Source: Bacteroidota bacterium (GTDB taxonomy: Bacteria > Bacteroidota > Rhodothermia > Rhodothermales > JABDKH01). From it: a stretch of 37,579 nucleotides of DNA. Shown in pieces: positions 1-37,579 of this stretch. The stretch spans positions 1 to 37,579 of the forward strand of contig JAGQWL010000015.1 of NCBI GenBank assembly GCA_020437385.1. Reading direction: 5' to 3'. The notes beneath the pieces are model-generated. The model was given only the letters and a program-made list of their open reading frames with translations, was not told the origin of the DNA and did not search any database. Numbering within the stretch: position 1 is the first letter of the stretch; each line of letters starts with the position of its first letter. The position numbers were made by a program, and so were the translations under genes.

Positions 1-1011
1 CTGCTTTTCGAGTGCCATCGAAAAGTTTCGCGACAGTGCCTCTTCTTCCGTGTCGACGATTCGGGTTCGAACATCCACGATTTCCCTTTCGCGATCGTTG
101 ATTCGCCAGTCCCACGGCGTCCAGCGCATTCGCAAACCAAGTGTATAGAAGAAGGCGAGGTCGCTTGCGAAGAGGTTCAGGCCCGCGGGTCGTCCATATG
201 CTGTTTCCGCAAACGCACCAACTTGCGGATTCCTTCGATGCGCAATCAGTGAGGACTGACTTTGTAGAAGTTCGCGACTGAGGTCGAGGACTCGGTATTC
301 GGGCTGCCGGCGCCCATCGGGATCAACGCCCGAAACGCTCGGCGACGGTACCGAGAGCACTGTTTCAGTGTCGACTGGTAGACCCGTCAGTCGCGCCAAT
401 ACAGCGCGCATCGATTCGCGCGCAGATCGTGCCTCGGAAAGGCGCTGCTCGTTCTTCAGCAGTTCGACCTTGAGTACGTCGATACTTGAAGGCAGGACCA
501 CGCCGTTCTCAACCAGCGCCGTAACATCCGCCAATCGAGTGTTGAGTTCTGCAGAGATGGTATCCAGCGTCGCAATCTGGGCGTCGTATATCAGCGCGCC
601 CATGAAACTCGCGTTCACCTGTTCACGAAGTCGAAACAGGTTGGTGTGCACCTTGGCCTTCTCGATCTCCGACTGAAGGTCGACGACTGATCGCTGACTT
701 GACTTGAGGCCGCCATCGTAGATGGCCTGCTCAAGAGTCAGGGAGAGTTTGTACTGATCCTTCGGCGCCGAAGGCGAATCCGGGCCTGGGAGGGAGGCGA
801 CCTCCGAGTAGTAGATCGCCTGGCCACCGATCTGGAAGGTCGGCAGGGAGCCGGACCTGAGGTTGTCGAGTCCAAGTCGGGCAATCTCATCCTGGAGATC
901 GAGCTGGCTGCTTGTCGGGAAGTTCTGCTCGACGGCCCGGTAGCAGTCCTGAATTGAAAGTGTATCTGCAGCCGGCTGGAAGAGGGCGAGGAAGGCTAAC
1001 AGGATAATCAT
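1..1011 (-). CDS. TolC-family outer-membrane efflux protein (partial, N-terminal part)
   Basis: The frame is open from an ATG at 1011 down to base 1, giving 337 codons with no stop, so the C-terminus lies outside the window. The start is MIILLAFLALFQ followed by PAA, a short Sec signal peptide. The mature part opens with a segment of the form LSIQDCYRAVEQNFP, which resembles the first helix of TolC/OMF repeats. Long amphipathic helices follow, with LEQAIYDGGLKSSQ matching the conserved 'overall F/Y-D-G-G' turn of the family. By family knowledge such proteins trimerise into an outer-membrane channel with an alpha-barrel tunnel and pair with an RND pump or ABC exporter through an adaptor. An adaptor and an HME-RND pump sit at the other end of the window, but far away and in the opposite direction, so pairing is not shown. 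The gene is divergent from the lipoprotein gene at 1142. Confidence 0.85.
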   Translation of the reverse strand, partial: MIILLAFLALFQPAADTLSIQDCYRAVEQNFPTSSQLDLQDEIARLGLDNLRSGSLPTFQIGGQAIYYSEVASLPGPDSPSAPKDQYKLSLTLEQAIYDGGLKSSQRSVVDLQSEIEKAKVHTNLFRLREQVNASFMGALIYDAQIATLDTISAELNTRLADVTALVENGVVLPSSIDVLKVELLKNEQRLSEARSARESMRAVLARLTGLPVDTETVLSVPSPSVSGVDPDGRRQPEYRVLDLSRELLQSQSSLIAHRRNPQVGAFAETAYGRPAGLNLFASDLAFFYTLGLRMRWTPWDWRINDREREIVDVRTRIVDTEEEALSRNFSMALEKQ

Positions 1012-1141
1012 GGTGCGGTGTCCACGAGGCACACGATGTGAAGTCGAATCAAATATACGAGTTGTGGTACTGCTGCCTTTGGCCTCAGGGCGCTATCTTC
1101 AGGATTTCAAACAATCTCCGGACTTGGAACGCAAGGTGTTG

Positions 1142-2314
1142 ATGTCGATCCGCGTGCAAATTTGTCTCAGTGTGTTCATTTTCAGTCTTGTTGCGGCAGG
1201 TTGTCGTTCCGGTAACTCGGTCGGCGACCGGCAGGCCGTCAACTCGGTCGTGTATGAGAGCGTCTCTGATTACACCGCATGGCCGGCTGGCGTAAGGTTG
1301 CGCGATGGCTCCATTGTCGTGTACTTCACGTTGACTGATGAGCACATGGGGCCGGACGGCAGAATCGTTGAAGTGCGCTCCACAGATGACGGCGTCAGTT
1401 GGAGTGAACCCCGAACGGTTTATGACACCCCGATTGACGAGCGGGAGTCAGGTATTACACTGCTTGCCGATGGGTCCCTGCTGTTGCATGTCTGGTCGAC
1501 ACGGCATTCGCGAGCCAGCTACGGCGCGATGGCCGACGGTTCGTATCCCGCTCGGATCGTCGATGGGTGGGTCGAGACGGTCGAGGAAGAGGCCTATCGC
1601 AGCGCGCCAACAGCCGGCGGGCAGATTCTCCATTCCGTGGACGGCGGCGAAACCTGGGAGGGGCCCGCGCCGGGGCCGGACACGATCCACGGGGGTATCC
1701 AGCTGGCGGATGGCAGAATACTCGTCGCTTCGTATCGGACGACGCGAGATTACGTCGAAGTCTACGCAGCACAAGACTGGAGGGGGCCGTGGGATGTGGT
1801 CGCCGAACTTCACTCGCCGGATCCAGACAGTATCAGGCTTGGGGAGCCTTCGGTGGCCCAGCTTTCGAGCGGACGGATTGTTGTGATGATGCGCGCTACG
1901 ACCAAACCGTACAATGACTCGGACGATCGGTGTTACCTGTACGTTTCCTATTCGGATGACAACGGTTTGTCGTGGTCGTCGCCGGTAGCGACGGAGCTGT
2001 GGGGGTTTCCACCCCATTTGCTCGCCCTTGACGACGGAAGGCTCCTCGTTTCATACGGACACAGGAGGGCGCCGTTTGGCCAGCGAGCGGCGGTGAGCGC
2101 AGACGGTATCACATGGCGTAAACGGGACGAGGTTGTGCTGCGAGACGACGCTCCCAATGTCGACCTTGGCTATCCCGCATCCGTTCAACTTTCGGACGGT
2201 CGGATTCTTACAGTCTACTATCAGTCTCACCCCAGCGACACCCTGCGGCCGCCTGAAGGCCCACTGCCTTCGCGACACAAGCCGGACATCCTGGCTACGA
2301 CGTGGTCCCTTTGA
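1142..2314 (+). CDS. BNR-repeat (sialidase-fold) lipoprotein
   Basis: Predicted exported six-bladed beta-propeller of about 390 residues. The ATG at 1142 is preferred over an upstream in-frame GTG/ATG at 1010 because it gives a lipoprotein signal (MSIRVQICLSVFIFS, then LVAAGC), with Cys about residue 19 as the lipidation site. Asp boxes (S-x-D-x-G-x-T/S-W) appear near residues 80 (STDDGVSW), 165 (SVDGGETW) and 271 (SDDNGLSW), with a degenerate one near 319 (SADGITW). These are typical of BNR/sialidase-like proteins. I do not see a clear FRIP motif; the equivalent place reads WPAGVRLRDG, so true exo-sialidase activity is uncertain, and another glycan-active or glycan-binding role is possible. 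It is followed after 46 bp by a glycosidase-like gene in the same direction, so a glycan-processing operon is likely. Confidence 0.8.
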   Translation: MSIRVQICLSVFIFSLVAAGCRSGNSVGDRQAVNSVVYESVSDYTAWPAGVRLRDGSIVVYFTLTDEHMGPDGRIVEVRSTDDGVSWSEPRTVYDTPIDERESGITLLADGSLLLHVWSTRHSRASYGAMADGSYPARIVDGWVETVEEEAYRSAPTAGGQILHSVDGGETWEGPAPGPDTIHGGIQLADGRILVASYRTTRDYVEVYAAQDWRGPWDVVAELHSPDPDSIRLGEPSVAQLSSGRIVVMMRATTKPYNDSDDRCYLYVSYSDDNGLSWSSPVATELWGFPPHLLALDDGRLLVSYGHRRAPFGQRAAVSADGITWRKRDEVVLRDDAPNVDLGYPASVQLSDGRILTVYYQSHPSDTLRPPEGPLPSRHKPDILATTWSL

Positions 2315-2360
2315 GAATCGTCTCCGTGACACCTGCCGAACATCTTTTCCCGCTCAGCCG

Positions 2361-4472
2361 ATGATTGACTCGCTTGACGACCTGCGAAGCGCTCGCATGG
2401 TCTATCGAAATGGTGAACTTTTTAATCCGCCGGCGCTTACCAATTTCGTTGGCTCGCTGCAGGCGGCCTATTGTGTGACGGGCGTCCAGCACCTCACGTT
2501 TCCCCCGTTTTCCCACGGCGATGCCGTTCTGGGCGGCCTGACCGTCAACAATGTTTGCATTCGCACGTGTGGACTGCCGATTTCCTACGTATGGAGACCG
2601 GACCGGATCACCCGATCGGTTGATGTTGGTGCGCTCGAGATCAAGAGCACCACGGTGATGGGCGTGATGTCGCAGAGTTGCGCCGTCAGGATCGAGATAG
2701 AGAATACGGCTGACGAAAGTGTCGACGTCAACGTTCGGCTGCAGGTCGGTACCGGTGTTACGAAGAGCAGCACCGGCTGGAAAACTCCGTATTCGCCAAA
2801 GGAGGGAGGTCGCATTTCTGTAACCCCGTGGGAGGGGACGCCCCCCGCCGAATCGCTTGTCGAGAACCGGGTGACGCCTCTTGAGAGCGGTGATGGGTTG
2901 CTTCTTGCCTCAAGCCTCTCCGAGGCGTTCGCGTTGCAGGGGACAAGTACGCCGCCCGACCGCATCGACCGGTCGTTTCTGGATTTTTCCTTTGCGTTGA
3001 GTCCAGGAGAGAAGAGGCGGCTCCACTACTTTGTGGGCATCGATTCAGACGTTGACGCTCTTCAGCGGCAATTTGCTGAGTGGAAAGAAGCGCCTGATCG
3101 GTGCATCGCTGCCGCTGAGGCCGACTGGGTTGAGGAGATCCGCTCCGTCTTTGAACCGGGAAACAAACGCTACTCTGGCCATCTGCCCCGGCTTCGAACC
3201 TCGAATCGCGATCTCGCACGAATTTACCTTAACAGCATCCTCGGTGTTGTCTACCACAAGCGGCTAACTTCTCATTCGGCCTATGGTCGCACGTACGTTA
3301 CGCTCATGCCGCGATACTGGGTTACGACCAGTTTCATAAATGACTGGTCGATGAGTGCGTGGTTGCTTGCCATGCTGGATCCGGAGTGCCTTCGGGATCA
3401 CATTGAGATGTGGCTCAGGCGGGATCTTTACAGCCACTTCGGCACCGAGTACGTATCAGGCGACAATGCCGGGAACTGGTACTCCTGCAATGACTTCGCC
3501 ATGCTTCGTTTGATCTCCGCCTACGTTCGGGTGACGGGCGACCGGCGGTGGCTACGCAGCAAAGTGGGCGGGCAGTCGATTCTCGATCATTGTGTTTCCC
3601 TTGCAATGCACTATCGAGACCTGGACAAAGGTAGCGGGCTGGCTGACTATGGGGACCGCAACAGTTTGCTGGAAGCAGTGGGCAGTTACACGAACGAGGT
3701 CGCGTCCCTGAATGCGGCCAATGTCTGGAATCTTCGCGAAGTTGCGCGAATGCTGGAGTCGGAATCGCGCGTCGCCGAGGCGGAGTCCATGAAGACTGAG
3801 GCCGACAAACTAGCAGTCGCAGTCAACAAGCTCTATCGCGAGGGCACTGGCTACTTTGCGGTTCGCCGCCCTGATGGAGAAGAGGTGCCGGTTCGGCACG
3901 CGTGGGACTTTGTTCATGTGTCGAACTTCATGGCCCGCGACCTGCCGAGCAAACAGGTGGAAGAGATGATGGCGTTCTTCACGGCTGAGCTTCTTTCGCC
4001 GTCCTGGATGGCCGCCTTGTCTCCGCTTGATGAGGATATCGACTTCTCAGTTCGCCCGGACCACGAGTGGAACGGATCGTGGCCCGGCTGGGTAGCGCTT
4101 GCTGCCTGCTCACTCGTTGTGCATGGTCGACTCGAGTTGCTCGAGCAATGGCTGCCTGGTCTGGCCCGGTCCGCAAATCAAGGTCCGTTCTCGCAGGCGC
4201 ACTTTGTTGAATCGTATGCAAGGCCCATTGAAGGCGGAGCACGCAAGGCTCCAACAGAATGGCCTTTCATAACAGACTGGGCGACCGTCTGCGTTGGTGG
4301 CTTCTTCGAACTGGTCTTGCTCGCACTGTTTGGAGTGGACGCAGGGTACGAGGCGATCGAGGCGAGGCCACGTATCGCCGCGATCGACGCCGACGCGCGT
4401 CTGGAGGGTATCCGCGCAAGCGGTCGAACCGTGGACATCGGCGCGGACGGCCGGATTCAGGCACGCGAATGA
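2361..4472 (+). CDS. Six-hairpin (alpha/alpha)6-barrel glycosidase-like protein
   Basis: About 703 residues from the ATG at 2361 (MIDSLDDLRSARMVY). The open frame extends upstream to 2133, but that part overlaps the preceding gene and has no protein-like character. There is no signal peptide, so it is predicted cytoplasmic. The N-terminal ~270 residues look like a beta-sandwich domain. From about residue 290 there is helical sequence with aromatic and acidic motifs typical of six-hairpin glycosidases (WVTTSFINDWSMSAW, LADYGDRNSLLE, HEWNGSWPGW, then a short C-terminal beta domain). By family knowledge this fold is shared by GH15, GH37, GH63, GH94 and GH116-type enzymes; I cannot assign the family or name the catalytic acids. 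Its stop overlaps the methyltransferase start by 4 bp (ATGA), which implies translational coupling. The substrate is probably an imported oligosaccharide, which is an inference. Confidence 0.7.
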   Translation: MIDSLDDLRSARMVYRNGELFNPPALTNFVGSLQAAYCVTGVQHLTFPPFSHGDAVLGGLTVNNVCIRTCGLPISYVWRPDRITRSVDVGALEIKSTTVMGVMSQSCAVRIEIENTADESVDVNVRLQVGTGVTKSSTGWKTPYSPKEGGRISVTPWEGTPPAESLVENRVTPLESGDGLLLASSLSEAFALQGTSTPPDRIDRSFLDFSFALSPGEKRRLHYFVGIDSDVDALQRQFAEWKEAPDRCIAAAEADWVEEIRSVFEPGNKRYSGHLPRLRTSNRDLARIYLNSILGVVYHKRLTSHSAYGRTYVTLMPRYWVTTSFINDWSMSAWLLAMLDPECLRDHIEMWLRRDLYSHFGTEYVSGDNAGNWYSCNDFAMLRLISAYVRVTGDRRWLRSKVGGQSILDHCVSLAMHYRDLDKGSGLADYGDRNSLLEAVGSYTNEVASLNAANVWNLREVARMLESESRVAEAESMKTEADKLAVAVNKLYREGTGYFAVRRPDGEEVPVRHAWDFVHVSNFMARDLPSKQVEEMMAFFTAELLSPSWMAALSPLDEDIDFSVRPDHEWNGSWPGWVALAACSLVVHGRLELLEQWLPGLARSANQGPFSQAHFVESYARPIEGGARKAPTEWPFITDWATVCVGGFFELVLLALFGVDAGYEAIEARPRIAAIDADARLEGIRASGRTVDIGADGRIQARE

Positions 4473-5308
4473 TCGATCTGTCGACGACCGAACCGTGGGA
4501 CACTGTCGCGTCCGGCTTCGATGAATTCCTGCGGCCCGCTTTCGCGTCTTACGCCAGCCATGCGATCAACCTGTCGGGCTTAGTAGGCGGTGACCGGGTC
4601 CTTGACATTGCGACTGGACCGGGTACGCTCGCGCTCCAGGTTGCGTCCAGCGCGTCGTTTGTGTCGGCCCTCGACTTCTCACCGCTGATGCTTGAGAGGC
4701 TTCGGCGGAATCTTCAAGATGCGGCAGTAGGCAATGTCGAAGTTGTTCTCGGCGACGCCCAGGCTCTTCCATTCGCGGACTGCTCGTTCGACTACGCCTT
4801 CTCGATGTTCGGGCTGATGTTCTGTCCGGATCGTGCGGCAGCGTTTCGGGAAATGAGGCGCGTGTTACGGCCAGGAGGAACGGGTGTTGTAACCAGTTGG
4901 ACAAAGCGAACACAGATTCCGCTGATGGACCTGATCGCCAGGGTGGTTTCGGCCCGCAATCCGCTTGTGCGTGATGGCAGCGGCGAGTCCAACGTTCCGA
5001 CGCTTCCGCTGGAGAACCCGAATGAGCTCAGGCGTGAAATGATCGAAGGCGGTTTCCGGGATGTATCAGTCAGTCAGGCCTCGTTCGAGTTCAGCTATCC
5101 AGATGTCGCTACCTATTGGAAAGCGAATCTCGTATGCAGCGCGCCGCTTTCGGTGGTCAAGCGTGCGATCCTCGGGGAGTCATCGCTCGGGCAGGCGGCC
5201 TGGCAGGCGTTTGTTGCCGAGGTCGAGTCAGATCTCGTCGCTGAATTGGGGGCAAGTCCCATTCGCTACCGCTGGTCGGCGAACTTCGCCCGGGCCGAGG
5301 CCTCTTGA
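4469..5308 (+). CDS. Class I SAM-dependent methyltransferase
   Basis: 279 residues starting MIDLSTTEPWDTVASGF. The ATG at 4469 overlaps the upstream stop (ATGA); longer in-frame extensions run back to 4259 inside the previous gene and are rejected. Motif I of the Rossmann methyltransferase fold is clear near residue 46 (VLDIATGPGTLALQ), followed by a motif II-like acidic position (SALDFSPLMLERLR), a motif of the form VVLGDAQALPFADCSFD and a post-motif strand MRRVLRPGGTGVVTSW. This is the arrangement of UbiE/Methyltransf_11-type enzymes that methylate small molecules. The acceptor cannot be told from sequence. The gene ends 36 bp from the end of the convergent PKS gene. It could tailor that product, but its coupling to the glycosidase gene argues equally for a role with that operon. 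Confidence 0.8.
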   Translation: MIDLSTTEPWDTVASGFDEFLRPAFASYASHAINLSGLVGGDRVLDIATGPGTLALQVASSASFVSALDFSPLMLERLRRNLQDAAVGNVEVVLGDAQALPFADCSFDYAFSMFGLMFCPDRAAAFREMRRVLRPGGTGVVTSWTKRTQIPLMDLIARVVSARNPLVRDGSGESNVPTLPLENPNELRREMIEGGFRDVSVSQASFEFSYPDVATYWKANLVCSAPLSVVKRAILGESSLGQAAWQAFVAEVESDLVAELGASPIRYRWSANFARAEAS

Positions 5309-5344
5309 GAGGAGTCAGTTTCGAAGGCGACGGCCGACGGCCGA
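5309..5344. other. Short convergent intergenic gap
   Basis: Only 36 bp separate the methyltransferase and PKS stop codons. A small inverted repeat, CCTC-TTGA-GAGG, spans the methyltransferase stop codon, and ACGGCCG is directly repeated just after it. Neither is followed by a T-run on either strand, so I do not call an intrinsic terminator. Confidence 0.4.
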
Positions 5345-8300
5345 CTAGCGCACGCCGGCGTCATCCGACATTTCCTCGGCTCGAGACGCCATCCGATCCG
5401 ACTTCAACCCGGCACCTCGGCCGGCACCGTCCCCGGTGCTGCCGACCATCCCGGTCAGGCGATCCACCGCTTCGTTGAAATGTTCGACAAGCTTGATCAC
5501 ATGTGGTTCACGGAACAGCGTGTCGTGATCACCGGGTGACGTGATCACCTCAAGGTGGGGGATCCACTGGGCCCAGCCCATATCAGGGCCAACATGGCTG
5601 AACTCGGCTTCACGCGTCTCCGCCGTAATCAGGATGACCTTTCCGTCGTACTGCGAGGGTTGATAGCGATCCTGGGCCGCGTGGTAGGCCGAGATCATTT
5701 TAAACTCGCGAAGCTCGATCGGAAGGGGGCGACCAAACTTCGTCAGGAAGTTTGCATACGTCTTCCGAAGGCGGTTTCGTTCGAAGCGATAGCGTCCGAG
5801 GGCATATCGGCCGAGGTACCGCACTGGGCTCTGGCGAAAGTGGGACAGGTGGCGCGATACCTTGCTCTCGCCCGGTCTCTGCGGCGCCTTGGGGAGCGTC
5901 GGACAAAACGTGTCAAGCATCACCACGGCCCGAACTTGTTTGTTTCTCGCGCGGAGTCTCTTCGCCATCTCAAAGGCAACCACGCCGCCTCCGCTGTATC
6001 CGCCGATCAGGTACGGCCCATCGGGATCGTGGCTGACGACGGCGTCCACATAATCTTCTGCCATTTCTTCGATCGTAGCGGCAGGCTCCTGGATGCCGTC
6101 GACGCCACGCGCCTGCAATCCGAAAAAGGGCTGGTCAGGTCCAAGAAGACGCGAGAGTGAAGTGAAGTTGAGGACGTTTCCGCCTGCGCCGTGGACGCAA
6201 TAGAACGGCATTCTCGTACCGCTTTCTCGGATGGGCACGAGCGGTGTCCATCCGGAGCGGCGCGGGGCCAATGCATTCCCTTCAACCGATTGACTGCCGT
6301 TGGATGCTTCTGACGGACCTTCAGACGAATGCTGTTGCGGCTCCGGCAGGCCGAGTTCCGAGCGGATGAGTGCGGCACACTTCTCGATGGTCGGGGCCTG
6401 AAAGAGGGTTGCCAACGACAGGTCGACACCATGATCCCTCCGGATCCTGGTGAACAGACGAACGGCTATTAGCGAGTGACCGCCGAGGTCGAAGAAGTCA
6501 TCCTTGATTCCGATTTCGGTCACGCCCAATAGCGAAGCCCAGAGATCAACGAGAGATCGCTCGATTGCGTCCCGCGGCCCGATGCGCTTCTCTGCGGACA
6601 CGGTCGGGCTCGACTCGCTGGCCGGCCTTTCATTCCTTGTAGACCGCTCGACTGCGGATTGCACGTCCGACCAGCGAATCGACGAGACAATCGGAGCGGG
6701 TGTATCGAGCGACAAACATCGCTCAAGGGCGATGAGGCCTTCTTCGGGTTCGATTCCAAATCGCGCACCGAGGTCCAGCAACGACATCTGGCCGAGCGAG
6801 GCTTCTGCATCTCCAAGTGCGCGTGCAACTTCCGCCGCGTCTACTCGCTTCATCGCGAACCCGTCGATCGCCGCCACGACGGTTCCATCCTCGGAGACGA
6901 GTCGGTAGTCGATGGTCACGAAGTCAGGGTGTGCGTGTTCTTCCGTCGCGAGCCGTGCATGAGAGAGGAAGCGGGGGGGCAGCGTCCCGAAGGTTCGGAT
7001 CTCACGGTACGTAATTGGAACGTAGAGGTCTTCGTGGGACTCGTATCCGCTATCAAGCGGCAACGCAAAACCTGTGGCTATGTCCAGAAGCGCGGGATGC
7101 AGACCGAATTCGAGAGTCTCCTTGCGATAACTATCCGGGAGTTCAACAACCGCTTCTGCCCGGCCCGAACCATAGCGCGAGGATTCCAGACAGTGCCAGC
7201 GGGGTCCGAAGTCAAGCCAACGCTCCTGTTTTGATTTTTCGTCAGAGGCCGGTCGACGAAGATCCTGCTCGTAACGGTCCGCGAAATCCTCGTCTGGAGG
7301 CCCTTCAAGTGGCCCTGCCGAAGCAAACGCGTGGTCCACACGAAGCCCATCCTGTTCGGACGTGACGACGACATCGTAGTTTCCATTCCTGGTGCCCGTC
7401 ACCTCAACGCCGACGTTTACAGTCACGCCATCCGGAACGGACAACGTTTCAGCGAACACAAGGTCCGTGATTCGGCAGTTATTGCGTCCGGTTTCCAACT
7501 GGATCGCACTGCGAACCAGTTCGACGATGAGCGTACCGGGCGCAAGCGCCTGTCCCGTCCAGAGGCGGTGCTCATTGACAAACCAGTGGTCGGCCGTGCT
7601 GAGGCGAATTTGATAAATCGAACCGCTGCCCTTACGAAGCACGGAGCTGAAGACGTGGCTGTCCAACGATTCCGCTTCATCCGGCGTCGAGTCAGCGTCG
7701 GGTCGGGACGTCATGCCGAGATTTCGCCACATACCCCAGCGGATTGCGCGAACTGCTGTTACACCATCGCCGACGGACGCAGCAAGCGAATCCATAAAAG
7801 AATTCGCGCTGACATAATCGACCTGGCCGGCTGCCGCAATCACGGCACTCGTCGACGAGAAAAGCTCGACAAATCGCGCACCAGAACTTTTGGCGGCATC
7901 GATGACAGCGAGTGCACCTGCCGTCTTCGGCGCGAGAACGGATCGTGCAGCTCCGGCTGTCTTCGCGAGTGCGGGGCCGTCGTCAAGAAGACCGGCGGCG
8001 TGCAGCACGCCGTCAATCTCTCCAAACGTATCCACGATGCCGTTGAACGCTCGTCGAATGGCGTCGCGGTCGGTCACATCGGCTGCGACATAATCAACAT
8101 CAATCGAGCGCGACAGCGCGGCCATTCGCGCCACCTTTTGCTCGACGTCGGCTCCAAGATCGGATTTGTCACGACGAGCGGCCCATACAGATTTGTCGGG
8201 GAGTGGCGTACGACCAACGAGGACAATCCGGGCTCCGTACTTTTGTCCAATCAAATCGGCCAATGCCGTCGAGATGCCGCCTGCCCCACCCGTGATGACA

Positions 8301-11300
8301 TACGTCGCGCCTTTTCGAAATGACGCCGTATCGTGCGCCAATGGTGTCGCACGCTTCTCCACATTCGCAGTCAGATACCTTCCCGAGCGAACGGCAACGG
8401 TCTGCGCGGCGGGACCCCGTTTCAGGAGCGTCACCAGGGCCGCGATTGATTCTTTGGAGCGGTCACCAACGTCCACGTGACTGAATTCCATCGCCGGGAC
8501 CTCCTTGCCAATAACGCCGCAAGGACCCGCCACGAGATTCCCAGCCGGGTTGGAGACGGGATCCTTCGCCGACGTCGATAGCGATGATTCGCTCAGCGCA
8601 TAGACGCGTATGCTCTCGAGGTCAACCTCGACGGCCGCCTGAGCGAGCCACAAAAGCGAAAAGAAGTTGCGATCGATCGCGGCGTCCAACGAGTGCGAAT
8701 CGTCGGTAGGCCAGAGATTCAGGATGTCGGTCGGCTGCTGCCCGATCGATACCAGATGACTGAGGAGCTTGAAGTAGTCCTCCTTTTCTCCCGGGCGAAT
8801 GCGAGATTCCATGTCACCGAATGCCGGTTCCTCAGCCTGCCGCACGACGTGGACCGATGTCCCAGCGCCGCTGAGCGGACTGTCAACCGGTTCCTGGAGT
8901 GACTCGAGCAGCCCATCGGGTGCGGCGTTCGCGAACACCAGCCAGCGCCGGGCGCCATAGACCCTTTCGACCGGGGGGGTCATCGGCCGCCATTGAATCT
9001 CGTGGATCCAGTCATCGACATTCGAACTCTTCACAGGTTCGTGAGGAGCTGCCGCATCGTTATCGTCCGGCGCGGGCGAAGACTGTCCCTTGCCGGGTTC
9101 GATCCAGTAGCGGCTTCTTTCGAAAGGGTACGTTGGCAGCGGAATTCTGCGAGAGTATTCGTCGTTAAGCAGGTTGCCCCATTCCGGTGTCGCGCCGGCT
9201 CCCCAGATTGCACCGACAGCCTCGAAGAAGACGGCGTCGTCATCGGCGACATCCTTGGGGTGTCGCATCGTTGTGACGGCCGCCGGCGAGTCCTGCGTGC
9301 GATGCATATCTGCAAGCGTAGCAAGTGTTCGGCCTGGACCGACTTCGATGAGGATCGGATTCGCTGATTCCAGCAACGTGGCAATGCCGTCGCTGAAGCG
9401 TACCGTTTCGCGGATGTGTCGCGTCCAGTATTCGGGTGACATCGCTTCATCCGCCGTGATCCACGTGCCGGTAACGTTCGAGATGAACGGAATACCCGGT
9501 TCCGAGAACTGGATGTTGGAAACAAACTCGTGAAAGGCGTCAAGGATCGACTCGACCATTGCCGAGTGGGCGGCAACATCAATTCGGACTCGCTGGAAGT
9601 CGATGTCTGCATCGGTCAACGATTGCTCGAGGCGCTCGATCGATGCAACCGGGCCTGCAACGACGTTCAGCGTCGGTGCATTCTGGGCAGCGATACTCAG
9701 TTCTTCTCCGGTGTATCGGAGCACGGTCTCGCGATCTGCAAATACGCTCAGCATCGCGCCCGCATCAAGCGTTTCGAACAGACGTCCACGGGTGTACACG
9801 AGGGAAAGGGCATCTTCCAGCGAGAAGACTCCTGAAAGACAGGCAGCGACATACTCGCCCATGCTGTGACCTGTCATTCCATCCGGACGGATTCCCAGGG
9901 ACATCAGGAGACGGGCCGCGGCGAATTCCACGGAAAAGAGGGCGGGCAGCGACAGGAGGGGTGCCTGAAGGGGCTCAGCCGAATCCGTGTTCGCGTCCGG
10001 AACCAGGATCGGTTTCAGGTCGACGCCGTGCGCCTGCTTCATGTGCGCAATGCAACGGTCAATCGTGTTGCGGTACACCTCGTGTGCGCGGTAGAGTCCG
10101 GCGCCCATCTGCCGATGCTGTGCACCGCCGCCGGCAAACATAAAGATGCGGGTCGGTGAGTCGCCGGCCTTGCGAATACGAGAGCGATCGATGGATGACA
10201 GAGCGTCGATCACCTCATCGATCGTCTTTCCGCTTACCGCAGTACGGAAGTCATACGCTCGCCGGCCACGAGCCATCGTGTAGGCGACGTCGTCAAGATC
10301 GGCTTCCGGATTGGCAACCAGGTGGTCGCGCAGTCTTGCAGCGGCCGCGAGGACAGCCGATTCACTTCGGGCGGACAGCGGCACGAGGACGCGCTTCTGC
10401 GTTTTCGGCTCACGCGTGACGGACGGTGCTTGTTCGAGGATGACGTGCGCGTTCGTGCCGCCGACACCGAGCGAACTGACTCCTGCCCGCCGGATGCCGC
10501 CGGGAGGTGTCCACTTGACCAGTCTGTTGTTGACAAAGAAGGGGGAGTTCTCGATTCCCAGCTTTGGGTTCGGCTCGTTGTAATGGAGCGTTGGGGGAAT
10601 CTCGGCGTGTGAGATGGCGAGAGACGCTTTGATCAAACTCGCGACGCCTGCAGCCGTGTCAAGGTGGCCGATATTGGTCTTGACTGAGCCGAGGGCGCAA
10701 TACCCACGCTTGTCGTTTGCGCTGCCGTATGCCTGGGTCAGCGCGGCCAGTTCGATCGGATCTCCAACGGGTGTTCCGGTTCCGTGCGCTTCGACGTATG
10801 TGACCGACGCCGGATCAACTTCCGCTATTTCAATTGCCTCGGCGATGGCTTGTGCCTGCCCGTCCACGCTGGGGGCGAGATAGCTCACCTTGACCGAGCC
10901 ATCGTTGTTCACAGCCGAGCCACGAACAATTGAATGGATCGTGTCACGGTCGCGAATGGCATCGTCAAGACGCTTCAGGACGACGAGGCCCACGCCGCTG
11001 CCGAAGACGGTACCCTCGGCATCGGCATCGAAGGCTCGACAGTGCCCATCCGGCGAAAGAATCTCGCCGTCCTGGTAGAGGTAGCCTTTCTGCTGATCGA
11101 TCTGGATCGTAACGCCGCCGGCCAACGCCATATCGCACTCTCCGCTGAGCAGGTGCTGAGACGCCAGGTGCACTGCAACGAGTGAGGTGGAGCACGCGGT
11201 CTGAACGTTGATGCTTGGACCCTTGAGGTTAAACAGGTAAGAAGCCCGCGTCGTCAGAAAGTCCTTGTCGTTCCCCGTGTGTCGAACGAGGAACTCGCCG

Positions 11301-11746
11301 ACCGAGTGCATCAGTTCCGGGTTCGTGACGAGATTGTACATCATGTACGCCGTCATCCCGGAGCCCGCGAAGACGCCGATCGAGCCGTCGAACTGGGCCG
11401 GATCGTATCCTGCGTGTTCGAGTGCTTCCCAGCAGCATTCAAGGAAGAAGCGATGCTGGGGGTCCATTATGGCCGCTTCGCGCGGAGAGAACCCGAAAAA
11501 GCCTGCATCGAAATACTCGATGTCGTCGAGTACACCGTTAGCCGGAACGTAATTCGGATCGCGAATCAGCTTCTCCGGGACTCCGTTGCCGCGAAGCTCC
11601 TGCTCCGAAAAGAACCGGATCGATTCGATTCCGTCACGAAGATTCGCCCAGTAATCGTCTACAGACGAGGCACCGGGAAAGCGGCACGCCATGCCAACGA
11701 TGGCGATCTCACTTCCGTTGTAGACGATATCCTTATCCATGTCCAA
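5345..11746 (-). CDS. Type I polyketide synthase module KS-AT-KR-DH-ACP-TE
   Basis: 2133 residues, 10 bp downstream of the NRPS gene. KS about 10-440 has a full triad (Cys185 in TACSTS, His321 in EAHGTGT, His361 in KTNIGH). AT about 535-830 has Ser628 in GHSMGE; its specificity motif reads VAAHS near 724-728, neither the malonyl HAFH nor the methylmalonyl YASH form. The post-AT linker PTYPFERSRYW ends near 881. KR about 1145-1345 has TGGAGGIS, an LDD motif (B-type), Lys1274, Ser1298/Ser1300, Tyr1311 and Asn1315. DH about 1375-1640 lies after the KR, with His1393 and Asp1555 in HPALLD. The carrier about 1722-1800 has Ser1758 in LGGHSL. TE about 1835-2095 has Ser1918 in GYSGGG, Asp1945 and His2074. 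The enzyme should add one malonyl-derived unit to the aminoacyl chain from the NRPS, reduce it, dehydrate it and release it as acid or lactam. Finished by its own TE, it is probably the last module. Confidence 0.93.
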   Translation of the reverse strand: MDMDKDIVYNGSEIAIVGMACRFPGASSVDDYWANLRDGIESIRFFSEQELRGNGVPEKLIRDPNYVPANGVLDDIEYFDAGFFGFSPREAAIMDPQHRFFLECCWEALEHAGYDPAQFDGSIGVFAGSGMTAYMMYNLVTNPELMHSVGEFLVRHTGNDKDFLTTRASYLFNLKGPSINVQTACSTSLVAVHLASQHLLSGECDMALAGGVTIQIDQQKGYLYQDGEILSPDGHCRAFDADAEGTVFGSGVGLVVLKRLDDAIRDRDTIHSIVRGSAVNNDGSVKVSYLAPSVDGQAQAIAEAIEIAEVDPASVTYVEAHGTGTPVGDPIELAALTQAYGSANDKRGYCALGSVKTNIGHLDTAAGVASLIKASLAISHAEIPPTLHYNEPNPKLGIENSPFFVNNRLVKWTPPGGIRRAGVSSLGVGGTNAHVILEQAPSVTREPKTQKRVLVPLSARSESAVLAAAARLRDHLVANPEADLDDVAYTMARGRRAYDFRTAVSGKTIDEVIDALSSIDRSRIRKAGDSPTRIFMFAGGGAQHRQMGAGLYRAHEVYRNTIDRCIAHMKQAHGVDLKPILVPDANTDSAEPLQAPLLSLPALFSVEFAAARLLMSLGIRPDGMTGHSMGEYVAACLSGVFSLEDALSLVYTRGRLFETLDAGAMLSVFADRETVLRYTGEELSIAAQNAPTLNVVAGPVASIERLEQSLTDADIDFQRVRIDVAAHSAMVESILDAFHEFVSNIQFSEPGIPFISNVTGTWITADEAMSPEYWTRHIRETVRFSDGIATLLESANPILIEVGPGRTLATLADMHRTQDSPAAVTTMRHPKDVADDDAVFFEAVGAIWGAGATPEWGNLLNDEYSRRIPLPTYPFERSRYWIEPGKGQSSPAPDDNDAAAPHEPVKSSNVDDWIHEIQWRPMTPPVERVYGARRWLVFANAAPDGLLESLQEPVDSPLSGAGTSVHVVRQAEEPAFGDMESRIRPGEKEDYFKLLSHLVSIGQQPTDILNLWPTDDSHSLDAAIDRNFFSLLWLAQAAVEVDLESIRVYALSESSLSTSAKDPVSNPAGNLVAGPCGVIGKEVPAMEFSHVDVGDRSKESIAALVTLLKRGPAAQTVAVRSGRYLTANVEKRATPLAHDTASFRKGATYVITGGAGGISTALADLIGQKYGARIVLVGRTPLPDKSVWAARRDKSDLGADVEQKVARMAALSRSIDVDYVAADVTDRDAIRRAFNGIVDTFGEIDGVLHAAGLLDDGPALAKTAGAARSVLAPKTAGALAVIDAAKSSGARFVELFSSTSAVIAAAGQVDYVSANSFMDSLAASVGDGVTAVRAIRWGMWRNLGMTSRPDADSTPDEAESLDSHVFSSVLRKGSGSIYQIRLSTADHWFVNEHRLWTGQALAPGTLIVELVRSAIQLETGRNNCRITDLVFAETLSVPDGVTVNVGVEVTGTRNGNYDVVVTSEQDGLRVDHAFASAGPLEGPPDEDFADRYEQDLRRPASDEKSKQERWLDFGPRWHCLESSRYGSGRAEAVVELPDSYRKETLEFGLHPALLDIATGFALPLDSGYESHEDLYVPITYREIRTFGTLPPRFLSHARLATEEHAHPDFVTIDYRLVSEDGTVVAAIDGFAMKRVDAAEVARALGDAEASLGQMSLLDLGARFGIEPEEGLIALERCLSLDTPAPIVSSIRWSDVQSAVERSTRNERPASESSPTVSAEKRIGPRDAIERSLVDLWASLLGVTEIGIKDDFFDLGGHSLIAVRLFTRIRRDHGVDLSLATLFQAPTIEKCAALIRSELGLPEPQQHSSEGPSEASNGSQSVEGNALAPRRSGWTPLVPIRESGTRMPFYCVHGAGGNVLNFTSLSRLLGPDQPFFGLQARGVDGIQEPAATIEEMAEDYVDAVVSHDPDGPYLIGGYSGGGVVAFEMAKRLRARNKQVRAVVMLDTFCPTLPKAPQRPGESKVSRHLSHFRQSPVRYLGRYALGRYRFERNRLRKTYANFLTKFGRPLPIELREFKMISAYHAAQDRYQPSQYDGKVILITAETREAEFSHVGPDMGWAQWIPHLEVITSPGDHDTLFREPHVIKLVEHFNEAVDRLTGMVGSTGDGAGRGAGLKSDRMASRAEEMSDDAGVR

Positions 11747-11756
11747 CGCTTCGTGC

Positions 11757-14700
11757 CTAACGTCCTCTCCGGTTCATGGCAGCCCGTCTTGCCTCTGCCC
11801 TGGATGATCCGCGGGCGACGGCTGAGTTCTCCTCGGATTCGCCGTTTCCGGCCAGATGTGCCGCGAAGGTACGGATCGTCGGATACCTGAAAAGATCGAT
11901 CAGCGAAAGCGTTTGACCAAGTACCTCGCTGAGCCTCGCGTTGACCTGCACAGCAAGGAGGGAGTGTCCACCGATGTCGAAGAAGTTGTCAGTGACTCCA
12001 ACCGAGTCTGCTTCGAGTACGTCCTTCCAAACGCCCGCAATCGTCGTCTCCAGGTCGCTCTCGGGGGCAACGGTCGCTGCCGGTTTCGCTTCCGTGGTTC
12101 TGCTCTTGGGCGTCTGTTTCGCCAACGCATTCCGGTCCAGTTTGCCATTCGGCGTACGGGGGAATGATGCGAGGACGACGAATTGAGACGGAACCATGTA
12201 TGGAGGGAGCTGTCGGTCCAGCCGCTGCCGTGCCGCACTCTGTTCGAACGAGCCGTCCGCCGTTTCGACCACGTACGCTACGATGACCGGGTCCGTAGTT
12301 CGTCGTTCGACGACCACTGCCGTCTCGGCAACGCTATCCAACTGTCGCAGCGCCTTTTCGATTTCGTCCAACTCGATTCTGTAGCCGCGCACTTTGACCT
12401 GATGGTCATTGCGGCCGAGGAACTGAAGCAGTCCGTCCTCGGTGAACCGGCAGAGGTCGCCGGTACGATACATTCTTCCACCACGCGGACTGAACGGATC
12501 TGGTACAAAGCGCTCGTCGGTCAAGTCCGACCGATTCAGGTAGCCGGCTGTAACGCCGTCGCCGCCGATGAAAAGTTCACCCGTGACGCCGGTCGGAACC
12601 GGCGATCCGTCGAGACCGAGGACATAGACGGTGTTATTGGCCAGTGGACGGCCGATGGGCATCGAGCGTTCCGAGCCGGTCACCTCATAGGATGTCGACC
12701 AGACCGTCGTTTCCGTCGGACCATACATGTTCGTAACGGTTCCGGGCGCGAGTTCCTTGATCTGCCGCGCGAGGTCGGTGTCGAGCGCCTCTCCGCCAAC
12801 AAGGAAGTGCTGCAGCCTGCCCAACACTTCGCGGCCTTCCGGATCTGCGACAAGCATTCGAGCCATGGAAGGTGTGCACTGAAGATGTGTAACGCCCTCC
12901 CGGATCGCCAGCTCATACATCGAGATGGCGGATTCGGCTTCCGCCGCCGTTCGACCCACGACAAACGGTGCGGATGAACCGCCGTAGCCGTCCCCGCCCG
13001 TCACTGGCGCCGTGACTGGAGCCGTAGTTACCGGATTGCTTTCCTTCAAGAGGCGCGCAAGTTCGGGAAGGCTGCTCAGTACGAGTTCCGTATCGACGCC
13101 GAAGTCGACAAGACACCCGATTTCATCAACGCCAATCTCTTTCAATCGATCAACGAACGGCGCACACGTTTCCACCGATCCAAACAGACCGCTGGACTCG
13201 AAGTATCGTTCAAACGCGTAGTCCAGAATCGCATCGCGATCACCGTCCGACAAGTGCTCCATCGAGAAGCGGCCTTCGTTCGTCATCGTCATTTCCTTGA
13301 ATGTCGGAAACGTCCATGCCGCCTCTTTGACGAGGTTCATTGCCGTACCCAGGTACGCCTTCATTGCGTCGCGCACAATCTCGCGAACCGAGTCCACCGA
13401 ATCGCCGATGAACGTGTGAAGCATGAGGGTGATCTTGCCGCCCGAAAGCCCCTTCGCCTTCTGCGTATCGCGGTAGAGCGCGATCTTCTCCGCAAGTTCC
13501 TCGACCGACTGCCCAAGCAAATGCGTGAGAACATTGTAGCCGTTCTCGGCACCAAGTCGGAATGTTTCAGGGTTGCCGGCTGCCGTTATCCATACCGGCA
13601 GTTCCTGCTGCACAGGTCGCGGCAGCGTGCGGACGGAGACGTTCTTACCGTCTGCCTTCGGAAACTCAACGGCCTCGCCCCTCCACAAGCGCTGAACGAC
13701 CTCGATCTGCTCGAACATGATCTCCTTGCGTCGCTCCCAGTTCGCCGGCTGCAGAAGGAAGTCGTTGGGCTGCCATCCGGCGGCGAACGAGATGTCCACC
13801 CGGCCCCCTGAAAGGTTGTCAACCATGGCCCATTCTTCGGCCATGCGCACTGGATGGTGCAGCGGCGAGACGAGGCTGCCCGCACGAAGTCTCACGTTAG
13901 ACGAAATCGTTGCGAGAGCGGCGTTTGTGACTGCTGAATTTGGATAGAGCCCTCCGAAAGAGTGGAAATGCCGTTCCGGTGACCAGATGGCCACGAACCC
14001 GTGCTCATCTGCAAAGCGGGTCGACTCAAGCAGCAGGCGATACTGATCTCGCTGTCCATGCAGCTCCGAACTGGAGGCGGCAAAGAAGAAGAGGCTGAAG
14101 TCGATCGGCTGCTCCCGATGCGGGAGCGACGAATCCTCTCGCGTTGGCTTGACCGGGGAACCGAGAACCACCTTGTACCCGCGTGTAAGCGTCCAGAGCA
14201 ACTCCAATACACTGATGTCGAACGACAGGCTGGTCACGGCGAGCCACGTCCCACCGTCAGGTCGAAGCACTTCGTCCATCGCCACAAAAAAGTTGGCGAC
14301 GTTTCGATGCCGAACCATCACGCCCTTCGGCGCGCCGGTCGATCCGGAGGTGTGAATGACATACGCGAGATCGTCTTTGTCGGTCGCCGGTTCTTCATAC
14401 GTGGCCGGCAGATTCCAGTCTACTTCATCGAGGACCAGCGGCTCCCGGCTCTGATCGCTGAAGAGACCCCGGTAGCGGCGCAGACACAGGAGATCGGCAA
14501 CCGCTGCATCCTCCGAAATAAAATGGAGGCGCTCACGCGGAAAATCCGGGTCCAGCGGCACGTAAGCGGCGCCCGTCTTCAGAATGCCCAGCACGCCGAC
14601 GATCAGATGCGACGACCGATCCGAGCAGATGCCGACTCTGTCACCACGCTTGACGCCGCGTTTTCGAAGCAGATGCGACAGCAGCGTGGATCGCCTGTCG

Positions 14701-16460
14701 AGCTCGGAATACGTGAGACGCTCACGTTGTGTGACGATCGCAAGTTCGTCTGGCGCGCGCTCAGCAGCCGTCCTGAACTGACGGTGGATGGATGCGGGTT
14801 CATAGGAAACAGAGGTCCTGTTCCATGTTTCCACGATCTGCTTGTAGGTGTCGCGATCAAGAAGCCCGATGCTGCCAAACTTCTGCTCCGGATTCCGCGC
14901 CGCATACGTGCTGAAGTGACGGAACTGGGACACGAGTCGTGCTCGCGCATCCGTATCCAGTAGATCAGCGCGCATGACAAACCAGATGCGCCCGTCTTTC
15001 GAGACTGTCACAGCGAGAACGGCTGAGCGCGATGGCTGAGCCGCGTCTTCGGCAAATGAAAGCTCTACCGTTTCGAAGGGCTCGGCCTCGCGGAGTCGCG
15101 GATACCGCAGAAGCAGATCGCCTGAATGGCCGGCAAACGTCTGGTAGTGCGAGAGACGCTTCGTGGCCCTGCCGATCAATTCTCCGACGCTCGTTTCAGC
15201 GCTCCCGAAATCAAAGCGTGCCAGCGACGATGCCCGGTATAAACCGGCCATTTCGTCCTCCGGTGGTGAAGCGGCGATCCGTAGGTCCACCCGAGCCTGA
15301 TTACACAGCTTTGCAAGAAAGGCGGCCACGACGGCCGCAGACGAAACGGCCGGCGATACTTTTCGACCAGTCGGTACGTCCGCAGGGAGGAGTTCAACCG
15401 TATCGACGGCAACCTGCCCGGCCGACACCCTGGCCTCTGCATAGGGAACGATTGCTGGTTGCGGGTCAAGTAAGGCACGAACCATCCCGTGGTCGTGACG
15501 AGCGGCAGTCGTATCAATTTGGGCGAGTCGCTCGACATCCGGCACTGCGAACGCTTTTAGCTGATCCCCTGGAAACAGGGCCATCGACAGATCGGCAGCC
15601 TGCGGAACGTCATCGCCAATGCTGTGCAAGCTGCTGAGTCGGACGTCGTTGGAGGACGTTCCGACGACGACTGAATTCTTGTCTACCGACACAACGTGAC
15701 CGGCCTTGCCGGCGGATCCCGCGAGGACCTCAGCCTTTCCAACTGAGACGAAGCCCCCCGGCACTTTCATCTTTGCCGTCGCGACAGGGTTGTCATATGT
15801 ACCAAAATCCAGGCTGCGAACCAGTCGCGCGATCGAATCCGCGTCCTGTTCAAAGTCTATCACGCCGCCATGAGGGGGCCGATGGTACCTGCCAAAATAC
15901 TGGCCTGGGCCTGTTTGTTCGCGCCCGGCAAGACGCCGTTCCTCCAGCATTTCCAACAGTCGGCCGAAAGACGAGATACCGGCTTCGTAGCACTTCGTGT
16001 TGAGCGAAAAGGCCGTCTCGCCATCCGCGACCGAGATTTCCTCTTCAACGAGTACATCCCCTTCGTCAACCGCCGCCTTCATGAGATGCCACGAAACCGC
16101 GTGTCGACTGACCCCGTCTGCAAGGGCCCAGGTCGTTACGTTGAGGCCGGCATAATCCGGCAGGGGGCCGTCGTGAAAATTGATGGCCGCCACCCGAGGA
16201 AGGGATAACGCCTCCTCGGCGATGATACTCAGATTGGTGATACTCAGAAGATAATCGAAAGGGGTTGCCGCCAGGACTAGCGCGTAAGGGACATCCGAGT
16301 CGATAACCTTGAGCGATTGAGACTCGGCCCAATCTCGAATTCGCGGGGCATTCGATACGACTCCCAGGATCTCATGTCCGGCAGACATGATCGATCCCGC
16401 ACACTGAATCAGCAGCGATTCACTGCCGATGAGGTAACAAGAAAATTTGCTGTTTTCCAT
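11757..16460 (-). CDS. NRPS loading module: formyltransferase - partial C - A(Gly, with embedded monooxygenase) - PCP
   Basis: 1567 residues from ATG 16460. Formyltransferase domain about 1-200 has the catalytic trio Asn94, His96 and Asp132 (NFHDGPLPDYAG, VDEGDVL), with its small C-terminal subdomain to about 300. Residues about 340-545 resemble only the C-terminal lobe of a condensation domain, ending in the usual C-A linker (IVETWNRTSVSYEP); no HHxxxDG motif is present. The adenylation domain starts near 555: A3 HTSGSTGAPKGV, A4 SFDIS at 746-750. A luciferase-like flavin monooxygenase (about 785-1140; WSPERHFHSFGG, SFAAGWQPNDF) is inserted, then A5 MYGPTETTVW at 1245, A7 YRTGDL, A8 and A10 Lys1440. 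The ten-residue pocket read by eye is D-I-L-Q-L-G-M-V-W-K, close to known glycine codes. The PCP Ser is 1500 (IGGHSL). It should load glycine, formylate it and possibly oxidise it before transfer to the PKS. Confidence 0.92.
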   Translation of the reverse strand: MENSKFSCYLIGSESLLIQCAGSIMSAGHEILGVVSNAPRIRDWAESQSLKVIDSDVPYALVLAATPFDYLLSITNLSIIAEEALSLPRVAAINFHDGPLPDYAGLNVTTWALADGVSRHAVSWHLMKAAVDEGDVLVEEEISVADGETAFSLNTKCYEAGISSFGRLLEMLEERRLAGREQTGPGQYFGRYHRPPHGGVIDFEQDADSIARLVRSLDFGTYDNPVATAKMKVPGGFVSVGKAEVLAGSAGKAGHVVSVDKNSVVVGTSSNDVRLSSLHSIGDDVPQAADLSMALFPGDQLKAFAVPDVERLAQIDTTAARHDHGMVRALLDPQPAIVPYAEARVSAGQVAVDTVELLPADVPTGRKVSPAVSSAAVVAAFLAKLCNQARVDLRIAASPPEDEMAGLYRASSLARFDFGSAETSVGELIGRATKRLSHYQTFAGHSGDLLLRYPRLREAEPFETVELSFAEDAAQPSRSAVLAVTVSKDGRIWFVMRADLLDTDARARLVSQFRHFSTYAARNPEQKFGSIGLLDRDTYKQIVETWNRTSVSYEPASIHRQFRTAAERAPDELAIVTQRERLTYSELDRRSTLLSHLLRKRGVKRGDRVGICSDRSSHLIVGVLGILKTGAAYVPLDPDFPRERLHFISEDAAVADLLCLRRYRGLFSDQSREPLVLDEVDWNLPATYEEPATDKDDLAYVIHTSGSTGAPKGVMVRHRNVANFFVAMDEVLRPDGGTWLAVTSLSFDISVLELLWTLTRGYKVVLGSPVKPTREDSSLPHREQPIDFSLFFFAASSSELHGQRDQYRLLLESTRFADEHGFVAIWSPERHFHSFGGLYPNSAVTNAALATISSNVRLRAGSLVSPLHHPVRMAEEWAMVDNLSGGRVDISFAAGWQPNDFLLQPANWERRKEIMFEQIEVVQRLWRGEAVEFPKADGKNVSVRTLPRPVQQELPVWITAAGNPETFRLGAENGYNVLTHLLGQSVEELAEKIALYRDTQKAKGLSGGKITLMLHTFIGDSVDSVREIVRDAMKAYLGTAMNLVKEAAWTFPTFKEMTMTNEGRFSMEHLSDGDRDAILDYAFERYFESSGLFGSVETCAPFVDRLKEIGVDEIGCLVDFGVDTELVLSSLPELARLLKESNPVTTAPVTAPVTGGDGYGGSSAPFVVGRTAAEAESAISMYELAIREGVTHLQCTPSMARMLVADPEGREVLGRLQHFLVGGEALDTDLARQIKELAPGTVTNMYGPTETTVWSTSYEVTGSERSMPIGRPLANNTVYVLGLDGSPVPTGVTGELFIGGDGVTAGYLNRSDLTDERFVPDPFSPRGGRMYRTGDLCRFTEDGLLQFLGRNDHQVKVRGYRIELDEIEKALRQLDSVAETAVVVERRTTDPVIVAYVVETADGSFEQSAARQRLDRQLPPYMVPSQFVVLASFPRTPNGKLDRNALAKQTPKSRTTEAKPAATVAPESDLETTIAGVWKDVLEADSVGVTDNFFDIGGHSLLAVQVNARLSEVLGQTLSLIDLFRYPTIRTFAAHLAGNGESEENSAVARGSSRAEARRAAMNRRGR

Positions 16461-16753
16461 TCGGTATGACGAACGACACGGTTGAGCGGGCCACCGACGG
16501 GCTTCCGGCCGGCGGGGCCGATTATGCGAACGGCCTATCAGGTTACTTATCGGCGATTAAGGCGCTTTGTGAAGCATCCTGAGTCGGACTCATTGCAGTG
16601 TGGATGTGCGCAATAAGGTCGGAATTCCTCTATAGAAGCGGATTATTGCCGCGAATCCGGTCGTCGCGGTATTGGCGCCATCGAATTTTACAACGTGGTG
16701 AAATGGTAACTTCGAACCTTCATCCGTGTTTCAGGCACCCGGAAGCGCTTTCT
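16461..16753. other. Intergenic region upstream of the NRPS-PKS operon
   Basis: About 293 bp between the NRPS start and the end of the beta-helix gene, both on the minus strand. It must hold the promoter of the assembly-line operon unless that is read through from upstream. It is more AT-rich than its surroundings near 16610-16700 (for example a run reading TTGTAAAATTCG on the minus strand at about 16681-16692). I see no strong Shine-Dalgarno before the ATG at 16460 and no convincing -33/-7 pair, operator or terminator. Confidence 0.4.
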
Positions 16754-18985
16754 TTACCGTTTCCGCACGCTCGCAATAATGGTCGCATAGCCATCAATCT
16801 CGAAATGCTCGATACGGATTGTGTGACTGCCCGTGGCACGGAATGGCACCACAGCCGTTCGCGGCGCGTGATAGGTCCAATCGTCGTGGACAAGATCCTG
16901 GTCGATCCAGACACGTACACCATCATCGCTCGTGATCTCGAGATCGTAGTTGCCCGGTGAAAGCCGGACCGTACCCGTCGAGACGGTTGCAAATCGGTCC
17001 GCCCGAACGCCGGCGATCGGGCTTCGATACCACTGATAGGCCAGGGAGTTTGTACTGTCAACGGCGATGGGGTCGCCGGAAACAAGCTGTTCGAACGCAC
17101 TGATTTGCGTTCGCGGGTCAGTTTCGTCATCCCATTCGTAAAACCGAACCGTCCAGCGGATTGGCGCGAAGAAGTAGCGGTACGAAAATCCGACGGCATC
17201 ACCGGCCGGCTTGGGCGTGCCGAACCGATCAGTCGTCGCCGCTCCATGGTACTCGGCATCGATGCGAACGTCGACGGCGGCTGTCGGATCGAGCCAGATC
17301 GTCAGCGTATCGCCAATCGAACCCCCGCTTTCCGACACGGAATCGATTCCCGATGTGTCGAGGATTCTAAAGGTGCCCGGCGGTCCATAGGTCTCAAGAT
17401 GCTGAACTGGAGCGGTTCGACTGGAGCGTGGCCAGAAAACGGGGGATCGGAAGTCGTACGGCCCCCACTCATCGATCATCATGTAGCGACGACCCTGGGG
17501 TAGCGTCGACGGGATGACGGGCCGATCAAGGCGATTCCAACGGCGCGGCGCATAGGAGGTCCAGTCAGACGTCGCTGGATCAAGCCGCTCGGTCGTGTTT
17601 CCCGATCCGGCAGGAAGTCCGACAACCGGAATTGAATCCGAAGGCGCCAGCCCGGAAAATGAATTCAGATCAAACCGTCCGGTACTCCCGCGCAGCACGA
17701 GGCTGTCGACGACGCCTTCAAACAGATTTTGGGTGACGACGACTTCGTCCGTGTCCGTTATTTCAAGTGGGCGTGGCACACTCTCAAATGTGTTTCCCGC
17801 GATGCGGAAGTCGCGGCTATCGACGTCGCGGGCCTGGGCATAGCCCCAATCGGCCGGCTGTGACGACCGTTCCCAAAGTCGAATCCCGATGTCGCCATGG
17901 GTGAACCGGTTGCCGGTAATCGTTATTTCCTGCCCGTGCTCGATTGCAATATGCTCTCCATTGTCTGCGAACGTATTACCGACGACCCGGGTGTCGAACG
18001 AATAGCCGCCCCAGATCCCGTGCCAGCAACCTCGAATTGTATTGCCGACTACCGTATTGCGGCTGAAGGTGATTTCGATTCCATTGGTGGGAGCAAATGA
18101 AAAATCGTTCCCATAGATCAGGTTGTCGTTGCAGCCTCCAGCACCCGAATCCATAGTCGATTGTCCGGCCCAGAGAAACAGTCCATCTCCCGAATGGGTC
18201 GCCGAGTTGGATGCGATGACGTTTCTGCTTGACTGTTCATAAAGAAGAATCGCGGCAGAGTCCTGCCCACGAAAGTAAAAGCCCTCGCTGTGGCCCCGAA
18301 CGTTCCAGTCAAGCCGATTGTGTTGAATGACATTCTCGGAACTGCGGTACATACCAATTCCGATGCCTGAGTTGAATGTTATGTCGTTGGCGACAACGAT
18401 CGCGTGATTGACGTCAGTGAGCATCAGTCCGTTCTGGCCTCCCGTGACCGTAACGCTGTCAATCTGGATGTTGTCCGAATCCCGAATGTAGACCGCGGCT
18501 CCGTATCGCATCCATTCATCGTGCTCGTTCTGGTGGTAGCTCATCCAGTCGTCTATGTGCTCACGCTCGATCGTACTCTTCAACTTCTGCCGATAGTTGT
18601 AACTGAGGTCGCTCTTTGAGACATGAAGTCCGTCGCTCTGCGTGGCCCAGATTCCGATTCGGTAGCCACGCACCACGGCATTAACGATTGTCACGTTTGA
18701 ACCAGATATCCGGATGCCGGTACCGGAAAAGGTGTCGGGTTGTCCGGGAGTCGCAGTGCCAATAAGGGTAGCTCCACCGAAGTCGACCGTTATGTCTGAA
18801 CCGCGAACTACTATCGCGCCCATACTGTCTGATTCGATGTAGTACGTGTCAGGAGCGATTCGTACGGATTCCGAAATAACGAGACCTCGTTCCAGTCGGA
18901 TTGGCACCTGGGCAAGTGTTTGAGACGCATGCACAAACACGCAGAGCAGGAGCGCTGTATACAGCTGGGGAGTGGTGTTCCGCAT
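16754..18985 (-). CDS. Exported right-handed parallel beta-helix protein with C-terminal PA14-like domain
   Basis: About 743 residues from the ATG near 18985, chosen because it starts a Sec signal peptide (MRNTTPQLYTALLLCVFV, cleavage after LAQ). The longer frame back to 19210 overlaps the upstream gene. Residues about 70-430 carry many PbH1-type repeats with an N-x-(I/V)-x-x-N-x pattern (NVTIVNAVVRGYRIGIW, NVIQHNRLDWN, NLIYGNDFSF, NTVVGNTIRG), typical of NosD-like and carbohydrate-active beta-helices. The last ~120 residues match a PA14-like carbohydrate-binding beta-barrel (YDLEITSDDGVRVWIDQ). It is probably a secreted polysaccharide-binding or -cleaving protein; no catalytic residues can be assigned. 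The start lies 8 bp from the stop of the upstream membrane-protein gene, so the two are probably co-translated. Confidence 0.8.
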   Translation of the reverse strand: MRNTTPQLYTALLLCVFVHASQTLAQVPIRLERGLVISESVRIAPDTYYIESDSMGAIVVRGSDITVDFGGATLIGTATPGQPDTFSGTGIRISGSNVTIVNAVVRGYRIGIWATQSDGLHVSKSDLSYNYRQKLKSTIEREHIDDWMSYHQNEHDEWMRYGAAVYIRDSDNIQIDSVTVTGGQNGLMLTDVNHAIVVANDITFNSGIGIGMYRSSENVIQHNRLDWNVRGHSEGFYFRGQDSAAILLYEQSSRNVIASNSATHSGDGLFLWAGQSTMDSGAGGCNDNLIYGNDFSFAPTNGIEITFSRNTVVGNTIRGCWHGIWGGYSFDTRVVGNTFADNGEHIAIEHGQEITITGNRFTHGDIGIRLWERSSQPADWGYAQARDVDSRDFRIAGNTFESVPRPLEITDTDEVVVTQNLFEGVVDSLVLRGSTGRFDLNSFSGLAPSDSIPVVGLPAGSGNTTERLDPATSDWTSYAPRRWNRLDRPVIPSTLPQGRRYMMIDEWGPYDFRSPVFWPRSSRTAPVQHLETYGPPGTFRILDTSGIDSVSESGGSIGDTLTIWLDPTAAVDVRIDAEYHGAATTDRFGTPKPAGDAVGFSYRYFFAPIRWTVRFYEWDDETDPRTQISAFEQLVSGDPIAVDSTNSLAYQWYRSPIAGVRADRFATVSTGTVRLSPGNYDLEITSDDGVRVWIDQDLVHDDWTYHAPRTAVVPFRATGSHTIRIEHFEIDGYATIIASVRKR

Positions 18986-18993
18986 CGTTGCCC

Positions 18994-19410
18994 TCAGTCC
19001 GACGGATTTCTTGAGCTCCGCGTCGTTCGACGTTCCAACAGTTCGCGGATCGCAATCGAAGTCAGCAGTCCCGCGCACGCGATCGCAACGGCCGCAGTCC
19101 GGGCCTCTAGGTGGGCCCGACAGTAGAAAAGCAAGATCAGGAAGACCGACAACCAGACGCCGAAGCGTCCCAGTAGATTGCTGGCCGGCAGCCGGCGTCG
19201 CGCAATCCACAGGTTTGCGAAAGTCGTCAGCGCAGCGAAGAGGAAGAAGAAATTCTGCCAGAAGAAGCCGCGAGCCGGATCGTTGACCCGGTACGGGTCG
19301 AAGAGAGCGCTGTTACGCAGCGTCTCAAAAACGCCAAGATAAACCGCAACCTGTAGCAGTGACCAACCGACTGCGCTTGCCAGTGACCTCAGAGCAGATT
19401 GCTTCGCCAT
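18994..19410 (-). CDS. Small integral membrane protein, unknown function
   Basis: 138 residues starting MAKQSALRSLASAVGW. Four hydrophobic segments are visible: about 13-30 (WSLLQVAVYLGVF), 49-68 (FFWQNFFFLFAALTTFANLW), 83-98 (FGVWLSVFLILLFYC) and 104-122 (AAVAIACAGLLTSIAI). The tail is basic, and Arg-rich loops suggest the usual positive-inside topology. I do not recognise a family. It lies 24 bp from the LVIVD-repeat gene and immediately upstream of the beta-helix gene in the same direction. That position suggests a role in export or anchoring of the beta-helix product, which is inference from context only. Confidence 0.65.
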   Translation of the reverse strand: MAKQSALRSLASAVGWSLLQVAVYLGVFETLRNSALFDPYRVNDPARGFFWQNFFFLFAALTTFANLWIARRRLPASNLLGRFGVWLSVFLILLFYCRAHLEARTAAVAIACAGLLTSIAIRELLERRTTRSSRNPSD

Positions 19411-19434
19411 CGTATCACCGATTGGCGGGTGTTG

Positions 19435-20745
19435 TCACTTGTCCCACTTCTGCACGCTCGATATGTCGGGAACACCGTAGTCGGATCCGTTCCACGAAGA
19501 AAAACCGTCCATTCGGAACGTCCAGAATCCAGTTGTCATGTCTGACACTGCAATCAAACCATCTGCATTACGGACGTCGACTCCGAACGCGCCGTTGATA
19601 ACATCAATCCATTCGTAAGTAGGCGGCCCGATGTACGTGTCATAATAGCCGACGGTCTTCGGGTTGAGGGGATCCTCCAGTGAGAAAATCTGCAGTCCAT
19701 CGAGATAGCCCGACACGAACACATATGGCCACCGGACTTCGTGGTTGTGCACAAGGTTCTTCCAGTCGGCCGTCCAGGCCGAGATCGGCTGCCGAATGTT
19801 CTGCTGCTTGCCGTCAAGCGCAGGCTTCAGGTCGAATATTCGGAGCGGTGCATACTGATACTCAACTTCCGCGACTGCGTACCGACCGTCCGGGCTCGGG
19901 GTGAAGGTATGTCCCCAGTCGACACCGGCAACACCGGTCAGGGTGATTCGCAGCTGCGGATTCTTGATATCCGAAATGTCATAAATGTAATAGCCGCCGG
20001 TGCCACCGCCGTAGAATCGGTCCTCTTGTGTATCCGGGTGCCAGGCGGCGTACAGGTCGTGGTAAGAGGTCCTGCGATTTGATTCCCCGGGAATTTCCGG
20101 GAGCGGGACTTCACCGACCAACGCGTCGTCGAGTTTGCCATCCGCGATGAGACCAAGGTCGTAGACGTGGGCCTTGCCGGACCTGACCGTCGTCAGGAGC
20201 AACGGGCGGCCATTGGAATGTTTGTAGATGAAGATGTTGTGGAACCCGCCCGGGTAGTCGGGAATCCGAATGCGGGCCACCTCTTTGACTTTGCCGGGGT
20301 CCGGAAGACCGGTTACATCAAAAACAATGGCGCCAAGATCGGCATCGGGGCCCTGCGAGAATTCGAAGGACTGGACGACGTAATACTTTCCTTTCCATTT
20401 GAAATACTTGACGTCCATCCCGCCACGATTCAGATGCAGGTCCTGGTCTTCGAGGCGCCACTCGAGCAGCACCTTGGGCTTGGCGGGATCGCTGATGTCA
20501 ATGATGTCCATTCCCTTAGGGCCTTCCTCAAGGATCGACGCCCGTCCGACGTAAGCAAACGGACGAGAAGTTTCTTGTTCCAACTCCATATCCGTGACGC
20601 TCATCCGGGGTCCAAGCTGGATGTGGCCAAGCACCTTAAGGTTATCTGAACCGCGGTCGAGAGGGGTCCACTGGGCTCTAGCAGGTGCAACAAGGGAGCA
20701 GGCGAGGAGCGTGGCCGCAACGCAAAGGGAAGATCGGTTTCGCAT
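19435..20745 (-). CDS. Exported LVIVD-repeat beta-propeller-like protein
   Basis: About 436 residues. In-frame ATGs occur at 20757 and 20745; 20745 gives a compact signal peptide (MRNRSSLCVAATLLACSL, cleavage after ARA). The further upstream frame to 20805 is less likely. The mature protein is rich in short repeats of the LVIVD type, where a strand reads as 'x-D-I-S-D-P-x-x-P-x-x' (MDIIDISDPAKPKVL, YIYDISDIKNPQL, LQIFSLEDPLNPKTV). By family knowledge such repeats build extracellular beta-propellers of bacteria and archaea with no known enzymatic activity. Conserved His-rich spots (GGFHNIFIYKH, SYHDLYAAWH, VHNHEVRWPY) could bind metal, which is inference. It stands first of three same-strand genes ending with the beta-helix protein, about 83 bp after the kinase gene. 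Confidence 0.75.
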   Translation of the reverse strand: MRNRSSLCVAATLLACSLVAPARAQWTPLDRGSDNLKVLGHIQLGPRMSVTDMELEQETSRPFAYVGRASILEEGPKGMDIIDISDPAKPKVLLEWRLEDQDLHLNRGGMDVKYFKWKGKYYVVQSFEFSQGPDADLGAIVFDVTGLPDPGKVKEVARIRIPDYPGGFHNIFIYKHSNGRPLLLTTVRSGKAHVYDLGLIADGKLDDALVGEVPLPEIPGESNRRTSYHDLYAAWHPDTQEDRFYGGGTGGYYIYDISDIKNPQLRITLTGVAGVDWGHTFTPSPDGRYAVAEVEYQYAPLRIFDLKPALDGKQQNIRQPISAWTADWKNLVHNHEVRWPYVFVSGYLDGLQIFSLEDPLNPKTVGYYDTYIGPPTYEWIDVINGAFGVDVRNADGLIAVSDMTTGFWTFRMDGFSSWNGSDYGVPDISSVQKWDK

Positions 20746-20828
20746 TTGAGGGGGCATTCGAGTTCTGGGTTGGACAAGAATAACCCCGGCAGAAACGTAC
20801 TGCAAGCTCGGAATGAATTGCGGCAGGG

Positions 20829-22580
20829 CTAGGCCGCTTCGGAGCGAGCAAGGAGGTCGGACGCGTTGGCGTATTCTCCGGCCGGCGGAAACTGAATGGT
20901 GAACGTGGTTCCAACATTCTTCTGGCTCTCGACGGAAATGCGACCGCCGAGGGCGAGAACGAGCTTTCGGGTTATGGCAAGGCCGAGGCCGCTGCCCTCA
21001 TATTCCCGTGACAGCCCGGATGACTCCTGCTTGAATTCGCTGAAGAGTGTCGGCAGGAATTCCTCGCTGATCCCGATACCTGTGTCGGAGATTACGACGC
21101 AGGGACCGTTTGGCGAATCGTCGATGACAACCGAAACGGAACCCTCGTCGGTAAACTTGATCGCGTTGCCAATGATGTTGTAGGCGATGCGAGCGAAAGC
21201 CGCGTCGTCCACCAGTACACGCGGATTTGCACGCGCCTCGACGTCAAGCTCGATGCCTTTCTTGGTTGCGATGGGTTTCAATAACGCTGCGTGAGCCGCC
21301 GTTACGGTCGCGAGATCGCATTCGGCAAGTTTCATCGTCGCCTCGTTGAGCTCAAGTCGCGAGAAGTCGAGCACGGAGTTGATGGTGTCGAGGAGCCGCT
21401 TGCCGTTCGTGGTGATGTACTCGACAAACTCGGCGTGTGTCTCGTTCAACTCCTCCGCGAGGATCTGCGCGAATCCGATGATCGCCGCCATTGGCGTTCG
21501 GATTTCGTGACTCATGTTGTTCAACACGACAGATTTGAACTGCGCCGATTCTTCGGCTCGGTCACGTGCTTCCTTCAATTCCAGAACAAGGTCCTCCAGT
21601 TCGCGCGCATGCTCTTCCAGTGCCGATTCTGCGTGCACCTGTTTCGAGACGTCGCGAAAGCTCCAGACGCGTCCGGCAACACCTGACTCGCCGACAAGCG
21701 GCCTTGAAAAACGCTCAAGTACGCGGCCGTCCTTGAAATGCAGTCGGTCGAAGCTTTCCTCCGTGCTCGAATACAGACGATTGACTTCGTCAATAAACGC
21801 CTGCGGATCCTCCAACTGGGACAGAACGTGCCCGATAGCCATCGCGTCGTCACGCGCATCGAGAATCTCCTGAGGGATACTCCACATCGACGCAAATCGA
21901 TCATTGAACTGAAGGATTTTTCCGTCTGCGTCCACAACGAGAATTCCGTCGGCTGTCGATTGAAGCGTGGAGTTGAGAAGGGAGAGCGTTTCGCGCGCAG
22001 ATCGCTCGGACTCCTGATAGGCGGTTGTGTCGAAGAACACGAGGACGGACATTCCGATCATGTGACCTTCGTTGATCGGATTGATTGAAAACGTGATCGG
22101 TACAAACTGGCCGCCGGCACTCCGCAGTTCGGAGTTGATGTTGTAATAGCCTGATCCTGCCTGCATCGCATGGCGTGCAGCGGCGTTTCCGCCGTCGGTG
22201 GCGCATCGAAGGAGGGAGAACATCTCGGTGCCCTTCAGCTCTTCTTCGGCAACGCCCAGAAGGCGGCAGGCTTCGCGATTGGAATCAACGATAACACCGT
22301 CCCTGTCGAGAATGCACAATCCTGCGCCGATGGACCCGACGATGCCCCGAAGCTTTTCGATTTCCACTCCGAGTCGGTCTTTCAGGGAGTTGTGGAGCTC
22401 ACGCATTTCGCGAGATGAGATCTCCAGCGATCGTTCCAGAAGATAGCGACCCTGATCAGCGTCCTCGTATGCACTTCCCACAGCATCGAGGAAGCGGCGC
22501 CAGCTTGCCTCGTCTGAGGGCACCTCGTGTTGGGACAAACCGTACTTGCGCAGCTGTCGCTGTAGAATCCGATGTGGCAC
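20829..22580 (-). CDS. PAS-domain sensor histidine kinase
   Basis: 583 residues, no transmembrane segment, so cytoplasmic. The N-terminal ~80 residues are helical (MPHRILQRQLRKYGLS...). Two PAS domains follow at about 80-185 (GLCILDRDGVIVDSNREAC) and 205-315 (DGILVVDADGKILQFNDRFA), the second ending in a PAC-like motif (WSFRDVSKQ). A coiled coil leads to the HisKA domain with His358 in NMSHEIRTPM. The HATPase domain shows the N box at Asn468/Asn472 (IIGNAIKF), G1 at Asp499 (SDTGIGIS) and G2 (GSGLGLAITRK). There is no receiver domain and no response regulator next door. The upstream FIST gene ends 2 bp before this start, so the two are probably translated together and the FIST protein is the likely input partner. 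Confidence 0.92.
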   Translation of the reverse strand: MPHRILQRQLRKYGLSQHEVPSDEASWRRFLDAVGSAYEDADQGRYLLERSLEISSREMRELHNSLKDRLGVEIEKLRGIVGSIGAGLCILDRDGVIVDSNREACRLLGVAEEELKGTEMFSLLRCATDGGNAAARHAMQAGSGYYNINSELRSAGGQFVPITFSINPINEGHMIGMSVLVFFDTTAYQESERSARETLSLLNSTLQSTADGILVVDADGKILQFNDRFASMWSIPQEILDARDDAMAIGHVLSQLEDPQAFIDEVNRLYSSTEESFDRLHFKDGRVLERFSRPLVGESGVAGRVWSFRDVSKQVHAESALEEHARELEDLVLELKEARDRAEESAQFKSVVLNNMSHEIRTPMAAIIGFAQILAEELNETHAEFVEYITTNGKRLLDTINSVLDFSRLELNEATMKLAECDLATVTAAHAALLKPIATKKGIELDVEARANPRVLVDDAAFARIAYNIIGNAIKFTDEGSVSVVIDDSPNGPCVVISDTGIGISEEFLPTLFSEFKQESSGLSREYEGSGLGLAITRKLVLALGGRISVESQKNVGTTFTIQFPPAGEYANASDLLARSEAA

Positions 22581-22582
22581 TG

Positions 22583-23722
22583 TCAGTACTCAGAGATGTT
22601 GGTGATCGTCATGGTCTGATTGTGCAGCACACACGTTCCTGCCCCGTTCGGAGAGAGTTCACCGTACGAATAGAAACCGATCTGTGTCACGTGTTCGCAT
22701 TCGGGGTCGAGGGTGGCTTCCAATTCGTCCTCGGCGCGGGAAGCCAGAACAAGCCTTCGTCCGATGCAGGAGATCGCGATTGACAGCGACGGGCCGCATG
22801 TCGGCCGATCTGGACGGGCTCGCGCAGCCGCCTGTCCGGCGCCCTCGACAAGGCTGTCAAAATTCGCCAGCATAAGCTGCGCCATCGAACCCTGCGGGAT
22901 GTCTCCAGCGAAAATCATCGACCGGCTCGCCTCGTCGACGTTGAGTACGGTCCGGATGACCTGCTCGCCGGTTGCCGTTGATCGTAGTGCAAGCGGGTAG
23001 AGCAGGGCGGAGGCAGGTAGTCCCAGCGCACGGTCGCCGAGGTACAATTTGTACAGGTCGAGTGCAGGTATTCCGTCGAGTTCCATCAGCACGTTGCCGT
23101 CGGAACGCGTGACCGTGCGCTCGATTCCAAACTTCTCCCATCCCGCCCGAGTGCCGTGCCTGTAGGATAGGCGGTCGCCGTAAAACCCGACGGCTGATGC
23201 AATTCCGGAAACGGGCTCTCCATCAGCGAGAACCCACGTCTCCTGAAAGCGGTCGCCGTCACCGGCGAGCCCGCCGGTAATTACAACGTCTGCATTCACG
23301 GCCTCGGATAATCCACGCACGAGCTCACTGCCGTTCACGCGTTGCCCATCAGACAAAACGAAAACGGCGCGAAGGTCGTCAGAGGCCAGTGCATCTGCCA
23401 ACTGGAGTCCGGCGTAATAGGACCCGGCTTTTCCCGTTACGTCGGTCCGTGCGCTTTTTAGTGCTGTGTGTTCAAACGTTATCGCAGCGGCTACCAGCGT
23501 GTCATTGTCGGCACTGCCATTTAGGATCTCGCCGGCCGTCGAACAGCCGATCAGGTGCGAATTCGCAAACCTGTCTTTTAGAAGTGCAAATGGCGCTTGT
23601 TCGCGGATCAACCGCGAGGCACCAAAAACAAATACAAGGGTGGCGTCGGAATCCTGGTAGTCGTCATCGAAGCCTGTCCAGCCGTTGTTAACGGTCCAGC
23701 GTCCGGTGCAAATTGTCAGCAC
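22583..23722 (-). CDS. FIST-domain signal-transduction protein
   Basis: 379 residues from a GTG at 23722 (reads VLTICTGRWTV). The N-terminal part has the FIST_N pattern: a strand of the form LVFVFGASRL, a GCSTAGEI turn near residue 60, and the GGLAGDGDRF motif. The C-terminal part has the FIST_C pattern, including GFYSYGELSP near residue 350 and a terminal segment CVLHNQTMTIT. By family knowledge FIST modules are proposed to bind small ligands, perhaps amino acids, and sit beside or inside chemotaxis, kinase and GGDEF proteins. The stop lies 2 bp from the downstream kinase start, so this is very likely its sensory partner. The GTG start lacks an obvious Shine-Dalgarno, so the exact start is uncertain. 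Confidence 0.9.
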   Translation of the reverse strand: MLTICTGRWTVNNGWTGFDDDYQDSDATLVFVFGASRLIREQAPFALLKDRFANSHLIGCSTAGEILNGSADNDTLVAAAITFEHTALKSARTDVTGKAGSYYAGLQLADALASDDLRAVFVLSDGQRVNGSELVRGLSEAVNADVVITGGLAGDGDRFQETWVLADGEPVSGIASAVGFYGDRLSYRHGTRAGWEKFGIERTVTRSDGNVLMELDGIPALDLYKLYLGDRALGLPASALLYPLALRSTATGEQVIRTVLNVDEASRSMIFAGDIPQGSMAQLMLANFDSLVEGAGQAAARARPDRPTCGPSLSIAISCIGRRLVLASRAEDELEATLDPECEHVTQIGFYSYGELSPNGAGTCVLHNQTMTITNISEY

Positions 23723-24103
23723 GGCAGTGTTTTGCCTGGCGGCGGCTCAACCCCCTAATCGTGGACTGAATTGCGTGTCCACGCGTGATCCGCCGGCCAG
23801 AAGCGGCGATTGGTTGAATACTGAAATATTGAATAATCCAATGGGTCTATCGGTCAAGATGTCCACATGCTTAAAGGCGACATCCTCTAGGGCGTTGTGG
23901 AATAGTGCATTACGGGCTTCTGACGGAGTAATGGCGGGATTGGCGCCGGAGTGTTGCCCTCACGCATTGCCTGGTTTTGCTGACTACCTGTTCGGCGGGG
24001 CTTGCCTTACCTTCCGATTCGTAAATTGTGTTGATCAATGTGAGGGACTCGCGGAGAGGTGCTTAGCGTAGGCGCCAGACCGTCCCGGATAACGTCTGTT
24101 TGA
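23723..24103. other. Divergent intergenic region between FIST and GH3 genes
   Basis: About 380 bp that must hold the promoters of the leftward sensor operon and the rightward GH3 gene. An AT-rich patch lies at about 23814-23842, where the near-repeats TGAATACT and TGAATAAT flank AAATAT. The short frame crossing the right half has no protein-like features. I see no RNA gene or mobile element. Confidence 0.45.
24002..24028 (+). promoter_or_regulatory. Candidate Bacteroidota-type promoter for the GH3 gene
   Basis: TTG at 24002-24004 is followed after 17 bp by TAAATTG at 24022-24028. This resembles the -33 TTG / -7 TAnnTTTG arrangement of Bacteroidota housekeeping promoters and lies about 75 bp upstream of the GH3 start. 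It was found by eye only and is not exact at the -7 element. Confidence 0.25.
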
Positions 24104-26569
24104 ATGATGAAGAGAATCCTGCCTGCCCTTCTGGTACTCTGGGTCATCGGATCAGCTGGATGTGATCGAGCCGACAACGTGAGAGAGCCGGGCCGGGCGC
24201 ATGCCTCGCTCTGGCCGGCCGCGCGCGGCGGTGATCCCATCGACCGCGACATCGAAAAGCGTATCAGTGAACTGATGTCGCAGATGTCGGTCGAGGAAAA
24301 GGTCGCCCAGACAATTCAAGGCGATATCAATTCGCTGACGCCGCAGGACGTACGTACCTACCGCCTCGGCTCCGTTTTGAACGGCGGAAATTCGGCACCG
24401 AACCGGGATGTCAAAGCCCCGGCGTCAGAATGGCTGAAGTTGGCGGACGCGTTCTATGATGCCTCGATGGATACAACGGGGGGCAGACTGGCGATTCCGG
24501 TTCTGTGGGGCACGGACGCGGTACACGGCCACAACAATATCGTCGGCGCCACCGTGTTTCCGCACAACATCGGCCTTGGGGCCATGAGGAACCCGGAGCT
24601 GATCCGTCGAATCGGTGAGGTGACCGCGACCGAAACAATTGTTACCGGCCAGAACTGGACCTTTGCGCCGACTCTGGCGGTCGTGCGGGATGATCGATGG
24701 GGCCGAACCTACGAAGGGTACTCGGAGAATCCCGAGGTAACGGCTTCCTACGCCGGCCAGATGGTCGAAGGCATTCAGGGATCCGTCGGCACGGACGACT
24801 TCCTCGGCAAAGGCAAGTTGATTGCAAGCGCGAAGCACTTTCTCGGAGACGGCGGTACGCTGAACGGAAAGGACCAGGGGGACAACGTTTCGTCCGAGGA
24901 GCACTTGCGCGACATCCACGCCGCAGGATACCTGGAGGCCGTTCCGGCCGGAGTGCAAACGATCATGGCATCCTTCAATACCTGGCAGGGCGTGAAGATG
25001 CATGGAAACCGCTCGCTGTTGCAGACGATTCTGAAGGATCGGATGGGCTTCAACGGGTTTGTCGTTGGCGACTGGAACGGACACGGTCAGGTTGACGGGT
25101 GCACGGTCACGAGTTGTGCTCCGGCCTTTAATGCCGGTCTCGACATGTTCATGGCTCCGGATTCCTGGAAGGACCTGTACGAAAACACGGTTCGTCAGGT
25201 CGAATCAGGTGAGATCTCGGAGGCACGTCTTGACGACGCCGTTCGTCGAATACTTCGTGTAAAGTTTCGCGCCGGGCTGTTCGAAAAAGGTCGTCCGTCG
25301 GACCAACCGGGTGCGGGCGACTTCGCAATGCTCGGATCGGATGACCACCGCGCCGTTGCCAGGCAGGCCGTGCGCGAATCCATGGTTCTGCTGAAGAACA
25401 ATGGTGGCTTGCTGCCGCTGGCACCTTCGTCGACCATCCTGGTGGCCGGCGACGGCGCGAACAATCTGGAGAAACAGACGGGGGGATGGACGCTTTCCTG
25501 GCAAGGTACAGGGAATCTGCGCTCCGATTTCCCCAACGGAGAAACGATCTGGGAAGGACTTCGCACAGCTGTCAGCGCGGCCGGCGGTACGGCCGTTCTG
25601 AGCGAAGACGGCACGTATTCGATTCGACCCGATGTCGCCATCGTTGTTTTTGGAGAGAACCCGTATGCGGAGTTTGTGGGAGACAGGGAAAATCTCGACT
25701 ACGATGTCCCTGAAAGTGACGGTCTCGCGATTCTGCAAAAGCTCAAGGCTGATGGGATTCCAACCGTGAGTGTTTTCGTTTCCGGCCGGCCGCTGTGGGT
25801 CAATCCTGAGCTGAACGCGAGCGATTCGTTCGTTGCCGTTTGGCTGCCCGGCTCGGAGGGCGGTGGAGTCGCCGACGTCCTTCTTGCGCGCGCCGATGGT
25901 AGTGTTCGTAGCGACTTCTCAGGAAAACTGTCGTATTCCTGGCCGCGCACTGCTGTTCAGACGCCTCTGAATACGGGCGACGCCAACTATGATCCGCTTT
26001 TTGCCTACGGATTCGGACTAACCTATTCGGACCAGAGCGATCTGGGGTTATTGCCAGAGGAGTCCGGGATTCTGGCGTCGGCAGATGGGAACGGAGTCTG
26101 GTTTGATGATGGCGAATTCGCGCCTGCCTACGAGTTGCAGACGTCGGGGGCGGTTTCCGTCGGTCGCGTCGACCGGGAAGCCCAGGAGGACTCCCGTCAG
26201 CTCACGTGGACCGGTTCCGGGAGTGCGTGGGTGACAAGCGATGCCACGGACTACACGAGAGAATCCAACGGCGACATGGTAATTCAGCTCGACTACCGCA
26301 TCGATTCCGCTCCCGCCGGAAGCGTTGAACTCGTGGCCGGATGCGGCGACACGTGCGAAGGGCGTGTCGATCTTATGACCCTGTTCCAGGACAGCCAACC
26401 CGGAGAATGGTATCAGCTGTCCGTGCCCCTCAACTGCCTCGCAGAGCGTGGAGCGGATATGTCGCGTCTGGTCAGCCCGTTCGGTCTGCGGGCCTCTGAA
26501 GCATTCACGGTGAGTATCTCACGGATTGCTTTGGAAGCAAATACCGGAAACGCCATCTGCCCGAATTAG
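24104..26569 (+). CDS. GH3 exo-beta-glucosidase-type lipoprotein
   Basis: 821 residues with adjacent in-frame ATGs at 24104 and 24107. The N-terminus is a lipoprotein signal (MMKRILPALLVLWV, then IGSAGC), with Cys20 as the lipidation site. The GH3 N-terminal TIM barrel is clear: LWGTDAVHGHNN near 135, the KH motif at Lys244-His245, and the nucleophile Asp323 in VVGDWNGHG. The GH3 C-terminal alpha/beta sandwich follows (VLLKNNGGLLPL; DVAIVVFGENPYAE; SGRPLWV). The last ~160 residues form an extra beta-sandwich like that of marine ExoP-type 1,4-beta-glucan glucohydrolases. It should remove glucose from the non-reducing ends of beta-glucans at the cell surface or in the periplasm. It is monocistronic by spacing, 128 bp before the sigma-factor gene. 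Confidence 0.93.
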   Translation: MMKRILPALLVLWVIGSAGCDRADNVREPGRAHASLWPAARGGDPIDRDIEKRISELMSQMSVEEKVAQTIQGDINSLTPQDVRTYRLGSVLNGGNSAPNRDVKAPASEWLKLADAFYDASMDTTGGRLAIPVLWGTDAVHGHNNIVGATVFPHNIGLGAMRNPELIRRIGEVTATETIVTGQNWTFAPTLAVVRDDRWGRTYEGYSENPEVTASYAGQMVEGIQGSVGTDDFLGKGKLIASAKHFLGDGGTLNGKDQGDNVSSEEHLRDIHAAGYLEAVPAGVQTIMASFNTWQGVKMHGNRSLLQTILKDRMGFNGFVVGDWNGHGQVDGCTVTSCAPAFNAGLDMFMAPDSWKDLYENTVRQVESGEISEARLDDAVRRILRVKFRAGLFEKGRPSDQPGAGDFAMLGSDDHRAVARQAVRESMVLLKNNGGLLPLAPSSTILVAGDGANNLEKQTGGWTLSWQGTGNLRSDFPNGETIWEGLRTAVSAAGGTAVLSEDGTYSIRPDVAIVVFGENPYAEFVGDRENLDYDVPESDGLAILQKLKADGIPTVSVFVSGRPLWVNPELNASDSFVAVWLPGSEGGGVADVLLARADGSVRSDFSGKLSYSWPRTAVQTPLNTGDANYDPLFAYGFGLTYSDQSDLGLLPEESGILASADGNGVWFDDGEFAPAYELQTSGAVSVGRVDREAQEDSRQLTWTGSGSAWVTSDATDYTRESNGDMVIQLDYRIDSAPAGSVELVAGCGDTCEGRVDLMTLFQDSQPGEWYQLSVPLNCLAERGADMSRLVSPFGLRASEAFTVSISRIALEANTGNAICPN

Positions 26570-26697
26570 GGCCGCGCAGGGACCCGATTCGCAATCATAC
26601 TGTCAAATTCGTTAAGCGCGGAAGTTTCCCATGCCGCGTTGTAAACGAAAACCATCCTTTCGCTGTCCATCATATCAGAACGCGAAACTGACAGTTG

Positions 26698-27261
26698 ATG
26701 ACTGACGACACGGCCGGCGGTGAAGGAGCCGGTGGGCAGTCCTTTCGGGAGTTTGTCGAAGCAAACCAACGATGGGTCTACTACCTCGCACTCGACCTGC
26801 ACGGAAATCATCATGATGCGGAGGACCTCTCGCAAGAAGTCTTCATCCGGGCGCATACCGGTCTGGAATCATTCCGGGGCGATGCGTCCGTGCGAACGTG
26901 GCTGCGTCGAATTGCTATCAACCTCTTTCTGAATTCGCGTCGGAAGAAGGCGGTTCGCTTCATGAGCTTCTTCGAGAACGACGAGGATCAGGATGTCGCT
27001 TCAGTTGCTCACCTACCGGATTCGAGTGCTGAGGCCGCTGAAATTCGTCGCAACGTCGACGAAGCCCTGAAGCGCCTGTCACCTGCTGAAAGGAGCGCAT
27101 TCGTGCTGCGACATCTGCAGGACTTGACTGTGAGTGAAGTCGCTGTCACAATGGAAGTAGCAGACGGGACCGTCAAGAGCCTCTTACATCGGGCGACCCG
27201 GAAGATGCAGAAAGCACTTGCTGTGTATTCGACAACTGCGAGCCGAACAACGGTGAACTGA
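26698..27261 (+). CDS. ECF-type RNA polymerase sigma factor
   Basis: 187 residues from the ATG at 26698 (an in-frame TTG lies one codon upstream). Region 2 is visible at about 15-90 (FVEANQRWVYYLALDLHGN, DAEDLSQEVFIRAH, RTWLRRIAINLFLN), including the core-binding DAEDLSQEVF motif. Region 4 is at about 120-175 (LKRLSPAERSAFVLRHLQD, LTVSEVAVTMEVADGTVKS, LLHRATRKMQ), the helix-turn-helix for the -35 element. The short linker between them confirms group 4 (ECF). The stop abuts the start of the anti-sigma gene, so the pair is co-translated. It is first in an operon with four exported HEAT-repeat genes and probably controls them and itself. Confidence 0.95.
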   Translation: MTDDTAGGEGAGGQSFREFVEANQRWVYYLALDLHGNHHDAEDLSQEVFIRAHTGLESFRGDASVRTWLRRIAINLFLNSRRKKAVRFMSFFENDEDQDVASVAHLPDSSAEAAEIRRNVDEALKRLSPAERSAFVLRHLQDLTVSEVAVTMEVADGTVKSLLHRATRKMQKALAVYSTTASRTTVN

Positions 27262-28110
27262 ATGAAGGACCCAACTTGCCACCGGATCGAAGAACTGATC
27301 GTAGAGTCCGCCTCGGCGGAGCTTAGCGCCGCAGATCGCGAGCTCGTCACGACGCACCTTGCATCCTGCGAGTCGTGCGCCGCATTTGCGGCGTCGGTCC
27401 GAAACGTCATCTCTGGAGTTCGGGAGTCACCACACGTCGACCCCGGCGAAGTGTACTGGGACCGCTACTACGGTCGGCTCCTGGATCGCATGGAGCAGCG
27501 AGGCAACGCCGTTGCGCCGACCGGCGCATCACTGTTGGAGCGATTACGTGCGGCCTTTACTCCCCGCTACACGATCCCAGCGGCCGTTCGGCAGGCGTTC
27601 GTTGCGGTAATCCTTGTGGGAATAGGCGTTGTGATTGGGCGATTGGCGCTCACCGAGCCGACCGAAGCGCCGATCGAGCCGATGGCCCAGGTCGACCTCT
27701 CCGCAGCGGCGACCCGCGCACAGGCATACGACTACATCGCCCGTTCCAAGACGCTCCTGATCGGGTTGGCAAATTTTGATCCCGGAGACGAGGATCCGGC
27801 CCTGCTCAACCTGCCGCGTCGGCAGGAAATCGCAGCACGACTGGTGTCGGAGGCAGGCACGCTGAAGAGCGACCTCGGGGCCGCAGATCAACATCGGCTG
27901 GAAGAACTCATCAGAGATCTCGAGCTGATTCTCATGCAGATCGCCAATATCGAAGAGAACCACGACATCCCGGAAATCGAAATACTTCAAAGTGGTCTCG
28001 ACCGATCCGGCGTGCTGTTCCGCATCAACGTCGAGGAGATGCGCCGCGACGAGCCGGAGCGCGAATCGGCAAGTGCCGAATCCGCAAACAGGAATTCACT
28101 TTCACTCTGA
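27262..28110 (+). CDS. Zinc-finger transmembrane anti-sigma factor
   Basis: 282 residues starting directly after the sigma-factor stop. The N-terminal ~45 residues carry the ZAS/zf-HC2 pattern: an early Cys-His (DPTCHRIEEL) and HLASCESC (H-x3-C-x2-C) near residue 32. By family knowledge this binds zinc and holds the sigma factor in the cytoplasm. One transmembrane helix lies at about 112-132 (FVAVILVGIGVVIGRLAL). The C-terminal ~150 residues are predicted periplasmic and helical (RSKTLLIGLANF, RRQEIAARLVSEAG, LIRDLELILMQIANIEE) and end in an acidic/Ser-rich tail. This periplasmic part is the likely signal receiver and could contact the HEAT proteins encoded next. An AAGGA ribosome-binding site for the next gene lies in the 12 bp gap. 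Confidence 0.9.
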   Translation: MKDPTCHRIEELIVESASAELSAADRELVTTHLASCESCAAFAASVRNVISGVRESPHVDPGEVYWDRYYGRLLDRMEQRGNAVAPTGASLLERLRAAFTPRYTIPAAVRQAFVAVILVGIGVVIGRLALTEPTEAPIEPMAQVDLSAAATRAQAYDYIARSKTLLIGLANFDPGDEDPALLNLPRRQEIAARLVSEAGTLKSDLGAADQHRLEELIRDLELILMQIANIEENHDIPEIEILQSGLDRSGVLFRINVEEMRRDEPERESASAESANRNSLSL

Positions 28111-28122
28111 ACGAAGGAAAAA

Positions 28123-29880
28123 ATGCAGACGACTGGACGAATTTTAACTGCGGCAATCATCGTTGTGATTGCATCCGCCGCGACGACGCCAATCGCGACG
28201 GCGCAAACGGCCGAGAAGGACTATATCGCCGCTAACAACCTCGTTCTTGACGGTAAATGGAGTGAGGCCGAGGGCGCGATGCAGGCGTTTGCCAAGAAGT
28301 ATCCACGACACGACCGTGCAGACGATGCGTCATTCTACGCGTGCTACGCCGGCGAAAGGCTTCGTCCCGACTCTGAAGGAGCCTTCCGATGTTACGAGTC
28401 GTTCGTCAAGGACTATTCGCGAAGCAACTACGTCGATGAGGCCCAGGCAAACATGGTGAAGATCGGTCGCGAACTGGCCTCTAGAGGGCTTCCGGAGTAC
28501 GGCCAGAAAATCAAGGCATTGAAGAGCAGCAACGATGAGGAAGTCGCGTTAGCGGCACTTTATGCCCTTCAGAACATCGGCGACGACGACGCGCTTTCGA
28601 CGGTGATGACGCTCTATGACCGGACCAGCGACGAGAAGATCCGTGGGAAGATCGTCTACGTTCTTGCTGATTTCGAGTCCGCTGACGTATCCGCAAAACT
28701 CGCGGAAATCGTCGCCTCGGATCCGTCGACAGACGTTCGGAAGAAAGCGGTCTACGCCCTCGGCAACGTTGAGACGGCTGCTTCGTCGAAATTGCTTGTC
28801 GACATTCTGAAGTCGGATGCACCGACCGAAGTCAGGAAGGCGGCGATGCACGCCATCGCCAACCAGGAGAACGAAGGTTCTGTAGACGTGTTGTCATCCG
28901 TCGCGATGACGGAGACCGACCCTGACCTGGCCAAGGGCGCCGCTTATGCACTTGGCAATGTCGACACGCGTGCCGCGTCGGACGCCCTGCAGAAGATCGC
29001 CGCTGAGGCTCGCGAAAGAGAGGCACGAAAGGCCGCGGTGTATGCCCTTGGAAATCGAGACGACGTCAACGTCGTGCCGGTGCTCGTCAAGATCGCCAGC
29101 GAGTCAACGGATTCTGAACTGGGTAAGGCTGCCGCCTATGCCCTCGGAAACGTCGAAACCGAATCTGCCGCAAAGGGTCTGGAGACCATTCTTTCGAGCG
29201 CCCGGTCAAGCGAGGTGAAAAAAGCGGCACTCTACTCAATTGGAAACCGTGAAGACGCCGCGTCACTCGCGGCCCTGAGAGCCACCGCCGAAGCTTCGAC
29301 CGATCCTGAACTGCAAAAGGCAGCCGTGTACGCGATCGCGAACAACGACGGGCGCGATGCCTACTCTGCCCTTGTTTCCATCTACGGAAAAACGACTCGG
29401 AATGAAGTCCGCCGTGCCGTCTTGTATGCAATCGGTAACGGCGAATATCCGCAGGCACGCGAGTTCCTGCTGAAGCAGGCCAACGCCTCCGGGCAGTCGG
29501 ATCTCTCAAAGACTGCCGTGTATGCGCTCTCGAACATTCTGTCTGACTCCGATCGAGGCGTGTTCATGGAGATCTTTAAGTCCGCCAAAGACGGCGACGT
29601 GAGACGCGCGGCGCTCTACCAGATCGCAGACGCAGGAGCGGACACGGTGCCGCTCCTCTCGGAGATGTTGGAATCAGAAGCAGATGACGACATTCGACGC
29701 GATATCATCCACGCACTCGGAAGCTCGGAAAGCGATTCGGCTGTTCCCGTTCTCGCTCGAGTAGCACGAACCGATCGCAATACCCGAAACCGCACCGCCG
29801 CGGTGCAGGCCCTGGGGAATATCGGAACACGAAGCGCAAAGGATGCGCTGCTGAGCATCTTGCAGAACGACGAAAACTAG
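28123..29880 (+). CDS. Exported protein with TPR-like N-terminus and about 14 HEAT repeats
   Basis: 585 residues; Shine-Dalgarno AAGGA at 28114-28118. Signal peptide MQTTGRILTAAIIVVIASAA is followed by cleavage near ATAQ. Residues about 30-125 look like two tetratricopeptide-like units (LVLDGKWSEAEGAMQAF, GAFRCYESFVKDYSRSNY), as in BamD/YbgF-type proteins. From about 135 to the end I count 14 repeats of 31-32 residues with the core 'x-E-V-R-K-A-A-V-Y-A-L-G-N-x5-A-x3-L-x2-I-x3'. They fit the PBS-lyase HEAT-like family and form an alpha-solenoid used for protein-protein contact. No catalytic motif is seen. It is probably a periplasmic scaffold. It is the first and longest of four such genes, 12 bp after the anti-sigma gene. 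Confidence 0.9.
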   Translation: MQTTGRILTAAIIVVIASAATTPIATAQTAEKDYIAANNLVLDGKWSEAEGAMQAFAKKYPRHDRADDASFYACYAGERLRPDSEGAFRCYESFVKDYSRSNYVDEAQANMVKIGRELASRGLPEYGQKIKALKSSNDEEVALAALYALQNIGDDDALSTVMTLYDRTSDEKIRGKIVYVLADFESADVSAKLAEIVASDPSTDVRKKAVYALGNVETAASSKLLVDILKSDAPTEVRKAAMHAIANQENEGSVDVLSSVAMTETDPDLAKGAAYALGNVDTRAASDALQKIAAEAREREARKAAVYALGNRDDVNVVPVLVKIASESTDSELGKAAAYALGNVETESAAKGLETILSSARSSEVKKAALYSIGNREDAASLAALRATAEASTDPELQKAAVYAIANNDGRDAYSALVSIYGKTTRNEVRRAVLYAIGNGEYPQAREFLLKQANASGQSDLSKTAVYALSNILSDSDRGVFMEIFKSAKDGDVRRAALYQIADAGADTVPLLSEMLESEADDDIRRDIIHALGSSESDSAVPVLARVARTDRNTRNRTAAVQALGNIGTRSAKDALLSILQNDEN

Positions 29881-29909
29881 TACCATCATCACCCTTTTCG
29901 AGGCGAATC

Positions 29910-30572
29910 ATGAAACACCCAAAGGCGCTGACCGGTGCGATCATCATCGTTGCCTTCCTGACGATCGCCGCGAGTCCCATCGCTTCCTTCACCTTCTGGA
30001 ACGGACTGTACGTCAGAGTAGCGGGCTTCTTCGCGGATGGCAATCCGGTGGCCGCGTTCTCGGATGTTCAGTCACTTCCGAACGAGACAGATTCCGATGT
30101 TGCCAAGGCCGCCCTCTATGCATTGGCTAACTCGACGGATGCGGAGTCCGTGGGGGATCTTGCTACGTTCGCCGGGAATCGGTATCCGCTTGAGGTCCGC
30201 AAAGCGGCAGTGTACGCCATCGGAGATGTTGGTGGAGACGAAGCGCAGCGAATCCTCGTCGGCGTCGTCCAGAATGCAGACGAGGTTGAATTGGCGAAAG
30301 CCGCAGTCTACGCACTTGCGAACACCCTCCACACCGGCCAGTCCGGCTTGCTGGCCGAAATTGTGGATTCGCCAGTGCGGACTGAGATCCGGAAGGCGGC
30401 CGTGTATCAGATAGCGAACGTGGGCGGAGACGACGCGGTTGATGCACTGGGTAGAATCATCCAATCGGATTCACCGACGGAATTGCGGAAGGCCGCTGTC
30501 TACGCTCTCGGCAACATCGGAAGTCCGAGGGCCCGGTCCGTGCTTTCCCGATTGGTCGGTAGTGAAGGGTGA
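29910..30572 (+). CDS. Small exported or membrane-anchored HEAT-repeat protein
   Basis: 220 residues, 29 bp after the previous gene, with a GAGG ribosome-binding site at 29900-29903. The N-terminus MKHPKALTGAIIIVAFLTIA is a signal peptide or a single membrane anchor; a second moderately hydrophobic part follows (FTFWNGLYVRVAGFF). From about residue 57 there are five repeats of 31-32 residues with the KAAVYALGN core (KAALYALANS, KAAVYAIGDV, KAAVYALANT, KAAVYQIANV, KAAVYALGNI). These repeat cores are nearly identical to those of the neighbouring proteins, so it probably arose by duplication of part of one of them. No enzymatic motif is visible. It is likely part of the same envelope assembly. 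Confidence 0.85.
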   Translation: MKHPKALTGAIIIVAFLTIAASPIASFTFWNGLYVRVAGFFADGNPVAAFSDVQSLPNETDSDVAKAALYALANSTDAESVGDLATFAGNRYPLEVRKAAVYAIGDVGGDEAQRILVGVVQNADEVELAKAAVYALANTLHTGQSGLLAEIVDSPVRTEIRKAAVYQIANVGGDDAVDALGRIIQSDSPTELRKAAVYALGNIGSPRARSVLSRLVGSEG

Positions 30573-30626
30573 TAATCGGCGTCGCTCCACGTCTGAAACG
30601 ATCTACTCCATCTAACCAACAGTAGA

Positions 30627-31826
30627 ATGGGAACGAGTGAGAACATCCGTCGATCACTGGGGGCAGTCGTGATAGTCGCGTCGATCTGCATTGCCGATCA
30701 CGCGGCCGCCCAGACTGTCGTCAGAGAGCAAGTGTCGAATTCGCTGGGGGCGGATTTCGCCGCCGTCAGGAAAGAGTCCGGTCGGTCCGATCGCTGGATT
30801 GGCTATTCGTTTGTAAGGCGGATGGAGCGCGGTAGTATGGTGGGGACCTTCGCGATCGGCGGTAGCGACCATCACGTTGAACTCGGCGACTGGATCGCCG
30901 GACGTGTGGGGCCGTCGTCGCCGAAAGAGGCCGCAAAGCGTGAACTGGACAATCTGCGCGACGAGGACGAAATCGTCGAGAAGCCCGTGGCCGTCCTGGT
31001 GCGTGTGTCCGGAAGCGATAACCAGATCAGCCGCGTCCGCTACATGACGATGTCGAGCCTGTTCGACCCGGACGGTCTCGACCTTCACTGGCTGGGTGAG
31101 CGAGAAGACGCGCAGAGCTACGATCTGTTGTTGGCCATCTACAAGGAAGCGTCGAGTCCGAAGCTGCGCAAGTCCGTCACCTATGCCATCGGATTTCACG
31201 ACGATGACGATCGTGTTGTACCCTTTCTTAAAAATCTCGCCTCGTCTTCAGACGAGGAGGATGTTGCAAAGGCTGCCGTCTATTCGCTGGGAAATCAATC
31301 CGGTACGTCTGTCACGACTTTTCTGGCAGACATCGCGCGAAGTTCACGGCCAACCGCTATTCGCAAGAGTGCGGTCTATTCCCTCGGCAACAGAGAAGAC
31401 GAAACCTCGATTGACGCGTTGACCGAGATCGTGTCGGATGCAGCTGTCGGGATCCCGATACGGAAAGCATCGCTCTATGCGCTCGCGAACTGCGCTGCGC
31501 CCGAGGCACTCGCGACGGTACGTGCCGTCGCCACGCGTGATACAGAGGTAGAACTTGCCAAAGCCGCTACCTACTCACTGAGTCAAGTGGAAGAATCAAG
31601 CGTTCCGATGCTCCTGGAGGTGCTTCGGGAAACACAGCACGCGGCTGTCCGCAAGGCAGCCGTGTATGCGATCGGGAATGTGGAATCGCATGACGCTGTC
31701 GAGGCGCTTAAGTGGGCTGTTGGGTCTGACTATGACTCAGAGGTCCGCAAGGCGGCCGTGTATGCTCTTGGCAACATTGGAACAGATGAGGCGCGCGATG
31801 CCCTCAAAGCAATTCTTTCAAACTAG
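30627..31826 (+). CDS. Exported HEAT-repeat protein with a conserved unnamed N-terminal domain (paralogue A)
   Basis: 399 residues. Signal sequence about 1-29 (MGTSENIRRSLGAVVIVASI, cleavage after AAAQ). Residues about 30-174 form a domain I do not recognise. Its landmarks are RWIGYSFVRRM near 56, VELGDWIAGRV near 84, KPVAVLVRVSG near 119, ISRVRYMTMSS near 134 and LDLHWLGERED near 151. The same landmarks in the same order occur in the next protein. From about 175 there are seven HEAT repeats (KSVTYAIGF, KAAVYSLGN, KSAVYSLGN, KASLYALAN, KAATYSLSQ, KAAVYAIGN, KAAVYALGN). The gap to the previous gene is 54 bp without an obvious terminator, so it probably belongs to the same operon. It is likely periplasmic; its function is unknown. 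Confidence 0.85.
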   Translation: MGTSENIRRSLGAVVIVASICIADHAAAQTVVREQVSNSLGADFAAVRKESGRSDRWIGYSFVRRMERGSMVGTFAIGGSDHHVELGDWIAGRVGPSSPKEAAKRELDNLRDEDEIVEKPVAVLVRVSGSDNQISRVRYMTMSSLFDPDGLDLHWLGEREDAQSYDLLLAIYKEASSPKLRKSVTYAIGFHDDDDRVVPFLKNLASSSDEEDVAKAAVYSLGNQSGTSVTTFLADIARSSRPTAIRKSAVYSLGNREDETSIDALTEIVSDAAVGIPIRKASLYALANCAAPEALATVRAVATRDTEVELAKAATYSLSQVEESSVPMLLEVLRETQHAAVRKAAVYAIGNVESHDAVEALKWAVGSDYDSEVRKAAVYALGNIGTDEARDALKAILSN

Positions 31827-31845
31827 GCCGACTACGACAGACTAG

Positions 31846-32937
31846 ATGACATCGTCCCTTTTTCGCCCCTTCGGTTTCGTCCTGTTCCTCCTTTGTGTGG
31901 CGGAGCCGACCGCTTCCGGCCAGACCGTTGCGCACTACTCCGGCAACGGCGGACTGCAGGGCGGGTTCACCGAGGCGCGCGAATCTGCTCTCCAGAGTCG
32001 CAGATCGGTATGGTTCGGCTTCTCCGTCGATCGAATGAGTTGGGACAATTCCTATTTCGGCCGTGAGGATGACGAGCCGTCTCTTTCGGATGTTGTATTC
32101 GGACGGACTGCGGTGCCAGTCGAGGAGGACGTGCGTACGGCAGCTCGCAACGAGATTGATCGCCTGGAAGGGAATCGGTCCCAGCAGAAAGTCCATCGCC
32201 CTGTCGCCTTGTTGCTTTCGGTCGGCTCGCACGGGGATTTGCAGAAGGTCAAGATTTCTGACATGGATCGACCGGTTGAGTTGGACGGTGATCCGCTGTT
32301 CTGGGGTGGCACCACGTCGCAGGACGAGGCAGCCGAGTTCGCCGGTCGGATCCGACAATCGTCCGAAGTCGCAGCCGTGCGAGAAGACGCAGTTACGTTC
32401 GTCGGCCTTCTGGATGAGTCGGAGCGGGCGAAGGCCGTGCTTGCCGACGCGCTTTCCGAAGACCGATCCGACGACGTGCGCAAGCAGGCCGTGTTCTGGA
32501 TCGGCAAGCGGGGAACAGCAGACGCGCTCTCAGTCGTGCTGAAGACCGTCCGCTCAGACCAATCCGAGGACGTGCGAGCGCATGCAGTGTTTGTGCTGAG
32601 CCGGTTTGATCGGGACGACACGATCGACCTTCTGCTGGATGTCGCTCGTTCGGCCAAGTCCGATCAAGTCGCCGGCGCGGCGAGTTTCTGGGCCGGTCGA
32701 CTCCTCTCGAAAAAACTGTTCGGCGACGAAGGAAGCGACGACGAGATGGACCGCGTGCGCAAGCAAGCCCTGTATGCCCTGGTCGGAGATCCGGACGAGA
32801 GCGTCGGCGTGCTTGTTGATCTGGCGCGTAACGGATCGAGTAGCGGCGTTCGTCGGCAGGCTGTCTTCATGCTCGGCCAGTCACACTCGGCAGAGGCGCT
32901 TGATGCCCTGAAATCACTTGCTGCGCGCGGCCGATGA
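31846..32937 (+). CDS. Exported HEAT-repeat protein with the same N-terminal domain (paralogue B)
   Basis: 363 residues, 19 bp after paralogue A. Signal peptide MTSSLFRPFGFVLFLLCVAE, cleavage near ASGQ. The N-terminal domain at about 25-165 matches paralogue A in order: SVWFGFSVDRM, LSDVVFGRTAVP, RPVALLLSVGSHG, LQKVKISDM and LDGDPLFWGG. The HEAT part is more diverged than in the three upstream proteins: KQAVFWIGK, AHAVFVLSR, KQALYALVG and RQAVFMLGQ replace the usual KAAVYALGN, and one repeat is interrupted by an acidic insert (FGDEGSDDEMDRV). The last 24 bp overlap the end of the convergent sulfatase gene. It is the last gene of the sigma-factor operon. Confidence 0.85.
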   Translation: MTSSLFRPFGFVLFLLCVAEPTASGQTVAHYSGNGGLQGGFTEARESALQSRRSVWFGFSVDRMSWDNSYFGREDDEPSLSDVVFGRTAVPVEEDVRTAARNEIDRLEGNRSQQKVHRPVALLLSVGSHGDLQKVKISDMDRPVELDGDPLFWGGTTSQDEAAEFAGRIRQSSEVAAVREDAVTFVGLLDESERAKAVLADALSEDRSDDVRKQAVFWIGKRGTADALSVVLKTVRSDQSEDVRAHAVFVLSRFDRDDTIDLLLDVARSAKSDQVAGAASFWAGRLLSKKLFGDEGSDDEMDRVRKQALYALVGDPDESVGVLVDLARNGSSSGVRRQAVFMLGQSHSAEALDALKSLAARGR

Positions 32938-34455
32938 CGGAGGCAGCGTGTTATCGCCGGCGATGGGGTTCCTTGGTCTGAAATTCCATTCGTCGATCGG
33001 AGAGGGAGACCGTCGATTCATGTATTCCCGTGCCTGTCGGACGACCTCGGGGTGGTCCGCGGCGACGTTCATCGACTCGGACTTATCGAGCACGAGGTCG
33101 TACAACTCGATCGGGGAGTCCTGCTGTTCCCGAATCTGAAGTCGCACGGCTTTCCAGTTGCCCATCCGCACGGCCTGCATCCCGCCAAACGCGTGATACT
33201 CCCAGTAAAGGTAGTCATGCTCCGCCTGACCGGAATTTCCTACGAGTGATGGCAGATACGAAACGCCGTCGATTCCCTCCGGCACCTGCTCCCCGGTGAT
33301 GTCGGCTACCGTCGGCATGAAGTCCCAGAAAGCAGATGGGTGCCCACTCAAGGTGCCCGGCGAAATATGACCCGGCCAGCGGGCGATCATCGGGACGCGG
33401 ATGCCGCCTTCGAAGACGGAACCCTTCAGGCCGCGCAGGCCTCCGGCGCTGTCGAAGAATTCTGCGTCCGCTCCACCTGCATACGTCGGGCCATTGTCGC
33501 TGGAGAAAATGACGAGCGTATTCTCTGATATTCCGACATCGTCGAGTGTCTGCATGATGCGTCCGACCTCGTCATCCAGTCGCGAAATCATCGCGGCGTA
33601 CGCGGCACGTGGTTCCGGATGCGGGAGGTAGGACTTCTCTCCGAGGTAGGGAGTTTCGGGGAACTGCCCCTCGTATTGCTGTAGCGACGTTTGCGGCACC
33701 TGGAGCGCAACGTGTGGAATCGGTGACGCGTAAAGCAAGAAGAATGGATGGTCCGCATTGTCCCGAATGAAGTTGATCGATTCGTCGATCATGCGGTCGG
33801 GTGCGTAGACGGCACCCTGAAATCGAGACTCATAGTCAGCCATCGACTCCAGCGGTTGGTCAATCCGCTGGTGTGCACTGAACCACGCGTTCCCTTCCAG
33901 TGTGTCGCGCGTGTTGTTCCGCCAGAGATGGGTTGGATAGTAGTTGTGCGCGACGCGCTGGCACAGGTATCCATAAAAGAGGTCGACACCGTGGTTGCTC
34001 GGAAGCCCTTCGCTATCGGGGCCGCCAAGGCCCCACTTGCCAACGACTGCCGTATTGTAGCCGGCGTTCTTCAGGAGATCCGTCACGGTGAACTCGGTCT
34101 CCGGAAGAGGAAGCTGCCCTTCAGGCTCGTCAGGACCCCATCCGCCCATTTCCTTGTTGTCGCGGATGTAGGCATGACCGGTATGCTTGCCGGTCAGCAG
34201 TGTGCCCCGCGATGGCGCACACACGGGACTGCCGGAGTAGTGTTGTGTAAATCGAATTCCCGTCTCCGCGAGTTGATCAATATTGGGGGTGCGGATCAGT
34301 TGTTGTCCGTACGCGCCGACTTCGCCATAACCAAGGTCATCCGCAAGAATAAAGATGATGTTCGGCCTTGGGGCAGGCGCCTGATTCTGGCAGGCGAGCC
34401 CGATCAGACTTACGAACAGAACGGTGGCCGCAATGGTGAATCGGGAGTCAGGCAT
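32914..34455 (-). CDS. Type I sulfatase lipoprotein (arylsulfatase family S1)
   Basis: 513 residues from the ATG at 34455; the longer frame to 34839 runs into the divergent gene and is rejected. Lipoprotein signal MPDSRFTIAATVLFVS then LIGLAC, with Cys22 lipidated. Sulfatase hallmarks: the metal-binding pair Asp39-Asp40 in FILADDLGYGE; the formylglycine site Cys79 in CAPSRGTLLTGKHTG (C-x-P-x-R), which needs a maturase; VVGKWGLGG further on; and FSSDNGPTYAG for the second half of the metal site. The enzyme should cleave sulfate esters from a polysaccharide or glycoconjugate outside the cytoplasm. The Cys-type site fits FGE or anaerobic maturases; neither is in the window. Together with GH3, BNR and beta-helix proteins it points to use of sulfated, perhaps algal, glycans, an inference from content. 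Confidence 0.93.
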   Translation of the reverse strand: MPDSRFTIAATVLFVSLIGLACQNQAPAPRPNIIFILADDLGYGEVGAYGQQLIRTPNIDQLAETGIRFTQHYSGSPVCAPSRGTLLTGKHTGHAYIRDNKEMGGWGPDEPEGQLPLPETEFTVTDLLKNAGYNTAVVGKWGLGGPDSEGLPSNHGVDLFYGYLCQRVAHNYYPTHLWRNNTRDTLEGNAWFSAHQRIDQPLESMADYESRFQGAVYAPDRMIDESINFIRDNADHPFFLLYASPIPHVALQVPQTSLQQYEGQFPETPYLGEKSYLPHPEPRAAYAAMISRLDDEVGRIMQTLDDVGISENTLVIFSSDNGPTYAGGADAEFFDSAGGLRGLKGSVFEGGIRVPMIARWPGHISPGTLSGHPSAFWDFMPTVADITGEQVPEGIDGVSYLPSLVGNSGQAEHDYLYWEYHAFGGMQAVRMGNWKAVRLQIREQQDSPIELYDLVLDKSESMNVAADHPEVVRQAREYMNRRSPSPIDEWNFRPRNPIAGDNTLPPSSAARSK

Positions 34456-34583
34456 AGGGATTGGAGGATTGCCGCGAGGGTTTTCACTGCAAATTTCGGA
34501 ATCCGACGGAATATTTTCGCGGCTCCGCTGTCTAACGATACGGAAACGTCCTCTGGAACTGCCGTATAGTGGTCCGTTATTCG

Positions 34584-35123
34584 ATGAACGTGATGCATGA
34601 GTCTCCAGCGTGTGGAAAGCGGTTGCCCACGCTCCTTTCCGTTTCGTGGCCGGTGGCGGCTTCGCTCGCACTCTTGTTTGGTGGCTGCCAGCTACTCGGT
34701 TCCGACGGTACAAGCAATCGCGACAGGCTTGTCGTCCGTAGCGGCGAGTCTTTCGGTTTCTGCATCGGCTATTGTAAACGCGTGCTGGAGATCGACCGAT
34801 TTGAGGAGCGGCTCGTGACCTCGACCTATCTCGTCCCAAGTACGGATTACCCGACGATCACAGACACTTTTGCGACACCGCCGCAGAAATGGGACAGCCT
34901 GACATTGTTCGTCGACGAAACTACGTTCCGTCGCCTGGACTCCGTGTATGGGTGTCCGGATTGTGCGGATGGTGGATCCGAATGGGTTGAAATCGACTTT
35001 GGCGGCGGCGATCCCGTTCGAGTCACGTTCGAGTACGGAGGTAGTGTTGACGGGATTGAAGATCTGATCGGTTACGCTCGCCAGCTTCGACGGGCAGCCA
35101 TCGATCGAGGAACAGAAAAGTAG
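34584..35123 (+). CDS. Small lipoprotein, DUF6438-like pattern
   Basis: About 179 residues if started at the ATG at 34584 (MNVMHESPACGK); another ATG lies at 34593, and an upstream in-frame start at 34569 is possible. The signal ends in LALLFGGC, so Cys is lipidated. The mature part opens with SGESFGFCIGYCKRVLEI, reminiscent of the C-F-G-x-C-P-x-Y stretch of DUF6438-like lipoproteins of Bacteroidota. Later positions VTFEYGG and DLIGYARQL also fit a small beta-rich domain with a C-terminal helix. Extra cysteines (CPDC) may form disulfides. Function unknown. It is divergent from the sulfatase and 44 bp upstream of the inositol-phosphatase gene. Confidence 0.65.
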   Translation: MNVMHESPACGKRLPTLLSVSWPVAASLALLFGGCQLLGSDGTSNRDRLVVRSGESFGFCIGYCKRVLEIDRFEERLVTSTYLVPSTDYPTITDTFATPPQKWDSLTLFVDETTFRRLDSVYGCPDCADGGSEWVEIDFGGGDPVRVTFEYGGSVDGIEDLIGYARQLRRAAIDRGTEK

Positions 35124-35167
35124 CACGGTCGCGGGCGAGGGAGGCTCTTGCGTGCTATCTTTCCCGC

Positions 35168-35983
35168 ATGTCGACTACGATTGTTCAGTGCGCTCCCGAA
35201 CTTCGGCGGATCCTTCAGGTTGCGGTGGAAGCGGCGCAGGCTGCTGGTGCCGTTATACGCGAGGCTGCGTCTGCGTCGCGCCGGTCGGAGGAGTCGTTTA
35301 AAGGCCATAACGACGTCGTCACCGAAACAGACCGTCGATCGCAACAACTCATCGAGCTGACAATCAAGCGTTCGTTCCCGAAGCATGAATTGATCGGCGA
35401 AGAGACGCATACTGGCCCGGTCATACAGTCCGGCAGTGGCTACCGCTGGATCATTGATCCCGTTGACGGCACCACCAACTTCGTTCATCGCTTTCCCCCA
35501 TATGCTGTCAGCATTGGCGTGATGCGTGATGAGCAATTCGTTGTTGGTGTCGTGCTGAACGTTCCGATGGACGAGTTGTTTACCGCAGCGTTGGGTGATG
35601 GGGCCTATCTCGACGGCCAACCTATTCATGTCAGCAGCACGCAGCAACTGTCGGACGCGCTGATTTGCACCGGCTTCCCGGAACGTTCGTTTGAGCAATT
35701 GGACCGACTGCTGCAGATTCAGTCTCGTGTCATGCGCTCCTGTCGTGGTCTGCGTCGTCCCGGCGCGGCCTCCGTCGATCTGGCAAATACCGCGTGCGGG
35801 CGAATCGAGGGATTCTACGAAGAGGGGCTCCGAGCATGGGATGTTGCGGCGGGAGCGGTCCTCATCCGTGAAGCCGGAGGAATTGTCACGAACTTCGGTG
35901 GAGGAGACGAGCTGTTCGAGTCGCGGTCGATTCTCGCCTCCAATGGCGCAGTCCACCGTGAGCTACTCGACTGCTTGTCGTAG
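35168..35983 (+). CDS. Inositol monophosphatase family protein
   Basis: 271 residues, cytoplasmic. All metal-binding motifs of the IMPase/FBPase/CysQ superfamily are present: Glu78-Glu79 in LIGEETH, Asp97 and Asp100 in WIIDPVDGTTNF (D-P-x-D-G-T-x-N), and Asp225 in AWDVAAGAVLIREAGG (W-D-x-A-x-G). Length matches bacterial SuhB-type enzymes. By family knowledge these Mg2+-dependent, Li+-sensitive phosphatases hydrolyse inositol-1-phosphate, related sugar phosphates or 3'-phosphoadenosine 5'-phosphate. The exact substrate cannot be told, but a role in recycling PAP in sulfur metabolism would fit the sulfatase nearby; this is speculation. ATG start at 35168. Confidence 0.93.
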   Translation: MSTTIVQCAPELRRILQVAVEAAQAAGAVIREAASASRRSEESFKGHNDVVTETDRRSQQLIELTIKRSFPKHELIGEETHTGPVIQSGSGYRWIIDPVDGTTNFVHRFPPYAVSIGVMRDEQFVVGVVLNVPMDELFTAALGDGAYLDGQPIHVSSTQQLSDALICTGFPERSFEQLDRLLQIQSRVMRSCRGLRRPGAASVDLANTACGRIEGFYEEGLRAWDVAAGAVLIREAGGIVTNFGGGDELFESRSILASNGAVHRELLDCLS

Positions 35984-36141
35984 GCAACAGTACGGGCGGG
36001 AAGGCTCCTCATCGTTCTCTCATGTTCGATCCGTCCGGGTTGCCAATCTTTGTCGGACTTCACCGTAGTCGCCGGGCGACGGCAATCTGTTCGTCGATAA
36101 CTGGCGCAAGTCCACCGTCGAACACAATCCAGTAGCTAAGA

Positions 36142-37314
36142 ATGTACTTGAATCGGGCGTCGGGGTTGCTGATGGCCTCGCTCGCGCTATTCGCAGGGCG
36201 CTGTGGTCAGGAGGACGCAGCCCTTCCGAACGCGCCAGTTGACGTTCCTCCGTCGTTGCAGGAGGCCGCAGGTCCAGTCCTCGTGGAATTGACTCCGGAG
36301 CAGCTCTCTGTTCTCTCAATCGAAACGGTATCCGTGGAATCAACGGACGACGCCGTCGCAATTGACTTTCCCGCTCGCGTTGAGCCGTCGCCTGAATCCT
36401 TCGGAGTTGTCAGTGCTCCGATCGGCGGTCGCATCTCCCAGATTCTAGCGCATGAAGGGGAGGCCGTCCGGAAGGGGCAGGTTGTCGCACGGATAGAAAG
36501 CGCCGAATATGGGGCGTTGGTGGCCGATCTTGTCGAGACGCGGGCCGAACGCGATTTCGCTGATTCGCAGGTCCAGCGTTACACGGCACTCGTGTCGGAT
36601 GGAATCAGCCCCAGGGCCCGACTCGAAGAAGCAGCGGCGTCACTGAAAAGAGCTGATGCCCGGCGCCTTGCGGCCGAAGCACGTCTGAAGGCAATCGGGG
36701 TTTCTAATCTGGACGAGGCGACTTCCTCGGCAATGGATCCGCGACTTCCGGTTTTTGCAACGCGATCCGGGTTCGTCGACCGCCGCGAGATCGACCTGGG
36801 ACAGTCCGTTTCCGCCTACGACGAACTATTGACGATTGTGGGCAACGAAGAGGTTCTGGTCGTCGGCCAGGCCTCGCCGGCGCAGGCGCGTAGGATATCC
36901 ACCGGCGACAAGGTCTCCATCACATCGGCAACACCGGACGGTCGAATTGTGGAAGCCGCCGTGACGAGCGTATCGCCGGCAGTCGACTCGGCCTCGCGGT
37001 CGGTATCTGTTTACGTTCGAACGCGCCCGGACGGACTGCGTCCAGGTGAGCGCGTGCGGATGCGGGTTCACCCTCAAGGGACTGTTCGGGCGATGCGAAT
37101 TCCCCTTTCCGCTGTCGCTTTCGATGGTGACAATGCGATCGTTTTTGTGAAGACGGCCGCGAACACCTTTGAACGACGATCGCTTGATGTTGGCGAGCCC
37201 GTTGAAGGGTCAGTGGCCGTGTATGCGAATCTCTCTGATGGGGAGGAGATCGCAGTGTCGAACGTCTTTGATCTGAAGGCGCTCGCACGGTATTCACAGT
37301 ACGGCGAAGAATAA
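36142..37314 (+). CDS. RND efflux periplasmic adaptor (CzcB/CusB-like membrane fusion protein)
   Basis: 390 residues starting MYLNRASGLLMASLALF. The signal ends in AGRCGQ; Arg at -1 makes the lipobox imperfect, so lipidation is uncertain. The biotinyl-lipoyl half motifs bracket a helical hairpin: VVSAPIGGRISQILAHEGEA near 92, and LPVFATRSGFVDRREIDLG near 204, with a coiled-coil hairpin rich in Ala/Arg/Glu between them. A beta-barrel domain (VVGQASPAQARRISTGDKV) and a membrane-proximal domain (RIPLSAVAFDGDNAIVFVK) complete the MFP order. The adaptor links an inner-membrane pump to an outer-membrane channel. The pump gene starts 14 bp after its stop, so they form an operon. Confidence 0.9.
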   Translation: MYLNRASGLLMASLALFAGRCGQEDAALPNAPVDVPPSLQEAAGPVLVELTPEQLSVLSIETVSVESTDDAVAIDFPARVEPSPESFGVVSAPIGGRISQILAHEGEAVRKGQVVARIESAEYGALVADLVETRAERDFADSQVQRYTALVSDGISPRARLEEAAASLKRADARRLAAEARLKAIGVSNLDEATSSAMDPRLPVFATRSGFVDRREIDLGQSVSAYDELLTIVGNEEVLVVGQASPAQARRISTGDKVSITSATPDGRIVEAAVTSVSPAVDSASRSVSVYVRTRPDGLRPGERVRMRVHPQGTVRAMRIPLSAVAFDGDNAIVFVKTAANTFERRSLDVGEPVEGSVAVYANLSDGEEIAVSNVFDLKALARYSQYGEE

Positions 37315-37328
37315 GTGATCCCGAAACA

Positions 37329-37579
37329 ATGCTCGAAAAGCTGATAGATTTTTCGCTTCGCCGCAGGTTTGTCGCGCTTTCGCTGACTGCGTTGGTGGCA
37401 ATCGGAGGCGTTGCCTCCCTTCTTCGCCTACCGATCAACTCGCTGCCGGATGTAACTCCGGTGCAGGTTCTGGTGATCACGAAGGCAGGTCGGTATTCAC
37501 CGTATGACGTGGAACGGCTCGTCAGTTTTCCAATCGAAGCGGTGATGAACGGGCTGCCAAATGTCACTGAGGTCCGCTC
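37329..37579 (+). CDS. HME-RND efflux pump, CzcA/CusA type (partial, N-terminal 83 codons)
   Basis: The ATG at 37329 opens a frame running off the window. The start MLEKLIDFSLRRRFVALSL is the cytoplasmic amphipathic helix and first transmembrane segment typical of CzcA/CusA. It is followed by the conserved LPINSLPDVTPVQVLVITKA and SPYDVERLVSFPIE segments that begin the periplasmic porter domain; NGLPNVTEVR follows. By family knowledge this subclass exports heavy metals such as Zn, Co, Cd, Cu or Ag by proton antiport. Metal choice depends on residues in transmembrane helix 4 that lie outside the window. Confidence 0.92.
   Translation, partial: MLEKLIDFSLRRRFVALSLTALVAIGGVASLLRLPINSLPDVTPVQVLVITKAGRYSPYDVERLVSFPIEAVMNGLPNVTEVR

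Follow-up and report, generated by a model that had tools for sequence, protein, structure and literature searches.

Several described assembly lines share parts of their design with the locus analysed here. In conglobatin and oxazolomycin biosynthesis, the loading proteins CongA and OzmO combine a formyltransferase (FT), a glycine adenylation (A) domain and a PCP and hand over to a PKS, but they lack a luciferase-like monooxygenase (LLM), are followed by many further modules and involve oxazole formation with CongE/OzmP (PMC4504003). LgrA of linear gramicidin likewise starts with FT-A-PCP, has no LLM, and feeds further NRPS modules rather than a PKS. Luciferase-like monooxygenases inserted into glycine adenylation domains are found in MtaG and MelG of the myxothiazol and melithiazol pathways, where this MOx is reported to hydroxylate C-alpha, with the amine lost and glyoxylate staying on the carrier (PMC11342130); these are, however, terminal chain-release modules. 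In puwainaphycin biosynthesis, PuwE has an oxygenase that acts on a carrier-bound acyl group; it is located between PKS and NRPS modules, next to an aminotransferase and not inside an A domain, and together with the aminotransferase is predicted to give a 3-amino-2-hydroxy acyl chain (PMC4219810). A formylating glycine start, a glycine-embedded LLM and a single PKS module are each already known; in the open literature we found no characterised system combining the three. Limited full-text searches for NRPSs with both FT and LLM, and for NRPS-PKS genes in capsule loci, gave no relevant papers; for the polysaccharide association described below, this is only weak evidence that it has not been reported. 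Althiomycin was considered as the closest precedent and rejected, its Serratia loader having neither a formyltransferase nor an embedded LLM, with N-oxidation in trans by Alb2. In the literature examined, no FT or LLM is mentioned for chalkophomycin, and the role of the LLM of fabrubactin, a lead from the name Atu3671, is not described.

The window, that is, the whole 37.6-kb stretch of DNA analysed, is an entire contig (C23) of a genome of 488 contigs that is 93.7% complete. It encodes two adjacent proteins with the following parts.

11757-16460 (-): NRPS loading protein FT-C(lobe)-A[LLM]-PCP, 1567 aa (ORF, Pfam/NCBIfam)
15561..16460 (-): formyltransferase (FT), residues 1-300 (Pfam PF00551/PF02911)
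14793..15548 (-): C-terminal lobe of a condensation domain, residues about 305-556 (hhalign, AF2, Foldseek)
14145..14777 (-): adenylation domain, N-terminal part, residues 562-772, motifs A3-A4 (Pfam PF00501)
13050..14099 (-): embedded FMN-dependent luciferase-like monooxygenase (LLM), residues 788-1137 (TIGR04020)
12141..12929 (-): adenylation domain, C-terminal part, residues about 1178-1440 (glycine code DILQLGMVWK)
11853..12044 (-): PCP, residues 1473-1536, Ser1500 (PF00550)
5345-11746 (-): PKS KS-AT-KR-DH-ACP-TE, 2133 aa (ORF, Pfam/NCBIfam)
10427..11710 (-): ketosynthase (KS), residues 13-440, C185/H321/H361 (Pfam match 13-389)
9314..10147 (-): acyltransferase (AT), residues 534-811, S628/H727 (GHSMGE, VAAH)
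7724..8308 (-): ketoreductase (KR), residues 1147-1341, LDD type, S1298/Y1311 (Pfam, alignment)
6827..7630 (-): dehydratase (DH), residues 1373-1640, H1393 in H(x)4G(x)4P, D1555 (Pfam, alignment)
6365..6556 (-): carrier domain (ACP), residues 1731-1794, Ser1758 (PP-binding, alignment)
5507..6205 (-): thioesterase (TE), residues about 1848-2080, S1918/D1945/H2074 (Pfam match 1848-1977, alignment)

The NRPS gene is transcribed first and the PKS gene follows after a gap of 10 bp. The original prediction of a two-protein NRPS-PKS line had the ORF coordinates exactly, and its domain strings are borne out by Pfam and NCBIfam; the main catalytic residues, which it described as intact, are all present, and in alignments the active-site residues of both proteins are nearly all invariant among relatives. 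Unrelated genomes carry this pair as well, conserved at about 40-46% identity, which makes it more than a chance juxtaposition; with the full domain string in both proteins and the genes adjacent, the window carries a genuine copy of this widespread pair.

The NRPS as a whole finds its top solved relative in the LgrA initiation module. Formyl_trans_N/C matches span residues 69-282, the triad N94/H96/D132 is invariant in 77 aligned sequences, the FT that bears it in the window protein is fused to A-PCP, and the best solved relatives of the domain are GDP-perosamine N-formyltransferase, ArnA, Fmt and LgrA; the formylating start proposed earlier thus gains from the conserved triad, and N-formylation is predicted. 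The glycine-like A domain was also read correctly: by alignment, the window has the specificity code DILQLGMVWK, in line with the pattern DILQxGM[IV]WK common to 77/77 sequences (two truncated ones lacking the last residue), and the Streptomyces FT-A-PCP loaders L048 and L065 share this pattern. The region between the FT and the A domain, previously called a partial C domain, has no Pfam match, but profile-profile comparison of the 77 sequences with hhalign aligns it only with the C-terminal half of condensation domains (probability 81.5), and an AF2 model built from 37 sequences (pLDDT 89) matches solved NRPS condensation domains in Foldseek (best E 1.5e-11, probability 1.00). Going by this model, the C-terminal lobe is real and the catalytic half of the domain is absent, an arrangement that fits a loading module.

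The LLM, which splits the A domain after motif A4, matches the TIGR04020 model of the MupA/Atu3671 family with 479 bits (cutoff 244.45) over model positions 1-340 of 341, and its nearest solved relative is PuwE (6ket, E 3.2e-105). The earlier analogy with OzmO and conglobatin holds for the FT, the glycine A domain, the PCP and the hand-over to a PKS, but leaves out the LLM. An oxazole starter of the conglobatin/oxazolomycin kind would account for the succession of FT, glycine A domain, PCP and KS; yet the window differs from CongA/OzmO in having an LLM and a C lobe and in ending with a TE behind a single extension module, there is no cyclodehydratase gene between or beside the NRPS and PKS genes (PMC4504003), and no CongE/OzmP-type gene lies between the two or has a candidate among the scanned window ORFs. 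We consider such a starter highly improbable.

A second possibility follows from the resemblance to MtaG and MelG. Hydroxylated formylglycyl-S-PCP could fall apart into formamide and glyoxylyl-S-PCP, which the PKS would convert into nitrogen-free 4-oxocrotonate (C4H4O3). The insertion of the LLM into a glycine A domain, as in myxothiazol and melithiazol, where N-C cleavage takes place (PMC11342130), and its retention in nearly all members among the best 80 loci speak for this route, whereas it would be wasteful to formylate an amine only to discard it, and the MtaG/MelG cleavage occurs at the end of a chain rather than in a formylated starter with an N-terminal FT and a PKS downstream; overall, we regard it as unlikely.

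In the PKS, the AT signature (GHSMGE, VAAH) does not discriminate between malonyl and methylmalonyl, and KR precedes DH, an order constant in the 55 complete PKSs aligned. This order is unusual for modular cis-AT PKSs and is known from iterative PUFA and enediyne synthases. Together with the polysaccharide context described below, it leaves some room for a single module that is used repeatedly and builds a longer reduced or polyene chain, for example a lipid-like polysaccharide anchor. The nearest solved KS-AT regions, however, come from modular or hybrid assembly lines, one of them (8xjz) solved with a peptide synthetase, and there is no ER domain, so that iteration appears rather improbable to us, even more so than loss of the starter nitrogen.

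Profile searches of the window's own genome, family by family, yielded neither a condensation domain nor another modular KS, and no second adenylation domain for amino acids scored over cutoff. Given this lack of further NRPS/PKS modules, the line is probably self-contained, as judged from the genome sequence, in keeping with the earlier description of one loading and one extending module with its own release by the TE. The absence of an MbtH gene, first noted for the window, extends to the whole of this 93.7% complete genome, and a truncated ORF at the end of another contig (C189) resembles the C-terminus of an Sfp-type PPTase, with a KEA..KG motif read by eye. The statement that the window contains no transporter gene holds only in part, since an HlyD/CusB-type membrane-fusion protein is encoded at 36142-37314 (+), near the contig end and 20 kb from the pair. 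The suggestion that the product might be methylated seems to have been based on a methyltransferase gene at 4259-5308 (+); we rejected it as a tailoring gene, as it is convergent and is not a conserved neighbour of the pair among the relatives examined.

The remaining surroundings of the pair are as follows. A right-handed beta-helix (NosD-like) protein with a C-terminal PA14 domain is encoded on the same strand at 16754-19210 (-), its stop lying 294 bp upstream of the NRPS start; as such folds are common in polysaccharide-active proteins, it may be the only glycan hint in the window. A multi-PAS histidine kinase gene adjoins that of a FIST-domain sensor protein at 20829-23722 (-), and genes for an ECF-type sigma factor, a putative zinc-finger anti-sigma protein and four consecutive HEAT-repeat proteins form one run at 26695-32937 (+). 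A scan for promoters and terminators gave fewer matches than shuffled sequences. The contig carries no glycosyltransferase, flippase or Wzz gene and has zero matches to polysaccharide-class HMMs, and the six initiating sugar transferases of the genome are all located on other contigs.

The pair is not unusual: when species genomes were scanned using the FT alignment, at least 585 matches and at least 539 confirmed relatives were obtained, which reveals a widespread conserved cassette. Among the best 80 loci of these relatives, and within the DNA fetched, the FT-A(LLM) NRPS is present in 74 and the complete pair with the full PKS string in 53; the hosts of the pair belong to the Pseudomonadota (Rhodobacterales for the most part), Chloroflexota and Planctomycetota, and the copies in Myxococcota, Gemmatimonadota and Acidobacteria are incomplete or partial. 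The distribution is patchy, an LLM of the TIGR04020 family over cutoff being rare (3/395) in the genomes sampled from the window's own phylum. Of the two predominant arrangements, the PKS-first one, with a gap of about 1 kb that usually holds a GT2 gene, is the Rhodobacterales type (37 loci), and the NRPS-first one with a short gap is that of the window (14 loci). Within the same family, one relative (G004) carries both genes in full, followed immediately downstream by a PPTase gene; in another (G003) the NRPS is complete and the contig ends within the PKS, and a third (G005) has the start of the NRPS.

Copies of the Rhodobacterales type may have been encountered before. A study of Roseibaca reported an NRPS-like/T1PKS hybrid cluster in 18/37 species, with low MIBiG similarity and treated as unknown, whose core NRPS (4527 nt) and PKS (6333 nt) genes are about 1 kb apart (PMC10584327). 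The gene lengths and spacing of this orphan Rhodobacteraceae cluster fit our Rhodobacterales loci; it was described only as a prediction, with neither domains nor function assigned, whereas the window has the order NRPS-PKS, a 10-bp gap and no conserved neighbours.

Some relatives depart from the common pattern. A Sphingomonas pair (L080:9827-18740), set among glycosyltransferase genes, has neither LLM nor DH and keeps the rest, which suggests that these two steps belong together. Three Chloroflexota loci (L027, L032 and L035) have extra stand-alone A and C-T-TE proteins upstream of the NRPS, which may allow additional extension or conjugation of the chain in these loci. On Bradyrhizobium and Sinorhizobium plasmids (e.g. 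L114:12061-24897), an FT starts large NRPS/PKS genes, this FT region being about 34% identical to the window protein.

The relatives are recurrently embedded in polysaccharide loci. In Rhodobacterales, rhizobia, Burkholderiales, planctomycetes and the three same-family relatives, the pair lies among polysaccharide genes, often with a PPTase gene. In Rhodobacterales the genes usually follow in the order WecG-like, Wzy-like (predicted to have about nine TM segments), PKS, GT2, NRPS, PPTase, two conserved proteins, GT2 and GT4, in some cases with Wzx, and the flanks in G003, G004 and G005 include GT4, Wzz and an initiating sugar transferase. Flanks of the polysaccharide class were also found in Caldimonas, planctomycetes, Porticoccus, an Ignavibacteriaceae genome, sphingomonads, Aureimonas and others. 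Polysaccharide HMMs match 200/641 flanking genes versus 0/303 genes in 20 arbitrary 20-kb regions, these HMMs having been trained on the very flanks that were counted; an independent check is offered by RefSeq-annotated plasmid loci of Parasedimentitalea, Shinella, Aminobacter and Paracoccus, whose flanking genes are named flippase, WecB/TagA/CpsF, polyprenyl glycosylphosphotransferase, O-antigen ligase and export, and six of the seven plasmid loci have at least two HMM matches. At least one match was obtained for 43/45 Rhodobacterales loci, which share a common synteny and count as one lineage, versus 13/35 of the others among the best 80, several of which have a fetched flank below 3 kb, and none for the window. 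The analysis did not confidently identify an acyltransferase that would attach the acid to a sugar. A conserved Rhodobacterales neighbour of 841 aa (L060:16281-18803 and homologues) has no Pfam or NCBIfam match; it contains an N-terminal GHSL motif that recalls SGNH enzymes and a YSNEVWNWQF / YEGGSH region that recalls glycoside hydrolases.

It is against this context that the free small metabolite of the original prediction has to be weighed. Under that explanation, 4-formamidocrotonate or an oxidised or cyclised relative would be secreted as a signal or antimetabolite, and the polysaccharide neighbours would be incidental. The window copy, which has no such neighbours, agrees with it, as do six further loci devoid of polysaccharide genes (L029, L030, L038, L050, L088 and L089) and the fact that a TE by default releases its product as a free acid. 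The association nevertheless appears repeatedly, across independent lineages as well as among the closest relatives, and the Rhodobacterales have placed a GT2 gene inside the pair itself. Moreover, the trees of both proteins group the window copy with the same-family copies that lie in EPS loci, and its lone position is therefore probably derived. The polysaccharide loci around the relatives thus shift the likely role from a free metabolite, which we consider the strongest of the alternatives though still rather unlikely, towards an acyl group on a glycan.

Our preferred reading, held tentatively and a little short of an even chance, is a complete single-extension line for an oxidised formylglycine-derived acid, which in the relatives would most likely serve as a glycan acyl group. 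Glycine would be adenylated, loaded onto the PCP and N-formylated there by the FT domain, as argued by the specificity code, the FT triad and the precedents of LgrA and CongA (PMC4504003). The embedded LLM would then oxidise the alpha-carbon of the formylglycyl group on the carrier; given the MtaG/MelG MOx and PuwE precedents, alpha-hydroxylation of formylglycyl-S-PCP is our best guess. After transfer of the acyl group to the KS, one malonyl-type unit would be added, ketoreduction and dehydration would follow, and the TE would release a small alpha,beta-unsaturated C4-C5 acid, 4-formamido-4-hydroxycrotonate or its collapse product. If the carbinolamide is kept, the product would be 4-formamido-4-hydroxycrotonate (C5H7NO4, 145 Da); collapse of the starter to glyoxylyl would give 4-oxocrotonate (100 Da). 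The plain 4-formamidocrotonate (C5H7NO3, 129 Da) proposed originally would be expected if the LLM is inactive or has another site of action, but the LLM precedents favour a 4-hydroxylated or de-amidated (4-oxo) product. In most relatives, the acid would become an acyl group on a surface glycan, the line acting as a source of acyl donor. Within this scheme, the domains, catalytic residues, glycine code, conservation of the pair, lack of other modules in the genome and polysaccharide surroundings of the relatives are observed; that and when the starter is oxidised, what exactly is released and its use on a glycan are what we infer.

Extended to the family as a whole, this reading is possible but somewhat more doubtful: a widespread group of NRPS-PKS pairs would provide exopolysaccharides and capsules with an alpha-oxidised, unsaturated, formylglycine-derived acyl group in several phyla, in connection with Wzx/Wzy-type synthesis. 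With two proteins, one amino acid, one extension and, in Sphingomonas, a natural variant without LLM and DH, the pair is a minimal system for working out in which order formylation, flavin-dependent alpha-oxidation and KS extension take place. If the link to glycans is true, hundreds of species, Rhodobacterales above all, would build a polysaccharide substituent by NRPS-PKS, and searches for the product in culture extracts would be looking in the wrong place.

Follow-up and report, generated by a model that had tools for sequence, protein, structure and literature searches.

A putative formylating, glycine-loading module with a flavin monooxygenase inside its adenylation domain is paired with a polyketide synthase in several bacterial phyla

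The window, a Bacteroidota contig of 37,579 nucleotides analyzed at its whole length, encodes a nonribosomal peptide synthetase (NRPS) that appears to be a formylating starter module for glycine, with a luciferase-like flavin monooxygenase built into its adenylation (A) domain. Directly downstream lies a gene for a polyketide synthase (PKS). Judging by their motifs, the two genes form a real and intact unit, and this unit is conserved: the NRPS module is one of a family found in several phyla rather than a single oddity. According to the reading that we favor, and hold with evenly balanced confidence, glycine is loaded, N-formylated, and oxidized at C-alpha before a single malonate extension. 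The product of the pair could thus be an unusual oxidized glycine starter.

Domain architecture of the NRPS and PKS genes

Table 1. Features of the NRPS/PKS unit and of the neighboring methyltransferase gene (positions in the window)
Feature	Position	Strand	Remarks
Methyltransferase gene	4259..5308	+	Convergent to PKS; Pfam Methyltransf_25
PKS gene, KS-AT-KR-DH-ACP-TE	5345..11746	-	2133 aa; 10 bp downstream of NRPS gene
Thioesterase (TE)	5492..6205	-	GGYSGGG, GDHDT
Acyl carrier protein (ACP)	6365..6556	-	GGHSLIA
Dehydratase (DH)	6827..7630	-	Placed after KR; His in EHRLWTGQALAPG, Asp in HPALLD
Ketoreductase (KR)	7724..8308	-	LDD present; catalytic YxxxN
Acyltransferase (AT)	9314..10147	-	GHSMGEY, AAHS
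Ketosynthase (KS)	10427..11710	-	TACSTS, HGTGT, NIGH
NRPS gene, FT - C-domain C-lobe - A (N part) - luciferase-like monooxygenase - A (C part) - PCP	11757..16460	-	1567 aa; ATG start
Peptidyl carrier protein (PCP)	11853..12044	-	Pfam PP-binding; GGHSLL
A domain, C-terminal part	12111..13040	-	CTPSMA; A5 MYGPTE (12711-12728); A10 lysine in TPNGKLD
Loop signature AAWTFPTFK, aa 1047-1055	13296..13322	-	Typical of FT-type oxygenases
Inserted luciferase-like flavin monooxygenase, aa 785-1140	13041..14108	-	TIGR04020; 6ket likeness
A domain, N-terminal part	14109..14795	-	With A3 and A4; SFDIS at 14211-14225
Condensation-domain C-terminal lobe only, aa 310-552	14805..15533	-	Profile matches to McyB, Txo1
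Formyltransferase domain (FT), N-terminal, aa 1-300	15561..16460	-	Pfam Formyl_trans_N/C; fold like Fmt and ArnA

A preliminary description of this DNA had placed a complete luciferase-like monooxygenase at residues 785 to 1140, between motifs A4 and A5. This holds, the residues corresponding exactly to nucleotides 13041 to 14108 and the flanking motifs lying at aa 746 (A4, SFDIS) and aa 1245 (A5, MYGPTE). Pfam Bac_luciferase covers aa 787 to 1113 (E value, 1.5e-47) and parts AMP-binding into two stretches, while the NCBIfam model TIGR04020 (MupA/Atu3671-type luciferase-like monooxygenase; curated cut-off, 244.45 bits) matches aa 788 to 1137 with 479 bits, spanning model positions 1 to 340 of 341. 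Structure prediction, which the same description had named as a check for residues 555 to 1450, gave an AlphaFold model of aa 541 to 1550 with a mean pLDDT of 82.7. Its oxygenase part resembles the OX domain of PuwE (PDB 6ket; TM score of 0.91 on the target, 45% identity) and the remainder resembles NRPS A and A-PCP structures. An assembly artifact is excluded, since the fusion recurs in 30 FT-type and 17 other aligned modules.

The A domain is preceded by a formyltransferase with the motifs NFHDGPLP (aa 94 to 101) and VDEGDV (aa 131 to 136). Its active-site N-x-H (NFH, aa 94 to 96) and D (aa 132) are intact, and they are kept in nearly all relatives. A model of aa 1 to 561 (pLDDT, 87.4; pTM, 0.84) matches methionyl-tRNA formyltransferase and ArnA. 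The stretch between the FT and A domains, aa 310 to 552, has no Pfam match; a profile of this region built from 17 relatives matches residues 199 to 479 of the McyB chain and residues 235 to 470 of Txo1, stretches that in both belong to the condensation-domain C-lobe. Because Pfam shows an N-terminal formyltransferase and no condensation domain, and because aa 310 to 552 amount to a C-lobe only, we read the NRPS as a loading module. The loading position had been put forward in the preliminary description, and the domains found ahead of the A domain bear it out; the FT, which points to a formylating starter module, was missing from that account. The NRPS open reading frame ends just past the PCP, and a TE is found only as the last domain of the PKS, which is encoded separately.

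In a Chloroflexota locus (L113, 6003 to 7076 and 7633 to 12276), the FT is a separate neighboring gene, and the NRPS matches PF00668 at positions 188 to 456 only. That both this NRPS and that of the window have a C-lobe alone suggests that the FT stands in for a lost condensation N-lobe. The arrangement in L113 is a possible intermediate on the way to the fused form. The NRPS of an Aquimonas locus (L021, 7607 to 12301) has G instead of N in the N-x-H motif of its FT and is accompanied by a different PKS, and thus this FT may work differently.

The pocket letters DILQLGMVW of the window A domain, together with the A10 lysine (DILQLGMVWK), make up a glycine code, supporting the glycine specificity that had been proposed from the same letters. 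The code is of the same type as that of three modules, L082, L083, and L087, which we took as MtaG-like by their architecture (C-A(Ox)-PCP-TE of 1787 to 1792 aa behind a KS-AT gene) and not by name. A glycine code is present in all 47 aligned oxygenase-in-A modules, whatever precedes or follows the module; the oxygenase is therefore tied to the glycine of its own module. In the PKS, inspection of the domain motifs found catalytic residues in place. Other members lack the LDD motif that its KR has.

Distribution and phylogeny of the FT-type modules

Relatives were drawn from GTDB genomes, the family of the window's own genome, myxobacteria, Alphaproteobacteria, Chloroflexota, and Cyanobacteria. 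Strong matches, not all of FT type, were present in 7 of 385 alphaproteobacterial, 3 of 301 Chloroflexota, and 7 of 291 cyanobacterial genomes sampled. The pair of FT-A(oxygenase)-PCP and PKS occurs in the window's own family (G004, and G003 and G005 with contig ends) as well as in Chloroflexota, Planctomycetota, Alphaproteobacteria, and a genome reached as an Archangium relative (G358). A complete KS-AT-KR-DH-ACP-TE gene accompanies the NRPS at 18 of the 21 noncyanobacterial FT loci. The exceptions are L047, which is cut by a contig end, L021 with its other PKS, and L045, whose contig is short and whose gene is damaged. Cyanobacteria, represented by 10 loci in the final set, carry the FT-type NRPS but no type I PKS, from which it follows that the oxidized glycine need not always be extended. 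The NRPS gene of L045 (Rhodobacteraceae, 4843 to 8256) lacks parts of the oxygenase and of the A domain (from A5 on) and is probably decayed or misassembled. In four myxobacterial and Comamonas modules (L039, L041, L042, and L046), the oxygenase lies within a degenerate A domain that follows KS-AT-PCP, and there it probably acts on a polyketide chain.

In a phylogeny of 47 A-oxygenase-PCP modules, the FT type requires three state changes, compared with a mean of 14.1 after shuffling; the FT-type oxygenases thus form nearly one clade with a near-single origin. The C-...-TE modules of MtaG type make up one group. The window oxygenase is 60 to 61% identical to its FT-type relatives and 53 to 55% identical to the MtaG-like L082, L087, and L086. 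A loop, AAW.FP.FK, marks the FT type: its W is present in 30 of 30 FT-type oxygenases versus 1 of 16 others, and its later F in 28 of the 30. Two modules inside the FT group, L025 and L026, have condensation domains and yet retain traces of the loop, which suggests that the FT has been replaced there. The AAWTFPTFK loop, missing from MtaG-like oxygenases, offers a handle for genome mining.

In the mostly open-access literature searched, we found no account of the two-gene FT-NRPS/PKS pair and nothing pertinent on TIGR04020 or on loading modules that combine a formyltransferase with an oxygenase; the product seems to be unreported as well, but an earlier description is possible. Several hosts are in culture, namely, Sagittula marina, Alexandriicola marinus, Methylorubrum salsuginis, Dolichospermum, and Sphingobium arseniciresistens, making the pair testable.

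Proposed chemistry of the pair

The A domain would load glycine onto the PCP, as its code suggests. The FT, in place of a condensation N-lobe, would N-formylate the glycyl-PCP from formyl-tetrahydrofolate, a step to which the conserved catalytic residues and the example of LgrA from linear gramicidin synthesis point. By analogy with MtaG/MelG and SolF, the oxygenase, with reduced FMN and O2, could then hydroxylate C-alpha of the tethered N-formylglycine. The formyl group would take the role that the peptide has in MtaG-type modules, and the oxygenase would again meet an N-acyl-glycyl thioester. Modules for which the upstream region is available have a complete or partial condensation domain or else a formyltransferase in front, as expected if the oxygenase needs such a substrate. 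A rule for oxygenase-in-glycine-A modules may follow, those seen being paired with an N-acylating partner of one kind or the other.

The FT makes N-formylglycyl the most likely substrate and so alters the chemistry from that first envisaged. As N-formylation turns the glycine into an amide, the hydroxylated product would be a carbinolamide instead of a free hemiaminal, which is unstable. A free alpha-hydroxyglycine would lose ammonia, and the gain of a carbinolamide would explain why FT and oxygenase occur together. The preliminary description had left an alpha-hydroxyglycyl or imine-type starter open. An oxidized glycyl starter is supported; the free imine or free alpha-hydroxyglycine is, given the FT, less likely than N-formyl-alpha-hydroxyglycyl. 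If the carbinolamide survives and passes to the KS, the PKS would add one malonyl unit, reduce it, and dehydrate it, and the TE would release or transfer the product. The formal product unit would be 4-formamido-4-hydroxybut-2-enoyl with the formamide kept and 4-oxobut-2-enoyl with it lost.

In favor of this reading we count the domains and their active sites, the glycine code, the near-single clade of FT-type oxygenases with its loop, the PKS partner, and, as precedents, MtaG/MelG, SolF, and Sky39 (PMC10204066, PMC11342130, PMC9321520). Several points count against it. Acyclic alpha-hydroxyglycine tends to fall apart, which favors a glyoxylyl starter; the literature searched gave no precedent for a KS accepting N-formyl-alpha-hydroxyglycyl; the cyanobacterial members have no type I PKS; and no Sfp-type phosphopantetheinyl transferase was found in the window's own genome (94% complete), though the pair needs one. 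A weak 86-aa AcpS-like match (contig C189, 19329 to 19565) was all that turned up in this genome. A phosphopantetheinyl transferase gene adjoins the pair in G004, L107, and (by sequence inspection) L019.

Genomic context and a possible link to surface polysaccharides

It is possible, if well short of probable, that the module supplies surface polysaccharides with an acyl group, formyl-(hydroxy)glycyl or an extended form of it, which a hexapeptide acyltransferase or the TE would move onto an amino sugar. This could hold jointly with formylation and C-alpha oxidation as proposed above. Of 31 FT-type loci, 19 have polysaccharide genes nearby, compared with 2 of the 18 other loci with an oxygenase in the A domain (Fisher P = 0.0008, with loci that are related and not independent, some of which also supplied query proteins). 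In Cyanobacteria, a gene order is kept in which a sugar transferase (Bac_transf), a hexapeptide acyltransferase, and the NRPS are often followed by ACP, KASIII, and DegT. Six Rhodobacterales-type loci, of the Alphaproteobacteria, have a GT2 gene between the PKS and NRPS genes, most of them with Wzz, Wzx, or further glycosyltransferases nearby. Against this, the 37.6-kb contig of the window has none of these genes, be it glycosyltransferase, sugar transferase, Wzx, or Wzz, none were seen in the DNA examined of L017, L018, L032, L019, and G358, and the acyl transfer is a prediction. For the window, the absence of these genes makes the link a lead and not a conclusion. A wider version, in which FT-A(oxygenase)-PCP, with or without a PKS, is a dedicated multiphylum route to an oxidized N-formylglycine-derived acyl group for decorating surface polysaccharides, and the window member has moved out of such a locus, seems doubtful to us. 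The link, if real, would mean that NRPS/PKS machinery makes sugar decorations instead of free metabolites.

As for the other genes of the window, the methyltransferase gene showed no conserved link to the pair in the first set of loci. An open reading frame without a Pfam match (2133 to 4472, plus strand) overlaps its listed start; the actual start of the methyltransferase probably lies closer to 4460. The minus-strand gene immediately upstream of the NRPS gene (16754 to 19210) encodes a NosD-like protein with a parallel beta-helix and a PA14 domain, possibly carbohydrate binding. Farther along are a FIST-domain protein beside a PAS-PAS histidine kinase, likely a sensor pair (20829 to 23722, minus strand), and four adjacent, mutually similar HEAT-repeat genes (28111 to 32937, plus strand), the last of which matches Pfam HEAT_2.

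Alternative fates of the glycyl unit

In myxothiazol and melithiazol biosynthesis, the insert hydroxylates the glycyl C-alpha, the carbinolamide breaks, and the TE hydrolyzes the glyoxylyl-PCP (PMC10204066, PMC11342130). The preliminary description had held that amide release does not fit a loading module; this exclusion is less firm, since an MtaG-like breakdown in the starter module would expel formamide and leave a glyoxylyl-PCP able to prime the PKS. Glyoxylyl would then be the true starter and the formyl group a traceless activator, with KS, KR, DH, and TE leading to 4-oxobut-2-enoate. The shared insertion site and glycine code, the glyoxylyl-PCP left by hydroxylation in MtaG/MelG modules, and the instability and rarity of acyclic alpha-hydroxyglycine all favor this course. 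We nonetheless consider it rather unlikely: in the MtaG-like L082, L083, and L087 the TE directly follows the PCP, whereas here a KS module follows; SolF retains alpha-hydroxyglycine in midchain; and the FT-type oxygenases have a loop that the MtaG-like ones lack.

Oxidation at nitrogen, giving an N-formyl-N-hydroxyglycyl or oxime-type starter as in lobatamide-type loading modules, is improbable. Oximes offer known cases of an oxidized glycine as a PKS starter, and an FT beside an oxygenase recalls formyl-hydroxamate siderophores. The lobatamide oxygenase, however, is of another flavoprotein class, siderophore uptake genes are absent from the window, and the characterized glycine-module oxygenases of the present kind act on C-alpha, for which reason we keep N-hydroxylation as a rival only. 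Least probable is a dead or structural insert in a module making formylglycyl only. In its favor, 5 of 74 otherwise invariant positions differ in the window oxygenase. Against it, the other 69, all invariant among 16 non-FT oxygenases, are kept, as are all invariant columns of alignment A1 (though by construction), and identity to FT-type relatives is 60 to 61%.

Further candidates were rejected. As the main reading, an oxazole starter of the conglobatin/oxazolomycin type conflicts with the KR and DH, since these would eliminate the ketone on which ring closure depends; nor was a gene of the OzmP/CongE type seen next to the pair. A fabrubactin-type siderophore finds no siderophore genes in the window. 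A supposed glyoxylate carboligase beside L109, which would have favored glyoxylate release, is an acetolactate-synthase-like TPP enzyme. A butenolide product was weighed as well; judging by its LDD motif, the KR would lead to an E alkene, not easily lactonized, and other members lack this motif.

Comparison with known systems

MtaG and MelG share with the window NRPS a glycine A domain with a flavin monooxygenase between A4 and A5, and the insertion site noted in the preliminary description agrees with the published placement of the myxothiazol/melithiazol domain between a4 and a5 (PMC10204066). They are C-A(Ox)-PCP-TE modules at the end of a chain, from which an amide is released; the window has FT and a C-lobe ahead of the A domain and KS-AT-KR-DH-ACP-TE after it, with neither a complete upstream condensation domain nor a TE immediately behind the PCP.

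SolF module 4 (solanimycin B) is likewise a glycine module with a flavin monooxygenase, and its alpha-hydroxyglycine is kept as the chain continues; it differs in being an internal module without a formyltransferase and in having the insert between a8 and a9 (PMC10204066). The PuwE OX domain, the closest solved structure to the window oxygenase, acts on the fatty-acyl/polyketide chain in puwainaphycin synthesis and not inside a glycine A domain. Corallorazine-like clusters (38 clusters) have a monooxygenase within a glycine A domain (A2), but in the second module of a lipodipeptide NRPS, with no formyltransferase reported there (PMC11342130).

The other likeness is to the formylating loaders LgrA (linear gramicidin), OzmO, CongA, and that of rhizopodin, in which an F domain is joined to the N terminus of an A-PCP starter; the substrate is glycine in OzmO and CongA (PMC4504003). 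None of these modules is described as having an oxygenase within its A domain, and their products have oxazoles or formyl caps. The window NRPS has both of their marks, an N-terminal FT with N-x-H and D and a first module without a competent condensation domain. LgrA is not known to have a condensation C-lobe. The unit joins two known kinds, the MtaG-type oxygenase-in-A module and the formylating loading module, in a manner not met with in the literature searched.

Follow-up and report, generated by a model that had tools for sequence, protein, structure and literature searches.

The window, by which we mean the whole stretch of 37,579 nucleotides analysed here, holds six open reading frames, all on the + strand and spanning positions 26698 to 32937, that encode an ECF sigma factor (SIG), an anti-sigma factor (ASIG) and four HEAT-repeat proteins (H1 to H4) in that order (Table 1). 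The intergenic gaps from SIG to H4 are 0, 12, 29, 54 and 19 bp, the same five values on which the initial annotation had based its description of tightly spaced genes read in one direction, and the gene content it proposed is borne out by Pfam, which finds an ECF sigma factor, a zf-HC2 anti-sigma factor and four HEAT_2 proteins (196, 74, 126 and 68 bits for H1, H2, H3 and H4, respectively). The 5' neighbour of the operon is a family 3 glycoside hydrolase gene ending at 26569, and the 3' neighbour is a converging sulfatase gene. No such flanking pair was seen next to the operon when the ORF lists of the fetched relatives were read, and for this reason the unit is taken as the six genes and their promoter.

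Table 1. Genes, domains and predicted promoter of the operon (positions in the window).
Feature	Positions	Strand	Description	Basis or remark
Predicted autoregulatory ECF promoter	26640..26669	+	TGTAAACG - 16 nt - TGTCCA	28 bp before sigma start codon
SIG	26698..27261	+	ECF sigma factor, 187 aa from ATG	Pfam, TIGR02937, tree
ASIG	27262..28110	+	Anti-sigma factor, 282 aa	zf-HC2 residues 6-40, one membrane helix 107-130, periplasmic helical domain 143-280
ASIGC	27688..28107	+	Periplasmic four-helix domain of ASIG	AlphaFold model, mean pLDDT 75.7
H1	28123..29880	+	585 aa; signal peptide, TPR-type N-domain, ~14 HEAT repeats	Pfam, export scan
H1 N-domain	28207..28518	+	TPR-type	Cysteine pair C74, C90
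H2	29910..30572	+	220 aa; N-terminal membrane anchor, 5 HEAT repeats	Pfam, export scan
H3	30627..31826	+	399 aa; signal peptide, alpha/beta N-domain (30714-31112), 8 HEAT repeats	
H4	31846..32937	+	363 aa; signal peptide, alpha/beta N-domain (31924-32325), FWLGQ/FALSQ-type HEAT repeats	

The sigma factor pair and the exported HEAT proteins

The possession of sigma-70 regions 2 and 4 only, together with a length in the size class of ~180-200 aa, places SIG among the ECF sigma factors (sigma-70 group 4). Pfam gives 66.5 bits for Sigma70_r2 and 53.9 bits for Sigma70_r4_2, and the match to TIGR02937 reaches 115 bits (cut-off 42.9). We take the ATG at 26698 as its start codon; the mechanical ORF list has an in-frame TTG one codon upstream. 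The N-terminal HxxxCxxC domain of ASIG is that of a zinc-finger class I anti-sigma factor, with a zf-HC2 score of 22.9 bits (Pfam cut-off 22.2) and with H32, C36 and C39 invariant across 19 aligned relatives. As expected of this class, the ASIG gene adjoins its ECF sigma gene in 27/27 systems. According to one survey, class I anti-sigma factors are found near only 6% of the ECF sigma factors of Bacteroidota (PMC7406223). The genome of the window is taken to belong to this phylum as GTDB defines it, and to its order Rhodothermales, since G017, a member of the same order, has four rhodopsin genes, one of them halorhodopsin-like, a hallmark of Salinibacter ruber. The periplasmic domain ASIGC has no convincing Pfam match, and a fold search of the PDB, using an AlphaFold model of ASIG built from 10 sequences, returned generic helical bundles only, none of them under an E value of 0.001.

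HEAT solenoids have been studied mostly inside the cell. Here, hydrophobic N-terminal segments are predicted in H1 (20/20 family members), H2 (8/8) and H3/H4 (15/16) and in none of 19 control sigma factors (0/19), which agrees with the export initially proposed. H2 seems to be anchored rather than cleaved, as an AXA-Q-type site occurs in 1/8 of its family members. Membership of the four proteins in the HEAT-repeat class follows from Pfam and from the AlphaFold model of H4 (mean pLDDT 78.9), whose solenoid matches alphaRep/HEAT structures in Foldseek with an E value of 2.1e-5. Repeats counted with a home-made repeat profile number 14 in H1, 5 in H2, 8 in H3 and 4 in H4; the range of 5 to 14 initially proposed is therefore right for the first three and slightly too high for H4.

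Judged from their sequences, the four HEAT proteins are not of one kind, with H1 set apart by its TPR domain, H3 and H4 by an alpha/beta N-domain and H2 by its membrane anchor. The cysteines C74 and C90 of H1 are invariant in 11/11 aligned sequences, and the H1 N-domain scanned alone scores 25.4 bits against YfiO, with weak matches to YbgF and BamD that are below cut-off. The domain common to H3 and H4 (H34N) has no Pfam match and varies much, with a mean column identity of 31%. Concerted evolution of the repeats inside the operon was considered as well and set aside: the within-operon repeat similarity expected if the solenoids co-evolve is weak, with permutation p values of 0.019 for H1-H2 and 0.23 for H1-H4.

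The predicted promoter and its targets

An autoregulatory promoter upstream of the sigma gene is common among ECF sigma factors, though not universal. In this group the consensus TGTAAACC-N16-TGTCTA is found upstream of 24 sigma genes, with the spacer of 16 nt kept in 22/24, which amounts to a conserved two-block motif of fixed spacing and thus to an autoregulatory promoter as predicted from sequence. Within two mismatches of the consensus lie 17/24 upstream regions as opposed to 4/1200 shuffles, a comparison in which the consensus was derived from the same 24 regions that it scores; an unbiased word-pair count gives 13/24 regions versus at most 5 across 20 shuffle sets. The weakest candidates may be false sites (G116 with 5 mismatches, two others with 4, and G220 with a spacer of 14 at a position far from the start codon). 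The sigma factor had initially been described as a dedicated one, which agrees with the presence of its own conserved promoter before the sigma gene.

A search of the operon's own genome for exact sites gives 4, versus 0 in a reversed control, and only the operon's is in a clear promoter position. With up to two mismatches allowed there are 106 sites (59 in the control). Thirty of these were examined, among them every one of the 8 sites with no more than one mismatch, and the operon site is the only one of the thirty in promoter position; in this set L274, L290 and L292 (near contig ends) were read at the wrong offset, and for L272 the strand read was the wrong one. The other 76 sites lie outside the examined set, so weak extra targets may exist. 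Since only the operon's site among the eight own-genome sites with at most one mismatch stands just before a gene, SIG is predicted to activate most likely its own operon and little else. A wider regulon was considered and rejected, as none of the examined own-genome sites besides the operon's is in promoter position. Ten relatives together contain 15 exact matches; the operon promoter accounts for 7 of them, and another 3, in G010 and G012, are located 46-175 bp ahead of an ORF.

Genomic linkage of the HEAT genes and HEAT repeats in related systems

The order SIG-ASIG-H1 is kept in 27/27 tabulated systems from 25 genomes, with frequent overlaps of -4 or -1, so that the layout is one shared by relatives. 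The table comprises 29 loci for the 27 systems, two of which are each split across two contigs. Nineteen systems were selected by ASIG alone and two (L116 and L117) by the sigma factor alone, five (L102, L103, L104, L110 and L111) were first fetched through a HEAT match, and the remaining one is that of the window; in the systems picked by ASIG or sigma factor alone, the HEAT neighbours were unselected. Excluded before counting were L220 (G367, without H1), L334 (G014), L338 (Acidobacteria) and the loci with fused HEAT repeats, and weaker anti-sigma matches reaching into the C-terminal part (G267, G360, G407 and G266) also stand outside the table. Searching with the ASIG alignment finds full-length or contig-split members in 16/114 genomes of the order, and members of at least 140 bits that cover the C-terminal domain in 15/395 genomes of the phylum.

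Beyond H1 the operons are more variable. H2, H3 and H4 differ in number among genomes, and a protein with H34N follows in 12/27 systems, several of the other 15 ending at contig ends. A shorter H1 marks a subtype found in G162, G339 and G124 and, as second copies, in G342 and G271; H1 is followed by a double-PDZ protein in G162 and G339. G367, a weaker relative (78 bits), has a sigma and anti-sigma pair without an adjoining H1.

The domains of the HEAT proteins give a second view of this linkage. Run on 395 genomes of the phylum, the H1 N-domain profile gives 18 matches of at least 47 bits, and 18/18 are beside a sigma gene; those below 47 bits look like generic TPR proteins. The H34N profile gives 13 matches in 10 genomes, of which 12 are inside these operons and the remaining one is weak (21.8 bits, within a 1294-aa frame). 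Operon members served to build both profiles and are bound to match them, so what is informative is the lack of strong matches elsewhere, and these HEAT proteins are therefore linked to the sigma pair. Neither synteny nor the domain searches turned up HEAT genes dispersed away from the pair, the outcome that would have spoken against the initial annotation. One candidate for such a scattered H1, G014:C105, was rejected; the genes before it encode a sigma factor and a 301-aa membrane protein that lacks a zinc finger, which makes it a divergent case. The arrangement is also present in an Acidobacteria genome (G472, isolate RYN_26; locus L136), where the genes after a divergent sigma gene encode, in turn, an anti-sigma factor that matches ASIGC at ~30 bits, an H1 that combines a TPR domain (~43 bits) with HEAT repeats, and an exported HEAT protein that matches H34N in part. 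The promoter region of the G472 sigma gene is without the conserved motif, as expected since its sigma factor differs.

In other relatives it is the anti-sigma factor itself that carries the HEAT repeats. The sigma factors of G048 and G075 fall inside the 17-row clade that holds the SIG of the window (support 100/100), and their genes carry the same promoter as the window group. Their anti-sigma factors are without ASIGC and have HEAT repeats in the periplasmic part, with HEAT_2 scores of 32.1 bits in G075 (above the cut-off of 27.7) and 22.7 bits in G048 (below it); the downstream protein is of the Toastrack type in G075 (DUF4097, 57.5 bits), G048 giving a sub-threshold LiaG match only. With the sigma clade and promoter the same and HEAT repeats within the anti-sigma factor, separate and built-in HEAT repeats thus stand in for one another among related sigma factors. 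This lends indirect support to the initial proposal that the HEAT proteins may regulate the anti-sigma factor in the periplasm. Further anti-sigma factors from other families of the phylum have HEAT_2 above cut-off in 7/7 scanned, and DUF4097 occurs in 2/3 of the downstream proteins scanned. Outside the order such systems show a poor promoter motif, the scanned regions having 3-6 mismatches, and their link to the operon is therefore by domain architecture only.

A second HEAT-bearing locus is present in the genome of the window. Contig C211 encodes a BlaI-type repressor, an M56 (BlaR1-type) protease with C-terminal HEAT repeats and an exported HEAT protein. In G003 a similar BlaI/M56/HEAT set, its protease and repressor assigned by reading of similarity, ends 488 bp before the operon's sigma gene.

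Possible roles of the periplasmic HEAT proteins

We consider it about an even chance (a probability near 0.5) that the operon is a self-contained, autoregulated ECF envelope-signalling module in which periplasmic HEAT solenoids regulate the anti-sigma factor in the fashion of RseB; at a broader level, these little-known proteins probably sense or buffer cell-envelope stress. The cytoplasmic zinc-finger domain of ASIG would hold SIG at the membrane, while the exported HEAT proteins, above all H1, would read the periplasmic four-helix domain. A disturbance of the envelope would alter the binding between HEAT proteins and anti-sigma factor, ASIG would then release or lose SIG, and the freed sigma factor would transcribe its own operon from TGTAAACC-N16-TGTCTA to yield more anti-sigma factor and HEAT proteins. 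In such a feedback loop the HEAT proteins would be the main product and at the same time act in the periplasm as sensor or brake, the part that RseB plays towards RseA. We infer the HEAT-anti-sigma contact, the direction of its effect, the signal and any proteolysis step. The operon and its order, the export signals, the promoter conservation, the exclusive genomic linkage and the HEAT-anti-sigma fusions of relatives are read in the sequences.

In favour of this regulator model we count the synteny in 27/27 systems, the domain linkage, the conserved promoter with its single own-genome site in promoter position among those examined, the exchange of HEAT repeats in cis and in trans seen with G048 and G075, the M56-HEAT system and the double-PDZ gene in G162 and G339. 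Against it stand the G367 pair without H1 and the weak repeat similarity within operons, and co-expression alone gives equal synteny if the HEAT proteins are mere effectors. HEAT solenoids bind very diverse partners, and so the fold does not reveal the partner.

The chief rival of the regulator model takes up the point on co-expression. The HEAT proteins would be output only, periplasmic or outer-membrane-associated effectors (scaffolds or chaperone-like helpers) made under envelope stress, with ASIG sensing alone through its four-helix domain. The narrow predicted regulon, of which the HEAT genes are the main product, is consistent with this, as are the weak resemblance of the H1 N-domain to the TPR domains of BamD/YfiO and YbgF and the shape of the ASIG four-helix bundle, which is also known in periplasmic sensor domains, an unspecific match. 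However, HEAT repeats inside the anti-sigma factors of relatives from the same sigma clade, and HEAT repeats fused to an M56 protease in the second system, point to a role in signalling, and we regard the effector-only account as rather unlikely. A structural envelope scaffold, which the initial annotation had offered as one option, finds no evidence in its support in this analysis.

A nutrient or surface-signalling switch rather than a stress response seems improbable to us. Here the H3/H4 N-domains would bind an extracellular or periplasmic polymer, peptide or metal and the HEAT repeats would relay this to the anti-sigma factor, which would suit an N-domain that is variable (the 31% given above) and essentially confined to these operons, and also the glycoside hydrolase and sulfatase genes that flank the operon in the window. 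But such a flanking pair was not noticed in the ORF lists of the relatives fetched, an H3/H4 gene is missing from 15/27 systems (several of them cut by contig ends), and Pfam finds no TonB-dependent receptor among the window operon's six genes. Lastly, that the HEAT set is an accessory cassette, functionally unconnected to the sigma pair and kept in synteny by vertical inheritance of one old operon, would fit the varying numbers of H2, H3 and H4 between genomes and is already largely refuted by the linkage data, since H1 accompanies the pair in genomes of different families and classes, an Acidobacteria genome whose sigma factor is divergent among them, and since some relatives have anti-sigma factors with HEAT repeats built in; we give it very little credence.

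Returning to the regulator model, we can extend it to a more tentative proposal, which we would sooner doubt than accept as it stands: periplasmic HEAT solenoids may be a general, unrecognised sensory module for inner-membrane signalling in this phylum and in at least one Acidobacteria genome, used in three forms: as exported proteins of their own that accompany a four-helix anti-sigma factor, as part of the anti-sigma factor, or as part of a BlaR1-type protease. A conserved autoregulatory promoter would complete the feedback. What the solenoids would sense is the condition of the envelope, possibly by redox changes at the two invariant cysteines of H1 or by being stretched mechanically.

ECF sigma factors, zinc-binding anti-sigma factors and HEAT repeats are each known, and it is their combination, the H3/H4 N-domain, ASIGC and the promoter that appear to be undescribed in the searchable literature. 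No description of operons joining an ECF sigma factor with exported HEAT proteins was found in the literature searched, which lay mostly outside subscription papers and supplements. A conserved operon that exports several HEAT solenoids, has a predictable promoter and has narrow targets makes a compact, testable envelope-signalling system, and it draws attention to two domains, ASIGC and the H3/H4 N-domain, that are without a convincing Pfam match.

Three known systems invite comparison. The second HEAT-bearing locus of this genome, with its BlaI-type repressor, M56-HEAT protease and exported HEAT protein, resembles the BlaI/BlaR1 (M56) systems; the transducer is a different one, and Pfam reports no penicillin-binding sensor domain for the M56-HEAT protein. 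The neighbourhoods of the same phylum that encode a sigma factor, a zf-HC2-HEAT anti-sigma factor and a Toastrack (DUF4097) protein share with the operon related sigma factors (two of them in the same clade), the zf-HC2 domain and periplasmic HEAT repeats. In those neighbourhoods the HEAT repeats are within the anti-sigma factor and a Toastrack-type gene often follows, whereas here they are in separate exported proteins, and the lack of a DUF4097 match among the window operon's proteins (Pfam) keeps the operon apart from the PSP/Toastrack group. The parts of PMC11237479 that were consulted present Toastrack as partnering PSP-like envelope stress systems, predict it to be intracellular and do not describe the arrangement of sigma factor, HEAT-bearing anti-sigma factor and Toastrack.

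The third comparison is with rpoE-rseA-rseB of E. coli (sigma-E, RseA and RseB), where likewise a sigma factor, a membrane anti-sigma factor and a periplasmic protein are encoded in one operon that is autoregulated, and the PDZ protein after H1 in two relatives recalls DegS/RseP. RseB is the periplasmic regulator of the sigma-E system (PMC8103513) and the source of our analogy. The HEAT proteins are, by their predicted export, periplasmic proteins encoded within the sigma operon as RseB is, and a MucB/RseB domain was not found in those of the window, for which Pfam gives HEAT and TPR instead, so they may act like RseB yet without belonging to its family. The operon differs from rpoE-rseA-rseB in that its anti-sigma factor is of the zinc-finger type with a four-helix periplasmic domain, up to four HEAT solenoids serve as the periplasmic proteins, no protease gene is part of the window operon and the predicted regulon is nearly the operon alone.

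Cysteine pair and reading frame of H1

The cysteines C74 and C90, both held by the TPR-type N-domain of the exported HEAT-repeat protein H1, are invariant in the main subtype (11 of 11 H1 proteins), and the pair is missing from the H1 sequence of G162, a genome of the short-H1 subtype. It is possible that these residues form a disulfide or act as a redox sensor.

The H1 gene of another relative, G112, is apparently split into frames of 119 and 381 aa, perhaps as a result of a frameshift or an assembly error. Two very long open frames, of 2133 and 1567 aa, were also seen in the window.

Coordinates of the features discussed
Feature	Locus	Position
H1 C74 and C90	window	28342-28392
Split H1, G112	L106	1351-2921
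Two very long open frames	window, - strand	5345-16460
Double-PDZ exported protein, directly 3' of short H1	L111	5334-6314
Double-PDZ exported protein, directly 3' of short H1	L219	3805-4800
TPR + thioredoxin/AhpC-TSA protein, short-H1 neighbour	L218	8204-10129
PsbP-like protein, short-H1 neighbour	L217	8413-9423
BlaI-type repressor, M56-HEAT fusion protease, exported HEAT protein	L024, C211	547-3876
M56-HEAT plus exported HEAT set, directly 5' of the sigma-HEAT operon, G003	L039	4008-11111

Other HEAT-bearing signalling loci

The window's own genome carries, on a separate contig, a second signalling locus bearing HEAT (L024), and in G003 the sigma-HEAT operon is immediately preceded by a similar set, comprising an M56-HEAT fusion and an exported HEAT protein. 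Anti-sigma factors of the zf-HC2 type with fused HEAT repeats (L221-L234) are also encoded in several further families of the phylum; some of these factors have Toastrack (DUF4097) genes beside them.
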